From positions 1-64,000 of the forward strand of contig JAOUEW010000007.1 in assembly GCA_029858505.1 (NCBI GenBank): 64,000 nucleotides of DNA, written 5' to 3'. Shown piece after piece: positions 1 through 64,000 of the stretch (positions are counted from its first letter, which is position 1; each line of letters starts with the position of its first letter). The position numbers and the translations under genes were made by a program. Source of the stretch: Deltaproteobacteria bacterium. GTDB lineage: Bacteria; SAR324; JACQKK01. Under the pieces are notes generated by a model. It was not told the origin of the DNA and did no database searches. It saw only the letters and a program-made list of their open reading frames with translations.

Positions 1-250
1 TTATTCTGTTCAACCGTGCGGAAAGTAAAGATTGAACGGAAGCAAGCGCATCCCTTTTCGGCTTCGAGCGAATCCCCTCTCCGACGGGGAGGGGAAGCCT
101 GCGTAGCAGGCAGGGGAGGGGTGTTGTGAACACTGGACGGGAACAAGCGCATCCCCTTTCGGTTTCGAGCCATCCCCCCTCCCTGGCTGGGGAGGGGGGC
201 AGGGGGGAGAGGTGCTGTTGGGAGGGGATGCCCGAACGGAAGAGCCAGTG
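1..250. repeat. Dispersed intergenic repeat, family A copy 1
   Basis: This non-coding stretch is built from modules that recur at six other intergenic sites in the window. They include a GGGGAGGGGTG(C/T)TGTTGGG-type arm, a module reading like AGCGCATCCCTTTTCGGCTTCGAG, and a module with CCGTGCGGAAAGTAAAGA. Self-complementary GC-rich arms (CCCCTCTCC...GGGGAGGGG) predict stable hairpins. No reading frame here looks like a gene. The left edge is cut by the window. Confidence 0.8.
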
Positions 251-297
251 CTCTTGAAATTATGAATTTTCTGGGTTTGGGCGTATGATATAAGAGC

Positions 298-309
298 GTA
301 ATATATTAC
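298..309. promoter_or_regulatory. 12-bp palindrome upstream of first kinase
   Basis: GTAATATATTAC is a perfect 12-bp palindrome in a short AT-rich island about 55 bp upstream of the first kinase gene. A TATGAT hexamer lies just before it (286-291), but I find no good -35 box. It could be an operator or part of a promoter; this is weak positional evidence only. Confidence 0.25.
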
Positions 310-362
310 ATCATTTTCGGATAGATTCTTTTGGGTGGGTGGGGGAAATGTAGGGTTTGGGG

Positions 363-2387
363 ATGAACTTGATTGGAAAAAAGCAGGGGAAAAGGACCAA
401 GCTTGGGCGGCGAGGCTTGTGGGGTGTTGCTGTTTTGCTGGCTTGGAGTGTTTGGGGGGGGGCCGCCCTGGCGGAAAGCCCCGACTTACCTCCGCTGATC
501 CTCACCCACACCGAGGAGCGAATATCCCTTCCCCCGGTGTTTCACATGCTGGAAGACCCGGAGCGTTCCCTGACCGTGGAACAAGCCGCTTCTCCCCAGC
601 GGGCCGCCCAATACAAGCCCATCCCTGGCGGAAAAATTTCCGTGGGCTTTACCGATTCCGCTTACTGGTACCGGCTGCGGGTCACCAATCACACCCAGGA
701 ATCCCGCTGGATTTTGGACGTGGGGTTTCTGGATATGGACCAGATTGACCTGCATGTGCTGTCGGCCGATGGGCGCTGGACAAGCCTCCATTCCGGCGCG
801 CCGGTGCCCGCCCGCCAGCGGCCGTTCAACGGCCGTCACCTAGACTTCCCCCTGGAACTCCCCCCCGGCCAAACCGTTACCTTGTATCTGCGGCTGGCCA
901 ATGCCCAAGGCATTGTCACCACCCCCGTTTCCCTGGGAACCCACCAGCGGATGGAGCATGACAAGCGGGGGGACGACATGATTGTGGGCATGTATTACGG
1001 GGTGGTGTATGGGCTGGCCCTGTATAACCTGTTTTTGTTTTTCTTGCTGCGCAACCGGTCTTACTTGGCTTATGTGGGGTTCAACCTGCTGGTGTCTTTG
1101 ATGCAGCTGCAGGTCGACGGCATCTTTCAAGCCTATATTTTTCCCGGGCTTCCCAAAAACCAGGACCTGTTTGTTATTTTATTCGCTTGCTCCGGCTTGC
1201 TGATTCTGCTGATGTCTTTTGCCCGGAAGTTTTTGGAACTGCCCCGCACCCTGCCGGGTTGGGACCGGGTGATTCTGGGGCAGCAATTGGCCATAGGGGT
1301 TACTCTGGCCGCCGGGGTGCTATGGCTGGCGTTGAACCTGCCCCATTTTCAGTGGCTGATTCAAGTGACTTTTGTTCAGGCGGCGGCGATTGTTGAACTG
1401 GCCGTATTAGGGTTGTGGCTGGCCTGGCGCAACGAAGCCCTGGCCCGATACTTTGTTGCCGCCCAGATGTCGTTTCTGGCGGGGGGGATGGTGCTGATAC
1501 TGCTGGCCTTTGGCTGGGTGCCCAACAACTTTGCCACCATGCATTCCATGCAGGCTGGTTCCGCGGCGGAGATGATCTTGTTTTCCATGGCCCTGGCCGA
1601 GCAGGTGAACCGCATTCGCTCTGCCCGGGACCGGGCCGAAGCCCTGGCCCAGTTTCAGGCCGCGGAAAACCAAGAGCTGCGCCAAGCCAAGACCGCCATG
1701 GAAGACGCTATCCGCCTGAAGGACCGGTTCGTGACCCTGATGGCCCACGACATCCGCACCCCCATCTCGGCCATATTGCTGCTGGCCGAAACCCTGAAGC
1801 TGGATGATAACCCCTTAAGCCCCAACCAAATGGAAACCCTGAACCGGGTGCGGGTGCGGGGGGAAGGCTTCCTCAAAATGGCCGAGGAGCTGATGCGGTT
1901 CAACCAACTGCAGTCGGGCAAGGTGACCGTGGAAAAAACATGGGTCACGGGAGAAGACATCTCGGCGGACCCCATGGGGCTGGGAATTTTGGCGGAGGGG
2001 AAAGGCATTCGCTTGGTCAATCAGGTTCCCCCCACCGCTCGGTTTTACTGCGACCCCATGTTGACGCGGGAAGTGCTACAAAACATCATGGTCAATGCCA
2101 TTAAGTTTTGCCGGGCGGGAGACACGGTGACCCTGGCCCTGGCGGGAGACCACAGCCTGAAAGTGGCAGACAACGGGCCGGGCATTGCCCCAGGGCTGCT
2201 GCAGGATTTGTTTCGGGAAGACAAGAAAACCAGCACCGTGGGTTCCGCCGGAGAGATTGGCACCGGGCTGGGGCTGCCCTTGGCCCGGGTGATGACCCGG
2301 ATTCAGGGGGGCGACCTGCGGGTGGAATCTGCCGAGGGGAAAGGTGCCGTGTTCTACGTGGACCTCCCTCCAGAACAGGATGCGTAA
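363..2387 (+). CDS. 7TMR-DISM sensor histidine kinase (copy 1)
   Basis: The product is a 674-residue membrane histidine kinase. It has a signal peptide (about 1-38) and an extracytoplasmic 7TMR-DISM extracellular-2-like beta domain (about 50-195) with the ...SAYWYRLRVTNHT... core. A 7TMR-DISM bundle of seven membrane helices follows (about 208-415), then a short coiled coil. The dimerisation box is LMAHDIRTP with phospho-accepting His462. The HATPase domain shows the N box NAIKFC, G1 DNGPGI and G2 GTGLGL, so all catalytic boxes are intact. ATG 363 is preferred over the in-frame TTG six bases upstream; the ribosome site is weak. DISM kinases are thought to sense carbohydrate-like or other small ligands, but the ligand is unknown here. 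No response regulator is adjacent. It is most similar by eye to the kinase at 10040-12079. Confidence 0.93.
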   Translation: MNLIGKKQGKRTKLGRRGLWGVAVLLAWSVWGGAALAESPDLPPLILTHTEERISLPPVFHMLEDPERSLTVEQAASPQRAAQYKPIPGGKISVGFTDSAYWYRLRVTNHTQESRWILDVGFLDMDQIDLHVLSADGRWTSLHSGAPVPARQRPFNGRHLDFPLELPPGQTVTLYLRLANAQGIVTTPVSLGTHQRMEHDKRGDDMIVGMYYGVVYGLALYNLFLFFLLRNRSYLAYVGFNLLVSLMQLQVDGIFQAYIFPGLPKNQDLFVILFACSGLLILLMSFARKFLELPRTLPGWDRVILGQQLAIGVTLAAGVLWLALNLPHFQWLIQVTFVQAAAIVELAVLGLWLAWRNEALARYFVAAQMSFLAGGMVLILLAFGWVPNNFATMHSMQAGSAAEMILFSMALAEQVNRIRSARDRAEALAQFQAAENQELRQAKTAMEDAIRLKDRFVTLMAHDIRTPISAILLLAETLKLDDNPLSPNQMETLNRVRVRGEGFLKMAEELMRFNQLQSGKVTVEKTWVTGEDISADPMGLGILAEGKGIRLVNQVPPTARFYCDPMLTREVLQNIMVNAIKFCRAGDTVTLALAGDHSLKVADNGPGIAPGLLQDLFREDKKTSTVGSAGEIGTGLGLPLARVMTRIQGGDLRVESAEGKGAVFYVDLPPEQDA

Positions 2388-2391
2388 GCGC

Positions 2392-2445
2392 AGACCTTTG
2401 CATAACCAGGGGTTCTCCCGTGAAAAGGGGGGTTGGGGGAAAATA
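2392..2445. repeat. Family B REP-like fragment
   Basis: AGACCTTTGCATAACCAGGGG followed by CCCGTGAAAAGGGGGG matches, in one orientation or the other, sequences near 9975, 16873, 21800, 46140, 54490 and 55798. It lies in the 129-bp gap between two kinase genes. Confidence 0.5.
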
Positions 2446-2516
2446 ATCTTTGCTGTGATATCCAAGTTTTCTTCTTGGGTTGACGCATATACCTTCAAAT
2501 TTTGGTTGAGTAAAAC

Positions 2517-4556
2517 ATGGGGCGGACTGTGAAAGTGAAATGGTTTGGCGGAATGATGGCCCTGGGGCTGGTGGCCCTTTGGCTTGGCGCAAGCGTTCCC
2601 TCGGTGGAGCCCTCCCCGGCTCAATCCGTGCTGTCGTTGGAATCCATATCTCAGTCTTATTCTCTCCCCACCGTGATGGCGTATATGGAAGATACCCAGG
2701 GTCAGTTGACCCCAGAGCAGGCTTTGCTGCGGTTTCAACAGGGGGCCGGCTTCCACCCCCTGCCGGGGAGGTCCCTGGGGTTCGGCCTGAGCAACACCGC
2801 CTATTGGGTGGGGGGGCGGGTGGTGAACCGCACCGCAGAAACCCGCTGGGCGGCCGCCGCCGAGTTTGTGTTTATTGAACAGTTCGACATGTACCTGTTT
2901 CGCCGAGGGCAGACCACGGGGGAACACCTCCCATGGAACACGGGCCCCCGCACTGGAGACCTGTCGAATCTTCACTTTAAGCCGGTGTTCTTTTTCTCTC
3001 TGGCACCGGGAGAAGAAGCCCTGGTGATGTTCCGGCTGCGTAACCCTGGGGGGGCGGTGCAAACCCCCCTGGAATTAATGTCGGAACCTTTGCACGACCG
3101 GGATGAAATGTTGTTCCTGCTGGGCCTGGGTCTGTTCTTCGGCGTTCTGGGGGCCCTGGGTTTGTACAACCTGTTCTTGTATTTCTCGCTGCGAGACTCC
3201 AATTATCTGCTGTACGTGGGGGCCGTGATTGCATCGAGCCTGATGCAGGCTGAAATGCTGGGGGTTGCCCAGGGCCTGCTGCTGCCGGGGGTTTCATTTC
3301 GGGGTCACGGTTTGCTGCTGCAGACCTCTGGGGCCCTGGGCATGGTGCTGCTGTTGGCGTTTTTGGCGCAATTTCTACAAATTCGTCGCCATTCCCCCCG
3401 TACCTTTCGGGTGGTGGTGGGGATGGCGGCGGTTGAGGGAGGGTTGGTGGTGGCGTTTCTGGCCAACAACTTGCTGGAGGCCGGATGGGATCCCATCCTG
3501 GTGCCCTTCTCCCAATTCATGGCTCTTTCTTACTTTGGAATTACCCTGTGGGTCAGCCTAGCCCGCATTTTGGCGGGGGATGTGGCGGCCAGATACTTTC
3601 TGGTGGCCCAGATCTGTTTGGTGGGGGGCATGGCCATCTTCCTGTTCACCGTTATGGGTTTGCTGCCTTCTACCCTGTGGGCCAACCATAGCATGCAGGG
3701 GGGCCAAGCCATGGAAATGGTGTTGTTTGCCCTGGCCCTGGGGCACCGCATGAGAATCACCCAGCGGGAGCGGGAAACCGCCCGGGCCGAAGCCCTGGCC
3801 AATTTAAAAAAAGCCGTTCAGGGAATTTATGATTACGAAAACCTGGCCGCCGCCAAACAAAAGGTAGAGGAGGCCATGCGCATGAAGGACCGGTTCGTGG
3901 CCCTGGTGGCCCACGACATCCGCGCCCCCATTTCTACCATTATGACCCTGGCAGAGACCCTGAAGCTGGACAGCAACCCCTTAAGCCCCCAGCAAGAAGA
4001 AATCGTGGAGTGGATGAACCTGCGGGGGAGGAACTTTTTAAAAATGGCCGATGATCTGCTGCGCCTGAACCAAATTCAAACCGGGGCCGAAAAACCCCGG
4101 CGGGAGTTGTTTCCGCTTTGGAACATGGCGGAAGAGATCATGCTGATGAACGTGCTGGCCAATGCCAAAGGCATCCGCCTGGTCAATCAGGTGCCCCCCG
4201 CCGCCCAGGGATGGGGAGACCCCACCTTGATGCGGGAGGTGGTGCAAAACCTAGTGGTGAACGCCATCAAGTTCTGCCGCGCTGGAGACACCATCACCCT
4301 GGGAATGAAGGGCGACCACACCCTGACGGTGGCCGACACCGGCCCCGGTATTCTCCCCGAATTTCTGCCGGATTTGTTTCGCGCGGACAAAAAAACCACC
4401 ACCCCTGGCTCTGCCGGAGAGACGGGCACCGGCCTGGGGCTGCCCCTGGCCAGGGAAATGATGCAGCTTCAAGGGGGAGAGTTGCGGGTGGAATCTACGG
4501 AAGGCCGGGGAGTGGTTTTTGAGGTGAATCTTCCCCCGGGGCCATCCCCATCCTAA
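2517..4556 (+). CDS. 7TMR-DISM sensor histidine kinase (copy 2)
   Basis: This 679-residue protein has the same architecture as the preceding gene: a signal peptide (about 1-36), a DISM beta-sandwich sensor (about 50-190), seven membrane helices (about 196-410), a linker, and a HisKA domain with LVAHDIRAP (His466). The HATPase has NAIKFC, DTGPGI and GTGLGL motifs. Relative to copy 1 it has about 17 extra residues in the signalling helix before the H box (about 430-449, containing YDYENLAAAKQK). It lies 129 bp downstream in the same direction, so the two may be co-transcribed. Sensor regions are much less alike than kinase cores, suggesting duplication followed by ligand divergence (inference). 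No receiver domain is present. Confidence 0.92.
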   Translation: MGRTVKVKWFGGMMALGLVALWLGASVPSVEPSPAQSVLSLESISQSYSLPTVMAYMEDTQGQLTPEQALLRFQQGAGFHPLPGRSLGFGLSNTAYWVGGRVVNRTAETRWAAAAEFVFIEQFDMYLFRRGQTTGEHLPWNTGPRTGDLSNLHFKPVFFFSLAPGEEALVMFRLRNPGGAVQTPLELMSEPLHDRDEMLFLLGLGLFFGVLGALGLYNLFLYFSLRDSNYLLYVGAVIASSLMQAEMLGVAQGLLLPGVSFRGHGLLLQTSGALGMVLLLAFLAQFLQIRRHSPRTFRVVVGMAAVEGGLVVAFLANNLLEAGWDPILVPFSQFMALSYFGITLWVSLARILAGDVAARYFLVAQICLVGGMAIFLFTVMGLLPSTLWANHSMQGGQAMEMVLFALALGHRMRITQRERETARAEALANLKKAVQGIYDYENLAAAKQKVEEAMRMKDRFVALVAHDIRAPISTIMTLAETLKLDSNPLSPQQEEIVEWMNLRGRNFLKMADDLLRLNQIQTGAEKPRRELFPLWNMAEEIMLMNVLANAKGIRLVNQVPPAAQGWGDPTLMREVVQNLVVNAIKFCRAGDTITLGMKGDHTLTVADTGPGILPEFLPDLFRADKKTTTPGSAGETGTGLGLPLAREMMQLQGGELRVESTEGRGVVFEVNLPPGPSPS

Positions 4557-4599
4557 CCGGAGAGAATGGTGTCATTCGGCTGCGCTGCCTGTCCCTCCC

Positions 4600-4835
4600 A
4601 ACAACACCCCTCCCTGCCCCCTGACGGGGGCATCCCCTCTCCGATGGGGAGGGACAGCCGCCTGTAAGGCGGCAGGGAGGGGTGCTGTTGGGAATCACTC
4701 GAAGCCGACAGGTTATGTGTGTGCTTCCTTTCGGCTTCACCAACCGAACGGCTGAAAGAAAACCGATGGCTTCGAGCATGGTCCCTCATCCGAATGGGGA
4801 GGGGCAAACGCCCGCAGGGCAGGGGTGTTTCGGGG
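4600..4835. repeat. Dispersed intergenic repeat, family A copy 2
   Basis: This copy fills the gap between two convergent kinase genes. It contains CCCTGACGGGGGCATCCCCTC, GGCTTCGAGCATGGTCCCTC and GGGAGGGGTGCTGTTGGG modules shared with the other family A copies, plus an internal inverted repeat CCGCCTGTAAGGCGG. No gene is supported in 4557-4879. Confidence 0.8.
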
Positions 4836-4879
4836 GGCCCTACAACGGTGTGAGTGGCAGGGATGATCTTTGCCCGCCC

Positions 4880-6946
4880 CTAAGGTTTTCCTGGCCAGGC
4901 CAGCACAAACCTGCTGCCTTGATTGGGCGATGACTCTACTGTGATGTCCCCCCCGTGGGCCGCCATGATTTCTTGGCACAGGGGCAGGCCAATGCCCGAC
5001 CCCCGCTCTCCAGCCGTGCCAGGAGAGGTGGTCTTCTCGCCGGGGTCGAACAACTTGGCCAGAAATTCCGGCCGGACTCCCACCCCGGTATCCTCCACCG
5101 CCAGGCGGCAGCCCGTGCCGGGGGGCACATACATGCGCACCCGCCCCCCCGAATGGGTGAACTTAATAGCGTTCACCACCAGGTTTTGCACCACCTCTCG
5201 AATTAAATTGCGGTCGCCCCATAGCCAGGTTTCCTGGGGTACCTGCTGCTCCAACTGAATTCCCTTTTGGCGGGCCAAGTGGTTAAACAACATCACTTCT
5301 TCCGCCAACTCCCATCCGTCAAACTGTTCTCGCTGGGGCACGATTTGCCCGGTTTGCAGCCGGTTCAGGTTCAGCAGATTCCCCACCATGGTAATCAGGC
5401 TTCTCATTTTTTCATACATGCCGGAGAACGATTCCTGGTGCTTGGGGGGCAGGGGGAACTCCCGGTCCTGCAAGGCAAACTCCAACTGGGTCATAATGGC
5501 GCTGAAGGGAGAGCGGATGTCGTGAGCCACCAGGGTCACAAACTTGTCTTTCAGCGCGGTGGTGTCTCGCAGTTCCTGTTCCACCTTCACCCGCCGGGCA
5601 ATCTCGGTTTTTAATTCCTCGTTTTCCTCCAGCCGCCGCACCAGGTTCACCTGCATGTCCAGGGCCTGTTTCACGCTTTGTTCTTTTTCCTGGCGCATCT
5701 GGTTATAGCGGCTGGCCAGGGCCAGCGAAAAGATCAGCACCTCGGCCCCGGCGCTTAGCAGCCCAGCATTTAAGGTAAACCAGTTCATGGGGGCCAAGTT
5801 GGCAAAGGCCAAGCCATTGATGGAAACCCCCATCAATTCTGGAAGCAGGGCCGCGGCAAAAAACCGGGCCGGGCGGTCTCCCCGCCACAAATACACCAGG
5901 GCCGAATAGCCAACCACCAGTTGCGACAACACCAGCAGGCCATCGAACACCTGATAGCCCCAAATCAACCCCAGCCAGGGAGACGCCGCCATGGTTGCCA
6001 CGGTTAGCCCCAGCCAGATTTTGAGCACGGTTCCCACATTGCGGTCCGACCAAGCCTTAAAGAAAAATCCGGTGAACAAAGTTAGGGAAATGACCAGCAC
6101 CAGGCCGACATACAACAAGGACCAACCGAGAAATTCCACGTCACCAGGGGAGAAGTTGTCTGGCCACAAGGTTTGCCCCACCCCATACAGCAGCAGAATA
6201 AACAGCGCCATGGAGAACAGATACATCAGGTAAAAAAGATATCTGCGGTCCCGCAGCGCCAAGCCCATGAACAGGTTGTACACCAGCATGGCCATCACCA
6301 TGCCGGAATACACCCCCACCACCAGTTTTTCCACGTAATCGGAGTGAAAGGCCTGGGAGATATGGGCCAGACTCAGGTCCAGTCCCATGTTCCCCACCCC
6401 CTTGGCCCGAATGTAGAAGGTTTGTTCCTGCCCGGTGGGCAGGGTCAACCGGTAGCGAGAGGCTCGGTCGGGGATGGAGCGGGATTCCAGCGGGGCCGTC
6501 AGGCCCGCTTCCCAGGGCCCCGCCACGGTGTTGCCGGTCAACTGGTACAGACTAATCTCTCGCAGCCACTGTTGTCCGGTGCCCATTTCCCAGGTGGTTT
6601 CAGCCGACCGATTGACCACCCGCACCCGCACCCACAACACCGAGGCACTGAGCCCCAGGTTGATGGCCCCATGGGGGGGCCGTACCCAGCGGGGCTGCAG
6701 GGCCGGGGAACGGACATCTTGCAAGGTGAGGGTTCCTTGGGGGTCCTCCAACATTTCCGCCGAGAGGTCCAGGTGATAGGCCTTGGTTTCGGCGGTGAGA
6801 ACCACCGGCGGGGGGAGGGACTCGGCGGGGGCGGCGGGGGGTGCCGCCTGAAGGGTAAACGCCCAGGCCAGCAGCATTCCAGGCAACAGGCCTAGAATCC
6901 GTGCTGAATGGCTGTTTGTGAAAATTCCCTTGGGTCCTTTTTTCAA
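4880..6946 (-). CDS. 7TMR-DISM sensor histidine kinase (copy 3)
   Basis: This 688-residue kinase has an N-terminal signal segment (about 17-35) and a DISM sensor domain (about 55-195). Seven membrane helices (about 205-410) are followed by a longer coiled coil (about 415-465, rich in E, K and R). The H box is LVAHDIRSP with His475, and the HATPase motifs are NAIKFT, DTGVGV and GSGIGLPL. It is the most divergent of the four: the G1 and G2 boxes read DTGVGV and GSGIGL, and the signalling helix is longest. It is convergent with copy 2. The final residues VLAWPGKP end just before the repeat element. No partner regulator is seen. Confidence 0.92.
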   Translation of the reverse strand: MKKGPKGIFTNSHSARILGLLPGMLLAWAFTLQAAPPAAPAESLPPPVVLTAETKAYHLDLSAEMLEDPQGTLTLQDVRSPALQPRWVRPPHGAINLGLSASVLWVRVRVVNRSAETTWEMGTGQQWLREISLYQLTGNTVAGPWEAGLTAPLESRSIPDRASRYRLTLPTGQEQTFYIRAKGVGNMGLDLSLAHISQAFHSDYVEKLVVGVYSGMVMAMLVYNLFMGLALRDRRYLFYLMYLFSMALFILLLYGVGQTLWPDNFSPGDVEFLGWSLLYVGLVLVISLTLFTGFFFKAWSDRNVGTVLKIWLGLTVATMAASPWLGLIWGYQVFDGLLVLSQLVVGYSALVYLWRGDRPARFFAAALLPELMGVSINGLAFANLAPMNWFTLNAGLLSAGAEVLIFSLALASRYNQMRQEKEQSVKQALDMQVNLVRRLEENEELKTEIARRVKVEQELRDTTALKDKFVTLVAHDIRSPFSAIMTQLEFALQDREFPLPPKHQESFSGMYEKMRSLITMVGNLLNLNRLQTGQIVPQREQFDGWELAEEVMLFNHLARQKGIQLEQQVPQETWLWGDRNLIREVVQNLVVNAIKFTHSGGRVRMYVPPGTGCRLAVEDTGVGVRPEFLAKLFDPGEKTTSPGTAGERGSGIGLPLCQEIMAAHGGDITVESSPNQGSRFVLAWPGKP

Positions 6947-7086
6947 TCACCACCCCCGAAAACGGGTTTCATATAAATACACATTTTCCAACGAAATGTT
7001 TCTGGGATGACTGTAAGGAAATGAGCCCAAAAAAGCCAGGAGGCAAGTTCCCCCCATTCTTTAGGGCACAGGGGAACACCTAGAAT

Positions 7087-9804
7087 CTATGCCAGTTGGC
7101 GCAGCACGGTTTGCAAAATGCCCCCGTTGGCAAAATAGCCTGCCTCCACCCGGGTATCCACCCTGGAGCGCACGGCAAAGCGCCGGGTGGAGCCATCAGG
7201 GCTCTGGGCCGAGACCTGAACCTCGGCCCGGGGGGGCAGGCGGGCGAAGTCGCCCTCCACGCTGAACACTTCCTCGCCGGTGAGGCCCAGGGTTTGGGCG
7301 TTCTGCCCCTCTAAAAATTGCAATGGCAGAATGCCCATGCCCAACAGATTGGAGCGGTGAATGCGTTCGAAACTTTCCGCCAGCACCACCCGCACCCCCA
7401 GCAGCCGGGTCCCCTTGGCGGCCCAGTCTCGAGACGACCCCGTGCCGTATTCCTTCCCCGCCAGCACCAGCAGGCCCACCCCTTCGCTTTTGTAGCGCAG
7501 GGCCGCTTGGTGAATGCTCAGGGTTTCGCCCGAAGGCAGGTGGCGGGTGACGCCCCCTTCGGTGCCGGGGGCCAGCAGGTTTTTCAGGCGGATGTTGGCG
7601 AAGGTGCCCCGGGTCATCACCCGGTCGTTGCCCCGCCTGGAGCCGTAGGAGTTAAAGTCGGCGGGGGTGACCCCCTGGGCCTGCAGGTATTGCCCCGCTG
7701 GCCCCGCCGCCTGAATGGAACCCGCCGGAGAGATGTGGTCGGTGGTGACGGAATCGCCCAGCAGGGCCAGCACCCGCAAATCCCGCAGGGGCGGGGGGGG
7801 CTGGGGTTCCCGGGAAAGTCCCTCGAAGTAGGGGGGGTTCTGAATGTAGGTAGAGGAGTCGTCCCAGGCGTAGCGGCTGCCCCCGGAGGATTTCACCCCC
7901 TGCCAGGCGGGGCTGCCCTCCAGGGCCCGGGCGTATTGGGCGCGGAACATGGCGGGCGACAGCACTTTGGTCAGCACCAATTCGATGTCTGGCTGAGTGG
8001 GCCAAATGTCTGCCAGAAACACCGGCTTGCCGTCGGTCCCCAGGCCCAGGGGCTGGGTTTCCAGGTCCACCGCCAGGCTGCCCGCCAGGGCATAGGCCAC
8101 CACCAGGGGCGGGCTGGCCAAGTAATTGGCCTTCACCAGGGGGTTGACCCGCCCCTCGAAGTTGCGGTTGCCCGACAACACCGCCGCCGCCACCAGCCCG
8201 GCGTCTTTCAGGGGTTGGCCCACGCCGTCGTCGAGGGGGCCGCTGTTGCCAATGCAGGTGGTGCAGCCGTAACCCACCACGTGAAACCCCAGGGCTTCCA
8301 GGTGGGGCAGCAGGCCGCTTTGAGTCAGATAGTCGGTGACCACCCGGGAGCCAGGGGCCAAGCTGGTTTTGACCCAGGGTTTTACCTTCAGCCCACGGGC
8401 GGCGGCCTTTTGGGCCAGCAGACCCGCCGCCACCATCACCGCGGGGTTGGAAGTGTTGGTGCAGCTGGTAATGGCGGCAATGACCACCGCCCCATGGCCA
8501 ATTTCAGCGGGCCCCGCGGCGGTGCGTACCTGGGCGGTGCGGGTGAGGGCGGCGCCCTCCAGCCCAAAGCCCCGCTTGGTGGTGGGGGCGGCCAGGGCCT
8601 CTTGAAACTGGCTGGCGGCTTGGCTTAACACCACCCGGTCCTGGGGCCGTTTGGGGCCGGCCAGGGCGGGTTCCACCGTGGCCATGTCCAGGGTCAGGCT
8701 GGAACTGTATTCCGGGGTGGGGTCGTCTGGATGATGGAACAGCCCCAGGGCTTTCAGCACGGTTTCCACCAGGGCAATTTGCTTGTCGTCCCGACCCGAC
8801 AGCCGCAGGTAATCCAGGGTCTTGGCATCCACCGGGAAGAACCCCATGGTGGCCCCGTACTCGGGGGCCATGTTGGCCAGGGTGGCCCGGTCGGCCAGGC
8901 TCAGCGCCGCCAAACCGGGGCCGGTGAACTCCACAAACTTGTTCACCACCCCGTGGGCCCGCAGCATTTCGGTCACCCTCAGCACCAGGTCGGTGGCGGT
9001 CACCCGGGGGCCGGGGCGGCCTTCCAGCCGAAACCCCACCACCTCTGGCGCCAGCATGTAATAGGGCTGCCCCAGCATCGAGGCCTCCGCTTCAATGCCC
9101 CCCACCCCCCAGCCCAGCACCCCCAGGCCGTTGATCATGGTGGTGTGGCTGTCGGTGCCAATCACCGTATCGGGAAAAGCCGTGCGGCCGCCGCCTTCTT
9201 CCCGCAGGGCCACCACCCCGGCCAGATATTCCAAGTTCACCTGGTGCACAATGCCGGTGGAGGGGGGAATCACCCGGAAATTTTGGAAGGCTTTGGCCCC
9301 CCACTTGAGAAACTGGTAGCGTTCGCGGTTGCGTTCGAATTCTTTGGCCTCGTTTTTGGTCAGGGCGTCGGGCGTGCCGTAATAATCCACCTGCACCGAG
9401 TGGTCAATCACCAGATCGGTGGGAATGAGGGGGTTGATCCGGTTGGGGTCGCCCCCCAGGGCCGCCATGGCGTCGCGCATGGCGGCCAGGTCCACCACCG
9501 CGGGTACCCCAGTGAAATCCTGCATCAACACCCGCCCCACCATGAAGGGCACTTCGCCCGCTGGGGGTTGGGCGGCCCGCCACCCGGCCAGAGACTTCAC
9601 GTCGTCCTCGGTAACCAGGCCCCGCCCGGCGTTGCGCAGCAGAGACTCTAGCAATATTCGGATGGCATAGGGCAGGCGAGACAGCTTGCACAGGCCCGCA
9701 TCCTCCAGGGCCCCCAGCCGGTAAACGGTCACTTCTCCGGCGGGGGTGTGGAGGGATGTGCGGGCATGGAAAGGATCGGGAAGACGGGCGGGTTTGGTCG
9801 TCAT
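7087..9804 (-). CDS. acnA: Aconitate hydratase A
   Basis: This is the TCA-cycle aconitase interconverting citrate and isocitrate through cis-aconitate, cytoplasmic, with a [4Fe-4S] cluster. Its 905 residues match the usual AcnA/IRP1-like length of about 890-900. The three cluster cysteines are visible: Cys448 in SCTNTSNP, and Cys514 and Cys517 in GYGCTTCIGNSG. The substrate-binding motifs GTDSHTTM (216-223) and IDHSVQVD (133-140) are present. The C-terminal swivel domain includes KEYGTGSSRDWAAKGT. The gene stands alone between two kinase genes; the ribosome site before the start is weak. The identification is secure. Confidence 0.97.
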   Translation of the reverse strand: MTTKPARLPDPFHARTSLHTPAGEVTVYRLGALEDAGLCKLSRLPYAIRILLESLLRNAGRGLVTEDDVKSLAGWRAAQPPAGEVPFMVGRVLMQDFTGVPAVVDLAAMRDAMAALGGDPNRINPLIPTDLVIDHSVQVDYYGTPDALTKNEAKEFERNRERYQFLKWGAKAFQNFRVIPPSTGIVHQVNLEYLAGVVALREEGGGRTAFPDTVIGTDSHTTMINGLGVLGWGVGGIEAEASMLGQPYYMLAPEVVGFRLEGRPGPRVTATDLVLRVTEMLRAHGVVNKFVEFTGPGLAALSLADRATLANMAPEYGATMGFFPVDAKTLDYLRLSGRDDKQIALVETVLKALGLFHHPDDPTPEYSSSLTLDMATVEPALAGPKRPQDRVVLSQAASQFQEALAAPTTKRGFGLEGAALTRTAQVRTAAGPAEIGHGAVVIAAITSCTNTSNPAVMVAAGLLAQKAAARGLKVKPWVKTSLAPGSRVVTDYLTQSGLLPHLEALGFHVVGYGCTTCIGNSGPLDDGVGQPLKDAGLVAAAVLSGNRNFEGRVNPLVKANYLASPPLVVAYALAGSLAVDLETQPLGLGTDGKPVFLADIWPTQPDIELVLTKVLSPAMFRAQYARALEGSPAWQGVKSSGGSRYAWDDSSTYIQNPPYFEGLSREPQPPPPLRDLRVLALLGDSVTTDHISPAGSIQAAGPAGQYLQAQGVTPADFNSYGSRRGNDRVMTRGTFANIRLKNLLAPGTEGGVTRHLPSGETLSIHQAALRYKSEGVGLLVLAGKEYGTGSSRDWAAKGTRLLGVRVVLAESFERIHRSNLLGMGILPLQFLEGQNAQTLGLTGEEVFSVEGDFARLPPRAEVQVSAQSPDGSTRRFAVRSRVDTRVEAGYFANGGILQTVLRQLA

Positions 9805-10039
9805 GGGGAACCGGGAAAGCTGGGAGGAAAAAGGATGACACCAGGGAAACGGATAATTCTAGAAACGTCTGGGGTGCCCAAAAGATTCCACGGGCCGCCA
9901 GATTCCAGAAACTTGAATTCCCCCACTTTACCCCAAGGCCGGGGGGGTTGGAAAGGCAGTGGTGGTTTATAAAAAAATCCTGGTTACGCAGAAATTTCAA
10001 GAGAAGAAACCGCAAACGAAAGATCGTCAAGATGCACGG

Positions 10040-12079
10040 TTAGGCGGGGTGAGGTAAATCCACCAAGAACACCGCCCCCCGGCCAGGGGAAGACGCCACC
10101 CGCAGTTCGCCCCCCTGCACCCGCATCATTTCTCGGGCCAGGGGCAGCCCCAGACCGGTGCCAATCTCTCCGGCGGAACCCACGGTGCTGGTTTTTTTGT
10201 CTTCCCGAAACAAATCCGGCAGCAGGTCGGCAGAAATTCCAGGGCCGGTGTCTGCCACCGCCAGCGTATGGTCTCCCCGGATTTCCAAAGTAATGGTGTC
10301 TCCGGACCGGCAGAACTTGATGGCGTTGACCACCAAGTTTTGCAGCACTTCTCTGGTTAAAATGGGGTCGCAGTAAAACCGAGCGGTGGGGGGCACCCGG
10401 TTTGCCATGTGGATGGTTTTACTTTCCGCCAGCAGGTTCATGCCCATGGGTTCGGCGGTGATCTCCTCGCCCGTGACCCAGGTTTTTTGCACGGTCACGG
10501 CGCCGGACTGGAGATGATTAAACCGCATCAACTCTTCGGCCATTTTAAGGAAGCCCTCTCCCCGCACCCGCATTCGGTTCAGGGTTTCGATTTGTTCCGG
10601 GGCCAGGGGGTGCTCCCCCAGCTTCAGGGTTTCGGCCAGGGTGAGAATGGTGGAGACCGGGGTGCGGATGTCGTGGGCCATCAGGGTCATGAAGCGGTTC
10701 TTCAGCCGAATGGCTTCCTCCAGGGCGTCTTTGGTGCGGCGTAGTTCTTGGTTTTCTCCCTCTCGGAATTCGGCCAGGGTTTCGGCCCGCTCTTTGGCCG
10801 AACGAAAGCGGTTTACCTGTTCGGCCAGGGCCATGGAAAAGATGACCATCTCGGCCACCGATCCAATCTGCATGCCATGCATGGTGATGAGATTGGCCGG
10901 GGCCATGCCCATGGGGATGAAGAACACCACCATGCCCCCCGCGATGGTGAACATTTGAGCGGCGAAGAAATATCGGGCCAGGGCTTCTCCCCGCCACGAC
11001 AAATTCACCGCCAGCCCAACCATGGCCATCACCGTGACCACCACCTGGGCCATCATGAACTGCATGGGCCAGAGCATCCCCGGCAGATCGAATATGCCCA
11101 GCACCATGCCCGCCGCCCCGGTGGCGATGAGCAGTTGCTGTAATCTTCGCAGCAGTCCGTTCCAGCGGGGAAAGGTGCGGGGGAGCTCCAGAAATTCTCT
11201 TCCCAAATGAATGATGAGGGCTGTTTGGGCGCAGGATAGGGCAATGGTGAGGGCCAAGTGATTGGATTGGGTGAGGCCTTGAATCAGGTGGGCCTGCAAA
11301 ATGCCGTCCAGCAGCAGCTGAATGAACGAAGTGCACAGGTTCAAAGCCACATAAACAAGATAGGCCCGGGAGCGCAGCAGAAAGAACAAGAACAAATTGT
11401 ACAGGGCCAACCCGTAGGTGGCCCCGTAATAGGACCCTAGCACCAGGTTCACGTTACGTTTTTCGTTTTCCACCCAGTTGTGGTCGCCCAGACGGACCGG
11501 CGCGGCCATGGTGCCCCCTGGGTTGGCCAGCCGCAGGTACAGGGTGACGGTTTGGCCGGGGGGGATGCTCAGGGGGAAGTCTAAGCTGCGGCCTTGGATG
11601 GGTCGCCGGTCGGCGGGGACCTCGATGCCGGTGTGCTGGGTGCTCCAGCGGCCCTGGCTGTCTTGAACGTACAGGTCGGCGGTTTCCAGGGCGGGGAACC
11701 CCACGTCCAAAATCCAGTCGGGTTCCAAGGTGTGGTTGGTGACCCGCACCCGGAACCAATAGGCAGAATTGGAAAACCCAAACGAAATGCCCTTGGCGGG
11801 CAACGGCTGATATTCGGCGGAACGTTGGGAAGAAGCGGCCTGTTCCACGGTCATGGAACGCTCTGGGTCTTCCAGGTATTGAAACACGGGAGGGAGGGAA
11901 ATTTGCTCCCCCGTGCGTTCCAGATTCAGTTGGGGAAGGCCGCTTGGAGGGGTGCTGTGGGCCAAGCCGGGGGTAAAGAAAATGAAAACCCCAAGCAGGA
12001 GCAGCCCTGGAATGTGCCCCCGAGAACCTGCTGGATGGGGGGCTGGGCAAATCCGTCTTTTTTGAACGGCAAGCCTCAT
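10040..12079 (-). CDS. 7TMR-DISM sensor histidine kinase (copy 4)
   Basis: This 679-residue protein has a signal peptide (about 22-41), a DISM sensor domain (about 58-200, with SAYWFRVRVTNHT), seven membrane helices (about 210-420), the H box LMAHDIRTP (His469) and HATPase boxes NAIKFC, DTGPGI and GTGLGL. It is clearly the closest relative of copy 1: long identical runs occur in the H box, the QTVTLYLRLAN strand and the REDKKTSTVGSAGEIG segment. It lies on the opposite strand with acnA and two other kinases between, which suggests an inverted duplication or dispersal. The N-terminal 20 residues are basic and Pro-rich, so a start a few codons downstream is possible. It is another orphan kinase. 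Confidence 0.92.
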   Translation of the reverse strand: MRLAVQKRRICPAPHPAGSRGHIPGLLLLGVFIFFTPGLAHSTPPSGLPQLNLERTGEQISLPPVFQYLEDPERSMTVEQAASSQRSAEYQPLPAKGISFGFSNSAYWFRVRVTNHTLEPDWILDVGFPALETADLYVQDSQGRWSTQHTGIEVPADRRPIQGRSLDFPLSIPPGQTVTLYLRLANPGGTMAAPVRLGDHNWVENEKRNVNLVLGSYYGATYGLALYNLFLFFLLRSRAYLVYVALNLCTSFIQLLLDGILQAHLIQGLTQSNHLALTIALSCAQTALIIHLGREFLELPRTFPRWNGLLRRLQQLLIATGAAGMVLGIFDLPGMLWPMQFMMAQVVVTVMAMVGLAVNLSWRGEALARYFFAAQMFTIAGGMVVFFIPMGMAPANLITMHGMQIGSVAEMVIFSMALAEQVNRFRSAKERAETLAEFREGENQELRRTKDALEEAIRLKNRFMTLMAHDIRTPVSTILTLAETLKLGEHPLAPEQIETLNRMRVRGEGFLKMAEELMRFNHLQSGAVTVQKTWVTGEEITAEPMGMNLLAESKTIHMANRVPPTARFYCDPILTREVLQNLVVNAIKFCRSGDTITLEIRGDHTLAVADTGPGISADLLPDLFREDKKTSTVGSAGEIGTGLGLPLAREMMRVQGGELRVASSPGRGAVFLVDLPHPA

Positions 12080-12316
12080 GAGGTGGATTTACGCTGGGGG
12101 TTGGCGTTCGGAATTTCCGGCATCTTATCTGAAAACCAGGGGGCAAACAAACGCAAAATCTCCCCGCCAGGGGCAGCCTTGCCCCAGCCTGCCCTCCGTG
12201 GGAAGGTGGGGGGAAGATTGAGGAAGGTGATAGAAGGTGCGGGGACGCGCCCTGGTGTTGGCTTCCTCATGGCTTGGAAAATATTTCTGCGGCTCTTTTT
12301 TTGAAAGGACACCGGT

Positions 12317-12637
12317 ATGAAAATTGGCTTGGTGGTGTATTCCTGTGACCCGGAAACGGTGTGGAACGCGTTTCGCTTTGGCCTGACGGCGTTGAAGCAC
12401 GACGACGAGGTAAAAGTGTTTTTGCTGGGCAAGGGCGTGGAGAGCGAGAAGATTGCCAGCCCGTCTTTTCCCGTGAAGGAAACCATGGAATCCTTCGTGG
12501 AGTTTGGGGGAAAAATTCTGGCCTGCGGAACCTGCCTGAAGCAGCGCCAAGCCGAAGGCACCGAACTTTGCCCCATCTCTACCATGGCCGACTTGTACGA
12601 ACTGGTGAAGGAATCGGACCGGGTGTTGACGTTCTAA
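12317..12637 (+). CDS. DsrE/DsrF-like sulfur-relay family protein
   Basis: This 106-residue protein has the DsrE/F fold: an N-terminal MKIGLVVYS strand, a central VKVFLLGKGVES segment and a conserved cysteine pair in ILACGTCLKQR (about residues 75-78). DsrE-family proteins bind or transfer sulfane sulfur in thiolation or sulfur oxidation, or have no assigned role. The CxxC suggests a thiol relay here, but no tus or dsr partner lies nearby, so the pathway cannot be assigned. An AAAGGA ribosome site lies at good spacing before the ATG. It stands alone, about 108 bp before recD2. Confidence 0.8.
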   Translation: MKIGLVVYSCDPETVWNAFRFGLTALKHDDEVKVFLLGKGVESEKIASPSFPVKETMESFVEFGGKILACGTCLKQRQAEGTELCPISTMADLYELVKESDRVLTF

Positions 12638-12745
12638 CCAAGCGGTCTCTTCTCCAACAACGCCCCTCCCCTGTTTTTGTCCTAAGACGATCCCCCCCTC
12701 TTCCGTCTCTTGCCCCAGCCTGCCCCCCGTGGGAAGGTTTGGGGT

Positions 12746-15139
12746 ATGAGCGAAACCATTCTACAGGGCACCTTAGAGCGCATTACCTTCCAGAATCCGG
12801 AGAGCCGGTTTCTGATTGGCCGATTTTTGCCGGAAGGGCACAAGGCCGTGGTGACCGTGAAGGGCATGCTGTTCAACGTGCACGAAGGCCAGCCCCTGCG
12901 GCTGTGGGGAAGCTGGGAGGAACACAAAGAATACGGGCGGCAGTTTGCCGTGGCCAACTTCATGGCGTTGGAACCCACCACCCGAGACGGTCTGGAACGC
13001 TATCTGGGCAGTGGCATTTTGCCGGGGGTGGGCAAAACCCTGGCGGCCCGCATGGTGAAAACCTTTGGCGAAGACACCTTTCGGGTGCTGGACGAAGAGC
13101 CCGAACGGCTGCTGGAGGTGCCCAAGATCAACCAAAAACTGGTGGATAAAATCAAAGCGGGCTGGAGCGAACAAAAGGGCGTGCGGGAGATGATGGTGTT
13201 TCTCCACGGCCTGGGAATTTCTCAGGCCTATGCCGAGCGCATTTGGAAAACCTACGGCCCGTCTGGCATGGAAGTGGTGAAAGACAATCCCTACCGGCTG
13301 GCCCTGGACGTGAGCGGCATCGGCTTTCGCATTGCCGATGCCATTGCCCAGAAAAACGGGGTAGACCGGGCCAGCCCCCAGCGTGCCGAGGCCGGGGTGA
13401 TCTTTGCCCTGGAGGAGATCACCGGCGAGGGGCACACCTGCTACCCAGAGCCCATGGTGGTGGAGCGGGCCGCCAAGATTTTAGAAATATCCCCCCAGGG
13501 GGCCGCCCAGGCCGTGGGGGAACTGGTGAAGGCCGGGTTGCTGCGCCGCAAGGAAGGGCTGGCCCTGGCCGAAGACGGCACCCTGCTGGTGCCCCCGGCG
13601 TTGTACCGCCCCCGTTACGACCGGGCCGAGGAACACATTGCCAGGGACCTGCGGCGCATCTTAACCACCCGCGGCCCGGCGTTAAAAAAACAGCCGATGG
13701 CACAAAAAGAACAATACGAAGAACACCCAGGGGAACAAGAAGACTGGCAGGAAGGGAAGGACGGAAAGAAAGACAGAGAGGAGAACGGAGAGCAAGCCGC
13801 AGCGAGGGACGGGGTACTGGTGGGGAAGGGGGCCGGAGAGAGCGGGAGCGAGGGGGAGCAGGAAGACGAACGAGAGGAGGAAACGGATGGAGAGTTGGAC
13901 ATTGATCGGGAACTGTCGAAGCTGGAAGGGGAAAGCGGAATTACCCTAGACCCCGAACAGCGCGCCGCCGTGGAGGCCTGTCTGCACCACAAGGTGGTCA
14001 TTCTCACCGGCGGCCCCGGCACGGGAAAAACCACCATTGTGCGCTTTGTGCTGGAACTGCTGGGGCGAAGGGTGGCCAGGGTGGCCCTGGCGGCCCCCAC
14101 TGGCAAGGCTGCCAAGCGCCTGTCGGAAACCACCGGCCGAGCGGCCTTTACCCTGCACCGCCTGCTAGAGGCCGGCCCGGCGGGCTTTGAGCGCGATGAA
14201 GACCGGCCCCTGGAACTGGACCTGCTGATCGTGGACGAGTGCTCCATGATTGACACCCTGCTGATGGAAGCCCTGCTAGACGCCTTGCCCCCCGCGGCCC
14301 GGCTGGTGCTGGTGGGCGACGTGGACCAGCTGCCCTCGGTGGGGGCGGGCATGGTGCTGAACGACCTGATCGCCTCGGGGGTCTTCCCGGTGTCTCGGCT
14401 GGAGAAAATTCACCGCCAGGGGCGGCTCAGCCGCATTACCCAAAACGCCCACTTGGTGCGAAAAGGCCTGCGGCCAGAACTGACCCGCCTAGACACGGGG
14501 GAACTGGAGGATTTTTATTTCATCCGCGAGGGTGAGCCTGAGCGAGTGGCCCAGTTGATTCAAACCATGGTGTGCCAGCGCATTCCCGCCCGGTTTGGGC
14601 TGGACCCCAAAACCGACGTGCAGGTGATTTCTCCCATGCGCAAGGGCACCACCGGGGTGGACCAGTTGAACCACATGCTGCAAGACGCCCTGAACCCCGG
14701 CGGGGCGGAACTGACCTACGGCGAGCGGCGTTACCGGGTGGGAGACCGGGTGATGCAGATCAAGAACGATTACGAAAAAGTGGTGTTCAACGGCGACATG
14801 GGGGAAATCACCGGATTCGACCGAGAGGAGGGCATGTTGACCCTCACCTTCGACGGGCGGGAGGTGCCCTATGCCAAGAAGGAGCTGGATCGGATCACCC
14901 TGGGGTATGCCATTACCGTGCATAAGTCTCAGGGCTCGGAATACCCAGCGGTGATTATTCCCCTCACCACCCACCATGCCATTATGCTGCGGCGCAACCT
15001 GCTGTACACGGCCCTCACCCGCGGCAAGCAGTTGGTGGTGGTGGTGGGCACCGAGCGGGCCATTGACTTGGCCATTCACAACGCCCGCCAAGAGGTGCGC
15101 TACACCGGCCTGCGGCGCCGGTTGGAGGGGGCCGAATAG
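12746..15139 (+). CDS. recD2: RecD2-type ATP-dependent DNA helicase with acidic insert
   Basis: This 797-residue superfamily 1B 5-3 helicase is of the RecD2 type, which acts without RecBC. It has an N-terminal OB-like and helix-hairpin-helix region (about 1-300), then Walker A GGPGTGKTT (422-430), Walker B/motif II VDECSMID (about 496-503) and motif III GDVDQLPS. The C-terminal motif is YAITVHKSQGSE. The start chosen is ATG 12746 (MSETILQG), with GAAGG a few bases upstream; a longer frame back to 12710 has no RecD2-like sequence. The region 313-390 is unusual: a hydrophilic, Glu/Asp/Lys/Gln-rich, low-complexity insert between the N-terminal and helicase domains. It stays in frame, so the gene is not broken. 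Confidence 0.93.
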   Translation: MSETILQGTLERITFQNPESRFLIGRFLPEGHKAVVTVKGMLFNVHEGQPLRLWGSWEEHKEYGRQFAVANFMALEPTTRDGLERYLGSGILPGVGKTLAARMVKTFGEDTFRVLDEEPERLLEVPKINQKLVDKIKAGWSEQKGVREMMVFLHGLGISQAYAERIWKTYGPSGMEVVKDNPYRLALDVSGIGFRIADAIAQKNGVDRASPQRAEAGVIFALEEITGEGHTCYPEPMVVERAAKILEISPQGAAQAVGELVKAGLLRRKEGLALAEDGTLLVPPALYRPRYDRAEEHIARDLRRILTTRGPALKKQPMAQKEQYEEHPGEQEDWQEGKDGKKDREENGEQAAARDGVLVGKGAGESGSEGEQEDEREEETDGELDIDRELSKLEGESGITLDPEQRAAVEACLHHKVVILTGGPGTGKTTIVRFVLELLGRRVARVALAAPTGKAAKRLSETTGRAAFTLHRLLEAGPAGFERDEDRPLELDLLIVDECSMIDTLLMEALLDALPPAARLVLVGDVDQLPSVGAGMVLNDLIASGVFPVSRLEKIHRQGRLSRITQNAHLVRKGLRPELTRLDTGELEDFYFIREGEPERVAQLIQTMVCQRIPARFGLDPKTDVQVISPMRKGTTGVDQLNHMLQDALNPGGAELTYGERRYRVGDRVMQIKNDYEKVVFNGDMGEITGFDREEGMLTLTFDGREVPYAKKELDRITLGYAITVHKSQGSEYPAVIIPLTTHHAIMLRRNLLYTALTRGKQLVVVVGTERAIDLAIHNARQEVRYTGLRRRLEGAE

Positions 15140-15189
15140 CCCTAACCATTCCAATTTTTACTTCCCTATGGTGAACTGTAACCCGTCTA

Positions 15190-15495
15190 AGTATTCCGCC
15201 CACCCGCCATTCTTTTATGGGATGGAGCCGATGGGTGGAGAATAGAACCCGTTCGGGAAACATAGACTGGAAGGAAGCAAGCGCATAACTTTTCGGCTTC
15301 AAGTGGATTTCCGTAAAGCACCCCTCCCTGCCGCCTTTCAGGCGGCTGTCCCTCCCCTTCGTGGAGGGACAATACGGCTTAGGCCGAGGGGGTGGAGAAT
15401 AGAACCCGTTCGGGAAACATAGACTGGAAGGAAGCAAGCGCATAACTTTTCGGCTTCGATTCATTTTCCCTCCACGAAGGGGTGCTGTTGGGATG
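15190..15495. repeat. Dispersed intergenic repeat, family A copy 3
   Basis: This copy contains an internal direct duplication. The module GGTGGAGAATAGAACCCGTT... through ...CATAACTTTTCGGCTTC occurs at about 15234-15300 and again at about 15390-15457. Between them lies a hairpin module (CCGCCTTTCAGGCGG and CCCTCCCCTTCGTGGAGGG). It occupies most of the 470-bp gap between recD2 and the MFS gene; no gene is supported there. Confidence 0.8.
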
Positions 15496-15612
15496 CCCTC
15501 AGGGGCTGGGGTGGTTTACGGAGAAGGACGATACGGCAGCGCAAGATGTGACTGAACAGCGGTTGCGTAGAGATTGCATTTTCGAAAATCATTTGAAGAA
15601 AGGGAAGGCCCC

Positions 15613-16827
15613 ATGATTCGGAAGATTGTAACCCCCACGGTGATTGTGGCCGCCCTGGGCTACTTTGTGGACGTGTATGACCTGATTCTGTTCGGCATGG
15701 TGCGGGTGCAAAGCCTGGAGGGCCTGGGCCTATCTGGCGAGGCGGTGACCCTGCAGGGCATTCACCTGTTGAACATGCAAATGTACGGCATGCTGCTGGG
15801 GGGCATTTTGTGGGGGGTGCTGGGAGACAAGCGGGGCCGCAAGTCGGTGCTGTTCGGTTCGATTCTGTTGTATTCCCTGGCCAACATTGCCAACGGCATG
15901 GTGACCGACCTTACCGCTTACGGCTTGCTGCGGTTTGTGGCCGGGGTGGGCCTGGCGGGAGAACTGGGGGCGGGCATTACCCTGGTGGCCGAGATTCTGC
16001 CCCGCCAAAGCCGCGGCTATGGCACGGCGCTGGTGGCCTCGGTGGGAATTCTTGGGGCCTTGATGGCAGGCTATGTGGCCAACCATTTCGACTGGCGGGT
16101 GGCCTATTACATTGGCGGGGCCATGGGGCTGGTGCTGCTGGCCTTGCGGATGGGCGTGTTTGAAAGCGGCATGTTTGCCAAGGCCCTGCAGTCGAAGGCG
16201 ACCCGGGGGAATTTAATGGCCCTGCTGGCCCCAGGGCGCCTGGGGCGCTACCTGGCCTGTATCTTGATTGGGATGCCGATCTGGTTTGTCATCGGCCTGC
16301 CGGTGGCCTTTGCCCCAGAGTTCGCCAGAGCCTTGGGGGTGGCCGAGGCGGTGAACGCCGCCAGCGCCCTGACCTGGTGCTACATTGGGCTGGCCCTGGG
16401 CGATTTGTCCAGCGGGCTGCTTAGCCAATGGTTCAAAAGCCGCAAGCGCTCGGTGGCTGTGTTCATGGCCATCACGGGCACGGCTACCCTGGTGTACCTG
16501 AACAACCCCGGCATGGGGGCCAGTACCCTGTATGCCCTGTGCGCGGTGATGGGTTACGGGGCGGGGTACTGGGCCATGTTTGTAACCATGGGGGCCGAGC
16601 AGTTTGGCACCAACCTGCGGGCCACCGTGGCCACCACCGTACCCAACTTTGTGCGGGGGGCCGTGCCCCTGATGACCACCCTGTTCATTTCCCTGAAGCC
16701 GGGGATGGGGGTGCCGGGGGCCGCCATGACCGTGGGGGGTGCCACCTTTGCCTTGGCGGCGGTGGCCCTGTGGAAAACCGAGGAGACCTTTCACAAAGAC
16801 TTAGACTTTTTGGAAGTGACCCCCTGA
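15613..16827 (+). CDS. Major facilitator superfamily transporter
   Basis: This 404-residue inner-membrane protein has about 12 predicted hydrophobic helices. The MFS loop 2-3 signature GVLGDKRGRKSVLFG is visible at about residues 75-90. TM1 contains GYFVDVYDLILFG, with an Asp pair typical of proton-coupled sugar or organic acid porters (MHS/AAHS-like groups). The start is ATG 15613, where AGGGAAGG lies at correct spacing; the in-frame ATG 39 bases upstream lacks a site. It has the overall length and motif order of an uptake transporter, but the substrate cannot be read from sequence. It is monocistronic between repeat elements. Confidence 0.85.
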   Translation: MIRKIVTPTVIVAALGYFVDVYDLILFGMVRVQSLEGLGLSGEAVTLQGIHLLNMQMYGMLLGGILWGVLGDKRGRKSVLFGSILLYSLANIANGMVTDLTAYGLLRFVAGVGLAGELGAGITLVAEILPRQSRGYGTALVASVGILGALMAGYVANHFDWRVAYYIGGAMGLVLLALRMGVFESGMFAKALQSKATRGNLMALLAPGRLGRYLACILIGMPIWFVIGLPVAFAPEFARALGVAEAVNAASALTWCYIGLALGDLSSGLLSQWFKSRKRSVAVFMAITGTATLVYLNNPGMGASTLYALCAVMGYGAGYWAMFVTMGAEQFGTNLRATVATTVPNFVRGAVPLMTTLFISLKPGMGVPGAAMTVGGATFALAAVALWKTEETFHKDLDFLEVTP

Positions 16828-16869
16828 AGGGAATCGGCGGTGGTCGGGTGGATGTGAAGGATGGAGGCT

Positions 16870-16965
16870 TCTACCTAACCAGGGTTTTTGCCTGACCAGG
16901 GGGATTGGGGGGCGAAGCCCCCCAATAAAAAACCCCCAGGGAAGGGGGGGTAGGGGGATGGGAAA
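16870..16965. repeat. Family B REP-like element
   Basis: The stem GGGGGGC-GAA-GCCCCCC (about 16908-16924) is followed by AATAAAAAACCCCCAGGGAAGGGG and a GTAGGGGGATGGG tail. The same layout occurs at 21830-21915 and, inverted, at about 46100-46130. It sits between the convergent MFS and thiO genes and could also act as a bidirectional transcription barrier. Confidence 0.65.
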
Positions 16966-16970
16966 AACAT

Positions 16971-18167
16971 TTAAGATGCGCGGGGGCGGTTGAACCGCTG
17001 GGGAGAAAACTTGTTCAGCAAATCGCTGGCGAGGCCGTCCAGCATCAGCCGGCTGAGATGATAGGCCGTGGCGGGGGTGGTGAGAATGCCGTTCCGGTGG
17101 TGGCCCGTGGCCATGTACAACCCCGGAAAGCCGCTTTCTCCCAAAATGGGGGCGTTGTCACGGGAACCAGGGCGAAAGCCGGTCCAGGTCTCCACCACCG
17201 GCAGATCATAGGCCCCCGGCAGGGCCTCCCAGGCTCCCTTCAGCAATTCGTACAACCCCCCCGCCGTGACTTCTCGGTCGAAACCCATTTCCTCCACCGT
17301 GGCCCCCACAATCAACCGCCCATCGCTTTTGGGGGCCAAGTAAATTTCGGGCACCCGCACCACCCGCAAGAACCGGGTGAGGGGGTGAGGCTCCGGCATT
17401 CTCAAGGCCAGCATTTGCCCCTTCACCGGGCGCACTGGTGGGCGCAGGTGGTCTGGCAGCCCCGCAACCAGCCCGGACCAAGCCCCCGCCGCCAGCAGCA
17501 CTCGCCGGGCGGGCCACACCTCTCCCGCCAAGTTCCCTCCCAGTTCCACCGCCGGGGGTTTTCCCGGTTCCAGCACAAAGCGCTCCACCGGGGTGTTTTC
17601 CAGCACTTGGCCCCCGCTTTGCGCTAGCGCCGCCCCCAGGGCGGCAGTGAGCTTGCGGGGGTCCACCTGGTGGTCTTGGCGGCACAGGTAAGCCGCCGCC
17701 ACATAGCCCGACAGCCCTGGCTCCAGGGCCTGGGCCTGGGCGGGGGTCAGGGGTTCCACCGCCAACCCCCGGGCCCGCTGGTAGCCATATACCTCCGCCA
17801 GCCGGGCGCTGTCATCGGCGGTGAGGGCCATCTGCAGGGCCCCTTCCGTTCGAAAGTCCACGTGTAGGCCGGTGGCGGCCTGCAGCCGCGCCACGAAGTT
17901 GGGGTACCGGGCCAGGCTGTCCAGCCCCAGGGCCAGGTTGGTGTCTTCCTGAAAGGCCACCTCGGTAATGGGGGCCAGCATCCCCGCGGCCGCCCAAGAG
18001 GCCTCCCGCCCGGCCTTCCCCCGCTCCAGCACCGTCACGGGTTCTCCCCGCAGGGCCAGCGCCCACCCCACTGCCAAGCCAATCACCCCGCCCCCCACCA
18101 CCAGGGTGCCGGGGTAGGTGTCTCGGGTTAAGCGGGGAGATGGCTTGTGTGGGCGCGAAGGGTTCAT
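16971..18167 (-). CDS. thiO: Glycine oxidase / FAD-dependent amine oxidase
   Basis: This 398-residue DAO-family flavoenzyme is most like ThiO, which oxidises glycine to iminoglycine for the thiazole moiety of thiamine. The Rossmann FAD motif VVGGGVIGLAVGWALALRG lies near residues 22-40, followed by VLERGKAGREASWAAAGMLAP, typical of ThiO. The C-terminal FAD/substrate segment has TGFRPGSRDNAPILG and ATGHHRNGILTTPATA. The length fits ThiO (about 365-400). No thiS or thiG genes are beside it, so the thiamine role rests on family resemblance alone. The first 18 residues are a basic, Pro-rich extension before the fold. Confidence 0.88.
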   Translation of the reverse strand: MNPSRPHKPSPRLTRDTYPGTLVVGGGVIGLAVGWALALRGEPVTVLERGKAGREASWAAAGMLAPITEVAFQEDTNLALGLDSLARYPNFVARLQAATGLHVDFRTEGALQMALTADDSARLAEVYGYQRARGLAVEPLTPAQAQALEPGLSGYVAAAYLCRQDHQVDPRKLTAALGAALAQSGGQVLENTPVERFVLEPGKPPAVELGGNLAGEVWPARRVLLAAGAWSGLVAGLPDHLRPPVRPVKGQMLALRMPEPHPLTRFLRVVRVPEIYLAPKSDGRLIVGATVEEMGFDREVTAGGLYELLKGAWEALPGAYDLPVVETWTGFRPGSRDNAPILGESGFPGLYMATGHHRNGILTTPATAYHLSRLMLDGLASDLLNKFSPQRFNRPRAS

Positions 18168-18199
18168 GGGGGTACTGTATCATTCAAGCCGTGGGCTCA

Positions 18200-18780
18200 A
18201 CAGTCACCCCTTGCTCGAAGCCGAAAAGTAATGCGCTTGTTCCCGTCCAGTGTTCACAACACCCCTCCCCTGCCCCCTGACGGGGGCATCCCCTCCCCTT
18301 CGTGGAGGGGAAATAACTTGAATCCTATGGGTGATGTGCTTGCTTCCATCCAGTCTTTACTTTCCGCACGGTTGAACAGAATAACCGATGGCTTCGAGCA
18401 TTGTCCCTCTCCGAATGGGGAGGGGCAAACGCCCGAAGGGCGTTGGGGAGGGGTGCTGTGGGGAATCACTCGAAACCGAAAGATGATGCGCTTGCTTCCG
18501 TCCAGTCTTCACTTTCCAAATGGCTGAAAAAAAAACCGATGGCTTCGATTTATTTCCCCTCCACGAAGGGGAGGGACAGCCGTCCGCAGGACGGCAGGGA
18601 GGGGTGTTGTTGGGAATCACTCGAAGCCGAAAGGTGATTTGCTTGTTCCCGTCCAGTCTATGTTTCCCGAACGGGTTTTGTTCTCCACATTTCGGCCTAA
18701 GCCGTCATTGTCCATCTCCGTTGGGGTGGGGTGCTGTTGGGACAATACTCGAAACCATCGGTTATTCTGTTCAACCAATC
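18200..18780. repeat. Dispersed intergenic repeat, family A copy 4 (compound)
   Basis: This is the longest copy, about 580 bp, made of several family A modules in a row. CGAAGCCGAAAAGTAATGCG, CGAAACCGAAAGATGATGCG and CGAAGCCGAAAGGTGATTTG mark three repeats of one module. Between them are AACAGAATAACCGATGGCTT and the hairpin module CAAACGCCCGAAGGGCGTTG. It fills most of the thiO to RCC1-gene gap; no gene is supported. Confidence 0.85.
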
Positions 18781-18789
18781 CGTGAATAA

Positions 18790-18822
18790 AACAAAAAAGC
18801 GGCGGGAGTAACCCGCCGCTTC
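18790..18822 (-). terminator. Rho-independent terminator of the RCC1 gene
   Basis: Read on the minus strand, a perfect stem GCGGCGGG/CCCGCCGC with a five-base loop is followed directly by TTTTTTGTTTT. It lies 35 bp past the stop codon of the RCC1-repeat gene. This is the clearest intrinsic terminator in the window. Confidence 0.9.
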
Positions 18823-18856
18823 GTGCAATTTTCAAAATTGAGAAAATAGAGATTGG

Positions 18857-20128
18857 TTAATTGCCGCTGGGCAGGGGAATTTCCACCGGAGTCAGCGCGC
18901 AGAAACTTCCGCCATGGTGATCGTCATCATCCTGATCCGCCGTGGCAGGGCAGGGGGTTAGCTCCGCGGTGCCCAATTGGCCGAAGGTGTTTTCTCCCCA
19001 GGTAAACAGGAGGCCATTGGTGGTCACCGCCCCCGAGTGACGCCCCCCGGCCCCCACCATGGAGAACGAAGTGCCCGCCATGATCTGCACGGGCAGGGCG
19101 CGGAATTGGGTGGTGCCGTCGCCCAGCTGGCCGGCTTGGTTGCTGCCCCAGGCCCACAGGCTGTGGTCAGCCTTCACCGCCAAAAAGTGGCCCCGACCCG
19201 CGGCGGCCATCACCCAGCCAGTCTCAAAGCCAATCTGCTGCGCGGCCAGGGCGGAAGGACCATGGTTCCGGTTGTGGTCTCCATCATGACCATGTTCGTG
19301 GCCTTCATTTTTCCAAACCCACAGGGTGCCATCGGTTTTCACACCCACGCTGTGTTTGTCTCCCACCGCGGCCATGGACCAGCCGCCCTGACCCACTTCA
19401 CGGGCCACGCAGCCATGGTCATCTTCATCACAACCTTCCCCCCACACAAACATCCGGCCATCCTCCCGAATCGCCAGCAGTTGGTGATCCCCCGCGGCAA
19501 TGAACCGGAAGTGTTCCCCCGCCGCCAGCGGTTGGGGGGCCAAGGCTTGGTGTTTGCCCCAGCTAAACAGGCTGCCGTCTGCCGTCATGGCCAAAGACAC
19601 ATTCTCTCCCGCCGCCACGTTGGCCCAGTCGTTGGCGGTTCCCACCCGCACTGGCTCTGTCCGACGGGTCCGGGTGCCGTCTCCCAACTGCCCATGGCGG
19701 TTCCCGCCCCAGGCCCACAGGCTGCCATCTTTGGCCACGGCCAGGGTGTGGTCTTTTCCACCGGCCACTTGGGCCCACAGGGTGGCATTCACCAACCGGG
19801 GAGAAAACGAGCAGGGTTTGTCCCGGCAGACATCCGAAGAGGTGGTGCCCATCTGACCCGCACCGTTAGCCCCCCAGGCGTACATATGACCGTTGGACAA
19901 CGCCACCAGCGTGTGCTGGCTGCCGCCAGCACCCCCCAGCCAACGTAAGGTGTTCCGGTCTTTTACTTTGCCTTGCGAATTGCCCCTTTTGTCCCCCGCT
20001 GGAAGAGGGGAGGTAGAAGATGAGGAGGTATTCTCCGGAACGCAACCCCCAGCCAGCAGAGCCACGGCTACCAGGCCCAGGGCCCACGACCATCTGTTTT
20101 CCATTTTATGCTTCATTGAGCGTTCCAT
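18857..20128 (-). CDS. RCC1-repeat (seven-bladed beta-propeller) lipoprotein
   Basis: This 423-residue predicted lipoprotein has a basic N-terminus, a hydrophobic stretch and the lipobox LLAGGC (Cys29). The start is ATG 20128, with GGGAG seven bases upstream; a longer frame to 20164 lacks a site. After a Ser-rich linker (about 30-60) come seven RCC1/BNR-like strands: [65 protein letters not shown] and [13 protein letters not shown]. Seven such units match a closed RCC1 propeller. Blades 4 and 5 are His/Asp/Glu-rich (DEDDHGC and [16 protein letters not shown]), suggesting metal contact. [11 protein letters not shown] segment lies near the C-terminus. The function is unknown; it is likely a surface or periplasmic binding protein. 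Confidence 0.85.
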
Positions 20129-20369
20129 TGGCGTCTCCCGAGATTGAACCGTAAGATAAAGCACCCTTTATATGTTGGAATAATCTTATTTTTATGACAA
20201 TTTGTCCAAGAAAAAAACCGATGCTAAAACCCGGTTTACACCGCATGAACAAGAACAAACATTCGAGCATCATGCGCTTTACCCCCATTCGTTTGGGATT
20301 GGCTTCCCCTGTCAGAAAAATACCCGAATCTTTTTTCTGATAAGTATGGCTACCTTGTCATAAAAAGAT

Positions 20370-20398
20370 TTGAAAGTATTCCTCACTGTTGTTATGTT
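20370..20398 (+). promoter_or_regulatory. Possible sigma-70 promoter of ilvC
   Basis: TTGAAA (20370-20375), a 17-base spacer and TATGTT (20393-20398) form a plausible sigma-70 promoter in an AT-rich tract. It leaves a leader of about 185 bases before the ilvC ATG at 20590. The rest of 20129-20589 holds no gene I can support. The leader contains an open frame, rich in Ile/Val/Leu codons, that runs without a stop into ilvC. Confidence 0.4.
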
Positions 20399-20589
20399 CT
20401 TTATACATGGTTATGAGTGTATTTGCAATATGCTTTTTCAATGTTATCGTGTTGTTTCATGATATCAATGAGTTTATCCACAGAAAGGGTGGAAAAGCAC
20501 AGGACCCCTTGCCCCGCTTCCTCACCTGGGCCATACTTTGTCCATCCTATGTTTACTCTCACCCTTTCGTTTTGGAGCGGTTACAGCCC

Positions 20590-21636
20590 ATGAAAACCAT
20601 TGACATCAAAGGCTTTAAAGAAAACATCATCGAGCGAGCCGACTACCCCCTAGACAAATGCAAGACCATCCTGGGCAAAGAAGTCACCGCCATTTTGGGA
20701 TACGGCCCCCAGGGCCGTGGCCAGGGCCTGAACATGCGAGACCAGGGCTTCAACGTGATTCTGGGTTTGCGCAAGGGCCGCAGTTGGGACAACGCCCTGA
20801 AGGACGGCTGGGTGGAAGGCAAAAACCTGTTCGAGATGGAAGAAGCCGCCAAGAAAGGCACCATCCTCCAGTTTCTGGCCAGCGATGCCGGGCAAATTGC
20901 CCTGTGGCCCATGGTGAAAAGCTGCCTCACCGAAGGAAAGGCCCTGTATTTCTCCCACGGGTTCGGCATTGTGTACCACGAGCTGACCCACATTGTTCCC
21001 CCCAAGAACGTGGACGTGATTCTGGTGGCCCCTAAGGGTTCCGGCATGACGGTGCGAACCTTGTTCGAGGCCGGCAGCGGGTTGAACGCCAGTTACGCCG
21101 TGCATCAAGACTTCACCGGGCGGGCCAAAGACCGGGCCCTGGCCACGGCCTTCGCCATCGGGTCGGGTCATGTGTTCGAGACCACCTTTGAGAAAGAAGT
21201 GACCAGCGACCTGACCGGCGAACGCAGCGTGCTGATGGGGATGATCGAAGGGGCCTTCCGGGCCCAGTACAACGTGCTGCGCCGCCACGGTCATTCTCCC
21301 TCCGAGGCCTACAACGAAACCGTGGAAGAAGCCCTGCAAAGCCTTTACCCCCTGATCAACCAGCGGGGGATGGACTGGATGTACGCCAACTGCTCCACCA
21401 CCGCCCAGCGGGGCGCCCTGGATTGGGCCCCTCGGTTCCAGAAGGCCATCGAGCCCGTGATTGAGGAGTGCTACCAAAGCGTGAAAAGCGGCAAAGAAGC
21501 CGAAATCGCCATCGAATCCAACTCCCGCCCCGACTACCGCGAGCGGTTGGAGAAAGAACTGAAGGAAATCGCCGACTCGGAAATGTGGACCGCCGCCCGG
21601 GCCCTGCGCCCCTTGCGGCCGGGCTTTAAGCCGTAA
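20590..21636 (+). CDS. ilvC: Ketol-acid reductoisomerase, ~348-residue type
   Basis: This branched-chain amino acid enzyme converts acetolactate or acetohydroxybutyrate to the dihydroxy acids using NAD(P)H and Mg2+. The Rossmann motif is GYGPQGRGQG (37-46). The metal-binding segment EVTSDLTGERSVLMG places Asp207 and Glu211 as ligands, and the second Glu cluster lies in YNETVEEAL. The start is ATG 20590 (MKTIDIKGFKENI), with GGAG about 15 bases upstream. The 348-residue length fits neither the common 330-340-residue class I nor the 490-residue class II enzyme. The sequence (GQGLNMRDQGFNVILGLRKG and a C-terminal arm after residue 260) resembles the ~347-residue form known from Bacteroidetes. 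No ilvBN genes lie nearby; it is monocistronic. Confidence 0.93.
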   Translation: MKTIDIKGFKENIIERADYPLDKCKTILGKEVTAILGYGPQGRGQGLNMRDQGFNVILGLRKGRSWDNALKDGWVEGKNLFEMEEAAKKGTILQFLASDAGQIALWPMVKSCLTEGKALYFSHGFGIVYHELTHIVPPKNVDVILVAPKGSGMTVRTLFEAGSGLNASYAVHQDFTGRAKDRALATAFAIGSGHVFETTFEKEVTSDLTGERSVLMGMIEGAFRAQYNVLRRHGHSPSEAYNETVEEALQSLYPLINQRGMDWMYANCSTTAQRGALDWAPRFQKAIEPVIEECYQSVKSGKEAEIAIESNSRPDYRERLEKELKEIADSEMWTAARALRPLRPGFKP

Positions 21637-21664
21637 AGAGCGGGGAATGATATCACTCCCAAAT

Positions 21665-21706
21665 AAAACACCCCCCGTCCGGTCAGGGCGGGGGGTGTTT
21701 TGTTTC
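21665..21706 (+). terminator. Rho-independent terminator of ilvC
   Basis: A long stem AAAACACCCCCCG...CGGGGGGTGTTTT with loop GGTCAG is followed by TGTTT, 28 bp after the ilvC stop. The A-rich left arm means it may also act in reverse. Confidence 0.88.
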
Positions 21707-21799
21707 AGGCTCTGCTTTCCGTTTCTTTCTTACTCCCGACCCCCATACCAGATGTTACTTGGCTAGGCATAGGCTTACAGACCCCAAATAACAAGGATT

Positions 21800-21915
21800 G
21801 AGTAACCAAGGTTTTGCCCCTGCGGTGGTCAGTGGGAAGCAGGGGGGTAGGGGGGCGAAGCCCCCCAAAAATAAGCCCCCTTCCCCCAGGGAAGGGGGCA
21901 GGGGGATGGGAGAAA
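21800..21915. repeat. Family B REP-like element
   Basis: GTAACCAAGGTTTTGCCCC, the stem GGGGGGC-GAA-GCCCCCC, and the segment GCCCCCTTCCCCCAGGGAAGGGGGC followed by GGGGGATGGGAG repeat the layout at 16870-16965. It lies between convergent ilvC and the outer-membrane protein gene. Confidence 0.7.
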
Positions 21916-21932
21916 GAAACGATGGAGAGATA

Positions 21933-22760
21933 TTACTCCTTCACTTCCTTGGCATAAGAGAGCGTCAACCAAGCCACGGTTCCAGGCTGCGTGGTGGGCA
22001 AAGTATACCCATGCATAGTCATGCTGGGGCGGTTGGCCGCGGCCAGGGCCACGCCAAAGCCTTCTCCCAGGTTGTAACCCAGGGTCACGGTGGCCTCGTA
22101 CAGTCCGGCATGGCTGTAGTTGTTGGTATCCATATAGTGCTTCTCGCCCAGCAACACCTTCCAGGTAAAGTCCGTTCCGCCACCCACCGACAATGTGGAG
22201 TAGGAGCTAGAGTTCTCCGCGTCGTTGTAAAACCCAAGGGTGGGGCCCAGGTCCTCCAGCCAAGCCAGTTTCCACAGCAGGTACATTTCGTGGGTGCCTT
22301 TGAAGTAACCCATCTGGTGGTAGTTCACCACGCCCACCTCGTAGGAGCCCATCTTGTTCTCCCAGGTGTAGTTCAGGGTGGTGTCCAGTTCGTCAAAGTC
22401 AGACAGGCCGCCAATGGGACATGGGGGTACAGCACATCCCCTGGCCACGCCCAGGCCGGGGGTGTCCCGGTCGGTCAGGGCAAAACTTCCCCACACCACA
22501 AATCCAACCCCAGAGGGCGTATAGAACGTGAAGGTGGGCTGCACAGCAGGAGACACGTTGAAAGCCGTTTCCTTCCCGGCATTTTTGGTGGAATAGGCGG
22601 CTTTGAACACGTCATCGCCCCGGAACACGTAGGTGCTGGGCAGGTCTATGGAATACTTAAAAATGGTTTTGCCCCCGGCTTCTTGAGCCTGGGCCTGAAG
22701 GGCGGGCAGCAGCGCCAACAGCAAGAACGCCCCTACCGAACGAAAGTGATTCAGCCGCAT
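21933..22760 (-). CDS. Putative outer-membrane beta-barrel protein
   Basis: This 275-residue protein has a clear Sec signal peptide ending ...ALQAQAQ-EA (about residues 1-26). The rest alternates polar and aromatic residues typical of transmembrane beta strands, for example STYVFRGDDV, PTFTFYTPSGVGFVVWGSF, TTLNYTWENKMGSYEVGVVNY and TVAWLTLSYAKE. The YVFRG motif early in the barrel and the later Y.W...Y.vGvv.Y pattern recall the TorF/Gcw_chp porin family (PF09694). I give that as a suggestion only. The ribosome site AAGGAGG is strong. It is monocistronic. The cargo is unknown. Confidence 0.75.
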   Translation of the reverse strand: MRLNHFRSVGAFLLLALLPALQAQAQEAGGKTIFKYSIDLPSTYVFRGDDVFKAAYSTKNAGKETAFNVSPAVQPTFTFYTPSGVGFVVWGSFALTDRDTPGLGVARGCAVPPCPIGGLSDFDELDTTLNYTWENKMGSYEVGVVNYHQMGYFKGTHEMYLLWKLAWLEDLGPTLGFYNDAENSSSYSTLSVGGGTDFTWKVLLGEKHYMDTNNYSHAGLYEATVTLGYNLGEGFGVALAAANRPSMTMHGYTLPTTQPGTVAWLTLSYAKEVKE

Positions 22761-22974
22761 GAAACCTCCTTTGTGGATGATTGAGAAAACCCCCGGGAAC
22801 CTCTCCCGGAGAAACAGCCTGTGGGGCCTAGCGAGTTACAATTGCACCCCACATGCCATATTCTTGTGCACTTCTTTCACACAACGCATCAATCACATAA
22901 CTTTATTTTCCGGCTATTTCCCCCCGCTGACCGCCCGATTGTTCAGCGGATGCTCAGCGGAGTGATGAATAAAT

Positions 22975-23145
22975 AGGCAGATAGTCCAACAGCACCCCTG
23001 CCCTTCGGGCATCCCCTTCCCTTCGTGGAGGGGAAATGAATCGAATCCGGTGGGTGATGTGATGGCTTCCTTCCAGTCTGTATATTCCGCACGGATTCTA
23101 TGTTTCACCCTTCGGCCTCAGACGCCAGGGTGGGGTGCTGTTGGA
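22975..23145. repeat. Dispersed intergenic repeat, family A copy 5
   Basis: It contains CATCCCCTTCCCTTCGTGGA, GCTTCCTTCCAGTCTGTATA and GGGGTGCTGTTGG modules shared with the other copies. With the leader that follows, it fills the 575-bp gap between the divergently placed outer-membrane and thioredoxin-fold genes; no gene is supported. Confidence 0.7.
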
Positions 23146-23179
23146 AACAACCGAAGAATAACGTAAAACATCGTTTTAC

Positions 23180-23330
23180 TGATAAAGGCTAGCCTGGATG
23201 GAACCCCCTGGCAACCCCAGGGTAAAACCCTGGCGAATTGGGTTGGCTGGTTGGACGGACCCCCAGGGATGGAGTACCCTCGGAGGAATCAGCACTCATT
23301 CTTGTCAACCCACAATATATTCAGGAGCAA
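23180..23330 (+). promoter_or_regulatory. Structured leader with mutually exclusive hairpins
   Basis: CCCTGG (23206-23211) can pair with CCAGGG (23217-23222). The same CCAGGG can instead pair with CCCTGG at 23228-23233, so two hairpins compete. A third CCAGGG follows near 23263. The ribosome site AGGAG (23322-23326) of the next gene lies just after. This looks like a possible cis-regulatory leader, but it matches no riboswitch consensus that I recognise. Confidence 0.35.
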
Positions 23331-23335
23331 ATGCA

Positions 23336-23893
23336 ATGGCGGCGGAATCTCACATGGTCGAATTAGGCACCAAAGCCCCCGGCTTTCGGCTGCCAGACAC
23401 CATTTCTGGAAAAACGCTGGGCCTGGAGCAAGTGAAAGGCCCCAAGGGCACCCTCATTCTGTTCATCTGCAATCACTGCCCTTACGTGCTGCATGTGCTG
23501 GAAGAGCTGGTGCGGGTAGGCAAAGATTATCAGCCCCAGGGGGTTGGGGTCGTGGCCATCAGCGCCAACGACGTGTCGGCCTACCCTGAAGACGCCCCGG
23601 ACAAAATGTCTCAACTAGCCAGGGAGCATGGGTTTAGCTTCCCCTACCTATACGATGAAAGTCAGGCCACGGCCCGGGCCTACGACGCGGCCTGCACCCC
23701 CGATTTGTACGTGTATGACGCCGATCTGAAACTGGTGTACCGGGGGCAGCTAGACGGCGCCCGGCCCAAAAACACCACGCCGGTGACTGGCGCCGACCTG
23801 CGCCGGGCCCTGGACTGCCTGGTGGCGGGCAAACCCATAGACGCCCACCAGGTGCCCAGCGTGGGATGCTCCATCAAGTGGAAAAGCAAATGA
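23336..23893 (+). CDS. Thioredoxin-fold (AhpC/TSA-like) thiol-disulfide protein
   Basis: This 185-residue cytoplasmic protein has the redoxin fold: GTKAPGFRLPDT, then the active-site segment ILFICNHCPYVLHV with Cys45 and Cys48 (CNHC). A ...TPDLYVYDADLKLVYRGQLDGARP... strand typical of this peroxiredoxin-like thioredoxin subfamily follows. Family members reduce disulfides or peroxides; the substrate is unknown. The start is ATG 23336, with AGGAG nine bases upstream; a longer upstream frame crosses the structured leader and is not supported. Its stop overlaps the next start (ATGA), so the two genes are translationally coupled. Confidence 0.87.
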   Translation: MAAESHMVELGTKAPGFRLPDTISGKTLGLEQVKGPKGTLILFICNHCPYVLHVLEELVRVGKDYQPQGVGVVAISANDVSAYPEDAPDKMSQLAREHGFSFPYLYDESQATARAYDAACTPDLYVYDADLKLVYRGQLDGARPKNTTPVTGADLRRALDCLVAGKPIDAHQVPSVGCSIKWKSK

Positions 23894-24309
23894 GCGAGGA
23901 TACCCCCTATTCCTCGGAAACCCTGCTGGAAGCGGAGGGAAGCCTGTCGGATAAGTTGAAGGCCATGGTTACCGCCCACCAGCGGTTCGTTGAACAGTTT
24001 CACCACAGTTTGGAAAACGCCCTGCGGTTTGTGCAGTTGGCCGCGGTTTCGCGGGAGCAAGAACCCGAGGAAACCCGCCAAATGCTGCGGCAAATCCAGG
24101 CGTTGAACCTGCCCGGCCACATTCACAGCCTGCGAGAGGACTTTCTGTGGATGAAAACGTTTATTCAGGGGGTTGGCGAAGACCTGGACGAGTCTGAAAC
24201 CTTGGCGCCAGAAATGGACGACCTGATGGGCCACTACGAACAATTGGAAGACGAAGCCGTAAGCCTGACCGGAGAAATGGAAGACCTGCTGGCGGGGTTG
24301 AATACCTAA
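23890..24309 (+). CDS. Uncharacterised helical protein coupled to the thioredoxin-fold gene
   Basis: This 139-residue acidic protein with no signal peptide is almost entirely helical by composition (Glu/Leu/Gln-rich). Long amphipathic segments occur at about 10-60 and 65-135. It contains no cysteine or catalytic motif that I recognise. The start overlaps the preceding stop as ATGA, so coupled expression with the redox protein is likely. It could be a partner or scaffold. I do not recognise the family. Confidence 0.7.
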   Translation: MSEDTPYSSETLLEAEGSLSDKLKAMVTAHQRFVEQFHHSLENALRFVQLAAVSREQEPEETRQMLRQIQALNLPGHIHSLREDFLWMKTFIQGVGEDLDESETLAPEMDDLMGHYEQLEDEAVSLTGEMEDLLAGLNT

Positions 24310-24513
24310 GTTCACAAGAACGTTGATTTATGATTGTTCCCAATATTTCAAAGCATCTCCCTTTGTGTCCTCCGCGTTTGTCTAGCCCCGGCCACCAGCG
24401 CCATGGGGCATAATCCCTGGGCCACATATCGGATAGACCCCCCTCCAATGAGTCACCGAGAGTTTATTCTTTCTTCGTGTTCTCTTGATCTTTCTTATCT
24501 CACCTGATCCTTC

Positions 24514-24879
24514 TTATCCCTCTTTTTGAATGTTCGGCGGGGGCGTGGGCAGGGCACCGGCACCGGCCCGGGGAATGGCCGCTCGGGGGGGGGATGGAGG
24601 CCGGGGATCCATAAAACTTCCCGCCCGCCGCTCCAGTTCACCGGCCACGGCTGGGGGCAGGGGGGCCCAATCCTCTGCCAGCGGTACGTCTGCCGGGCCG
24701 CCTGGGCCATCGCTTCGCCGCGGCGGAACCCCACGGGCCAAAGCCCGGCCCTCCTCCGACAAACGGGCAGGCGCTTCCAAATCGGCTCCAGCGGGCGGGC
24801 TACCCCACAGGCCGCTCCGCCAGCGGGCAAACCGCCGGATCATCGTTTCTATCTGAAACGTAGAAAACCCCATGGTCAT
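24514..24879 (-). CDS. Small Pro-rich protein coupled to flaG
   Basis: This protein of about 120 residues is of unknown function. The N-terminal part (MTMGFSTFQIETMIRRFARW) is helical. The remainder is rich in Pro, Ala and Arg and ends GALPTPPPNIQKEG. Its ATG at 24879 overlaps the flaG stop as ATGA; a second in-frame ATG at 24873 is better spaced from AAAGG, so either may be used. Placement after flaG and the fliT-like gene suggests a filament or export role (inference). Codon third positions are GC-rich like those of neighbours. I recognise no domain. Confidence 0.6.
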   Translation of the reverse strand: MTMGFSTFQIETMIRRFARWRSGLWGSPPAGADLEAPARLSEEGRALARGVPPRRSDGPGGPADVPLAEDWAPLPPAVAGELERRAGSFMDPRPPSPPRAAIPRAGAGALPTPPPNIQKEG

Positions 24880-25292
24880 CCTTTGGTGTTCACAAAAATC
24901 CCCGAAGCTTCTTTCATCCGCGCGGCGATATCCAAAAACTCCGTGGCTGGAATCTGGCCAATGGCTCGGCCGGATTTCATGTCGTGAATCACCGCGTAGG
25001 AATACCCGGATTCCTCGTGGTAACGAAACTGGATGGAGTGAAACTGCTGCATGCCCTGAATGCTGGCATTGGCCTTTTGAATGGCCCGGTCCATCCGTTC
25101 CTTCACTTCCGCCCGTACCTTGGGGGCATCCATCACATCCTTGCGCATTTCCGCCTTCAGGATGGGATTGTTCTGCGGATCCAACTTCGGATCGGCGATC
25201 CGCAGGGGGGGCGAAGCGTGAATGGCCGTTTCGTGAATGGCCGTTTTCGCGGGCATTTGTTCTGCCTGCGGGTCCATTTGCGTGATTTTCAT
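24876..25292 (-). CDS. flaG: FlaG family flagellar protein
   Basis: This 138-residue protein has the FlaG core at the C-terminus: FRYHEESGYSYAVIHDMKSG, then IGQIPATEFLDIAARMKEASG. These match the family pattern of a strand pair followed by V.D..tG.vI.qIP. FlaG proteins influence filament length, and their genes commonly sit near flagellin and fliD. The N-terminal ~90 residues are variable and charged. AAGGAG precedes the ATG at good spacing. It lies in a minus-strand run fliT-like, flaG, small Pro-rich gene with short gaps, probably one transcript. Confidence 0.85.
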   Translation of the reverse strand: MKITQMDPQAEQMPAKTAIHETAIHASPPLRIADPKLDPQNNPILKAEMRKDVMDAPKVRAEVKERMDRAIQKANASIQGMQQFHSIQFRYHEESGYSYAVIHDMKSGRAIGQIPATEFLDIAARMKEASGIFVNTKG

Positions 25293-25352
25293 AATAGGTC
25301 TCCTTGCGGGGGCGGCCAGAATGTACGGTTCCTTCCAGCGTTGCCCGCGGGT

Positions 25353-25751
25353 TTACTCAGACAGGTCCACCCGTCTTCCGGCGGTTTTTCGATCGCCTAG
25401 ATAACGTTTAATGTTCTCCTGCCGCTCCAGGGCAGAAAGTTCCCGGCCCAACTGGGCCCTTTCTTCCTCCATGCGCCGCTCCATGGCCTGTTCGTTTTCC
25501 AAAATGGCTCCCACCAAGCGGGCCATTTCCCCCATCCAGGGAGAAGCCTCTGGCCCCTGGCCCTTGGCGGAGTTTTCCCACTCCGCATCCAATTCCCGCA
25601 GGCGGGCAATCACGCCCTCTTTGCGGGCAATCAGGTCTTCCAACCCGTCCAGGTTCACCATCAGCAGCTGCCGCTGGCTCAAATCCAGCAGGGTTTCCAG
25701 CAGTTGCTGCCGTTCCTTCATCACTTCCGCCGCTGGGCGTTTTGAACTCAT
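25353..25751 (-). CDS. FliT/FlgN-like flagellar export chaperone (probable)
   Basis: This 132-residue protein is highly helical. It carries LLETLLDLSQRQLLMVNLDGLEDLIARKEGVIARLREL, the pattern of FliT/FlgN type III export chaperones (a glutamine/leucine-rich helix, then ...L..Ll..K..li..L..l). A long charged C-terminal helix pair follows (RRMEEERAQLGRELSALERQ). The start is ATG 25751 with GAGG upstream; the frame further upstream overlaps mnmE and is not used. Position next to flaG and downstream of the flagellins supports the call. FlgN and FliT cannot be told apart from sequence alone. Confidence 0.72.
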   Translation of the reverse strand: MSSKRPAAEVMKERQQLLETLLDLSQRQLLMVNLDGLEDLIARKEGVIARLRELDAEWENSAKGQGPEASPWMGEMARLVGAILENEQAMERRMEEERAQLGRELSALERQENIKRYLGDRKTAGRRVDLSE

Positions 25752-25819
25752 GGGGCCTCGATCAAAATTCGATACCAATCCTGGCAACCTTCCGCGGGGC
25801 AATCCCTTCCGCGCGGCAA

Positions 25820-27199
25820 TCATTTTCCAATGCAGAACCGGCTGAAGATTTCCTCCAGCAAGTCTTCGGGGGTGGTGTCTCCGGTCACCGCCCCCAGGGC
25901 CGCCAAGGCCCGGTCCAGGTCCACCGCCAGCAATTCCCCGGGGCGGCCTTCCGCCAACCCCTGGCGGGCCCCATCCACCGCCTGCCAAGCATCTCGGGCG
26001 GCTTGTTTTTGCCGCAGGTTGGTCAGCATGGGGTGCTCCAGGGCCAGGGGTTTGTTCCCCACCGCCCGTTGATGCACCGCCTGCCGCAGGCCCTCCAACC
26101 CTTGCCCGGTCTTGGCCGAAAGCCCCAACCGGGAGAATCCTTCCACCTCCCCCGCCCAGGGGGGGTCTTCGTCCGTCATGCGGTCCTGCTTGTTCACCAC
26201 CAGCAGGGTGCCTGGGGGGACCTGGGCCAACAGTTCCCGGTCGTCCGGCTCCAGGGGGGCAGATCCGTCCAGCACCAGCAGCACCAGATCGGCGGAGGCC
26301 ATGGCCCTTCGGGCCCGGGCAATGCCCATTTGTTCCACCAGGTCCTGGCTGGCCCGAATGCCCGCGGTGTCAATCAACCGGGTCATCACCCCCCCAACGC
26401 GGGCCAGTTCTTCCAGGGTATCCCTGGTGGTGCCCGGCACGTCGGTCACAATGGCCCGGTCTTCTCCCAGCAGGGCGTTCAACAGGCTAGACTTGCCCAC
26501 GTTGGGCCGGCCCAAAATGGCCACCCGCAGCCCCTCCGCCAGAATGCGGCCTTGGTCGGCTCCCCCCACCAGTTCCTCCAACCGCCCGGCAGTTTGGTCC
26601 AGCAGCCTTGCCAGTTCCCCTTGGTGTTCCGTCCAGTCCTGCTCCTCGGGAAAGTCGATGGCCGCGGCCACCAGGGCCGCCCCCCGCAGCAGTTGTTCCT
26701 TCAGCGCCCCGATTTCTTGCTGAAGCCGCCCCCCCAGCTGGGCCGCGTTCACCGCCAGGGCCGTGGGGGTGCCAGAAACCACCAGGTCCGCCACCGCTTC
26801 GGCCTGAGTTAAGTCTAGCCGACCGTTCATAAAGGCCCGCCAGGTAAATTCCCCCGGGGCCGCCATCCGCCCGCCCCCCGCCAGCACCAGGTCCAGCACC
26901 GCCCGCACCGCCGCGTGGCCCCCGTGGCAATGCAGTTCCACCACGTCTTCCCGTGTGTAAGACCGGGGGGCCCGCATCACCACCGCCAGCACTTCATCCA
27001 ACCTCCGCCCGGCATCCACCACCCAGCCGTGCAGCAACCGGTGAGAGGGCGCCCTGGCCAACCCCGTCTGCCCGGTGGGGTGAAACAGGGGGTCTGTCAA
27101 GGCCACCGCCCGGGGGCCGCTCACCCGCACAATGGCCACCCCACCCACCCCCGGGGGCGTGGCCACCGCCGCGATGGTATCCTCATTCCTCCATTTCAT
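25820..27199 (-). CDS. mnmE: tRNA modification GTPase MnmE
   Basis: With MnmG this GTPase makes the cmnm5 or related modification at U34 of tRNAs. Its 459 residues match the family length. The N-terminal tetrahydrofolate-binding domain begins EDTIAAVATPPGVGGVAIVRVSG. The G domain has GRPNVGKS (230-237), switch PGTTRD (255-260) and DTAG. The C-terminal catalytic motif FCIGK places Cys456 at the end. GAGGGG lies before the ATG. It sits 22 bp after a lipoprotein gene and 68 bp before the fliT-like gene, an unusual location inside a flagellar block; no mnmG, rnpA or yidC is nearby. Confidence 0.97.
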   Translation of the reverse strand: MKWRNEDTIAAVATPPGVGGVAIVRVSGPRAVALTDPLFHPTGQTGLARAPSHRLLHGWVVDAGRRLDEVLAVVMRAPRSYTREDVVELHCHGGHAAVRAVLDLVLAGGGRMAAPGEFTWRAFMNGRLDLTQAEAVADLVVSGTPTALAVNAAQLGGRLQQEIGALKEQLLRGAALVAAAIDFPEEQDWTEHQGELARLLDQTAGRLEELVGGADQGRILAEGLRVAILGRPNVGKSSLLNALLGEDRAIVTDVPGTTRDTLEELARVGGVMTRLIDTAGIRASQDLVEQMGIARARRAMASADLVLLVLDGSAPLEPDDRELLAQVPPGTLLVVNKQDRMTDEDPPWAGEVEGFSRLGLSAKTGQGLEGLRQAVHQRAVGNKPLALEHPMLTNLRQKQAARDAWQAVDGARQGLAEGRPGELLAVDLDRALAALGAVTGDTTPEDLLEEIFSRFCIGK

Positions 27200-27220
27200 G
27201 ACCCCTCAAAGAGAACAGGT

Positions 27221-27658
27221 CTAGTGAATATCGTTCTTAAAGATTTCCCGGTAACCCTGGCCGTACAACCCCGTGGTGACCCACGGGTCGGTATCGCGCA
27301 TGTTCATGTGGGCCAGCCCGCGCAGCATGCGGGCGGTGAAATACAAATCTTTGGCTTGCTTGGCGCTGTCGGCGTCATAGTCTGGGCACGATTTGGCCGA
27401 AAGGGACAAATTCATGGCATCTTCCGACCAGTAATACGCGTTCAGCAGGTTTTCATCGGCCCGCATTTTGTAATACTTGGCCATCTGTACCTTGGCGTCC
27501 TCGTACAACACCGAGGCCTGATACAGCGCCAATGGCGCGCAGGCCCCCATGGGCACCGGGCTCTTGGCCTGGGGAGCCAGCAAGCAGCCCCCCAGCCCCG
27601 CCGCCGCCGCGAGCCAGACCAGCCCTTTCCAGGCCAGATTCGTTTGTCTGCAATTCAT
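27221..27658 (-). CDS. Small predicted lipoprotein
   Basis: This 145-residue protein has a signal peptide ending in the lipobox LGGC at about residue 24. The start is ATG 27658 with GGAGG at ideal spacing; a GTG nine bases upstream is less likely. The mature part is helical and Tyr/Ala-rich (LYQASVLYEDAKVQMAKYYK...LNAYYWSEDAMNLS...AKDLYFTARMLRGLAHMN), somewhat like TPR-type helical pairs. It contains two further Cys residues (about 39 and 92) that could bond. The family is not recognised. It is likely co-transcribed with mnmE. Confidence 0.72.
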   Translation of the reverse strand: MNCRQTNLAWKGLVWLAAAAGLGGCLLAPQAKSPVPMGACAPLALYQASVLYEDAKVQMAKYYKMRADENLLNAYYWSEDAMNLSLSAKSCPDYDADSAKQAKDLYFTARMLRGLAHMNMRDTDPWVTTGLYGQGYREIFKNDIH

Positions 27659-27780
27659 GGCGCACACCTCCTTCCCTTCATGTTCTCGCTTCCCTTTGTT
27701 TTCCCGCCCAGGTTATCGTTTTCCCCTCCAAACCACCCCCGAATCTCTGTATTGAATTTTTCCGCTTTGTGAAACAGACC

Positions 27781-27803
27781 CCCCGGGGGAACACCCCCCG
27801 GGG
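27781..27803 (-). terminator. Hairpin downstream of flagellin 27856-29340
   Basis: A nine-base stem CCCCGGGGG/CCCCCGGGG with a five-base loop lies about 55 bp after the flagellin stop. The T-run that follows on the minus strand is poor (GTCTGTTTC), so this may stabilise the mRNA end as much as terminate. Confidence 0.45.
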
Positions 27804-27855
27804 AAATCCGTGTCCAATCCAACAGACAACAACTTTCCAACAAAACATCCAAAAA

Positions 27856-29340
27856 CTAATCCAACAACTGAACAACCCGCGACGGATAGTGGTTGGCGTG
27901 GGACAACGAAGCCACGTTGGCATCCAACTGGATCCGGTTCTTGGTAAACTCGGCGATTTCTTTGGCCATGTCGGTGTCCCGGATGGCCGATTCGGCCGCC
28001 ACCAGGTTCTCCGACGCGACCCGCATCACCGCCAAGTTGATCTCCAGGTTGTTGCGCTGAATGGAGCCCAACTCGCCGCGAGCCAGCGAAATTTCGTTGA
28101 TCGCGGAGTCTACCACCTTCACCGTGTCGTGGGCGCCTTCCACCGTGGTCACATCCACCTCGGCCAGGGATTTCACCCCGGTCTCGGTTTCGATGTTTCG
28201 CCCCAAGGTAGAAGGGGTAATGTTGGGCAGCGCCAGCCGGGTGTTTTCCCCCGGCTGCCCGCCGGTTTGGAAGGTTAGGGCCGAGTTGATGACATGCACC
28301 GTACCCACCGTGCCCACCATGGGCTGATGGACTTTCTCCATCTGCCCGGGATTTCCTTCCACCGGTTTTTCCACCATCGGGCCCGTGTACATTACCGACA
28401 GGCCGTCGGTGTTGGGGTTTCCTTCGCCGCCGATCAGGGTTTGGCCGCGCCCGTAGGCCGCCTCGCCGTTGATCGTTCCGCGAATGTCCAGCCCCTGGGT
28501 GGCCTCGACCGCCTTGTTGGCTTCGGGAGAAAGCACGCCCGCGGCCGAACTGACCACCGAGAACGTCGGCACGCTGCCGTATTCTTGGTGGGTCAGTTTG
28601 ATGCGGTTGTCTTGGGTGATGGTGATGTCCACCTTCATCCCTTGCTTTTCCACCTCGCCTTTCAAGCGGCCCAGAAAGCGCTCCACCGAGTCATCGCTTT
28701 TGGCTTCCACGTGTGCCACGTGTCCGCCTTCCATGATGTCGATGGACAGCCCCTTCAGGTTTTCCGTGGTTACCGCCTGGCTGCCTTCGATTTGGGCCTG
28801 GGTGGCTACCTGGGTCACATCCACCCGGTAACCCTCCACCGGCGTGCTGCGGGTGGTGATGGCTCCCTTCACGAAGGTCAGCCCCTCACCCGTCGCCGTG
28901 CCGTTGATGCCCGTGGAACCATCCAGCAATTTCTTCCCGCCGAAACGGGCGGTCTGGGTGGTCCGCTGCAAAGACTCCAAGGCGTTACGAATTTCCATCT
29001 GGTCGGCAGCCAGCATGTTGGCGTCGTTGGCCCCTTCGTTCGAGGCATGCAGCGCCAATTGCCGGATACGCACCAGCTGGTCGTTGATTTCCGCGAGTGC
29101 CCCTTCGGTGGTTTGCACCATCGCGTTGGCAATCTCGGTGTTGGCCGCGGCCTGGTTAACCGATTTAATTTGGGCGCGCATCTGCTCGGAAATGATCAAC
29201 CCGGCTGGGTCGTCACCCCCTTTGTTGATGCGAAACCCAGAACTTAATCGTTCCAGAGAGTCGGCCAGCTTCTTGTCCGTGGCACTCATGTAGCGCTGGC
29301 CGCGGACGGAAGCAATGTTATTGTTGATACGAATGGCCAT
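27856..29340 (-). CDS. fliC: Flagellin (paralogue 1)
   Basis: This 494-residue filament subunit has N-terminal D0/D1 (about 1-150): INNNIASVRGQRYM, LERLSSGFRINKGGDDPAG, ISEQMRAQI and HASNEGANDANMLAADQ. The central D2 insert (about 160-380) carries the motif GLDIRGTINGEAAYGRGQTL. The C-terminal D1/D0 (about 385-494) has VDSAINEISLARGELGSIQRNNLE and DTDMAKEIAEFTKNRI. The last residues HANHYPSRVVQLLD keep the hydrophobic D0 pattern but differ from the other copies. AGAGGTGACTT precedes the ATG. It lies 81 bp downstream of a flagellin-like gene and probably ends a three-gene transcript. It is the most divergent of the six full-length flagellins at its D0 ends. Confidence 0.95.
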   Translation of the reverse strand: MAIRINNNIASVRGQRYMSATDKKLADSLERLSSGFRINKGGDDPAGLIISEQMRAQIKSVNQAAANTEIANAMVQTTEGALAEINDQLVRIRQLALHASNEGANDANMLAADQMEIRNALESLQRTTQTARFGGKKLLDGSTGINGTATGEGLTFVKGAITTRSTPVEGYRVDVTQVATQAQIEGSQAVTTENLKGLSIDIMEGGHVAHVEAKSDDSVERFLGRLKGEVEKQGMKVDITITQDNRIKLTHQEYGSVPTFSVVSSAAGVLSPEANKAVEATQGLDIRGTINGEAAYGRGQTLIGGEGNPNTDGLSVMYTGPMVEKPVEGNPGQMEKVHQPMVGTVGTVHVINSALTFQTGGQPGENTRLALPNITPSTLGRNIETETGVKSLAEVDVTTVEGAHDTVKVVDSAINEISLARGELGSIQRNNLEINLAVMRVASENLVAAESAIRDTDMAKEIAEFTKNRIQLDANVASLSHANHYPSRVVQLLD

Positions 29341-29421
29341 AAGTCACCTCTTCTTCCTTGTTAGGTTTTGGTATCCCATCCCGGTACGCTCCCCCCGCGT
29401 CCAGCGGGGCCGCCTTTCCTC

Positions 29422-30894
29422 TTACAATCCTTCCTTGGAAGGGCGGAGCTCTTTCAGGGACAGGGCGGACAATCCGCCTTCCCCTGGATCTCGGTTCAAC
29501 AGCCGCAGCATGGGGCCGCCCCCGTGCTGGGCCAAGGCCTCCACGGCCTCGGACCCCTGGACCGGAATCTGACGGCGCAGGTGTTCGGCCATGGAGCGGG
29601 CCAGGTCCGCGTGGAGCAGCGCGCCTTGCGCCGCCACCACGTTTTCTGCCCGCACCTGATAATTTTGCAACGTTTGGAGCAACGGCCCGGAAGCCATGGT
29701 CTCCAGCACCGTTTGATGCCCCGCCAGTTCCGTCAGGGCGGCCTGGGCCACCTCTGCCGCGGCCCTGGCCGCCGGGGGGTTGTCTAAGCGGATGGCCGCC
29801 AGAGAGTCGTATCCCTCCGGCACATCCACCCCCCGCCCCAGATGGCGGGGGTGAACCGAAGGCAGGTGAACCCACACCGGCGGGCCCAAATGGGACCCCG
29901 GATGAAACACCATGCCGTTCCTCACCAGCACCAACCGGCCTTCCGGCAAGACCTCCGGCCTGGGCAGGTGGGGGTCCCCTGGGTCAGGGGGGGGCTGCCA
30001 GGCCGCCACCAATCCTTCCAGGTGGGTGCCCGTAGGCCCAAATAAAAAGCATCCCTGGCCCTCGGCCGGAAGACCATCCAGGGTTCCCTGGATGTCTTGC
30101 CCCATATACAGCCCGCCCGTGGACCCCAGCACTTGGGGGGGGTCACTGACCGCGCTGAAGCCATGCTGCCGACCCATCCGGCGGTGGGCGATGAAAAACC
30201 CTCCGCTGGACGCTCCAGCCCATAAGTCTAATCCAGCCCGACGAAAGACCTCGCTCAGGCGCGCCACCACCGCCTCCGGGGGCAGCCCAGGGGGAACCTC
30301 TACCCGCACCAACTGGCCGCCCTCTCCCAGTTCCAGCCGGAACGGTCCGGCCGGGAGATGGCCCCTGACCAGGGCCCGGCGGGGCAGGCGGCTCACCGCC
30401 ACCGCGTAGCCCTCCGGCGGGGAAGGCCGGGTGAACGCTTCGGCCCGGACAAACCGGAACCCTTCGCCCACCGCCATGCCTTCCACCCCCTGGCTGCCGT
30501 CCATCATCCGCCGCGGACCAAAGCGGGTGTCCTCCGCCGCCGCCGCCAAACAGGCCAGCAACACCGAGGGGTCCCGCTGCTCCGCCGGCAGGGGTTCGTT
30601 CTCCGCCGCCTGGGCCATACGGTGCAGTTCTTCCACCCATCCCCGGCAGCGACGCAGTTGGGTTAACGCCAACCCCGCCAGCACCGATGCCGACTCGGCC
30701 GACTGTACCGCCTGGTCCAACGCCGCCAGCAGGCTCCGCCCCTGTTCCGAGCGTTCCTGCCCGCCGCCAGCACCCGCCCCAACCGGAAGAGACTTGCTCT
30801 CCTCCGGCGGGGGGGCCTTGTTTCGGCGTGCTCCCGCGGCCAGGCCACCTTGGGCAAAACCCTGGCCGCGAAAGCCCTGAATGGACAAACTCAT
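29422..30894 (-). CDS. Flagellin-derived protein lacking the N-terminal D0 helix
   Basis: This 490-residue protein aligns with the flagellins beside it but is strongly diverged. The first 45 residues (Gly/Ala/Arg/Pro-rich) replace the polymerising D0 helix. LDQAVQSAESASVLAGLALTQ aligns with the flagellin QAVDNAETAIGMVQTTEAAL helix. RRMMDGSQGVEGMAVGEGF keeps the D1-D2 junction, and PSPPEGYAVAV matches SPVEGYAVKV. GQDIQGTLDGLPAEGQG matches the D2 motif. The C-terminal AENVVAAQGALLHADLARSM keeps the D1 helix, then ...GPMLRLLNRD and an extra 20-residue tail. The strong ribosome site GGGAGGT and intact 490 codons argue against a pseudogene. It lies 34 bp after one flagellin and 81 bp before another. 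It may be a minor filament or junction protein, or a regulator (inference). Confidence 0.8.
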   Translation of the reverse strand: MSLSIQGFRGQGFAQGGLAAGARRNKAPPPEESKSLPVGAGAGGGQERSEQGRSLLAALDQAVQSAESASVLAGLALTQLRRCRGWVEELHRMAQAAENEPLPAEQRDPSVLLACLAAAAEDTRFGPRRMMDGSQGVEGMAVGEGFRFVRAEAFTRPSPPEGYAVAVSRLPRRALVRGHLPAGPFRLELGEGGQLVRVEVPPGLPPEAVVARLSEVFRRAGLDLWAGASSGGFFIAHRRMGRQHGFSAVSDPPQVLGSTGGLYMGQDIQGTLDGLPAEGQGCFLFGPTGTHLEGLVAAWQPPPDPGDPHLPRPEVLPEGRLVLVRNGMVFHPGSHLGPPVWVHLPSVHPRHLGRGVDVPEGYDSLAAIRLDNPPAARAAAEVAQAALTELAGHQTVLETMASGPLLQTLQNYQVRAENVVAAQGALLHADLARSMAEHLRRQIPVQGSEAVEALAQHGGGPMLRLLNRDPGEGGLSALSLKELRPSKEGL

Positions 30895-30928
30895 GGTTTA
30901 CCTCCCTTCTTCTCCAAAGACGTGTGGG

Positions 30929-32383
30929 TTACTGCAACAGCGCCAGCACGGTCCTTGGGGTCTGGTTGGCATGGGCCAACATGGCCATGGAGCTTTGTTG
31001 CATGATGGAGTTGCGGGTGAACTCCGCCACTTCCTTGGCCATATCGGCATCGCGCATCACGCTCTCCGAGTTGGTCAATTCTTCGGCGCCAATCCGCAGC
31101 TGCCGCAGGTTGCTTTCCAGGGTGTTTTTCTGGAAGGCACCCATCTGGGCCCGGATCACGTTCACCTCATCAATCGAGCCATCAATCAACCGTTGGGCGT
31201 CTTCCGCGCCTTGGGCGGAACGGATGTCGATGTCCCGCAGGCTTTTGTACCCGCTGACGTTCTCCACCCCGCGGCCCAGCACCCGGGTGTTGGTGTTCAC
31301 CATTGAAATGGCCACGGTCTGGCCCACGTTGGCGCCCACCTGAAACACCATGGAGTTCTGATAGACCGACACGTTTCCGGCCCGCTCCGCCGAGTCATCG
31401 GCGGTGGCTTCGGTTAGAATATTTCCCGTGTAGCGGATCTTCAGCCCTTCCACCTTGGTGCCTTCGGCGCCCGTGAGGATTTGCCCTTCGCCCAGAGCCA
31501 CTTCGCCACCAATGGTTCCCATGATGTCGCGTCCGGCCTGAGCCTCCTCCATGCGGCGGCCCTGCTGGCTCAACACCCCAGAACTGGTGGACGACACCGA
31601 GAAGCCGTATTGGCTGCCAAAAGACCGGTGCCGCAGGGCCAGGGTGTTGTCCTCGCCCACGATCAGGTCCACTTCCAGTCCGTTCTTTTTAATTTCGTTG
31701 CGGAACTTACCGATGGCCTGAGATACCGAGTCGCCTTTTTTGGTTTGGAAGCTGACAGTTTTCCCGCCCTCGGTCACGGTGAGCTCTTCGCCCGCATCCA
31801 CCATTTCCTGGGTCAGGGCCGTGGTGCCTTCCACATGGGCCTTCTCGGCGATTTGCTGCACCTTCACCGCGTACCCTTCCACCGGAGACGAGCGGGTGGC
31901 CGGATTGGCGGAGATAAATTGCAGCCCTTCGCCCATGGCCACGCCGTTGGCCCCCTGAGAACCGTCCAGCAGCTTCTTCACGCCAAAGCTGGCCGAACCG
32001 GTCAGGCGGTCAATGGTGTTGAGAGAGTTGTCCAGCTCCATTTGGTCGGCGGCCAGCATGTTGGCGTCGTTGGCCCCTTCGTTGGCGGCGTGGATGGCCA
32101 ATTGCCGCATGTTGGTCAGCAGATTGGTCACCTCCGTCAAGGCCGCCTCGGTGGTTTGCACCATCCCAATGGCGGTCTCGGCATTGTCCACCGCCTGGTT
32201 CATCCCGGCGATTTGGGCCCGCATCTGCTCGGAAATAATCAGCGTGGCTGGCCCATCGGCGGCACGGTTTACCTTCATCCCGGACGACATCTTTTCCAGG
32301 GACTTGGTCAGGCCTCGGTCGTTGATGGCCACCCAACGGTGCCCGTTCAACGCCGATATATTGTGGTTAACTCGCAAACCCAT
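30929..32383 (-). CDS. fliC: Flagellin (paralogue 2)
   Basis: This 484-residue flagellin has N-terminal D0/D1 with NHNISALNGHRW, LEKMSSGMKVNRAADGPA, LIISEQMRAQIAG and HAANEGANDANMLAADQ. The D2 insert (about 155-370) carries RSSPVEGYAVKVQQIAEKA and GRDIMGTIGGEVALGEGQ. The C-terminal D1/D0 ends ...MLAHANQTPRTVLALLQ. The start is ATG 32383 (MGLRVNHN), with AGGAGGATGTC upstream; the open frame continuing to 33472 runs through non-coding tandem repeats and is rejected. It is about 94% identical by eye to the flagellin at 33553-35007 (about 28 differences in 484). It heads a probable transcript with the flagellin-derived gene and paralogue 1. Confidence 0.96.
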   Translation of the reverse strand: MGLRVNHNISALNGHRWVAINDRGLTKSLEKMSSGMKVNRAADGPATLIISEQMRAQIAGMNQAVDNAETAIGMVQTTEAALTEVTNLLTNMRQLAIHAANEGANDANMLAADQMELDNSLNTIDRLTGSASFGVKKLLDGSQGANGVAMGEGLQFISANPATRSSPVEGYAVKVQQIAEKAHVEGTTALTQEMVDAGEELTVTEGGKTVSFQTKKGDSVSQAIGKFRNEIKKNGLEVDLIVGEDNTLALRHRSFGSQYGFSVSSTSSGVLSQQGRRMEEAQAGRDIMGTIGGEVALGEGQILTGAEGTKVEGLKIRYTGNILTEATADDSAERAGNVSVYQNSMVFQVGANVGQTVAISMVNTNTRVLGRGVENVSGYKSLRDIDIRSAQGAEDAQRLIDGSIDEVNVIRAQMGAFQKNTLESNLRQLRIGAEELTNSESVMRDADMAKEVAEFTRNSIMQQSSMAMLAHANQTPRTVLALLQ

Positions 32384-32607
32384 GACATCCTCCTTGGTGT
32401 GTGGGGCCTTCCATCGCGTCCATGACGAATTCCCGGTTTTACGAGAGACTCCCCTTCTTTCCGGCCTACGGGCAAATTCACCCGCCCGTCGGCCCGCGTC
32501 CCGCGGTACGAAAAGAGAAATCTCGTCCTTGAGTGCCCGGCTGAGCGCGTAACGCCACGCTTCGCCGGGTGTTACGCGCAGGATGATTCCCGCGCGTTCC
32601 CTGCCCC

Positions 32608-33345
32608 CCGGATGAACCGGGGCACTGTTTTTCCCCGGTGAAACCAGGGCGTTGCGTCCGGAGGGAGCAGGGGGATTTCCCCCTGTCTTCCATCCGGGAT
32701 CTGGCGGCCGCCCGCGTGCGTCGTCCTGAATCTGGACGGAGGGGGGCGGCCAATCTGGGCCGGTCTGCCACAGGCCTCCCGTCTTTCCAGGTGAAAGCCT
32801 GGAAGGGCGGGGACCCAGGGTCCGGCGTTGTCTACCCCGGAATGAACCGGGGCCTGTTTTTCCCCGGTGAAACCAGGGCGTTGCGTCCGGAGGGAGCAGG
32901 GGGATTTCCCCCTGTCTTCCATCCGGGATCTGGCGGCCGCCCGCACGCGTCGTCCTGAATCTGGACGGAGGGGGGCGGCCAATCTGGGCCGGTCTGCCAC
33001 AGGCCTCCCGTCTTTCCAGGTGAAAGCCTGGAAGGGCGGGGACCCAGGGTCCGGCGTTGTCTACCCCCGGAATGAACCGGGGCCTGTTTTCCCCCGGATG
33101 AACCGGGGCAATGTTTTTCCCCGGTGAAACCAGGGCGATGCGTCCGGAGGGAGCAGGGGGATTTCCCCCTGTCTTCCATCCGGGATCTGGCAGCCGCCCG
33201 CGCGCGTCGTCCTGAATCTGGACGGAGGGGGGCGGCCAATCTGGGCCGGTCTGCCACAGGCCTCCCGTCTTTCCAGGTGAAAGCCTGGAAGGGCGGGGAC
33301 CCAGGGTCCGGCGTTGTCTACCCCGGAATGAACCGGGGCAGGGCT
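32608..33345. repeat. Three tandem copies of a ~229-bp repeat
   Basis: Equivalent points (AAACCAGGGCG) fall at 32641, 32870 and 33127, giving unit lengths of 229 and 257 bp. The longer spacing comes from an extra ~28-bp copy of a CCGGATGAACCGGGGCA subunit. Units are almost identical. Each contains hairpins TTTCCAGG-tgaaag-CCTGGAA and CCCCGG-aatgaa-CCGGGG. The unit length is not a multiple of three, so each copy is read in a different frame and the array is not protein-coding. It lies between two nearly identical flagellin genes. The rest of 32384-33552 holds no gene. Confidence 0.92.
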
Positions 33346-33486
33346 TTTTCTGGGGGTTGAACTCCCCAGGTGGACCTTTCATTTGTCCAACGCCCGTTCT
33401 ACCCACGGAAATACCCGGAAAACCCAAGGTTTCCCCGTGGGTACAACGCCCCATGCCCAGATAACCTGGCATGAGGGGAAAAGGGC

Positions 33487-33508
33487 CCCCCGCCCCGAAG
33501 GGCGGGGG
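33487..33508 (-). terminator. Terminator of flagellin 33553-35007
   Basis: A nine-base stem CCCCCGCCC/GGGCGGGGG with loop CGAA lies 45 bp after the stop. On the minus strand it is followed by GGGCCCTTTTCCCC. Confidence 0.65.
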
Positions 33509-33552
33509 AACCCGTTATACCTGGCAAATCACCCAGGCCACTGGTCCACGCA

Positions 33553-35007
33553 TTAGCCCAGCAGCGCCAGAACCGTTTTGGGGGTCTGGTTGGCCTGAGC
33601 AAGCATGGCCGTAGAGGCCTGCAACATGATGGAGTTGCGGGTGAAATCGGCCACCTCTTTGGCCATGTCCGCATCGCGGATCACGCTTTCCGAGTTGGTC
33701 AATTCCTCCGCCCCGATCCGCAGCTGCCGCAGGTTGCTTTCCAGGGTGTTTTTCTGGAAGGCACCCATCTGGGCCCGGATCACGTTCACCTCATCAATCG
33801 AGCCGTCAATCAGCCGTTGGGCGTCTTCCGCGCCTTGGGCGGAACGGATGTCGATGTCCCGCAGGCTTTTGTACCCGCTGACGTTCTCTACCCCGCGGCC
33901 CAGCACCCGGGTGTTGGTGTTGACCATGGAGATTGCCACGGTCTGGCCCACGTTGGCGCCCACCTGAAACACCATGGAGTTCTGATAGACCGACACGTTT
34001 CCGGCCCGCTCCGCCGAGTCATCGGCCCCGGCTTCGGTGACCTTCGACCCGGTGTAGCGGATCTTCAACCCTTCCACCCTGGTGCCTTCGGCGCCGGTGA
34101 GCACTTGGCCTTCGCCCAGGGCCACCTCTCCGCCGATGGTTCCCATGATGTCGCGTCCGGCCTGAGCCTCCTCCATGTGGCGGCCCTGCTGGCTCAACAC
34201 CCCAGAACTGGTGGACGACACCGCGAACCCGTACTTGCTGCCAAATTCTCGGTGCCGCAGGGCCAGGGTATTGTCCTCGCCCACGATCAAGTCCACGTTC
34301 AGCCCGTTCTTTTTAATTTCGTTGCGGAACTTTCCGATGGACTGAGATACCGAGTCGCCTTTTTTGGTTTGGAAGCTGACGGTTTTCCCGTCTTCAGTCA
34401 CGGTGAGCTCTTCGCCCGCATCCACCATTTCCTGGGTCAGGGCCGTGGTGCCTTCCACGTGGGCCTTCTCGGCGATTTGCTGCACCTTCACCGCGTACCC
34501 TTCCACCGGAGACGACCGGGTGGAGGGGGTGGCCGAGATAAACTGCAGCCCTTCGCCCATGGCCACGCCGTTGGCCCCCTGAGAACCGTCCAGCAGCTTC
34601 TTCACGCCAAAGCTGGCCGAGCCGGTCAGGCGGTCAATGGTGTTCAGGGCGTTGTCCAATTCCATTTGGTCGGCGGCCAGCATGTTGGCATCGTTGGCGC
34701 CTTCGTTGGCCGCGTGGATGGACAATTGCCGCATGTTGGTCAGCAGATTGGTCACCTCCGTCAAGGCCGCCTCGGTGGTTTGCACCATCCCGATGGCGGT
34801 CTCGGCGTTGTCCACCGCCTGGTTCATCCCGGCGATTTGAGCCCGCATCTGCTCGGAAATAATCAGCGTGGCCGGTCCATCGGCGGCACGGTTCACCTTC
34901 ATCCCCGAGGATAACTTCTCCAGGGACTTGGTCAGGCTTCGGTCGTTGATGGACACCCAACGGTGCCCGTTCAACGCCGATATGTTGTGGTTGACTCGTA
35001 AACCCAT
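33553..35007 (-). CDS. fliC: Flagellin (paralogue 3)
   Basis: This 484-residue flagellin is a near twin of paralogue 2. The domain layout is the same: D0/D1 1-150, a D2 insert with GRDIMGTIGGEVALGEGQ at about 290, and C-terminal D1/D0 ending MLAQANQTPKTVLALLG. Differences from the twin cluster in the D2 domain (for example HREFGSKYGF against HRSFGSQYGF) and in the last 30 residues. That pattern suggests surface and end-contact divergence. AAGGAGGTCCTC precedes the ATG. It is followed by its own hairpin and preceded by a 950-bp gap, so it is probably monocistronic. Confidence 0.96.
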   Translation of the reverse strand: MGLRVNHNISALNGHRWVSINDRSLTKSLEKLSSGMKVNRAADGPATLIISEQMRAQIAGMNQAVDNAETAIGMVQTTEAALTEVTNLLTNMRQLSIHAANEGANDANMLAADQMELDNALNTIDRLTGSASFGVKKLLDGSQGANGVAMGEGLQFISATPSTRSSPVEGYAVKVQQIAEKAHVEGTTALTQEMVDAGEELTVTEDGKTVSFQTKKGDSVSQSIGKFRNEIKKNGLNVDLIVGEDNTLALRHREFGSKYGFAVSSTSSGVLSQQGRHMEEAQAGRDIMGTIGGEVALGEGQVLTGAEGTRVEGLKIRYTGSKVTEAGADDSAERAGNVSVYQNSMVFQVGANVGQTVAISMVNTNTRVLGRGVENVSGYKSLRDIDIRSAQGAEDAQRLIDGSIDEVNVIRAQMGAFQKNTLESNLRQLRIGAEELTNSESVIRDADMAKEVADFTRNSIMLQASTAMLAQANQTPKTVLALLG

Positions 35008-35630
35008 GAGGACCTCCTTGTGTGTGTATGGTTCTTCCTTGATCTAGACGCCTGCCCGCCAAGAACCTGCCGGCCAGTCGGAAACGGTTCTCTCCCGTCC
35101 TCCCCCCAGGGGGAAAAAACAGGACCGCGCATGTTTCCCGTTCCCACCTGTTCGCAAGTCCATCGGCAAACCGGTGTCTTCAGGGTTTCGAACCGGAAAC
35201 TTTCGTTTCCGGCGAGTACCCTGCCCCGCTGTTTGGCCATGCTCCTTCCAATCCCGGTATCGCCGGGGGAGCCCAACCGTTCGCACCCAAATTCTTTCGA
35301 ATTCATCTCCCCCGCGGAAAGCCGCCGGAAACCGGGCAAGGGAATTCCTCCCTCCGGCGGTTGCCCGCCGGGCCTGGTTTCCCGCGCTTCACGCGGGGGG
35401 TGCGTGGAGAAGCCGTGTAAACGCCTGCGTTTCCCAAAACCCTCTGGCTCTGGGAAGACATGCCTCGAACCCTAAGGGTTCGGAGGATCACGCCCCGGGC
35501 CTGCCGGAAGTGGTATAACCCCCGCGTCAGGGAGACTTCCCCTGGAAACACAGGCTTCGGGTGTTCCGGCCCGGAAACGATCCGTATGTTTTTTCAGCCC
35601 GCAAAGCGCTTGCTTGCGGGTGTTCCTATT

Positions 35631-35663
35631 CATGCTAATCCATGCCCGTCCATGCTAGTCCAT
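35631..35663. repeat. Helically phased 10-bp direct repeats
   Basis: Three adjoining ten-base units CATGCTAATC, CATGCCCGTC and CATGCTAGTC are followed by CATACCAGCT. They give CATGCNNRTCCAT boxes at 35631, 35641 and 35651. The ten-base period places the boxes on one face of the helix. They lie about 620 bp upstream of a flagellin start, next to the CCCGCAA...TTGCGGG stem. This is a possible activator-binding array; the function is inferred. Confidence 0.5.
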
Positions 35664-35902
35664 ACCAGCTCCTGCCTGCCCCTGTCCTAGGGGCTGGGGG
35701 AAAGAAACACGACCGGAACGGAAGGCCAGGACCGGGGTAGAAAAACCCGTTCCCATGGGCAGCCCCTAGCACAGGGCAACCCATCTGGCCTTCCCGCCGG
35801 GTGATCTCACCCCAGGGGCTGGATCCTCCATTCCTGCCGCCAGCGCTTACCGCCAGCGGCACGAAAGAAACATCCAACAGACCGTCACTGATTGAGGAGT
35901 CC

Positions 35903-35927
35903 GGCCGGAGGGGATGTCCCTCCGGCC
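35903..35927 (-). terminator. Terminator-like hairpin of flagellin 35962-37416
   Basis: A perfect ten-base stem GGCCGGAGGG/CCCTCCGGCC with a five-base loop lies 35 bp beyond the stop. No long T-run follows on the minus strand (GGACTCCTCAAT). Confidence 0.6.
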
Positions 35928-35961
35928 TTCTTCCCTGTAAAACCACCAGCCAACGCCATGA

Positions 35962-37416
35962 CTAGCTGAGCAGAGCCAGCACAGACTTGGGAGCCTGGTT
36001 GGCTTGCGCCAACATGGCCGCCGAAGACTGCATCATGATGTTGTTGCGGGTGTACTGAGCCACCTCCTGAGCCATGTCGGCGTCGCGGATCACGGAATCG
36101 GCGTTCACCAACTCTTCCATGCTGATGCGCAGCTGGCGGAGGTTGGCTTCCAGGTTGTTCTTCTGGAAGGCACCGATATGGGCCCGAGACACGTTCACTT
36201 CGTCAATGGCTTTGTCAATCAGCCGCTGGGCATCGGTGGCACCCTGAGAAGAGCGCAGATCGATGTCGCTGAGGCTTCTGTACCCGCTTTGGTTTTCCAC
36301 GCCGCGGCCCATGACCCGGCTGTTGGTGTTCACCATGGAGATGGACACCGTTTGGCCGGCATTGGCGCCGATTTGGAAAATCAGCGAGTTTTGATACACC
36401 GCCATGCGGCCCGCGATGGGGGCGTCGGCGTCGGCGTCCTTGGCGGTTACGGTATCGCCTTGGTAGCGCAGAACCAGCCCTTCCACTTTGGTGCCTTCCG
36501 ATCCCGTGAGGATCTGGCCTTTGCCCATAGCCACTTCCCCGCCGATGGTGCCGATGATGTCTTTTCCAGCCGTGGCAGATTCCATCTCGCGAGACACCTT
36601 GGACAACACGCCAGCCGTGGCAGACGACACGGTGAAGGTATATTCGGAACCGTAATCGTTGTGTTCCAGTTTCAACCGTCCGTCTTCCGTTTGGCTCACG
36701 TTCACGTTCAAGCCGTTGGCCCGCAGGGCTTCCTTAAACTTGCCCAGGGCCTGCTCCACCGTCCACTCCTTCTTGGTGGTGAACGACACGGTGCGGCCGC
36801 CTTCCGACACGGTCAGCTCTTCACCGTTCGACACCATCTCCTGGGTCAGGGCCGTAGAGCCTTCCACAGCGGCCTTGGTGGCCAGCTGCTCGATGCGCAC
36901 GTCGTAACCTGCCACGGGAGAAGTACGGGTGGCGGGGCCGGCTTTCACGAACTCCAGGCCTTTGCCAATACCCACGCCGTTGGCACCTTGAGAACCATCC
37001 AGCAGCCGCTTCTTACCGAAAGCCGCGTTCTGGGTCAGGGCGTCAATGGTTTTGATGGAGTTGTCAAACTCCAACTGGTCGGCTTCCAACATGTTTTCGT
37101 CGTTGGCGCCTTCGTTGGCCGCGTGGATGGCCAATTGCCGCATGTTGGTCAGGATGTTGGTCACCTCGGTGAGGGCCGCTTCCGTGGTTTGCACCATGGA
37201 AATGTCGGTCTCCGAGTTCTCGATGGCCTGTTTCATCCCAGACACCTGGGCCCGCATCTGCTCGGAAATAATCAGGGTGGCGGGTCCGTCGGCGGCACGG
37301 TTGACTTTCTCTCCGGAAGACAGTTTTTCCAGAGATTTGTTCAGGTTCCGGTCGTTGATGGTCATCCAGCGATGTCCGACCATAGCCGAAATGTTGTGGT
37401 TGATTCGCAAAGCCAT
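35962..37416 (-). CDS. fliC: Flagellin (paralogue 4)
   Basis: This 484-residue flagellin has the same length and layout as paralogues 2 and 3 but is more diverged: NHNISAMVGHRWMTINDRN, LEKLSSGEKVNRAADGPA, D2 with RTSPVAGYDVRIEQLATKA and GKDIIGTIGGEVAMGKGQ, and end MLAQANQAPKSVLALLS. The start is ATG 37416 with AAGGAGGT at ideal spacing; a longer frame to 37491 is not needed. It is flanked by a strong hairpin downstream and a 458-bp hairpin-rich gap upstream, so it is probably monocistronic. Confidence 0.96.
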   Translation of the reverse strand: MALRINHNISAMVGHRWMTINDRNLNKSLEKLSSGEKVNRAADGPATLIISEQMRAQVSGMKQAIENSETDISMVQTTEAALTEVTNILTNMRQLAIHAANEGANDENMLEADQLEFDNSIKTIDALTQNAAFGKKRLLDGSQGANGVGIGKGLEFVKAGPATRTSPVAGYDVRIEQLATKAAVEGSTALTQEMVSNGEELTVSEGGRTVSFTTKKEWTVEQALGKFKEALRANGLNVNVSQTEDGRLKLEHNDYGSEYTFTVSSATAGVLSKVSREMESATAGKDIIGTIGGEVAMGKGQILTGSEGTKVEGLVLRYQGDTVTAKDADADAPIAGRMAVYQNSLIFQIGANAGQTVSISMVNTNSRVMGRGVENQSGYRSLSDIDLRSSQGATDAQRLIDKAIDEVNVSRAHIGAFQKNNLEANLRQLRISMEELVNADSVIRDADMAQEVAQYTRNNIMMQSSAAMLAQANQAPKSVLALLS

Positions 37417-37669
37417 GTTTCTACCTCCTTGTAAGGTGATATCTTCCTTGAATGGCACCGGGAAACGTCCGGTTTTCCCGGGCCCGGCCACCAGGTTGCC
37501 CCTCTGGTGGAATTACCAGAGGACCCGCGTGACCGCCGCACAGCCTCCGCTTCAAGGGGAAAGGGTCTCCGCCGGGCGAATCACCCGGGAGGAGTCTCTC
37601 CGCCTCCGGCCCTTAACTTCCTTGGCCTTCACGATGGAAGCGGCACTGTGCCGAGCGGTGTTTCCGCCC

Positions 37670-37706
37670 GTGCGACAAGACCGGCCTTTCGCCCGTCTTG
37701 TCGCAC
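37670..37706. other. Long perfect inverted repeat between flagellin genes
   Basis: GTGCGACAAGAC (37670-37681) and GTCTTGTCGCAC (37695-37706) are perfectly complementary over 12 bases. An inner GGC-CTTTC-GCC extends the stem after one mismatch. No T-run follows on either strand. It lies in the 458-bp gap upstream of flagellin 35962-37416; the rest of that gap holds no gene. Confidence 0.7.
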
Positions 37707-37741
37707 CGATGGAAAACCGTTGCTGCCCTAAAAAACCCGCC

Positions 37742-37792
37742 CCGGCGGAAGGCCGGCACCCGAAGGTGTGTCCCCCGGTAAACTTCCGCCGG
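37742..37792. other. Second inverted repeat in the same gap
   Basis: CCGGCGGAAG (37742-37751) pairs with CTTCCGCCGG (37783-37792), a ten-base stem enclosing 31 bases. It lies 82 bp beyond the stop of the flagellin-derived gene at 37875-39254 and may mark the end of that transcript. Confidence 0.55.
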
Positions 37793-37874
37793 CGGGGTGG
37801 GAGCAATCGTTGTACGGCCTGGTGGGGTCTGCCGGGGGGGCATCCCGCCCCCCCCTGGCAGCCTGGACGGGTCT

Positions 37875-39254
37875 TTAGCCCGCCACCAGATGGCGCCGGA
37901 ATTGTTCGGCCATGTCCTTGGCCACTTCCGGCTTTTTGGCGCCCAACGTCTTCGGCGCCACGGCCTCTCCATCCGTGGATCGGCCCGACCGGCCCCGGCG
38001 CAAAACCGCCATGGCCCGGTTTTGATACCGCTCAATCCAAATCGAAACCCGCTCTTTCCACTCCTCCATTTCTCCAGACACCGCGTAGAGCATCAGCAGC
38101 CCGTCCAGGGCGTCGCGCCAGCCTTCCACCCGCACCTTCGACAGCGATGAAAACCCGTGGAAGGTATCTACCCAGCGGCCCAGGTTGCGCCCGGCCAGGG
38201 CTGGCAGGCTTAACCGTGCCATGCCGCCGGTGTCTTCCTCTCCGCCATGGCCCGCCGCGTCTTGAAACCGCAGACCGTTCTGAATGACGTGCACCACCGT
38301 TTCTCTCGCCGCCGGGGCCAAGTCTCCCCGCCAAGCCACCGCCAGTTCAGCGGTGTGGCGGTTGTCTAGGTAACCCATCAGCACCCGGCCCATTCCAAAG
38401 GCCGGTTCGCCTCCCAGGGTGCCCTGAATGTCGCGGCCCCGGCGGTTCCACTCCAGCCGCCCGGGCTTCCGGGACAGCAGGGGGGTCGAGCGGCTGCACC
38501 CCTTAAAGCGGGGCTGCGAGCCGTACTGCACATGGCGGATCACCAGCCGGCCCTGGCGGGTCAACCCCGCCTCCAGGCTCAGCCCCTGTTCCATCAGGGT
38601 CCGGTTCAGCCCCTGCACAAATTCTTGGGGGCCCATGTCTTTGGTGGGGCGAAACCGCACAAAGCGGTCTCCCTCGGTAAGAACAATTTCGGTTTCCGCC
38701 CGAATCCAGTCTTCATCCACCGGCACGCTGCCCAGCAGATAGCCGCGGGTGGGCAGAGACTCCATCTTCACCTCATAGCCCTCCACCGGAGAGCTTTGGG
38801 TATCTGGTCCGCCCCGGATGAAATCCACCCCTTCACCCCAGCCGGTCAGGCCGGATTGGCCATCCAGCAGGCCCCGGCCGTGAAACCGGCAGCCCCGCAC
38901 CAGCTGGTCCACTTGTTCCATTTTGGCCGCCAGCATGGCGTCGATCTTGGCCAGGATGGAATCCCCCTGGGGGGCTTCCTGCGGGGCCTCGCCCCAGTGG
39001 GCGTGAATGCCCTGGATGGCCTCCACCAGCCGGGCGTCAATTTTTTCCATGCCCTGCCGGGCCGTTTGCAGCAGAGACACCACCGTTTCCAGGTTTTTCA
39101 TTTCCTGGTCTTCGGTCAGGTCTCCGGTTTCAAACCGCAGCCAGCCAGCGGGGCGAACGTCTTTCTCTCCTTCCAGCGCCTTGGGTAAAATCTCCTCTTC
39201 CGTGGGGAGTTCCACCTCGGTCAACAGCCGGTGTATGGTTTCCGTCCGGTTCAT
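37875..39254 (-). CDS. Flagellin-derived protein lacking both D0 ends
   Basis: This 459-residue protein keeps the middle of a flagellin but not its polymerising ends. The N-terminus (1-45) is acidic (TEVELPTEEEILPKALEGEK), with no NHN.SA motif. Weak D1-like helices follow (about 55-135). The D1-D2 junction is clear: GRGLLDGQSGLTGWGEGVDF then SSPVEGYEVKMESL. The D2 motif is RRGRDIQGTLGGEPAFGMGRV. Near the C-terminus KPEVAKDMAEQFRRHLVAG echoes the flagellin DMAKEVAEFTRNSI helix, and the protein stops there without the final D0 helix. AAGGGTGG precedes the ATG. It lies 225 bp after flagellin 39480-40958. Intact reading over 459 codons argues for a retained function, unknown. Confidence 0.78.
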   Translation of the reverse strand: MNRTETIHRLLTEVELPTEEEILPKALEGEKDVRPAGWLRFETGDLTEDQEMKNLETVVSLLQTARQGMEKIDARLVEAIQGIHAHWGEAPQEAPQGDSILAKIDAMLAAKMEQVDQLVRGCRFHGRGLLDGQSGLTGWGEGVDFIRGGPDTQSSPVEGYEVKMESLPTRGYLLGSVPVDEDWIRAETEIVLTEGDRFVRFRPTKDMGPQEFVQGLNRTLMEQGLSLEAGLTRQGRLVIRHVQYGSQPRFKGCSRSTPLLSRKPGRLEWNRRGRDIQGTLGGEPAFGMGRVLMGYLDNRHTAELAVAWRGDLAPAARETVVHVIQNGLRFQDAAGHGGEEDTGGMARLSLPALAGRNLGRWVDTFHGFSSLSKVRVEGWRDALDGLLMLYAVSGEMEEWKERVSIWIERYQNRAMAVLRRGRSGRSTDGEAVAPKTLGAKKPEVAKDMAEQFRRHLVAG

Positions 39255-39429
39255 GAGCCGCCACCCTTTCGATTTGGCTATGGCCTGCGTATCTGAATTG
39301 CCGGCCTGGCCCGTTATTTGCTTTTAATTCTGTTGAGAAAGCTTTTTGGCAGAGGGGGCGTCCGGCCCCGAAAATTCTGCCTGCCAGTCTTCCTCTTTGT
39401 TTTCTTCTTGATCTTCTTCCTGGGGTGCT

Positions 39430-39457
39430 CCCCGGCCTGTCGTTCAACAGGCCGGGG
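39430..39457 (-). terminator. Hairpin downstream of flagellin 39480-40958
   Basis: A perfect 11-base stem CCCCGGCCTGT/ACAGGCCGGGG with loop CGTTCA lies 23 bp past the stop. There is no T-run, so it may be an mRNA-stabilising or processing structure. Confidence 0.6.
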
Positions 39458-39479
39458 GTGCTTCCCCGCCCGCCCTTCC

Positions 39480-40958
39480 TTAGCCGTTCCGCAGCAGCGA
39501 CAACACGCTTTGAGACGACTGGTTGGCATGGCCCATCATGGCCATGGAGGACTGCATGATCACCTGGTTGCGGGTGAACTCGCTCATTTCCTCGGCCATG
39601 TCCGCGTCGCGGATCACGCTTTCGGCGGAGACCAGTTCCTCCTGGGCCACGCCCAGGGACCTCAACTGAGACTCCAGAGAGTTCTTCTGCACGGCCCCCA
39701 GGTCGGCCCGCACCCGGTTCAGGTCATCAATGGCCCTGTCCACCATCCGCATGGTGTCGGCGGCACCCATGGCCGTGCGCACATCCACATCGGCCAGGCT
39801 GCGGTAACCAGACTCGTTGGCCATGTTGCGGGCCAGGGTTTGGGTCGACACCGCCTCCAGGGCCACCGCCGCACGCTGCCCGGCGTTGGGGCCAATCTGA
39901 AAGATCAGCGAGTTTTGGCTCACGTTCACCCGGCCCACCGGAATCTTGGGGTCGGTGGGCATGGGGCCGTCGTAGGTCACCAACAGGCCGTCGGCCTGGG
40001 TGCCAGCGGCGGCGGTGAGAGTGTTGCCCCGCCCAATGGCCAACTGGCTGTTGATGTTGCCCAACAAGTCCAGGCCGTTGTTCACCGACTCCGGTTGAGA
40101 ATCCGATGTGGCCAGCACGCCCGCCACGCTGGATGCCACCACGAAGGAATGCTCCGAACCCACCTTGTTGTGAGAGGCCTTCAGCACAAAGCTCGGTTTG
40201 TCCGGGTCTTCGCTATTGGGGTCCAGAATTTTTTCCACCGTCACGTCGACCCCAGCGTTTTTGGCCATGGTGTTCAGCATGTTCACCACAATTTCGCTGT
40301 CGTCTCCCTTTTTGGTGGTATAGGTGGCCACGCGGCCTCCTTCCGAAACGGTCACGGTCACGCCTTGGTCAATCAGCGTCCGGGTCAGGGGCACAGATCC
40401 TTGGCGGGTGGCTTTGCTGGCCGTCTGGGTCACCCGAACCTCATAGCCTTCCTCTGGGGAGGCTTTGGTGGCGGGGGTGGCCCGCAAAAACGTTAAGCCC
40501 TTGCCGGCGGCCACGCCGTTCACGCCCCGGCTGCCATCCAGCAGTTTCTTGCTGCCAAACACGGCGCTTTGGGCTACCCGGTCAATGGCCTCCAGGGTGT
40601 TCTTCACCTCAAACTGATCGGCGGCCAACATCAGCTCGTCGTTGGCCCCTTCGTTGGCCGCGTGCACCGCCAACTGGCGAATGCTTAGCAGCTGATGGTT
40701 CACTTCGTTCAAGGCCGCTTCCGTGGTTTGCACCATGGAAATCGAGGTTTCCGCGTTGCGCATGGCCTGGGTCACCGAGGCAATCTGGGCCCGCATCTGT
40801 TCGGAAATCATCAGGGTGGCGGGGCCATCGGCGGACCGCACCACTCTCTCGCCTGAAGACAAATGCTCCAGGTTGCGTTTCATCCGCTGATCCACGTTCA
40901 GCATGTTCCTGTGCGTGTTGATCGCGGTGGTGTTGTGATTGATGACAAGCGCTCCCAT
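39480..40958 (-). CDS. fliC: Flagellin (paralogue 5)
   Basis: This 492-residue flagellin has N-terminal D0/D1 with INHNTTAINTHRNM, LEHLSSGERVVRSADGPA, MISEQMRAQIASV and HAANEGANDELMLAADQ. The D2 insert (about 155-380) has KASPEEGYEVRVTQTASKA and GLDLLGNINSQLAIGRGN. The C-terminal D1/D0 ends SMAMMGHANQSSQSVLSLLRNG. AGGAGG precedes the ATG at good spacing. A 460-bp gap separates it from fliS upstream. It is distinct from the 484-residue group, mainly in D2. Confidence 0.96.
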   Translation of the reverse strand: MGALVINHNTTAINTHRNMLNVDQRMKRNLEHLSSGERVVRSADGPATLMISEQMRAQIASVTQAMRNAETSISMVQTTEAALNEVNHQLLSIRQLAVHAANEGANDELMLAADQFEVKNTLEAIDRVAQSAVFGSKKLLDGSRGVNGVAAGKGLTFLRATPATKASPEEGYEVRVTQTASKATRQGSVPLTRTLIDQGVTVTVSEGGRVATYTTKKGDDSEIVVNMLNTMAKNAGVDVTVEKILDPNSEDPDKPSFVLKASHNKVGSEHSFVVASSVAGVLATSDSQPESVNNGLDLLGNINSQLAIGRGNTLTAAAGTQADGLLVTYDGPMPTDPKIPVGRVNVSQNSLIFQIGPNAGQRAAVALEAVSTQTLARNMANESGYRSLADVDVRTAMGAADTMRMVDRAIDDLNRVRADLGAVQKNSLESQLRSLGVAQEELVSAESVIRDADMAEEMSEFTRNQVIMQSSMAMMGHANQSSQSVLSLLRNG

Positions 40959-41420
40959 AACCGCCTCCTGATTGTTCCTCTGGCTGAAGATTCATCCGCC
41001 AGCGTTGGTTAATAGAAGATTTTTCATCCATTTACATGCAACGGAGGACAAATCTTCTCCCTTTCGCACCGGGACAGGGCGCGAAACTTCATCCCTCACG
41101 CCGGGGGGACAACCCTGGCATAAGGACTGCATTTATAAAGACAGCGCGAAAACTTGAGCGATGTTTCGCTGGTGCCCGCTAGGCTGGCCATTTCTTATCG
41201 CCAGGCGCAGGACTCCCCGCTTCTCGTGAGAACAACACACGAGGACGAAACTTCACAGACCAAACCCCTGGACCTCCTGGGAACACACTTCGTCCGCAGT
41301 ACCACCCAAAGGCACACACAATTCGGCCCGCTTCCCCAACAACACAGGGGGAGACAGGAATCTTGGCTTATTCAGGAAATCTTTGGCCGGTTTCACCCGG
41401 CGGAATACAAATCAAAACGC
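40959..41420. other. 460-bp gap upstream of flagellin 5; no gene seen
   Basis: No gene is supported. A plus-strand TGGC-N7-CTGC match (41117-41131) has GG-N10-GC spacing like sigma-54 sites but faces away from the flagellin, so I do not call it. The gap is presumably the 5-prime region of flagellin 39480-40958. Confidence 0.5.
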
Positions 41421-41840
41421 TTACAGGGTCACCGAAATCTTCTTGCGTTCGGCAGATTCTCCACCCGCGGTCTGGGTTTTGATGCTGGCCCAGCCCTCTC
41501 GCAGGGTAGACATGATCTTCACCGCTTCGCGGATCCGGTCCGTGTCTTTATACAGGTTCGCTTCCACCACTTTGTCGAACACATACACATACAAGCGTTT
41601 CAGGTTCCGGCCCACCTCGCCCCCTTTTTCCGGGTTCAGGGTGGCCATCAGCTCGGCCACGATTTCTCTGGAGCGAACCAAATAATTGTGGGCTCCTTCG
41701 ATATCTTGAGCCTCAATTTTTTGTTCGGCCTTTTTCAGGAAGCGGATCAGCCCATCGTACAGCATCACGATCAACGTGCGCTGGTCGGCGGTTTGAATGC
41801 CGGCGGTCTGATATGCTCCGTATGGCGTGTCCTGAGGCAT
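41421..41840 (-). CDS. fliS: Flagellin export chaperone FliS (second copy)
   Basis: This 139-residue helical protein has the FliS signatures: AYQTAGIQTADQRTLIVMLYDGLIRFLKKAEQ near the N-terminus, then INYLV-type helices (GAHNYLVRSREIVAELMATLNPEKGGEVGRNLKRLYVYVFDKV). FliS caps the C-terminal D0 of flagellin before export. AAGAGGGCACC precedes the ATG. It lies 40 bp downstream of another fliS gene on the same strand, so the two are probably co-expressed. The C-terminal tail (SAERKKISVTL) differs from the first copy. Confidence 0.92.
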   Translation of the reverse strand: MPQDTPYGAYQTAGIQTADQRTLIVMLYDGLIRFLKKAEQKIEAQDIEGAHNYLVRSREIVAELMATLNPEKGGEVGRNLKRLYVYVFDKVVEANLYKDTDRIREAVKIMSTLREGWASIKTQTAGGESAERKKISVTL

Positions 41841-41880
41841 GGTGCCCTCTTTGAAATGTGTTGCCGCGGGGTATGGCTAG

Positions 41881-42318
41881 TTATCCCCGCACGTTGATGG
41901 ACTTCAACTGCCCAGAATCGGCCGCCTGCTGGGGCTCTTTGCCCCCGGCGGGAATGGCCTTCCATCCCTCGCGCACTTCCTTCAGCAGGTTCACCACGTT
42001 CCGCACCCTGGCGGATTGGCGGTTGACGTTGGCTTCAATCAGCTCGTTAAACATGAACACATACAGGCGCTGCAGGTTCAGGGCAATGTCGCCGCCCTTT
42101 TCCATGTTCAACGAACCCATCAATTCGGCCACAATGCTTTTGCCCTTCAAGATATTCTCGTGGGCGTCGAAGAACTGCCCTTTGTCTAGTTTATCGGCAC
42201 CCAGGGTCAAAAATTTAATCGCCCCGTCATACAACATGACGATTAATTTCCCCTGGTCCAGGGTGTTCACCGCGGCTTTTTGATAAGCCTGAGAATATCG
42301 TCCGTATCCCGTGGTCAT
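41881..42318 (-). CDS. fliS: Flagellin export chaperone FliS (first copy)
   Basis: This 145-residue FliS has YQKAAVNTLDQGKLIVMLYDGAIKFLTLGADKL followed by AHENILKGKSIVAELMGSLNMEKGGDIALNLQRLYVFMFNEL. The start is ATG 42318 (MTTGYGRYSQAYQ), with GGAGA upstream; 20 extra upstream residues in the open frame are unlike FliS. With six flagellins and two flagellin-like proteins in the cluster, the two chaperones could split the clients (inference). Confidence 0.93.
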   Translation of the reverse strand: MTTGYGRYSQAYQKAAVNTLDQGKLIVMLYDGAIKFLTLGADKLDKGQFFDAHENILKGKSIVAELMGSLNMEKGGDIALNLQRLYVFMFNELIEANVNRQSARVRNVVNLLKEVREGWKAIPAGGKEPQQAADSGQLKSINVRG

Positions 42319-42479
42319 GACAAATCTCCGGTCAATGGCATTGGGGGGCCCAACTCTTTGCAAAGCCCCGTGGTTCAAGAAGGATGGTTCAACACAATTC
42401 CTGTATCTAGGTCATCGGCTGGTATTTCCCAAACTTTAGACAGCACAAAAATAATCAGAAGGATTTCTCCATTTAGCCC

Positions 42480-42735
42480 CCCAACAGCACCCCCCCGTGC
42501 GGGGGCATCCCCTTCCCTTCGTGGAGGGGAAATGAATTGAAACCGAAGGGTGATGAGATTTCTTCCTTCCGGCTTCAATATCCGTTGGGATGATATCGAT
42601 AAAACCGATGGATTCGAGCATTGCCCCTCTCTTCGGTAGAGGGGCAGCCCGCGTCAGCGGGCGGGGTGAGGTTTATTCTCCGCTTGATGCGATCTCACCC
42701 CCCTCACTCCAAGCCGAAGGGTGTTTCACCGCCTG
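42480..42735. repeat. Dispersed intergenic repeat, family A copy 6
   Basis: Modules GCGGGGGCATCCCCTTCCCT, CTTCCTTCCGGCTTCAATAT, AACCGATGGATTCGAGCATT and CCCGCGTCAGCGGGCGGGG belong to family A. It lies between fliD (stop at 42736) and fliS and may separate their transcripts. No gene is supported in 42319-42735. Confidence 0.75.
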
Positions 42736-45700
42736 TTATAACCCCGGCAAGGCGCTGCTGGCCGACGGCATGTTGGCCAATTGACCGCCCACATAACTTT
42801 GCTGGCTTTTCAGTTTCTGCATTTGGGTTTCCATGCGGGCAAATTTCTCTTTTAACATGGTGCGTTTACGCACCATTCGCTCGTTGATGTCTTCTAGCTG
42901 CTTGTCATAATCCTTCACGTTGGTTTTCAATCCCTCGGTGATGCGCTTCATGTCTCCCCCTTTGCCGTCGGCTAGCACCCCTTTCAGATATTTATTCAAG
43001 CGGCTGCCCACCCCCCTGGTCACGGTGATTTTGGCTTCGGGCTGTTCTTTCACCAGTTGGCTGTCAATCAGGTTTACAAAAAGCCTCAACCCCTTGGATT
43101 TGCTTTCGTCCACCTTTAACACCTGGCCAGTGCCTTCCGCCGGCAACCCATCCACGGTACCTTGCACATCTTTTCCTGGGTGGCTTTCTCCAGCGGTCAG
43201 GCCCACCCCGGCTTGTTTCACGCCTTCCCCTGGGGCAAAGGCAATGGCGCTCACCGCTCCGTAACGGTTCGACATCACCCGAATCCGGTTTTCTTGCACA
43301 CTCACCGCCACCTTCAGCCCCCCAATGCTCTTGTCGTTCGAAATTTTGTTTTGCAGCATTTTGGCGTATTCGCCCACGGTGAACTTTCCCGATTCCAAGG
43401 TGATGCTTTCCGATTTCCTGCCGTCTACGGTGAGAAGCACCTTGTTGTTGGTGTTGTCCACCACCACCGGGTCAAACAGCACCGGGCTCAGGTAATATCC
43501 CTGGGTGGCCACCTGGGTAATGTCCACGTCCATCCCCACCGTGTTCACCGGGGTGTCATCGGTCATCCCCACCACGGAAATTCCGGCATGGGTAGATTCT
43601 CCCTTGTCGCGGAACAAGGCCGCCACTTGGCCAAAGTCCTCTTTCACTTTCTCGCGAAGTTTGTTTTCATCCAGTTTCAGCAGGCCCTTGTCGTCCATTT
43701 TAATGCCCACGCTCATCAGCATGTTGGTCGACTTGGGCAGCCCCGCCACCGGGTCTAAAATTCCCCGGTCGGTGGCCATTTTAATGTTGGTCATGTCCCT
43801 GTCTCCCAACAGGGGAGAAGCCGTGTTGGTGTCTTTGTCAAACTTCGACAAGTCGTTCACCAGCCCGGCATAGGCGTTGTAGTCATCCACCATTTTCTTC
43901 ACCGCCCCCACGGCTTTTTCGGTGTCTCCAGAAATGGAGATGGTGACCGGTTTGTCGCTGATGGACACCAGATTTAACTTCACCCCCTCAATCACGTCAT
44001 CCAGTTCGTTCACCGAACTGGTGATGGGAATCCCCCCCCCGAACTCGGTAGCCCCCAGCCGAACCAAAGCGTCTTGGGGGGGCATGATGCTGGAGGTTCG
44101 GGTGCGCAGGGTGAAGGTGTCACCCTCATACACCCGCCCCGTTCCAAACGCCATGGAAAGCCCCTCATCCATGGGCAGAGGAAAGCCCTTCATATAACCT
44201 TCACCCACCGGGAACTCCCCCGAATGTCCTTTGTCATCTTCCCACTTGATCTTCAAGTCTTTCGACACCCCAATGCTGCCGTCTTTCAAGGCGGTGAAGG
44301 TGTACACCTTAGCGGTATCGCCGGTGAACTTCCCCCGAACTTCCGCCTTTGTGGTGCTTTTTCGCTCGGCTTCGGGCTCGGGCATGGGCAATTGCGGGCC
44401 CTCTCCCTGCTCGATGTCACTAATGTCTTTTGATTCCTCCTCGGCCTCCTTGGCGTTAAACCAGTTGCCCGGCTGGGCCACTTTGGCCGGAATTTCACGG
44501 GTGGCGTTGTCTTTCCACCACATGGTAGACATCTGCTTGGGCTCGGCAGTAAACGAGGTGGTGTCTCCCTCGCTCAACACCCCACCCTTCACCGACACGG
44601 TCAGGCCGTTGGCCAGCGCCAGGGCCGTGCCCGGCTGATAACCCTTGCCCAGGCGCAATTTTCCCGATTCACCGGTGGAAGTCTTCCATAACAGATCCAG
44701 ATTGTCGGCCACCCCCACCTGGCCAGAGCCAGCAATGGTCAGGGTGAATTCTTTCTCTTCTTCCCCCGTGAAGGTTCCCTTGATTTCCGGGGCGCCTTCG
44801 GTTTTTTGTTTGTCCCACCGGGAGGGCTGAGACACCGCAGACAGTTTTTCTTTGCCCTTCAACCACCAATAATTTTCCGACCGGGCCGACCGCCCCCGCA
44901 CGTTGAACGCATCGCCCACCGATACATCGCCCTCGCTCAACACCAGCGACAAGCCGTCGGCAAAGGCCACGGGCTCGCCGGGGGCATAATGAAAGCTGTC
45001 CAGGTCAATCACGCCATTGCGCCCGGTTTCATCCTCCCAGCGCAGCTGCAAGGCCGTTTCTCCCCCCACCTTGCCGCTTTGCACGGCGGTAAAAGTAAAC
45101 GTATGGTCTTCTTCGTTGTTGTACTCCCCCACCACCCGGATTACCGAGTTCGACACCCCCCCCGCCGCGGGTGCCGCCCCCCCCGCCTTGGGCTTGGGCA
45201 TGGCGCCCTTCCAGTCGGAGGGCAGCTCGTACCCGTTTTCATAATTCAGGGCTTCGCCGCCGGTCAGTTTGATTTCTAACTTGATGCGCCCCTGTTCGCC
45301 GGTTTTTTTGGAGGTCAGCACCAGTTGATAGGGCTGCTCGGGGTGCCCGGTTTTGATGATGGCGGCCGTGACATCAGCGCTGGAGTTGTTGATGGCGTTC
45401 TTCACCCCCTCCAGAGTGTTGTTGGAGGCATCCACCGCAACGGTGGTCATGGCGCCATCGCCAATTCCCAGCTTGATGGTGCCAGTGCCCACCGAGGAGG
45501 TGGGCTGGGGGTAACCTTGAGAGGTGATTTGATGATTCAAAGCCAGCTTATCCACCACCAAGGTGTGCTTGCCCGGCTTGGCCCCCCGGGTGGCGCTGGC
45601 CGTGACCACGCCCTCGTTGCTAGAGGTCACCAGTTTCCCCTCCCACAGACCCGAATCGGCCAGCACTTCCGCCGACCCCTTGAGGGTTTCCAGGGTGCCC

Positions 45701-45876
45701 TTCACTTTGGTGAAGGAATCCAGGCGAACCTTGATCTGCTCCTTGCGGTTCACAATGGGCTCGGCGCGTCTCCCCTCCGCCGCCATCAGGCCGTTGATGA
45801 CCTGGTCGGTGTTGATGCCCGAGGCGAGCCCGCTCATCACGTTGGGGTTGGCGGATGGTCCGCTGACTTTGGCCAT
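42736..45876 (-). CDS. fliD: Filament cap protein FliD, oversized (1046 residues)
   Basis: This protein caps the growing filament and folds exported flagellin. The N-terminal FliD domain (about 12-200) has MSGLASGINTDQVINGLMAAE. The C-terminal FliD domain (about 640-1046) has DTEKAVGAVKKMVDDYNAYAGLVND, and the final coiled coil ends in a Ser/Leu-rich tail. The usual length is about 450-670. The excess lies at about 245-600, where a module of some 80 residues occurs three times (about 246-328, 363-443 and 512-591). Each copy follows the pattern FTFTA..SG.VG....L.L.WED.TG..G....G..pG.p..l.dGLs....G.v..GD.F. Linkers between copies share a YWW/MWW..K and QP..W motif. Near 935-975 GKDVQGTVDGLPAEGTGQVL matches the flagellin D2 motif. 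Confidence 0.95.
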   Translation of the reverse strand: MAKVSGPSANPNVMSGLASGINTDQVINGLMAAEGRRAEPIVNRKEQIKVRLDSFTKVKGTLETLKGSAEVLADSGLWEGKLVTSSNEGVVTASATRGAKPGKHTLVVDKLALNHQITSQGYPQPTSSVGTGTIKLGIGDGAMTTVAVDASNNTLEGVKNAINNSSADVTAAIIKTGHPEQPYQLVLTSKKTGEQGRIKLEIKLTGGEALNYENGYELPSDWKGAMPKPKAGGAAPAAGGVSNSVIRVVGEYNNEEDHTFTFTAVQSGKVGGETALQLRWEDETGRNGVIDLDSFHYAPGEPVAFADGLSLVLSEGDVSVGDAFNVRGRSARSENYWWLKGKEKLSAVSQPSRWDKQKTEGAPEIKGTFTGEEEKEFTLTIAGSGQVGVADNLDLLWKTSTGESGKLRLGKGYQPGTALALANGLTVSVKGGVLSEGDTTSFTAEPKQMSTMWWKDNATREIPAKVAQPGNWFNAKEAEEESKDISDIEQGEGPQLPMPEPEAERKSTTKAEVRGKFTGDTAKVYTFTALKDGSIGVSKDLKIKWEDDKGHSGEFPVGEGYMKGFPLPMDEGLSMAFGTGRVYEGDTFTLRTRTSSIMPPQDALVRLGATEFGGGIPITSSVNELDDVIEGVKLNLVSISDKPVTISISGDTEKAVGAVKKMVDDYNAYAGLVNDLSKFDKDTNTASPLLGDRDMTNIKMATDRGILDPVAGLPKSTNMLMSVGIKMDDKGLLKLDENKLREKVKEDFGQVAALFRDKGESTHAGISVVGMTDDTPVNTVGMDVDITQVATQGYYLSPVLFDPVVVDNTNNKVLLTVDGRKSESITLESGKFTVGEYAKMLQNKISNDKSIGGLKVAVSVQENRIRVMSNRYGAVSAIAFAPGEGVKQAGVGLTAGESHPGKDVQGTVDGLPAEGTGQVLKVDESKSKGLRLFVNLIDSQLVKEQPEAKITVTRGVGSRLNKYLKGVLADGKGGDMKRITEGLKTNVKDYDKQLEDINERMVRKRTMLKEKFARMETQMQKLKSQQSYVGGQLANMPSASSALPGL

Positions 45877-46079
45877 GACCTGTCTTCTTGGGTTCCCGCC
45901 GGGGGGAAAAGTTCACCCCAGAGAGGATGGAAAAGGGTGGAATTTGCCCCTGTTCCCATGGCTCTCCGGGATCACCCCGGCAAACGATGTGATTGATAAC
46001 ACTATTTTTTTACCCTTTCGGCTGAAAACCGGCAGGGGATCAATCTGTATGCTTCAAGAACCATTCCAATCCCTGGCCC

Positions 46080-46165
46080 CCCAGGGGAGAACGGTTTCTT
46101 TCTTCTTATTTGGGGGCTTCGCCCCCCCATGCCCCCTATCACGGAAAAACCCTGGTCTTGTAGAA
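46080..46165. repeat. Family B REP-like element (inverted)
   Basis: TTTGGGGGCTTCGCCCCCCC (stem with CTTCG-type loop), then CCCCCTATCACGGAAAAACCCTGG and TAGAAATTTCG, form the reverse layout of copies at 16870 and 21800. It lies in the 423-bp gap between flagellin 46300-47970 and fliD; no gene is supported there. Confidence 0.65.
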
Positions 46166-46264
46166 ATTTCGTGAAGCGTTTAGCAGCCGGGAGCAACAGA
46201 TTCAGGAGGGAATATCGGGAGCAAGATCGGGAGAAAAGAGAGCTTGGGAGGACATGGGAAAATC

Positions 46265-46282
46265 TGGGGGCGAAAGCCCCCA
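46265..46282 (-). terminator. Terminator-like hairpin of flagellin 46300-47970
   Basis: A stem TGGGGGC/GCCCCCA with a GAAA loop lies 18 bp past the stop. On the minus strand it is followed by GATTTTCCC. Confidence 0.6.
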
Positions 46283-46299
46283 AACAGAACAACCCACAC

Positions 46300-47970
46300 T
46301 TAACGGGCATCGCGCAGCAACTGCAGCACCGCCCGGGGGGTTTGGTTGGCCTGGGCCAGCATGGCCATCCCCGACCCCACCATGACCTGGTGACGGGTGA
46401 ACTGGCTCATCTCCGCGGCCATGTCGGCATCGCGCAGACTAGACTCTGCCGACACCAGGTTTTCCTTGGCAATGTGCAGGGCCTTGGTGTTGGAGTCGAG
46501 GGTGTTTTTCTGGAAGGCCCCCAGGTTGGCCCGCATTTCGGCCACCTGGGTAATGGCGGCGTCGAGCAGCAGCAGGCTGTCTTGGGCCCCCTGGGAATCG
46601 GTGACGCGGATTTCCTTTAGGCTGCGAAAACCGGAATGGTTGGTGATGCCGGTGGCAAGGCGGTTGGCCTTGGCGTCGAGCAGAGAAATGCGCACCTGCT
46701 GGCCCCGGGTGGGGCCCACCTGAAACGACAGGGAGTTCTGGGCAATATGGACGTAGCCCTCCACCGGTTTGTCGGCGGCCACCGGAATTTCCCACTGGTA
46801 CAAAAAGTTTCCACCCTCCTCCGTTTTGGAGAGGGGCCGGGCGCCAGGGGCCGGCAGGGGCATGTCGGCCAGTTCCTGGTTCATGGGGTCGCCCTTGGGC
46901 AAACGCAGCTGGTGCAGCCGCACCGGCAGAAAACGGACTTTCAGCCCCTCTACCTCGCTGTCTTTGGCACCGGTGAGTTCGAACCCCTGGCCCCTGGCCA
47001 CCTTGCCGTCGATGGTGCCCTGAATGTCTTTTCCCGGCTGAGAGGTTTCAATTTTATCGCTGGAGGATGCCAGCACCCCCGCCGAGGTGGACGACACGGA
47101 AAACCCCGCCTCGCTGCCGTATTCGTTGTGGGTCACTTCCAGGGCCTGGGTGGTGGGGTTGATCCGCACGCTCACCTTCAGCATGGCGTCGTTGACCTTG
47201 TTTTGCAGAATCTGGGCAATCACCCGGCGCACGTCGCGCATCACCGGGTTGCTCTCGCGGGTTTCGGGGGGCATGGCCTTCAACTGTTCCACCAGATTGC
47301 GCACGCTTTTGCCATCGGTGGGGCTGTCCAGGTCGTACTTGGCCACCCGGCCGCCCTCGGCAATGACCAGTTGAAAGGCCCCCAACAGGTCGTCCAGTTG
47401 AATGGGGCGCTGCCCGGTTTTGCTGGCCTGGGTGGCAGGCTGGGTCACGTTTACCGCGTATCCCTCCGCCGGAGAAGGCTTGGTTTCCGGGGTGGCCTCC
47501 ATGAACTCCAGCCCGTCGCCCACCGCCACCCCGTTGGCCCCGTTGGAGCCATCGAGCAGCACCCGGGTGCCAAACTGGCTGGTGCGGGCAATGCGGTCAA
47601 TCGTTTCGATGGCGTTCTCGATTTCCATCTGATCGGCGGCCAGCATTTTGGAATCGTTGGCCCCTTCGTTGGCCGCGTGAATGGTGAGCTGCCGCATGGA
47701 AATCAGCAGGTTGTTCACCTCCACCAGCGAAGCCTCGGTGGTCTGAATCATCGACACCGACGCCTCGGAGTTTTTGATGGCCTGCTCGATGGAGCCGATT
47801 TGCCCCCGCATTTGCTCGGAAATCACCAGGGTGGCCGGGCCGTCGGAAGCGTGGTTCACCGACTCGCCGGTGGACAACTTTTCCAAGCTCGACGACATGG
47901 CCTGGTCGGATTCGTTCAGGTTTCGCAGGGTGTTCACCGCGGCCACGTTGTGGTTAATCCGCATGGTCAT
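46300..47970 (-). CDS. fliC: Flagellin (paralogue 6, largest)
   Basis: This 556-residue flagellin has N-terminal D0/D1 with INHNVAAVNTLRNLNESDQA, LEKLSTGESVNHASDGPA and HAANEGANDSKMLAADQ. The D2 insert is about 70 residues longer than in the 484-residue group. It includes TKPSPAEGYAVNVTQPATQA, GKDIQGTIDGKVARGQGF and a Pro-rich loop (PLPAPGARPLSKTEEGG). The C-terminal D1/D0 ends MAMLAQANQTPRAVLQLLRDAR. AGGAG lies nine bases before the first ATG; a second in-frame ATG follows two codons later. It is the only flagellin here with a clear sigma-54-type promoter upstream. It is the first gene of the minus-strand filament region. Confidence 0.96.
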   Translation of the reverse strand: MTMRINHNVAAVNTLRNLNESDQAMSSSLEKLSTGESVNHASDGPATLVISEQMRGQIGSIEQAIKNSEASVSMIQTTEASLVEVNNLLISMRQLTIHAANEGANDSKMLAADQMEIENAIETIDRIARTSQFGTRVLLDGSNGANGVAVGDGLEFMEATPETKPSPAEGYAVNVTQPATQASKTGQRPIQLDDLLGAFQLVIAEGGRVAKYDLDSPTDGKSVRNLVEQLKAMPPETRESNPVMRDVRRVIAQILQNKVNDAMLKVSVRINPTTQALEVTHNEYGSEAGFSVSSTSAGVLASSSDKIETSQPGKDIQGTIDGKVARGQGFELTGAKDSEVEGLKVRFLPVRLHQLRLPKGDPMNQELADMPLPAPGARPLSKTEEGGNFLYQWEIPVAADKPVEGYVHIAQNSLSFQVGPTRGQQVRISLLDAKANRLATGITNHSGFRSLKEIRVTDSQGAQDSLLLLDAAITQVAEMRANLGAFQKNTLDSNTKALHIAKENLVSAESSLRDADMAAEMSQFTRHQVMVGSGMAMLAQANQTPRAVLQLLRDAR

Positions 47971-48046
47971 AAGGCTAATCTCCTGATTTCATTCGTTTGT
48001 CTGGCTTCGCTCGCCGCATCCAGACAGCATGGGTCACCAAAGCGGT

Positions 48047-48061
48047 GCAAAACCAACGCCA
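48047..48061 (-). promoter_or_regulatory. Sigma-54-type promoter of flagellin 6
   Basis: The minus strand reads TTGGCGTTGGTTTTGCA. The TGGC...TTGC blocks are exactly seven bases apart, satisfying the GG-N10-GC rule for -24/-12 promoters. Transcription would start about 65 bases before the ATG at 47970, in the right direction. Confidence 0.6.
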
Positions 48062-48099
48062 ACGGTCCTTCCGGCACCCACACTGGGCAGGCATTCCCG

Positions 48100-48310
48100 T
48101 AAAACACCCCTCCCCTGCCCCCTGCGGGGGCATCCCCTCCCCTTCGTGGAGGGGAAATCAATCGAAGCCGAAAAGTTGGGTGCTTGCTTCCTTCCAGTCT
48201 TTTATTCTGAACAGATTCTATTCTCCACCCCTCAGTCTAAACCGTCATTGCCCATCTCCGATGGGGAGGGGCAAACGCCCGAAGGGCGTTGGGGAGGGGT
48301 GCCGTTGGAA
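48100..48310. repeat. Dispersed intergenic repeat, family A copy 7
   Basis: Modules CCCCTGCGGGGGCATCCCCT, CCTTCGTGGAGGGGAAAT, GCTTGCTTCCTTCCAGTCTT, CAAACGCCCGAAGGGCGTTG and GGGGAGGGGTGCCGTTGG are all shared with the other copies. It lies between the divergent flagellin and lpxA genes. No gene is supported in 47971-48400 apart from the promoter noted. Confidence 0.85.
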
Positions 48311-48400
48311 GGGGGTGGATTGCCCTTCGGCCCGGAAAAAGGGTATCCAGGAAGGGGGCTATCATCCCCGCCGTAACCCGTGCCACCCCCAGGAGCCAGA

Positions 48401-49174
48401 ATGATTCACCCCACCGCTATTATAGACCCCCAAGCCAAACTGGGCCCTGGGGTGACCGTTGGCCCATATTCCGTGATCGGCCCCCAGGTAGAGATTGGGG
48501 AGGGCACGGAAATCGCCAATCAGGTCACGGTGTTGGGGCCCACCCGCATTGGGAAGAACAACCGGTTTTACACGGGAAGTTCCATTGGCCAAGACCCCCA
48601 AGATAAAAAATACCGCCACGGAGAAGACTCCCGGCTGGAAATGGGCGACGGCAACACGGTGCGGGAGTTCTGCACCATCAACCGGGGCACCGAGCTGGGG
48701 GGCGGGCTGACCCGCGTGGGCCACCGCAACTGGATCATGGCCACCGTGCACATTGCCCACGACGTCATCGTGGGAGACGACACGGTCATCGCCAACAACA
48801 CCGCCCTGGGCGGCCACGCCATCATCGGCGACAAGGTGGTGCTGGGGGGGTTTGCCGCCGTGCACCAGTTCTGCCGCATCGGGGCCTACACCATCACCGG
48901 CGCCCAAAGCATGATTCCCCAAGACGTACCCCCCTTCCTCACCGTGGCGGGCAACCGGGCCAAGCCCTATGGGGTCAACTCCACCGGCCTGGAGCGGAAC
49001 GGCTTCACCCCAGAGCAGGTGAAAACCATCCAGAAGGCCTACAAAATCTTCTACCGCTCCAAACTGGGCCAGGCCGAAGCCCTGGAACGGCTGGAAAAAG
49101 AACTGGGGGCCGACCCCAACGTGCAAACCTTCATCGCGTTCATCCGCCAATCCACCCGCGGGGTGCTGCGGTAG
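48401..49174 (+). CDS. lpxA: UDP-N-acetylglucosamine O-acyltransferase
   Basis: This enzyme performs the first step of lipid A synthesis, acylating UDP-GlcNAc from acyl-ACP in the cytoplasm. Its 257 residues are close to the usual 255-265. The left-handed beta-helix hexapeptide repeats (for example IHPTAIIDPQAKLGPGVTVG) run to about residue 185, followed by a helical C-terminus. The HIAHD motif places the catalytic His at 120, with conserved His117, His139 and His155. The start is ATG 48401 with AGGAG five bases upstream; the frame extending to 48380 is rejected. lpxD, fabZ and lpxB are not adjacent, so the usual lpx cluster is split. Confidence 0.96.
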   Translation: MIHPTAIIDPQAKLGPGVTVGPYSVIGPQVEIGEGTEIANQVTVLGPTRIGKNNRFYTGSSIGQDPQDKKYRHGEDSRLEMGDGNTVREFCTINRGTELGGGLTRVGHRNWIMATVHIAHDVIVGDDTVIANNTALGGHAIIGDKVVLGGFAAVHQFCRIGAYTITGAQSMIPQDVPPFLTVAGNRAKPYGVNSTGLERNGFTPEQVKTIQKAYKIFYRSKLGQAEALERLEKELGADPNVQTFIAFIRQSTRGVLR

Positions 49175-49211
49175 GGGGGTTAAATTTCATTCCCAGCAAA
49201 GGGAGAAAACA

Positions 49212-49664
49212 ATGATTTCCAACCACGAAACAGAAATCACCAAAGCCTCCTTCGACGCGATCATTAGCCTGGCGGAATCTTCTTTTAAAATCCATTTCCT
49301 GCTTTATGGCGGTACAGCCCTTGCTCTGCTCACTTTTCTAGGGAGTACAAATCGAGATATCTCTCCTGGGGCTGAGGACATCGTTGGGGGGTTAATCTGC
49401 TCAATAGCAGGCTGTCTTGTAATCGCAATTGTTACCGTGATGGCCTACGTCACACAAAGGCTTTATCATGCGTCTATTTTTGATCGGGGGATGATTATAA
49501 ACATTGGTGCTGTTGTTTTAATTGTTTTTTCCTGGGGTGTGTATGGGTATGGCATTTACCAAACACGCACCGGTATTTCGGCCATTGTTCAAAACAAAGC
49601 GGATATGCAAATAAAGGAGATCGCCCATCCCCGGCCCAATACTCCCATTCCACTCACGAAATAA
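49212..49664 (+). CDS. Small low-GC membrane protein, unknown
   Basis: This 150-residue protein has three hydrophobic helices (about 28-46, 58-83 and 95-116) and polar ends. GGGAG lies nine bases before the ATG. The N-terminal cytoplasmic segment is ISNHETEITKASFDAIISLAESSFKIH. I recognise no family. Base composition is clearly lower in GC than lpxA and argJ on either side, and codon use is mixed (for example AAA, ATT and TTT common), which suggests recent acquisition. The Pro-rich tail ends PRPNTPIPLTK. Confidence 0.72.
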   Translation: MISNHETEITKASFDAIISLAESSFKIHFLLYGGTALALLTFLGSTNRDISPGAEDIVGGLICSIAGCLVIAIVTVMAYVTQRLYHASIFDRGMIINIGAVVLIVFSWGVYGYGIYQTRTGISAIVQNKADMQIKEIAHPRPNTPIPLTK

Positions 49665-49708
49665 TCCCTGATGTTTTATAAAAGAACCCCAGCCTATACC
49701 CACATTCC

Positions 49709-50920
49709 ATGACCCTTCCTTTCACGCCCTCTCCCACCCTGCTGCCGGTGCCCGGTTTTTGGTGGCTGGGAGAAAACATCGGGATCAAAGACACCTCGCT
49801 GGATTTTGCCGTGCTGTATTCGGAAGACCCCTGCCAGTCGGCGGCGATGTTTACCCGCAGCAACATGCCTGGGGCGCCGATCATCGTGGGGCGCGAGCAC
49901 GCCGCTGGCGGGGGGCTGCAGGCCGTGGTGGTGAACTCGAAAAATGCCAACGTGGCCACCGGTTTCTCTGGGGTAGAGCGTTCCCGGCTGGTGTGCGAGT
50001 TATTGGGCCGGGAGTTGGGGCTGGACCCCAAGCGGGTGCTGCCGTCCTCCACGGGGGTCATTGGGGTGCCGCTGCCGGTGGAAAAAATCGTGGCGGCCAT
50101 CCAGGGGGTGAAGGGCCGCCTGCGGCAAAACGCCGCCTCGGTTCAGGCCTTCTCTCAGGCCATTCAAACCACCGACACCCGGCCCAAGGTGTATTCTTGC
50201 AAAGTCGGGGGGGCCACCCTTACCGCCATGGCCAAGGGCGCGGGCATGATTGAGCCCAACATGGCCACCATGCTGGCCTACATGGCCACCGACGCGGCCA
50301 TTCCCCAGCAGCGCTTGCAGGCCATGCTAAAGCGGGTGGCGGATCAAACCTTCAACCGGGTATCGGTGGACTCCGACACCTCCACGTCAGACACGGTGGT
50401 GGTGCTGGCCAACGGCCGGGCCGGGGCGGTGGACGAAGCTGCCTTCGAGGTCGCCATGCTGGCCGCCGCTACCCATCTGGCCCGGGCCATCGCCCGGGAC
50501 GGCGAGGGAGCCACCAAACTGATTACCCTAACCGTGGAGGGCGCCGACAGCCCCGCCGCCGCCCTGGCCTTCGCCCGCTCCATCATCAACTCTCCCCTGG
50601 TGAAAACCGCGGTGCATGGCGGCGACCCCAACTGGGGGCGGTTCGTGATGGCCGTGGGTAAGGTGTTCAGCCACCCGGTGCGGGTAGAGGACCTGTCGGT
50701 CACCTTTGGAGACCCCGCCGAGGGGCTGACCATTCGGGAAGCCCTGACCCGTGACGAGGGAGAATACAAGCCCCTGCTGGCCCGCATGAGCCGCTATCTG
50801 AAAGAACACGAAGAGGTGGTGATTGCCGTGTCGGTGGGCCATGGCCCAGGGAAAGAACGCATTTGGGGCTGCGACCTGGGACCTGGCTATGTGGAGGTCA
50901 ACGCCCACTACACGACTTAA
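49709..50920 (+). CDS. argJ: Bifunctional ornithine acetyltransferase / N-acetylglutamate synthase
   Basis: This arginine-biosynthesis enzyme transfers the acetyl group from N-acetylornithine to glutamate and can also use acetyl-CoA. Its 403 residues fit the family. ArgJ is a self-cleaving Ntn hydrolase-like protein; the cleavage/nucleophile site is in KGAGMIEPNMATMLA (Thr187). Other family motifs are VNSKNANVATG, LPSSTGVIGVPLP, VSVDSDTSTSDT and HGGDPNWGRFVMAVGK. The ribosome site is poor. No other arg genes lie in the window. Confidence 0.96.
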   Translation: MTLPFTPSPTLLPVPGFWWLGENIGIKDTSLDFAVLYSEDPCQSAAMFTRSNMPGAPIIVGREHAAGGGLQAVVVNSKNANVATGFSGVERSRLVCELLGRELGLDPKRVLPSSTGVIGVPLPVEKIVAAIQGVKGRLRQNAASVQAFSQAIQTTDTRPKVYSCKVGGATLTAMAKGAGMIEPNMATMLAYMATDAAIPQQRLQAMLKRVADQTFNRVSVDSDTSTSDTVVVLANGRAGAVDEAAFEVAMLAAATHLARAIARDGEGATKLITLTVEGADSPAAALAFARSIINSPLVKTAVHGGDPNWGRFVMAVGKVFSHPVRVEDLSVTFGDPAEGLTIREALTRDEGEYKPLLARMSRYLKEHEEVVIAVSVGHGPGKERIWGCDLGPGYVEVNAHYTT

Positions 50921-51020
50921 TGTTGGGCTGCGCCTGGGCGAAATCTGGGGCTTTGCATTCCCCTTCGGGTGGAATATGATGGGTGGATATATGAACTCCC
51001 CCAAGAACCCAACCCTCTGA

Positions 51021-52112
<1,092 letters not shown>

Positions 52113-52184
52113 GTCGCCGCCGGGGCACTTTCGCATCCCCGCCTTTCGCGAACGCCCTTCCCAAACGTTCCTCTCTAAACCATA

Positions 52185-52236
52185 CAGCCCGGCATCCCCC
52201 GTTTCTCAAACGTGATGGTGCCGGGCTGGGTTGTTT
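52185..52236 (+). terminator. Terminator of mreB
   Basis: A ten-base stem CAGCCCGGCA/TGCCGGGCTG encloses a smaller inner stem (CGTTT/AAACG) and is followed by GGTTGTTTT. It lies about 73 bp after the mreB stop. Confidence 0.82.
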
Positions 52237-52336
52237 TCAGGAATTTCCTTGATTTCCCTCCCGGGAATTTGGTGAATAAAACAGCCTTCCGCTCCATTTC
52301 CTGGAATGCATCGCACCATCAAAAAAGGGGGTACTC

Positions 52337-54457
52337 ATGAACAACGCATTTCGGCCATCTTTTCTGTTGTCCTCTCCATCTTTTCCTCTCCTTTGGGTCA
52401 TGGCCCTGATGCTGGCCATGGTATGGCCAGCATTTTCTTGGGCCGATGACCGACTGGACGGTTTTCAAGCCTACGATAAGAGCGACTACCAGAAAACACT
52501 GCGGCTGTTGACTCCCCTGGCCAAGCAGGGAGACCCCACATCTCAATATCTATTGGGGGTCTTGTACGCGGAGGGGGAAGGAGTATCGGCCAATCCCGCC
52601 AAGGCGGAATTCTATTTTCAACAGGCCGCCCAGGGTCTGCCAGCCAGGGCCGCCGCAGGGGATGATTGGGCCATGTATTTCTTAGGAACAGCCCATCTTA
52701 ACGGCCAAGGGGTAAAACAAAATCCCGCGCAGGCGCTGGATTGGTTCCGCAAGGCCGCGGAAAAAAATCATGCCCACGCCATGTATTTCCTGGGCCGCAT
52801 GTACCACATTGGCCAGGGCGTAAAAAAGGATCAGTCCCAGGCGTTAATGTGGTGGAAAAAATCGGCAGCGTTGGGCAGTTCCCACGCCATGAACAGCTTG
52901 GGCGTTGCCCTTGATTTCGGCGATGGGGTGAAAGTGAACCATCCGGAGGCGGTGGCCTGGTTCCGCAAGGCCGCTGAATTGGGCAACCCCCTGGCCATGA
53001 ACAGCCTGGGGGTCAATTACGTGAATGGGGTTGGGGTGGACCCGGATGTGGCGCAAGCCGTATTTTGGTGGAAGAAAGGAGCAGAGCTGGGAGAACCCGG
53101 AGCCATGACCAACCTGGGCTACAGTTATATTTTGGGTCAGGGGGTCGAATCCAACCCACAAAAAGGGCTGGGCTGGTGGCAGAAGGCGGCAGAGAAGGGA
53201 AATGTTCAGGCCATGCACAACCTGGGTGTGATCTATCTGGAGGGAGAATTTGTTGTTAGAAACCCTGAAAAATCCGTGGCTTGGTTTCAAAAGGCGGCAG
53301 CCTTGGGCCATGCGGGAGCCATGAACAATCTGGGCGTTGCCTACAATGACGGGAATGGCATTGAGACAAACAGCCAACTGGCCATGGAGTGGTGGAAGAA
53401 ATCGGCCGACCTGGGAAACGACCATGCCATGTTTCATTTGGGGTATGCCTATATCGAAGGAAACGGTGCCCCCAAAAACATCCCCCTGGCTTTGGATTGG
53501 TGGCGAAAATCAGCTGCACGGGGAAACACCGATGCCATGGTGAATTTAGGAACCGCCTACGATGACGGATTGTTGGGGAAAAAAGATGTTCCACAGGCCC
53601 TTCGGTGGTGGAGACAGTCTGTGGGATTGAAACCTGAGTATGCCAAAGTTTCCGGAAAACGAGAGGAAGCCCTGCTGGTGTTTAGTCGGAGCGATTTCCC
53701 CAGGGCTTTTCGGCTGTTGGCCCCCCTGGCCGCCAAGGGAGACCCCGTGGCCCAATACCGCATGGGTAATATGTATGAACACGGCCTGGGGGTTACACCC
53801 GATAAAGTAAAATCCGACGATTTTTACGCGCGGGCCTACAAAGGCCTTCCCCAGCGGGCCCTTGCGGGAGACACCGAAGCCATGGCGTTTTGGGGAATGG
53901 TCTTAGTGAATGGCAGGGAAAATATTTTGGAAGACCCAGAACAGGCCGTTGGCTGGTGGAGAAAGGCCGTGGATCAAGGGAATGCCTCGGCCATGTACCA
54001 TTTGGGTTATGCTTACGATATAGGCCGGGGTGTGAAGCAGGATCATCAACAGGCGCTGGCTTTGTATAGAAAATCCGCCGACCTGGGAGATTTTGCAGCC
54101 CTGTTTAGTTTGGGGTGGTTGTATTACGAAGGAAACGGCGTTGCACGGGACCCCCAAAAGGCGGTGATATGCTGGCGGCTTTCCGCCGAAATGGGGAATT
54201 CACTGGGGATGGGAAACCTGGGGGATGCGTATTTCAGAGGGCAGTGGGTGAGACGAGATGTAAACCTGGCTGTTTTCTGGTGGAACAAAGCCGCTGCCCT
54301 GGGCGATACGGACGCCATGGTCAGTTTGGGGAATGCGTATGAGGAAGGAACAGGCGTGCAGAAAGACCTTCAACAAGCCGAGTTTTGGTGGCGAAAGGCC
54401 GCCAACTTGGGAAATCACACGGCCAAAGAAACCCTGGAGGAGCACGGGATAAAATAA
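52337..54457 (+). CDS. Secreted Sel1-repeat protein with internal duplication
   Basis: This 706-residue protein has a signal peptide (about 14-36, ...WPAFSWA-DD). Sel1-type TPR-like repeats follow, each of about 36 residues with the pattern A...LG..Y..G.GV..d...A..WW.KaA..G. I count about 10 in residues 110-430 and about 5 in 515-700. The two halves start with a related non-canonical unit: residues 45-110 (KSDYQKTLRLLTPLAKQGDP...GLPARAAAGD) and 448-512 (RSDFPRAFRLLAPLAAKGDP...GLPQRALAGD). The whole block appears duplicated with an offset of 403 residues. AGGGGGT precedes the ATG. Sel1 proteins are scaffolds for protein contacts; here it is likely periplasmic. No cysteines or catalytic motifs were seen. 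Confidence 0.88.
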   Translation: MNNAFRPSFLLSSPSFPLLWVMALMLAMVWPAFSWADDRLDGFQAYDKSDYQKTLRLLTPLAKQGDPTSQYLLGVLYAEGEGVSANPAKAEFYFQQAAQGLPARAAAGDDWAMYFLGTAHLNGQGVKQNPAQALDWFRKAAEKNHAHAMYFLGRMYHIGQGVKKDQSQALMWWKKSAALGSSHAMNSLGVALDFGDGVKVNHPEAVAWFRKAAELGNPLAMNSLGVNYVNGVGVDPDVAQAVFWWKKGAELGEPGAMTNLGYSYILGQGVESNPQKGLGWWQKAAEKGNVQAMHNLGVIYLEGEFVVRNPEKSVAWFQKAAALGHAGAMNNLGVAYNDGNGIETNSQLAMEWWKKSADLGNDHAMFHLGYAYIEGNGAPKNIPLALDWWRKSAARGNTDAMVNLGTAYDDGLLGKKDVPQALRWWRQSVGLKPEYAKVSGKREEALLVFSRSDFPRAFRLLAPLAAKGDPVAQYRMGNMYEHGLGVTPDKVKSDDFYARAYKGLPQRALAGDTEAMAFWGMVLVNGRENILEDPEQAVGWWRKAVDQGNASAMYHLGYAYDIGRGVKQDHQQALALYRKSADLGDFAALFSLGWLYYEGNGVARDPQKAVICWRLSAEMGNSLGMGNLGDAYFRGQWVRRDVNLAVFWWNKAAALGDTDAMVSLGNAYEEGTGVQKDLQQAEFWWRKAANLGNHTAKETLEEHGIK

Positions 54458-54481
54458 GTGGATTACTTGGGGGCATCGCCC

Positions 54482-54584
54482 CTCCCTGCCCCCTTTTCAC
54501 AGAAAAATTTTCTGGTTAGGCAAAGGCCTCGTGTTGTACGGCCTGGGGCCAGCTGGTCAGGCTTGCTTGCGGGGCTTTTTGCCC
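54482..54584. repeat. Left ~104-bp direct repeat flanking the XRE cassette
   Basis: This pairs with 55781-55884. The right half, TCGTGTTGTACGGCCTGGGG onward to GGGGCTTT, is almost identical over about 49 bases (one mismatch). The left half is a family B end (CTGCCCCCTTTTCAC.GAAAA). The repeat includes the last ~28 bases of the antitoxin gene. Confidence 0.85.
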
Positions 54585-55015
54585 GGAGATTCCGAGGGGA
54601 TGACAAACCGGCTGGTCATCTCCACCCCCATGGCATCCAAAATCTCCATGGCCCGCGTTGTGGTGATGCCGTAATATTCGTTTCGCTCGTCTCGAGAAAC
54701 CTGGGATTCATCCACACCCAATTTTTTAGCCAATTCCCGCTGGGTAAATCCCAGGGCAATCCGCAACCCAATCAACGTTTGGCCAAACCCATGCAAATTC
54801 ATGATCTCATCCAGATCGCCCCGTTTCAGCCGCTCATAAGCCTCCACTTCTTCTTCCAACTGCAAATGAAACGAAAGAAAGGGGTTTACGGCACGTTCTA
54901 TTTCTTTGCTGGGCAATCCCTGACCCTTCAACCGTTGGCGCTCTTGCTCCAGGCGGTTTTTTTCGTCTTGAATTCGGTGGATGGCTTCTTGATATTCTTT
55001 TTCGTTGCGAATCAT
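54557..55015 (-). CDS. XRE-type DNA-binding protein (antitoxin-like)
   Basis: This 152-residue protein has an N-terminal charged coiled coil (about 1-65, EKEYQEAIHRIQDEKNRLEQ) that may bind the partner. An XRE/Cro helix-turn-helix follows (about 80-130), with LIGLRIALGFTQRELAKKLG then VDESQVSRDERNEYYG, and a basic tail (GKKPRKQA). The start is ATG 55015, overlapping the upstream stop as ATGA; a longer frame to 55117 lies inside the neighbour gene. It is second in a two-gene operon whose promoter is covered by a 20-bp palindrome, consistent with autorepression. Its 3-prime end lies in a direct repeat. Confidence 0.85.
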   Translation of the reverse strand: MIRNEKEYQEAIHRIQDEKNRLEQERQRLKGQGLPSKEIERAVNPFLSFHLQLEEEVEAYERLKRGDLDEIMNLHGFGQTLIGLRIALGFTQRELAKKLGVDESQVSRDERNEYYGITTTRAMEILDAMGVEMTSRFVIPSESPGKKPRKQA

Positions 55016-55587
55016 GGCAGGTCTCCCGAGTCTCGAATGATTTGAAGGATTCCCTTTTGTGTCCCATCCCGACGGGATTGCCGAAACGCGGAAGGAAATT
55101 CCAGTTCCTTCCCCCATTTGTCACGAATACCGGAAGACTGACCGTAATGGGGATAGAGTTCAACCCGATACCGGTGCCACATGGGCAGTTGTTTTTTAGG
55201 GTACCCCCGATAAGGTTTTCTGGAATGGGGGTCCCAGGTCCAAACCTTGTAGGGGTCCAGTTGATTTAAGTGCCGTTCCAAATTTCCGCTAATCAGTTGG
55301 TCGAAGTCGCAAACAAAATACCCGTCGATGTCGTTCGGGTGGTCTTTTTCCTCCACAAAAGAACCATCAATAAAAATATTTGAGATGCCAACTCGCCACA
55401 GTTGACCCGCCAAAATCGACAACTGATCCACCAGAAACAAACGTTGCTTCGTATCCCAAGTCTGGGCGCGGTTTTCTGGCCCCATCACCAGCATGGAGGT
55501 GCGTAAATCGGACAATGTGATCTGATAATCTCCCGGCGGAAGAACTCCGTCAGGCGTGAATGGAGGCAACGTACAGATCGGAGTCAT
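55012..55587 (-). CDS. DUF6932-like nucleotidyltransferase (toxin candidate)
   Basis: This 191-residue protein begins with a segment of the form LPPFTPDGVLPPGDYQITLSDL and has a nucleotidyltransferase-like core IFIDGSFVEEKDHPNDIDGY. Gly74-Ser75-like GS and Asp86/Asp88 fit the GS...D.D metal motif, and a third acidic residue may be Glu143 in RVELYPHYG. The family looks like DUF6932, known mainly as uncharacterised proteins near XRE genes. It is the first gene of the operon; its stop overlaps the XRE start. A 24-codon frame (55550-55624) overlaps the start and may be a leader or chance. Toxicity is inferred from organisation only. Confidence 0.75.
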   Translation of the reverse strand: MTPICTLPPFTPDGVLPPGDYQITLSDLRTSMLVMGPENRAQTWDTKQRLFLVDQLSILAGQLWRVGISNIFIDGSFVEEKDHPNDIDGYFVCDFDQLISGNLERHLNQLDPYKVWTWDPHSRKPYRGYPKKQLPMWHRYRVELYPHYGQSSGIRDKWGKELEFPSAFRQSRRDGTQKGILQIIRDSGDLP

Positions 55588-55643
55588 AAAACCGTTCCAT
55601 GGCTGGAATCTGGTTTTGCTTCATACACTCCATTCTCTTCATA

Positions 55644-55678
55644 ACTTGACATATATGTCAAGTGTTGATTCGTGGCAA
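55644..55678 (-). promoter_or_regulatory. Promoter with overlapping 20-bp palindromic operator
   Basis: ACTTGACATATATGTCAAGT (55644-55663) is a perfect 20-bp palindrome. On the minus strand TTGCCA (55673-55678) and TATATG (55650-55655) are spaced exactly 17 bases apart, so the palindrome covers the -10 box. The start of the nucleotidyltransferase gene lies about 60 bases downstream. This is the expected place for autorepression by the XRE protein. Confidence 0.7.
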
Positions 55679-55780
55679 CCCTTCTTCATTCCTGACCATA
55701 GGTCTGCTTATTTCACACCGCCGTTCCTCAGGGGAAGCCGGGCTGAGTTGTTTTGAGAGTTCTGCATAACCGATCCCATC

Positions 55781-55884
55781 CCCCCTGCCCCCTTTTCATA
55801 GAAAATAATTCTAGTGATGCAGACGTCTCGTGTTGTACGGCCTGGGGCCAGCTGGTCAGGCTTGTTTGCGGGGCTTTCTTGCCC
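55781..55884. repeat. Right direct repeat with relict antitoxin 3-prime end
   Basis: This is the partner of 54482-54584, at a constant offset of about 1299 bp. Read on the minus strand it encodes ...RKPRKQA-stop, the same C-terminal residues as the XRE antitoxin, but with no gene attached upstream. That suggests the remnant of a second copy. No gene is supported in 55588-55954 apart from this and the promoter. Confidence 0.75.
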
Positions 55885-55954
55885 AAGCATAGGAACCCGT
55901 TGGGGATGGCGGTCGTTTACGATATGCTCAGGCTGAGCCTAAGGAGGAGCCCCC

Positions 55955-58900
55955 ATGGGGAAGGACACCCAAGACCAAGCTGGTTCCCACGCCTCCCTGG
56001 CGCGGCTGGGAGAACTGTACGGGGTGGAACCCGCCTATGCCTCTCTGGACGGCGTGACCCACCCCACTTCCCAAGCCACCCTGCAAGCCCTGCTGAAGGC
56101 CATGGGGGTGCCCACGGCCTCGCCCCAACAAATCGCCGAAGCCCTGGCCGCCGCCGAGGATGCCCCCTGGCGGCCGGGTTTGGCCCCCCTGGCCACCGTA
56201 ACGGTGGGGGCCCTGCCCCATGCCTTGCCCCTGACCCTGCCCCACCCCCGCCCGTTCCGCTGGACGTTGGAATGCCTGTCCCCGGTGGGCCTGCCGCCCA
56301 AGACCCCGCCCCCAGGCCCTTGGCAGGGGGAGATCACGGACCCGTTGGTGCTGGAACACCGTGAACATTCCAAATCTGGTGTACGGCTGGCGGTGCCCCT
56401 GCCCCCAGAACTGCCCCTGGGAGATTACCAATTCACGGCCACGGTGGCGGAGGATGACGGCGGGGAAACGGAATACCAGGGGGGCCTGGCCGTGTGCCCC
56501 CCCGCTTGTTGGCGCCCGGCGGAACTGACCATGGACGGGCGGGGGGTGGTGTTTCAGTTGGCCCTGTGGGGCCTGCGGGGCGAGGGAGACTTTGGGGTGG
56601 GGCACTTTGGGCTGCTGGCCGAGGCCGCCCGCTGGGCCAAGCAACAACTGGGGGCCTGCTTGGTGGGGGTGGGGCCGCTTCATGGGGTGTTCAACCGCTT
56701 TCCCCACCATATTTCTCCGTATTATCCCAGCAGCCGGTTGTACCTGAACCCGGTGTATTTGCACTTGGATGCCCTGCCGGAAGTGCAAGCCTCCAAGGCG
56801 GCCCAGGCCAAGCTGGCCGACCCCGCCTTTCGGGCCCGCCGCCAAGCCCTGGAACAAGCCAGCCGGGCCGACCCACAGGCCAGCTGGAACCTGAAAGAAG
56901 ACGTGCTGTGGGCGGCCTTCCAAGCGTTTTATCAAACCGCTTGGCAGGCGGGCGGTGACCCAGCCAGCCCCCCCAAAAAACACAACAAGACCCAACCAAA
57001 GGGCCTGCAACACCGGGCTGAAGAATTGGCGGCGTTTGTGCGCGGTGAAGGGAAGCCCCTGGAAGACTTCGCCCGGTTTTGTGTGTTGGAAGAGCAAGCA
57101 TTCCAACGTCAGGGGCACCCGGTTCCCTGGTGGGACTGGCCTGAGACTTCGCCAGCGTCTCCTCAGGTGGAGTCATTCGGCCAAGACAACCCGCGGGTGT
57201 TGTTCTTCCAATACCTGCAGTTCGCCTGCCGAGAGCAATTGGCCCAGGCCGGAGCGGGGGGTTGGGGGAACCCCCACCAGGCCGGGCTGTACCTGGACCT
57301 GGCCCTGGGGGTGGACCCCGCCGGGGCCGACGGCTGGACCGAACAAACCCTGCTCACCCGCCAAGCCGCCGCCGGGGCACCCCCCGACCCCCTGGGGCCC
57401 CTGGGCCAGTGCTGGGGGCTGGCCCCAGAAGTTCCCTGGCGGGCCAAAGACAGCGGTTGGGCTTACTTCCGCCGGGTGCTGGCCCGGGCCGCTGCCCCCG
57501 CCGCCGCCCTGCGGGTAGATCACATCATCCGCTACTGGCATTTGTTCTGGGTGCCCCAACCCGGCTCCGCCGCCCAGGGGGCCTACGTGAAGGAAGACAC
57601 CGAAACCCTGTTCCGGCTGCTGGCCCTGGAAAGCCACCGCCATCAAACCCTGATCATCGGGGAGGACCTGGGCACGGTGCCCCCCCCGCTGCGAGAAACC
57701 ATGGCCCGCTACGGGGTGTTGTCTACCCGGCTGGTGATGTTCGAGCGGGAGGGAGACACCTTCCGCCCGGCGCAGCAATATCCCCAAGAGGCCCTGGCCG
57801 CCTTTGGCACCCACGACCTGCCCCCCTTGGCGGGCTGGTGGCGGGGGGGCGACCTGGAAGCCTGGGTCACGGCTGGCCACATGCCCCAAGCCAGCTTAGC
57901 GGCGGCCATGGCCCAGCGCCGCCAAGACACCCGCCGGTTGTTGGCCCGGCTAAAAAACCCCACGGCAGAAAGCCACCTGCCCAACGACTTGCCGGAAGAC
58001 CTGCCGGAAAACATGGCGGAAAACATGGCGGAACAACTGGCGGCCTTTCTGGCCCAAACACCCTGCCGCTTGGTGACCGTGAACCAAGAGGAATGGACCC
58101 TGGACCGCCGCCAACAAAACCTGCCCGGCACCACCGTGGAGCACCCCAACTGGACCGCCCGCATGGAAGCCCCCCTGGAAGCCCTGGCCGCCCAACCTGC
58201 CACCGCCGCGCGGCTGGCAGCCCTCCGCCAAGCGTTGGCGCCGGTCTTCCCATCCGCCCAGGTTTCAGAACCAACCAGGGGCGAGCCAGCCGGTTCATCT
58301 TCCCCAGGCAAACGGAAATCCAAGGGCCTGCCCCACCCGGCCAACACCAACGCCAGCGAATGGAACTGGCTGCTGGACCACGCCCACGCCGACCCCCACC
58401 GAATTTTGGGGCTGCGGCCCCTGACCAAGGGGGGCTGGGGGGTGTGGGCCTGGCGGCCACGGGCCCAGGCCTGCCGATGGATTCCTGAACACGGAGCAGA
58501 AAGCCAAACCCTGACCTTGGAGCGGATTCACCCGGCGGGGGTGTTTTTCGCCGCCCTGCCCCCAGGCACGGAACCGGGGCCCTACCGGCTGGAAACCCAA
58601 TACCCCGGCGGCTACTTGGAATCGCAGGCCGACCCCTATGCGTTTTGGCCCCAACTGGACCCGGCCTGGCTGGCCGCCTTTGCCAGAGAACCCCAGACCA
58701 ATGCCCACCGCTGGCTGGGGGCCCATCCCCTGACGGTGCAGGGCACCCCCGGAGTGCGCTTTGCCCTGTGGGCCCCCCATGCCCAGGGGGTTAGCGTGGT
58801 GGGGAACTTTAACCACTGGACCGCGGGAGAACACCCCATGCGCAAACTGGAGGGCGGGGTGTGGGAACTGTTCGTGCCGGGCCTGGCGCCGGGGGAACTG

Positions 58901-60535
58901 TACAAATACAGGGTGAAACCCTGGGGCGGCCCCCCCGCCGACAAGACCGACCCCTACGCCTTTCAGGCGGAGAACCGCCCCCACACCGCCTGCGTGGTGG
59001 CGGCCCCCAACCGCTTTGCCTGGCAAGACGGCGCCTGGATGGAAGCCCGCCGTTCCACCGACTGGCTGGCCCGCCCCGTGAGCGTGTATGAATGCCACCC
59101 CGGCTCGTGGCGGCGGGGGGAAGGCGGGCGGTTCCTGACTTGGGATGAACTGGCCGAGCAGATCATTCCCTACTTGGTTGAAACGGGTTTCACCCACCTG
59201 GAACTGCTGCCGGTGATGGAACACCCCCTGGATGAATCTTGGGGCTACCAAGTGATGAATCTGTTTGCCCCCACCAGCCGGTTCGGCCCGCCCGACGGCC
59301 TGCGGCGGCTGATTGACCAGTGCCACCAAGCGGGCATTGGGGTGATTTTAGACTGGGTGCCAGGGCACTTTCCCAAGGACCCCCACGGGCTGGCCCTGTT
59401 CGACGGCACCCCCCTGTATCACCCCGCCGACCCCCGCCGGGGAGAACACCAAGAGTGGGGCACCCATCTGTTCGACTGGGGGCGGCCCCAGGTAGACAGC
59501 CTGCTGTTGTCTAGCGCGCTGTATTGGCTAGAGGCCTTCCACGCCGACGGCCTGCGGGTGGATGCCGTAGCCTCCATGTTGTATCTGGACTACAACCGCA
59601 AGCCGGGGGAGTGGATTCCCAACATTTACGGGGGGAACCAAAACCTAGAGGCCGTGGCCTTCCTGCGGCGTTACAACCAAGAGACCCATGGTCAGTTCCC
59701 CGGTACCTTTACCGTGGCCGAAGAATCCACCGCCTGGGGCGGCGTCAGCCGGCCGGTGGACTGGGGCGGCCTGGGGTTCACCATGAAGTGGAACCTGGGG
59801 TGGATGCATGACACCTTGGATTTCATGGCCAAAGACCCCGTTCACCGCCGCCACCACCTGAACGAATTTTTGTTCAGCCTGCTGTACGCCTGGCACGAGA
59901 ACTTCATGCTGGCCCTGTCTCACGATGAAGTGGTGCATGGCAAGGGCAGCCTGTGGAACCGAATGCCGGGGGATGAATGGCGCAAGGCCGCCAACCTGCG
60001 GCTGCTGCTGGCTTATATGTGGGGCCATCCGGGGAAAAAACTGCTGTTCATGGGCCAAGAATTCGGCCAACAGGGCGAATGGAACTCCGGGGCGGCCCTG
60101 GAGTGGCACCTGCTGAACGACCCCCGCCACGCCGGGGTGCGGCAGCTCATCGGGGACCTGAACCGGCTATTGCGGGCCGAACCGGCCCTGTATCAGCAAG
60201 ATTTCGTGCCCCAGGGGTTTGAGTGGATGGACTGCCACGACGCGGAAAACACCGCGGTGTTTTTTTTGCGGTGGGATGCCCCCCGCCGCCGCCCGGTGTT
60301 GTTTGCCTGCAACCTCACCCCCGTGCCCCGGATGGATTACCGGGTGGGGGTGCCCTGGGGCGGCACTTGGCTGGAACGGCTGAACACCGATGCCAGCCCC
60401 TATGGCGGCAGCGGCCTGGGCAACTATGGCCAAGCCACGGCCGAACCCGTGCCCTGGCACGGGCGGCCGGCCTCGCTGCGGCTGACCCTGCCCCCCCTGG
60501 CCGTGGTGGTGTTCACCCCAGAGAGCTTGCCATGA
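55955..60535 (+). CDS. malQ-glgB: Fused 4-alpha-glucanotransferase and glycogen branching enzyme
   Basis: This 1526-residue cytoplasmic enzyme joins two GH families. Residues 1-765 are a GH77 amylomaltase (MalQ): nucleophile Asp522 in LRVDHIIR, acid/base Glu570 in IIGEDLGTV, and Asp621 in FGTHDLPPL. Residues 768-800 are a Ser/Pro/Gly/Lys linker. Residues 800-1526 are a GH13 branching enzyme (GlgB): an N-terminal domain (about 800-905), CBM48 (about 920-1010, with FALWAPHAQGVSVVGNFNHW), nucleophile Asp1203 in LRVDAVASMLY, Glu1256 in FTVAEEST and Asp1324 in LSHDEVVHG. All six catalytic residues are present. AAGGAGG precedes the ATG. The 3-prime end overlaps the next start (ATGA). It would disproportionate and branch glucans. 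Confidence 0.94.
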   Translation: MGKDTQDQAGSHASLARLGELYGVEPAYASLDGVTHPTSQATLQALLKAMGVPTASPQQIAEALAAAEDAPWRPGLAPLATVTVGALPHALPLTLPHPRPFRWTLECLSPVGLPPKTPPPGPWQGEITDPLVLEHREHSKSGVRLAVPLPPELPLGDYQFTATVAEDDGGETEYQGGLAVCPPACWRPAELTMDGRGVVFQLALWGLRGEGDFGVGHFGLLAEAARWAKQQLGACLVGVGPLHGVFNRFPHHISPYYPSSRLYLNPVYLHLDALPEVQASKAAQAKLADPAFRARRQALEQASRADPQASWNLKEDVLWAAFQAFYQTAWQAGGDPASPPKKHNKTQPKGLQHRAEELAAFVRGEGKPLEDFARFCVLEEQAFQRQGHPVPWWDWPETSPASPQVESFGQDNPRVLFFQYLQFACREQLAQAGAGGWGNPHQAGLYLDLALGVDPAGADGWTEQTLLTRQAAAGAPPDPLGPLGQCWGLAPEVPWRAKDSGWAYFRRVLARAAAPAAALRVDHIIRYWHLFWVPQPGSAAQGAYVKEDTETLFRLLALESHRHQTLIIGEDLGTVPPPLRETMARYGVLSTRLVMFEREGDTFRPAQQYPQEALAAFGTHDLPPLAGWWRGGDLEAWVTAGHMPQASLAAAMAQRRQDTRRLLARLKNPTAESHLPNDLPEDLPENMAENMAEQLAAFLAQTPCRLVTVNQEEWTLDRRQQNLPGTTVEHPNWTARMEAPLEALAAQPATAARLAALRQALAPVFPSAQVSEPTRGEPAGSSSPGKRKSKGLPHPANTNASEWNWLLDHAHADPHRILGLRPLTKGGWGVWAWRPRAQACRWIPEHGAESQTLTLERIHPAGVFFAALPPGTEPGPYRLETQYPGGYLESQADPYAFWPQLDPAWLAAFAREPQTNAHRWLGAHPLTVQGTPGVRFALWAPHAQGVSVVGNFNHWTAGEHPMRKLEGGVWELFVPGLAPGELYKYRVKPWGGPPADKTDPYAFQAENRPHTACVVAAPNRFAWQDGAWMEARRSTDWLARPVSVYECHPGSWRRGEGGRFLTWDELAEQIIPYLVETGFTHLELLPVMEHPLDESWGYQVMNLFAPTSRFGPPDGLRRLIDQCHQAGIGVILDWVPGHFPKDPHGLALFDGTPLYHPADPRRGEHQEWGTHLFDWGRPQVDSLLLSSALYWLEAFHADGLRVDAVASMLYLDYNRKPGEWIPNIYGGNQNLEAVAFLRRYNQETHGQFPGTFTVAEESTAWGGVSRPVDWGGLGFTMKWNLGWMHDTLDFMAKDPVHRRHHLNEFLFSLLYAWHENFMLALSHDEVVHGKGSLWNRMPGDEWRKAANLRLLLAYMWGHPGKKLLFMGQEFGQQGEWNSGAALEWHLLNDPRHAGVRQLIGDLNRLLRAEPALYQQDFVPQGFEWMDCHDAENTAVFFLRWDAPRRRPVLFACNLTPVPRMDYRVGVPWGGTWLERLNTDASPYGGSGLGNYGQATAEPVPWHGRPASLRLTLPPLAVVVFTPESLP

Positions 60536-63006
60536 CCCAGCGCCCCTTCATCATCCACGGGCACTTTTATCAACCCCCCAGGGAAAACCCCTGGCTGGAA
60601 ACCGTGGAGCGCCAAGACAGCGCCGCCCCCTGGCACGACTGGAACGAACGGGTGGCCGCCGAATGCTACCGCCCCATGGCTTGGTCCCGGGTGTACGGCC
60701 CCCAGGGCACCATCGTTCGGGCGGTGAACAATTACCAATGGATCAGTTTCAACGCGGGGCCCACCCTGCTGTCTTGGCTGGGGCGGCACATGCCCTGGGT
60801 GGTCCAGCGCGTGCTCTCCGCCGACCGGCTCTCCGCCCAGCGGCTGGGCCACGGCAACGCCCTGGCCCAGTCTTACGCCCATTCCATTCTGCCCCTCGAC
60901 ACCCCCCGGGACCGCCTGACCCAGGTGCGCTGGGGCCTGGCCGACTTCCGGGCGCGGTTTGGCCGGGAACCGGAAGCCCTGTGGCTGCCAGAGACCGCCT
61001 GCGACATGACCACCCTGCGGGTGCTGGCCGGGGAGGGGCTGCGCTTTGCCCTGCTGGCCCCCCGCCAAGCCGCCCGGGTGCGGCCCCTGGCGGACCCCGC
61101 TGGCCCCTGGACCAACGTGCGAGACGGCTCGCTGGAAACCGGCCGGGCCTATCGTTGTTTTCTCTCCGACGACCGCGGCCAATGGATAGACCTGTTTTTC
61201 TATGACGGAGGTTTGGCTCATCAATCCAGCTTCGGCACCCTGCTGGAAGAATCTCACCGGCTGATGGAAGGGCTGCGGGGGTCGGCCAAATCCCGCCCGG
61301 CCGATGCCCCCCTGGTGCACATGGCCTTGGACGGCGAGACCTTTGGCCACCACAAACCCTACGCCGACCGGGTGCTGGCCCACCTGATGACCGAGGCCGC
61401 CCCCAATGGCGGGTTTCAGCCGGTGAACTACGGCTGGTTTTTGGAGCATCACCCTCCACGCTGGGAGGTGGAACTGGCGGCGGGCCCCCAGGGCCTGGGC
61501 ACCTCGTGGAGCTGCGCCCACGGGGTGGCCCGCTGGAAGGCCGACTGCGGCTGCCACACCGGCGGGGGGCAGGGCTGGCACCAGCGCTGGCGCGAACCCC
61601 TGAGAGAAGCCCTGGACGCCCTGCGGGACCAGGGGGCCAAATTATTCGAGCGGGAAGCGGGCCGCTGGCTGGCCGACCCCTGGGCCGCCCGCGACGATTA
61701 CGGCAGGCTGCTGGCAGAAATGGAAACATCCCCCCGCCAAGAGCAGGCCCGGGCGGAATTTTTATCCCGCCATGGCCGGGGAAAATGGGGTCAGGAAGAA
61801 GGGATCCAGGTGTTCAGTTGGCTGGAACAGCAGCGCCACAGCCTGCGCATGTACGCCAGCTGCGCTTGGTTTTTCTCGGACCCCGCGGGGATTGAAACCG
61901 TGCAGGCCCTGCGCCACGCCGCCCGGTCGGTGCAGATGATCCGCCAGCAAACCGGCCAAGACCTGGAGGCCGAGTTGACCCGGCGGCTGGAAAGGGTGCC
62001 AGGAAACCTGCCAGAGTTCCCCCACGGGGAAGTGATCTACCGCAGGCTGGCTTTGCCCGCCCGGGCCGGGGCGGGGCGGGCGGCCCTGCACCTGGCCTTG
62101 GCGGCGGTGGAACGCCGCCGAGGAGAGGATGCCTCTCCCCAAAAATTCCACGGCTGGCGGGGCAGCCTGCCGGTGGGCCCCGCCGGGCTGGCGGGCAGAG
62201 CGGGCAAAACAACGGTGTTTCAGGGCCAGGGCTGGGTGGAGGAAATCCTTACCGGGCGGCGCTGGAACCTGAACTGGGTGCTGCTGCGCCGGGGGCCAGA
62301 GTCCTTTCGGTTTTACCTGGGGCCGGAGGGCGGCCCCCCGCCAGCGCTCCGGGGAAACCTGAAAGCCCTGCTGGCCGCCTGCCGGGCCTGGTCTGGCCGG
62401 GGACCCCTCACCCCCCGGCATCTCACCGCCGACCGGCGGATGGCCCGGCTGGAGCGGGTGCAAGCCTGGGGGCGCTCCCGGCTGGCCCTGACCGCCGCCC
62501 GTCTGTACCGCATGGGCCGGCCCCTGCTGCCCCTGTGGCGGCGGGGGAGAGGAGAGATTCCCTCGGTGTTCAAAGAAACCGCCCGGCTGACCCTGAACGA
62601 GCGGCTGGTGCGGCTGGTCTTCCACCCCCCTAGCGGACCCCACACCGAACGACGTTCCGCCGCCCACACAGCCGTGGAGTTGCTGAACGCCGCCATGGCC
62701 GCCGGGGTGATGCTGGATTGGAACGAGAGAAAACGAGACCTGGAACGGGAAACCGCCCGCCGGGTGGAAGCCCTGGGGCGGCCAAATCATTGGCGGGAAC
62801 TGCCCTTTTGCCATGCCCTGCTGGACACAGCCCAGGCCCTGGGCCTGAACCCAGACCTGCTGGCCGCCCAGGATGCCCTGCTGGCCGTGAAAGCCCGCAT
62901 GGAGGATGGCCAAACAGACCCGCCCCCTGCCAACTGGAGCGGAGAATGGAAACGCTTGGCCGCCCGGCTGGGGGTGGAACTTGAAGCACCCAACGGAACA
63001 AACTGA
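60532..63006 (+). CDS. GH57-family glycosidase of the DUF3536 type
   Basis: This 824-residue protein begins PFIIHGHFYQPPRENPWLE, the signature start of the DUF3536 group of GH57 alpha-glucan enzymes. Likely catalytic residues are Glu154 in ALWLPETACD (nucleophile position) and Asp267 in HMALDGETFGHH. The C-terminal half (about 480-824) is the helical DUF3536 domain. The reaction is not settled for the family; amylase or branching-type action on glycogen is likely. The start is ATG 60532, overlapping the upstream stop, so it is translationally coupled to malQ-glgB. It is convergent with glgA, 13 bp away. Confidence 0.9.
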   Translation: MTQRPFIIHGHFYQPPRENPWLETVERQDSAAPWHDWNERVAAECYRPMAWSRVYGPQGTIVRAVNNYQWISFNAGPTLLSWLGRHMPWVVQRVLSADRLSAQRLGHGNALAQSYAHSILPLDTPRDRLTQVRWGLADFRARFGREPEALWLPETACDMTTLRVLAGEGLRFALLAPRQAARVRPLADPAGPWTNVRDGSLETGRAYRCFLSDDRGQWIDLFFYDGGLAHQSSFGTLLEESHRLMEGLRGSAKSRPADAPLVHMALDGETFGHHKPYADRVLAHLMTEAAPNGGFQPVNYGWFLEHHPPRWEVELAAGPQGLGTSWSCAHGVARWKADCGCHTGGGQGWHQRWREPLREALDALRDQGAKLFEREAGRWLADPWAARDDYGRLLAEMETSPRQEQARAEFLSRHGRGKWGQEEGIQVFSWLEQQRHSLRMYASCAWFFSDPAGIETVQALRHAARSVQMIRQQTGQDLEAELTRRLERVPGNLPEFPHGEVIYRRLALPARAGAGRAALHLALAAVERRRGEDASPQKFHGWRGSLPVGPAGLAGRAGKTTVFQGQGWVEEILTGRRWNLNWVLLRRGPESFRFYLGPEGGPPPALRGNLKALLAACRAWSGRGPLTPRHLTADRRMARLERVQAWGRSRLALTAARLYRMGRPLLPLWRRGRGEIPSVFKETARLTLNERLVRLVFHPPSGPHTERRSAAHTAVELLNAAMAAGVMLDWNERKRDLERETARRVEALGRPNHWRELPFCHALLDTAQALGLNPDLLAAQDALLAVKARMEDGQTDPPPANWSGEWKRLAARLGVELEAPNGTN

Positions 63007-63019
63007 ACCCCAACGCTTC

Positions 63020-64000
63020 TTATGAACTGCCCGCCAGGGCCGCCGGAACCACCTGTGGAATGTCGGCGGAGGGCTTGGCCTTTTTTCGATTCTTGGCTGA
63101 CCCCGCCACGGCCGGAATGCCCGCCGGGATTTTCGATGCCCTGGCTGGTTTGGTTGTTTTGGCTGCTTTGTCTGTTTTGGCCTCCAGCCCCACCCCTGCC
63201 GCAGCAACTGACATCTGGGGGTCTGGCAGCACGGCCCGGGGGGGCCAGTCGCCCGACAACACCCGCTGGTACAAGGTGAGATAGCGCTCTGCCGAAACCC
63301 GCCAGGAAAAATCTTGCCCCATGCCCCGTTCCACCAGGGCCGCCCAAGCCGCCGGGCGGTGCCAAGCGGCCATGGCCCGTTCCAAGGCCCCCCAAAACGA
63401 TTCGGGGTCGGGGGTGGCAAAGCAAAACCCGGTGCCCTCGGGGTGTTGATTCCCCGCGTCCGACACCGTATCGGCCAACCCCCCGGTGCAGTGCACCACG
63501 GGCACCGCCCCAAAACCCATGGCATACATCTGGGTCAGCCCGCAGGGTTCAAACCGAGAGGGCATTAAAAAGATATCCGCCGCCGCGTTCAGCCGGTGGG
63601 CCATCCGTTCGGTATAGTGCAGCACGGCCTTCACCCGCCCCGGAAAGGCCTTGGCCAGCATGGCCACCCGGTCCTCGTGGTGAAGATCTCCCTGCCCCAT
63701 CACCACCAACCCCGCCCCGCTTTTCACCAGCCGGGGGGTCACGGCCTCCAACAAGTCAATGCCTTTTTGGTCCACCAGCCGGGCGGTCATCACCAACAGG
63801 GGTCCCCCTTTCAGGCCGGGGTCCATGCCCAGTTCCGCCAGCAGGGCGGCCTTGTTGGCCGCTTTCCCCTCTTGCCATGTGTCTGCCGAGTAGGTGGCTT
63901 CTAGGTAAGGATTCTGCCGGGGATTCCACACTTCGGTTTCCGCCCCATTCAAAATTCCCTCCAGGCGGTCCCGGCGGGCCTGCAGCACGCCGTCGAGGCC
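63020..64000 (-). CDS. glgA: Glycogen synthase, C-terminal part (cut by window edge)
   Basis: Only the last ~326 residues are in the window; the N-terminal domain with the ADP-glucose KxGG motif lies beyond 64000. Visible is the GT5 C-terminal Rossmann domain: LDGVLQARRDRLEGILNG, MTARLVDQKGIDLL, MPSRFEPCGLTQMYAMGFG (the E-X7-E motif) and HCTGGLADTVSD. After the normal end near GQDFSWRVSAERYLTLYQRVL there is an extra tail of about 85 residues rich in Ala, Lys and Pro (KTDKAAKTTKPARASK). It encodes chain elongation from ADP-glucose and is convergent with the GH57 gene. Confidence 0.93.
   Translation of the reverse strand, partial: GLDGVLQARRDRLEGILNGAETEVWNPRQNPYLEATYSADTWQEGKAANKAALLAELGMDPGLKGGPLLVMTARLVDQKGIDLLEAVTPRLVKSGAGLVVMGQGDLHHEDRVAMLAKAFPGRVKAVLHYTERMAHRLNAAADIFLMPSRFEPCGLTQMYAMGFGAVPVVHCTGGLADTVSDAGNQHPEGTGFCFATPDPESFWGALERAMAAWHRPAAWAALVERGMGQDFSWRVSAERYLTLYQRVLSGDWPPRAVLPDPQMSVAAAGVGLEAKTDKAAKTTKPARASKIPAGIPAVAGSAKNRKKAKPSADIPQVVPAALAGSS

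Follow-up and report, generated by a model that had tools for sequence, protein, structure and literature searches.

Flagellins are defined by the packing of their D0 domains, the N-terminal helix of which lines the channel of the filament, and FliS is their chaperone. In Bacillus subtilis, FliS grips the C-terminal part of D0 (D0-C) and also makes contact with D1; for FliW, the N-terminal ~60-72 residues of flagellin and D1-C are required (PMC6070490). HP1076 of Helicobacter pylori, a protein without D0 that is not known to be part of the filament, resembles flagellin D1 in its fold. It binds FliS at the D1 site in competition with flagellin, and its deletion leaves motility intact (PMC7248283). 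Furthermore, the flagellin paralogues FlaE and FlaF of Vibrio are secreted by the flagellar system and have a role in the matrix, and FlaC of Campylobacter is likewise secreted (PMC6692518, PMC5466977). Here we describe a flagellin-derived protein, encoded in a flagellin array of SAR324, a candidate phylum in which every genome has flagellar genes (PMC9031357), and compare it with these systems.

The window, that is the whole stretch of 64,000 nucleotides that was analysed, contains an intact open reading frame at 29422..30894 (-), stop codon included, which starts with ATG and encodes 490 residues; we refer to its product as protein A (P0001). Immediately upstream lies a canonical flagellin matching both Flagellin_N and Flagellin_C (30929..32383, (-)), and the 34 bp gap between the two (30895..30928, (-)) bears the ribosome site GGGAGGT. 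Downstream, at a distance of 81 bp, follows a divergent canonical flagellin (27856..29340, (-)), which Pfam recognizes and which takes this place beside A in other genera too (alignment A3). Two further canonical flagellins were identified by Pfam at 33553..35007 (-) and 35962..37416 (-), another lies at 39480..40958 (-), and FlaG is encoded at 24876..25292 (-). When A was searched against its own genome with tblastn, the closest proteins were the flagellins of the same array, with E values down to 1e-42, indicating that the resemblance is well above chance; the matches begin at residue 44-49, and DGSQGVEGMAVGEGF and GQDIQGTLDGLPAEG of A match up in the alignment with the neighbouring flagellins. 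Pfam, searched at E values up to 1, found no family in A, and NCBIfam returned only weak flagellin matches. A is flagellin-derived, with the D1-D2 architecture and sequence homology that mark FliC, yet it fails defining flagellin features, the Flagellin_N and Flagellin_C families of its neighbours among them. A promoter search of the region revealed no sigma-28 promoter before A or most of the flagellins, and no sigma-70-like site was found there.

The N-terminal D0 domain is missing in A, as judged from three observations. First, AlphaFold models of eight orthologues (mean pLDDT 75.4) show no helix in residues 1-43, where the pLDDT is 28-39. Second, an N-terminal D0 (ND0) profile that scores at least 20 bits on 192 other flagellin-core open reading frames gives no score for A. 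Third, the conserved LSSGxxIN spoke motif, part of the N-terminal D0 helix of FliC, is absent from all A orthologues. What replaces the ND0 helix is a stretch of 45 residues (30760..30894, (-)), alike in the orthologues, in which the first ~6 residues still fit the flagellin start M-x-h-x-I and the remainder is Gly/Ala/Pro/Arg-rich and predicted to be disordered. The C-terminal D0 (CD0), however, is retained in a degenerate form: residues ~443-468 (29491..29568, (-)) are a D0-like helix that ends in the hydrophobic MLRLL, and a tail of 22 residues comes after it. With a profile of the A family, ND1 and CD1-CD0 align with solved flagellins, CD0 reaching residue 303 of the 304 of B. subtilis Hag, and A467 and L482 (flagellin numbering) within CD0 are kept in 8/8 copies of A. 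Foldseek matches of A are flagellins, FliD and a FliS-flagellin complex. A possible conserved FliS-contact arginine (Hag R57) was discarded, the residue aligned with it being non-conserved in A and in flagellins alike.

These results bear out an earlier note on this DNA, which had read the gene as flagellin-derived and without N-terminal D0, on the grounds that its first 45 residues are Gly/Ala/Pro-rich and could form no D0 helix. Its account of a gene with a strong ribosome site, set 34 and 81 bp from two flagellins, is correct by coordinates, and its D1 helices, junction and motif do align with the neighbours. The structure prediction against flagellin that it had proposed as a check gives the same answer, a flagellin fold lacking the N-terminal helix. 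Its picture was incomplete in that it overlooked the retained C-terminal D0 and a second D0-less gene in the same array. The product of that gene, protein B (37875..39254, (-)), has no Pfam match; both of its D0 halves are lost or truncated, D2 is kept, and its AlphaFold pLDDT is 82.5.

Our survey covered 52 genomes of the class, chiefly the window's own family (f1, n=10) and two others (f2, n=31; f3, n=10). A is present in 10/10 f1 genomes as a single copy, always directly beside flagellin genes; the order flagellin-A-flagellin is repeated across genera, and in several contigs mnmE comes next. The A profile scores 579-693 bits on full-length copies in eight f1 genomes and at most 408 bits elsewhere or on flagellins in the 52 genomes. 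The remaining two f1 copies (G002 and G008) are cut near contig ends. We rejected a frameshift in the G008 copy, as the contig turns to unrelated sequence after the stop in all three frames; both mis-assembly and disruption are possible. Proteins related to A and of the same architecture, here called A', are encoded directly downstream of flagellin in five f2 genomes; in those of marine SAR324 (L098:1827-3275, L101:1976-3424 and L110:1784-3229) a Gln/Lys/Arg-rich N-terminus stands in place of D0. B occurs in three SAR324 families (9/10 f1, 7/10 f3 and 5/31 f2 genomes). Relatives with the same flagellin array are variously classified as SAR324 cluster, Candidatus Lambdaproteobacteria or Deltaproteobacteria. 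A tree built on the D1-D2 core resolves A, A', B and the flagellins as distinct groups with SH-aLRT support of 96, 91, 100 and 86, respectively, with long-branch warnings for A and A'; A and B are each one clade. A appears to be an ancient flagellin paralogue. A degenerate-pattern scan of the genome contigs used the alignment of the adjacent flagellin (A3), that of A (A1) being too divergent.

Could A be a decaying, functionless copy of a flagellin? It evolves faster than its neighbours, with a mean identity among orthologues of ~33% compared to 65% and 54% for the flanking flagellins, and the G008 copy is interrupted, though near a contig end. Against this, the gene is open and full-length in all eight genomes with a complete copy, it forms its own clade, and codon positions 1, 2 and 3 are identical in 49, 54 and 39% of codons compared to 31, 25 and 34% after shuffling, so that positions 1 and 2 lie far above expectation. 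As f1 orthologues are so divergent that synonymous sites are saturated, dN/dS was taken on A' of four marine f2 species and not on strains of the window's species; it is 0.045-0.105, and 0.015-0.020 for the flagellin upstream of A'. The earlier note had held that frameshifts or stop codons in close relatives, or a dN/dS near one, would speak against a function; instead, the complete copies from different genera are intact, and dN/dS in A' is far lower. Decay is thus largely refuted and we consider it highly improbable. A is under purifying selection that is weaker than that on flagellin, as far as its sequence and the dN/dS of its A' relatives indicate.

Selection does not act on A as it does on flagellin. 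Of the positions that at least 90% of 62 flagellins have in common, A retains 15% in ND0, 38% in ND1, 83% in D2, 41% in CD1 and 36% in CD0, and B retains 8, 26, 69, 29 and 10%, respectively. D2 (residues ~132-352 of A; 29839..30501, (-)) is the best conserved part of A both by these counts and by domain identity (37%, compared to 32% in ND1 and 28% in CD1). In flagellins ND1 is conserved above D2 (75 vs 59%; 62 vs 47%), and this order is reversed in A (32 vs 37%) and in B (44 vs 55%). A loss of the filament core with a best-kept D2 is what would be expected if filament packing were not selected but the fold, above all D2, were, and argues against export of A into or onto the filament.

The same conservation of D2 is, on the other hand, the strength of the main alternative, in which A, exported as an accessory subunit, coats the surface of the filament or a sheath and is held there by D2-D2 contacts in place of D0 packing. 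No other part of A or B is as well conserved as D2, the fold positions of D2 are kept, A is always encoded in a flagellin array, and a D2-like stretch is also found in the cap protein FliD of the window (42736..45876, (-); 1046 residues, cysteine-free). This alternative accounts better for D2 but fails on cysteine content and codon usage, as described below, and we regard it as unlikely. FliD of relatives also has a flagellin-like D2 stretch, with weak core-profile matches of 40-54 bits.

In the window's genome, FlgB, FlgC, FlgD, FlgE, FlgF, FlgG, FlgK, FlgL, FliD and six flagellins contain no cysteine in 6556 residues (15 proteins), whereas A has three cysteines and B has two (Fisher p 3e-5). 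A thus departs from a trait common to the exported axial flagellar proteins of this genome, every one of those checked being without cysteine. Across f1, 33 flagellins have no cysteine in 15969 residues and cysteine is present in 8/9 A and 9/9 B (p 8e-8 and 2e-9, respectively, the sequences being related and the trials not independent). Since we found no literature basis for the exclusion of cysteine from axial proteins in the open-access literature, the rule rests on the present counts. Some f2 SAR324 flagellins carry cysteines, mostly two (e.g. L061 3304-4842), perhaps as a disulfide; most have none. The simplest reading of these sequences would be that A and B are free of a constraint that bars cysteine from exported axial proteins, and the presence of cysteine is an indirect sign of where a protein is located. 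The codon adaptation of A to ribosomal genes is 0.543, the lowest among the 27 genes examined and below the 0.66-0.74 of the flagellins, which argues against A as an abundant structural part and is contrary to the abundance expected of a surface subunit.

Two other readings in which A leaves the cell meet the same difficulty. A might be secreted through the flagellar export channel as a non-polymerising flagellin homologue that acts outside the cell, much like Campylobacter FlaC or the Vibrio homologues. Its disordered N-terminus of similar length with flagellin-like first residues and its CD0, retained for FliS-guided export, would fit, and excreted homologues that do not assemble have a precedent (PMC6692518); however, the cysteine pattern differs from that of exported flagellar proteins and CD0 is lost in B, making this reading rather improbable. 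Alternatively, a few copies could occupy a special position in the filament through CD0 only, as a chain terminator or next to the cap or the hook. The retained CD0 and D1 fold, an ND0 loss that would block further packing, and the low expected abundance are in keeping with such a role. The cysteine pattern and the loss of most of the conserved D1 positions are not, and the proteins that fill filament ends, FlgK, FlgL and FliD, are cysteine-free in this genome; we hold this to be very unlikely.

A different line of evidence comes from FliS. In the window's genome fliS is duplicated in tandem beside fliD, the first copy at 41881..42378 (-) and the second at 41421..41876 (-; open frame, match 41481-41819); a sigma-28-like TAAA-N15-GCCGATGA lies ~60 bp upstream of the first copy and matches at 11/12 positions. 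A is not adjacent to fliS, and B directly follows FliS-FliS in f2 and FliS-FliS-flagellin in f1, the flagellin at 39480..40958 lying between B and the FliS pair in the window. Among the 52 genomes, 20 of the 23 with two FliS matches encode A, A' or B, compared to 4 of the 18 with one that encode a D0-less paralogue (p 7e-5, phylogeny ignored). Within f2 alone a D0-less paralogue is found in 9/12 genomes with two FliS and in 0/10 with one (p 5e-4, phylogeny ignored). A single FliS is present in four f3 genomes that encode B. A retains the elements on the FliS side of flagellin, and most of the N-terminal FliW region is missing; FliW is encoded in the genome.

The cysteines, the lost D1 assembly positions, codon usage poorly adapted to that of ribosomal genes and the association with FliS duplication together suggest that A is non-axial and probably cytoplasmic, and they point away from the roles that the earlier note had offered (filament surface, junction, sheath contact or chain termination), all of which require export. 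We therefore favour, with a probability of roughly 0.45, the possibility that A mimics flagellin without polymerising, probably remains in the cytoplasm and engages FliS, much like HP1076; its location, binding and effect are inferred. Having lost the ND0 helix and most of the conserved D1 positions but kept the D1 bundle, an intact D2 and CD0, A would build no filament; made from the flagellin locus, it would stay in the cytoplasm at a low level and act as a flagellin mimic on FliS, either competing with flagellin or helping to hold FliS-flagellin complexes, and in this way could adjust the delivery of flagellin. As it lacks the N-terminal ~48 residues, which are part of the known FliW site, A would be poorly recognized by FliW. 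B may be a second, more reduced mimic that is tied to the duplicated fliS. Several points speak against a mimic: one of D1 and CD0 would need no well-kept D2, which may have another function; most flagellin-conserved CD0 positions are lost in A (36% kept); and as deletion of HP1076 is without a motility phenotype, the analogy yields no function. Whether cytoplasmic mimics (A, A' and B) that co-evolve with duplicated FliS control, throughout SAR324 and independently of FliW-CsrA, which flagellin is exported and when is a broader proposal that we think doubtful.

Compared to HP1076, A shares a flagellin-D1-like fold without N-terminal D0. HP1076 is D1-like and helix-rich, whereas A and B have a full D2 and a sequence recognizable as flagellin, CD0 is retained in A, and the genes of both lie within flagellin arrays in a different phylum. 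HP1076 is absent from the PDB sequence matches of the A profile and from the Foldseek matches listed, and the relation is most likely one of functional analogy. With FliC/Hag (PF00669, PF00700), A shares the D1-D2 architecture, CD0 and the locus; it differs in the absence of ND0 and of a Pfam match, in the lost filament-core positions and in its cysteines. FlaE, FlaF (PMC6692518) and FlaC are likewise flagellin paralogues that are non-structural in the filament, but unlike these secreted proteins A and B have no ND0. The large tandem array with two fliS genes resembles that of Magnetococcus massalia MO-1, for which sheathed bundles are discussed; the MO-1 filament is reported to contain all 14 of its flagellins, and the portions of that paper drawn on here mention no D0-less paralogue (PMC7175107). 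We found no published description of D0-less flagellin paralogues in SAR324, nor of D0-less flagellins in general besides HP1076, in the open-access literature. A conserved and selected group that has given up D0 and kept D2 indicates that the flagellin fold is reused beyond filament building. Should A and B prove to be partners of FliS, the possible role of HP1076 in H. pylori would have an independent counterpart, and bacteria that have many flagellins would possess a means of sorting or metering them. Whether a flagellin-like protein is exported can also be tested cheaply by the cysteine rule.

Other features of the window were observed in passing. The spacer upstream of the flagellin at 30929..32383 holds a tandem repeat (32605-33339) with units of 229-257 bp that match at 96-97%, which gives rise to a long spurious open frame. 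A small lipoprotein-like reading frame of 148 residues with an LGGC motif (27221-27667, (-)), located between the flagellin array and mnmE, has no family match. Finally, four 7TMR-DISM histidine kinases of similar architecture are clustered at 357-4556, 4880-6946 and 10040-12079.
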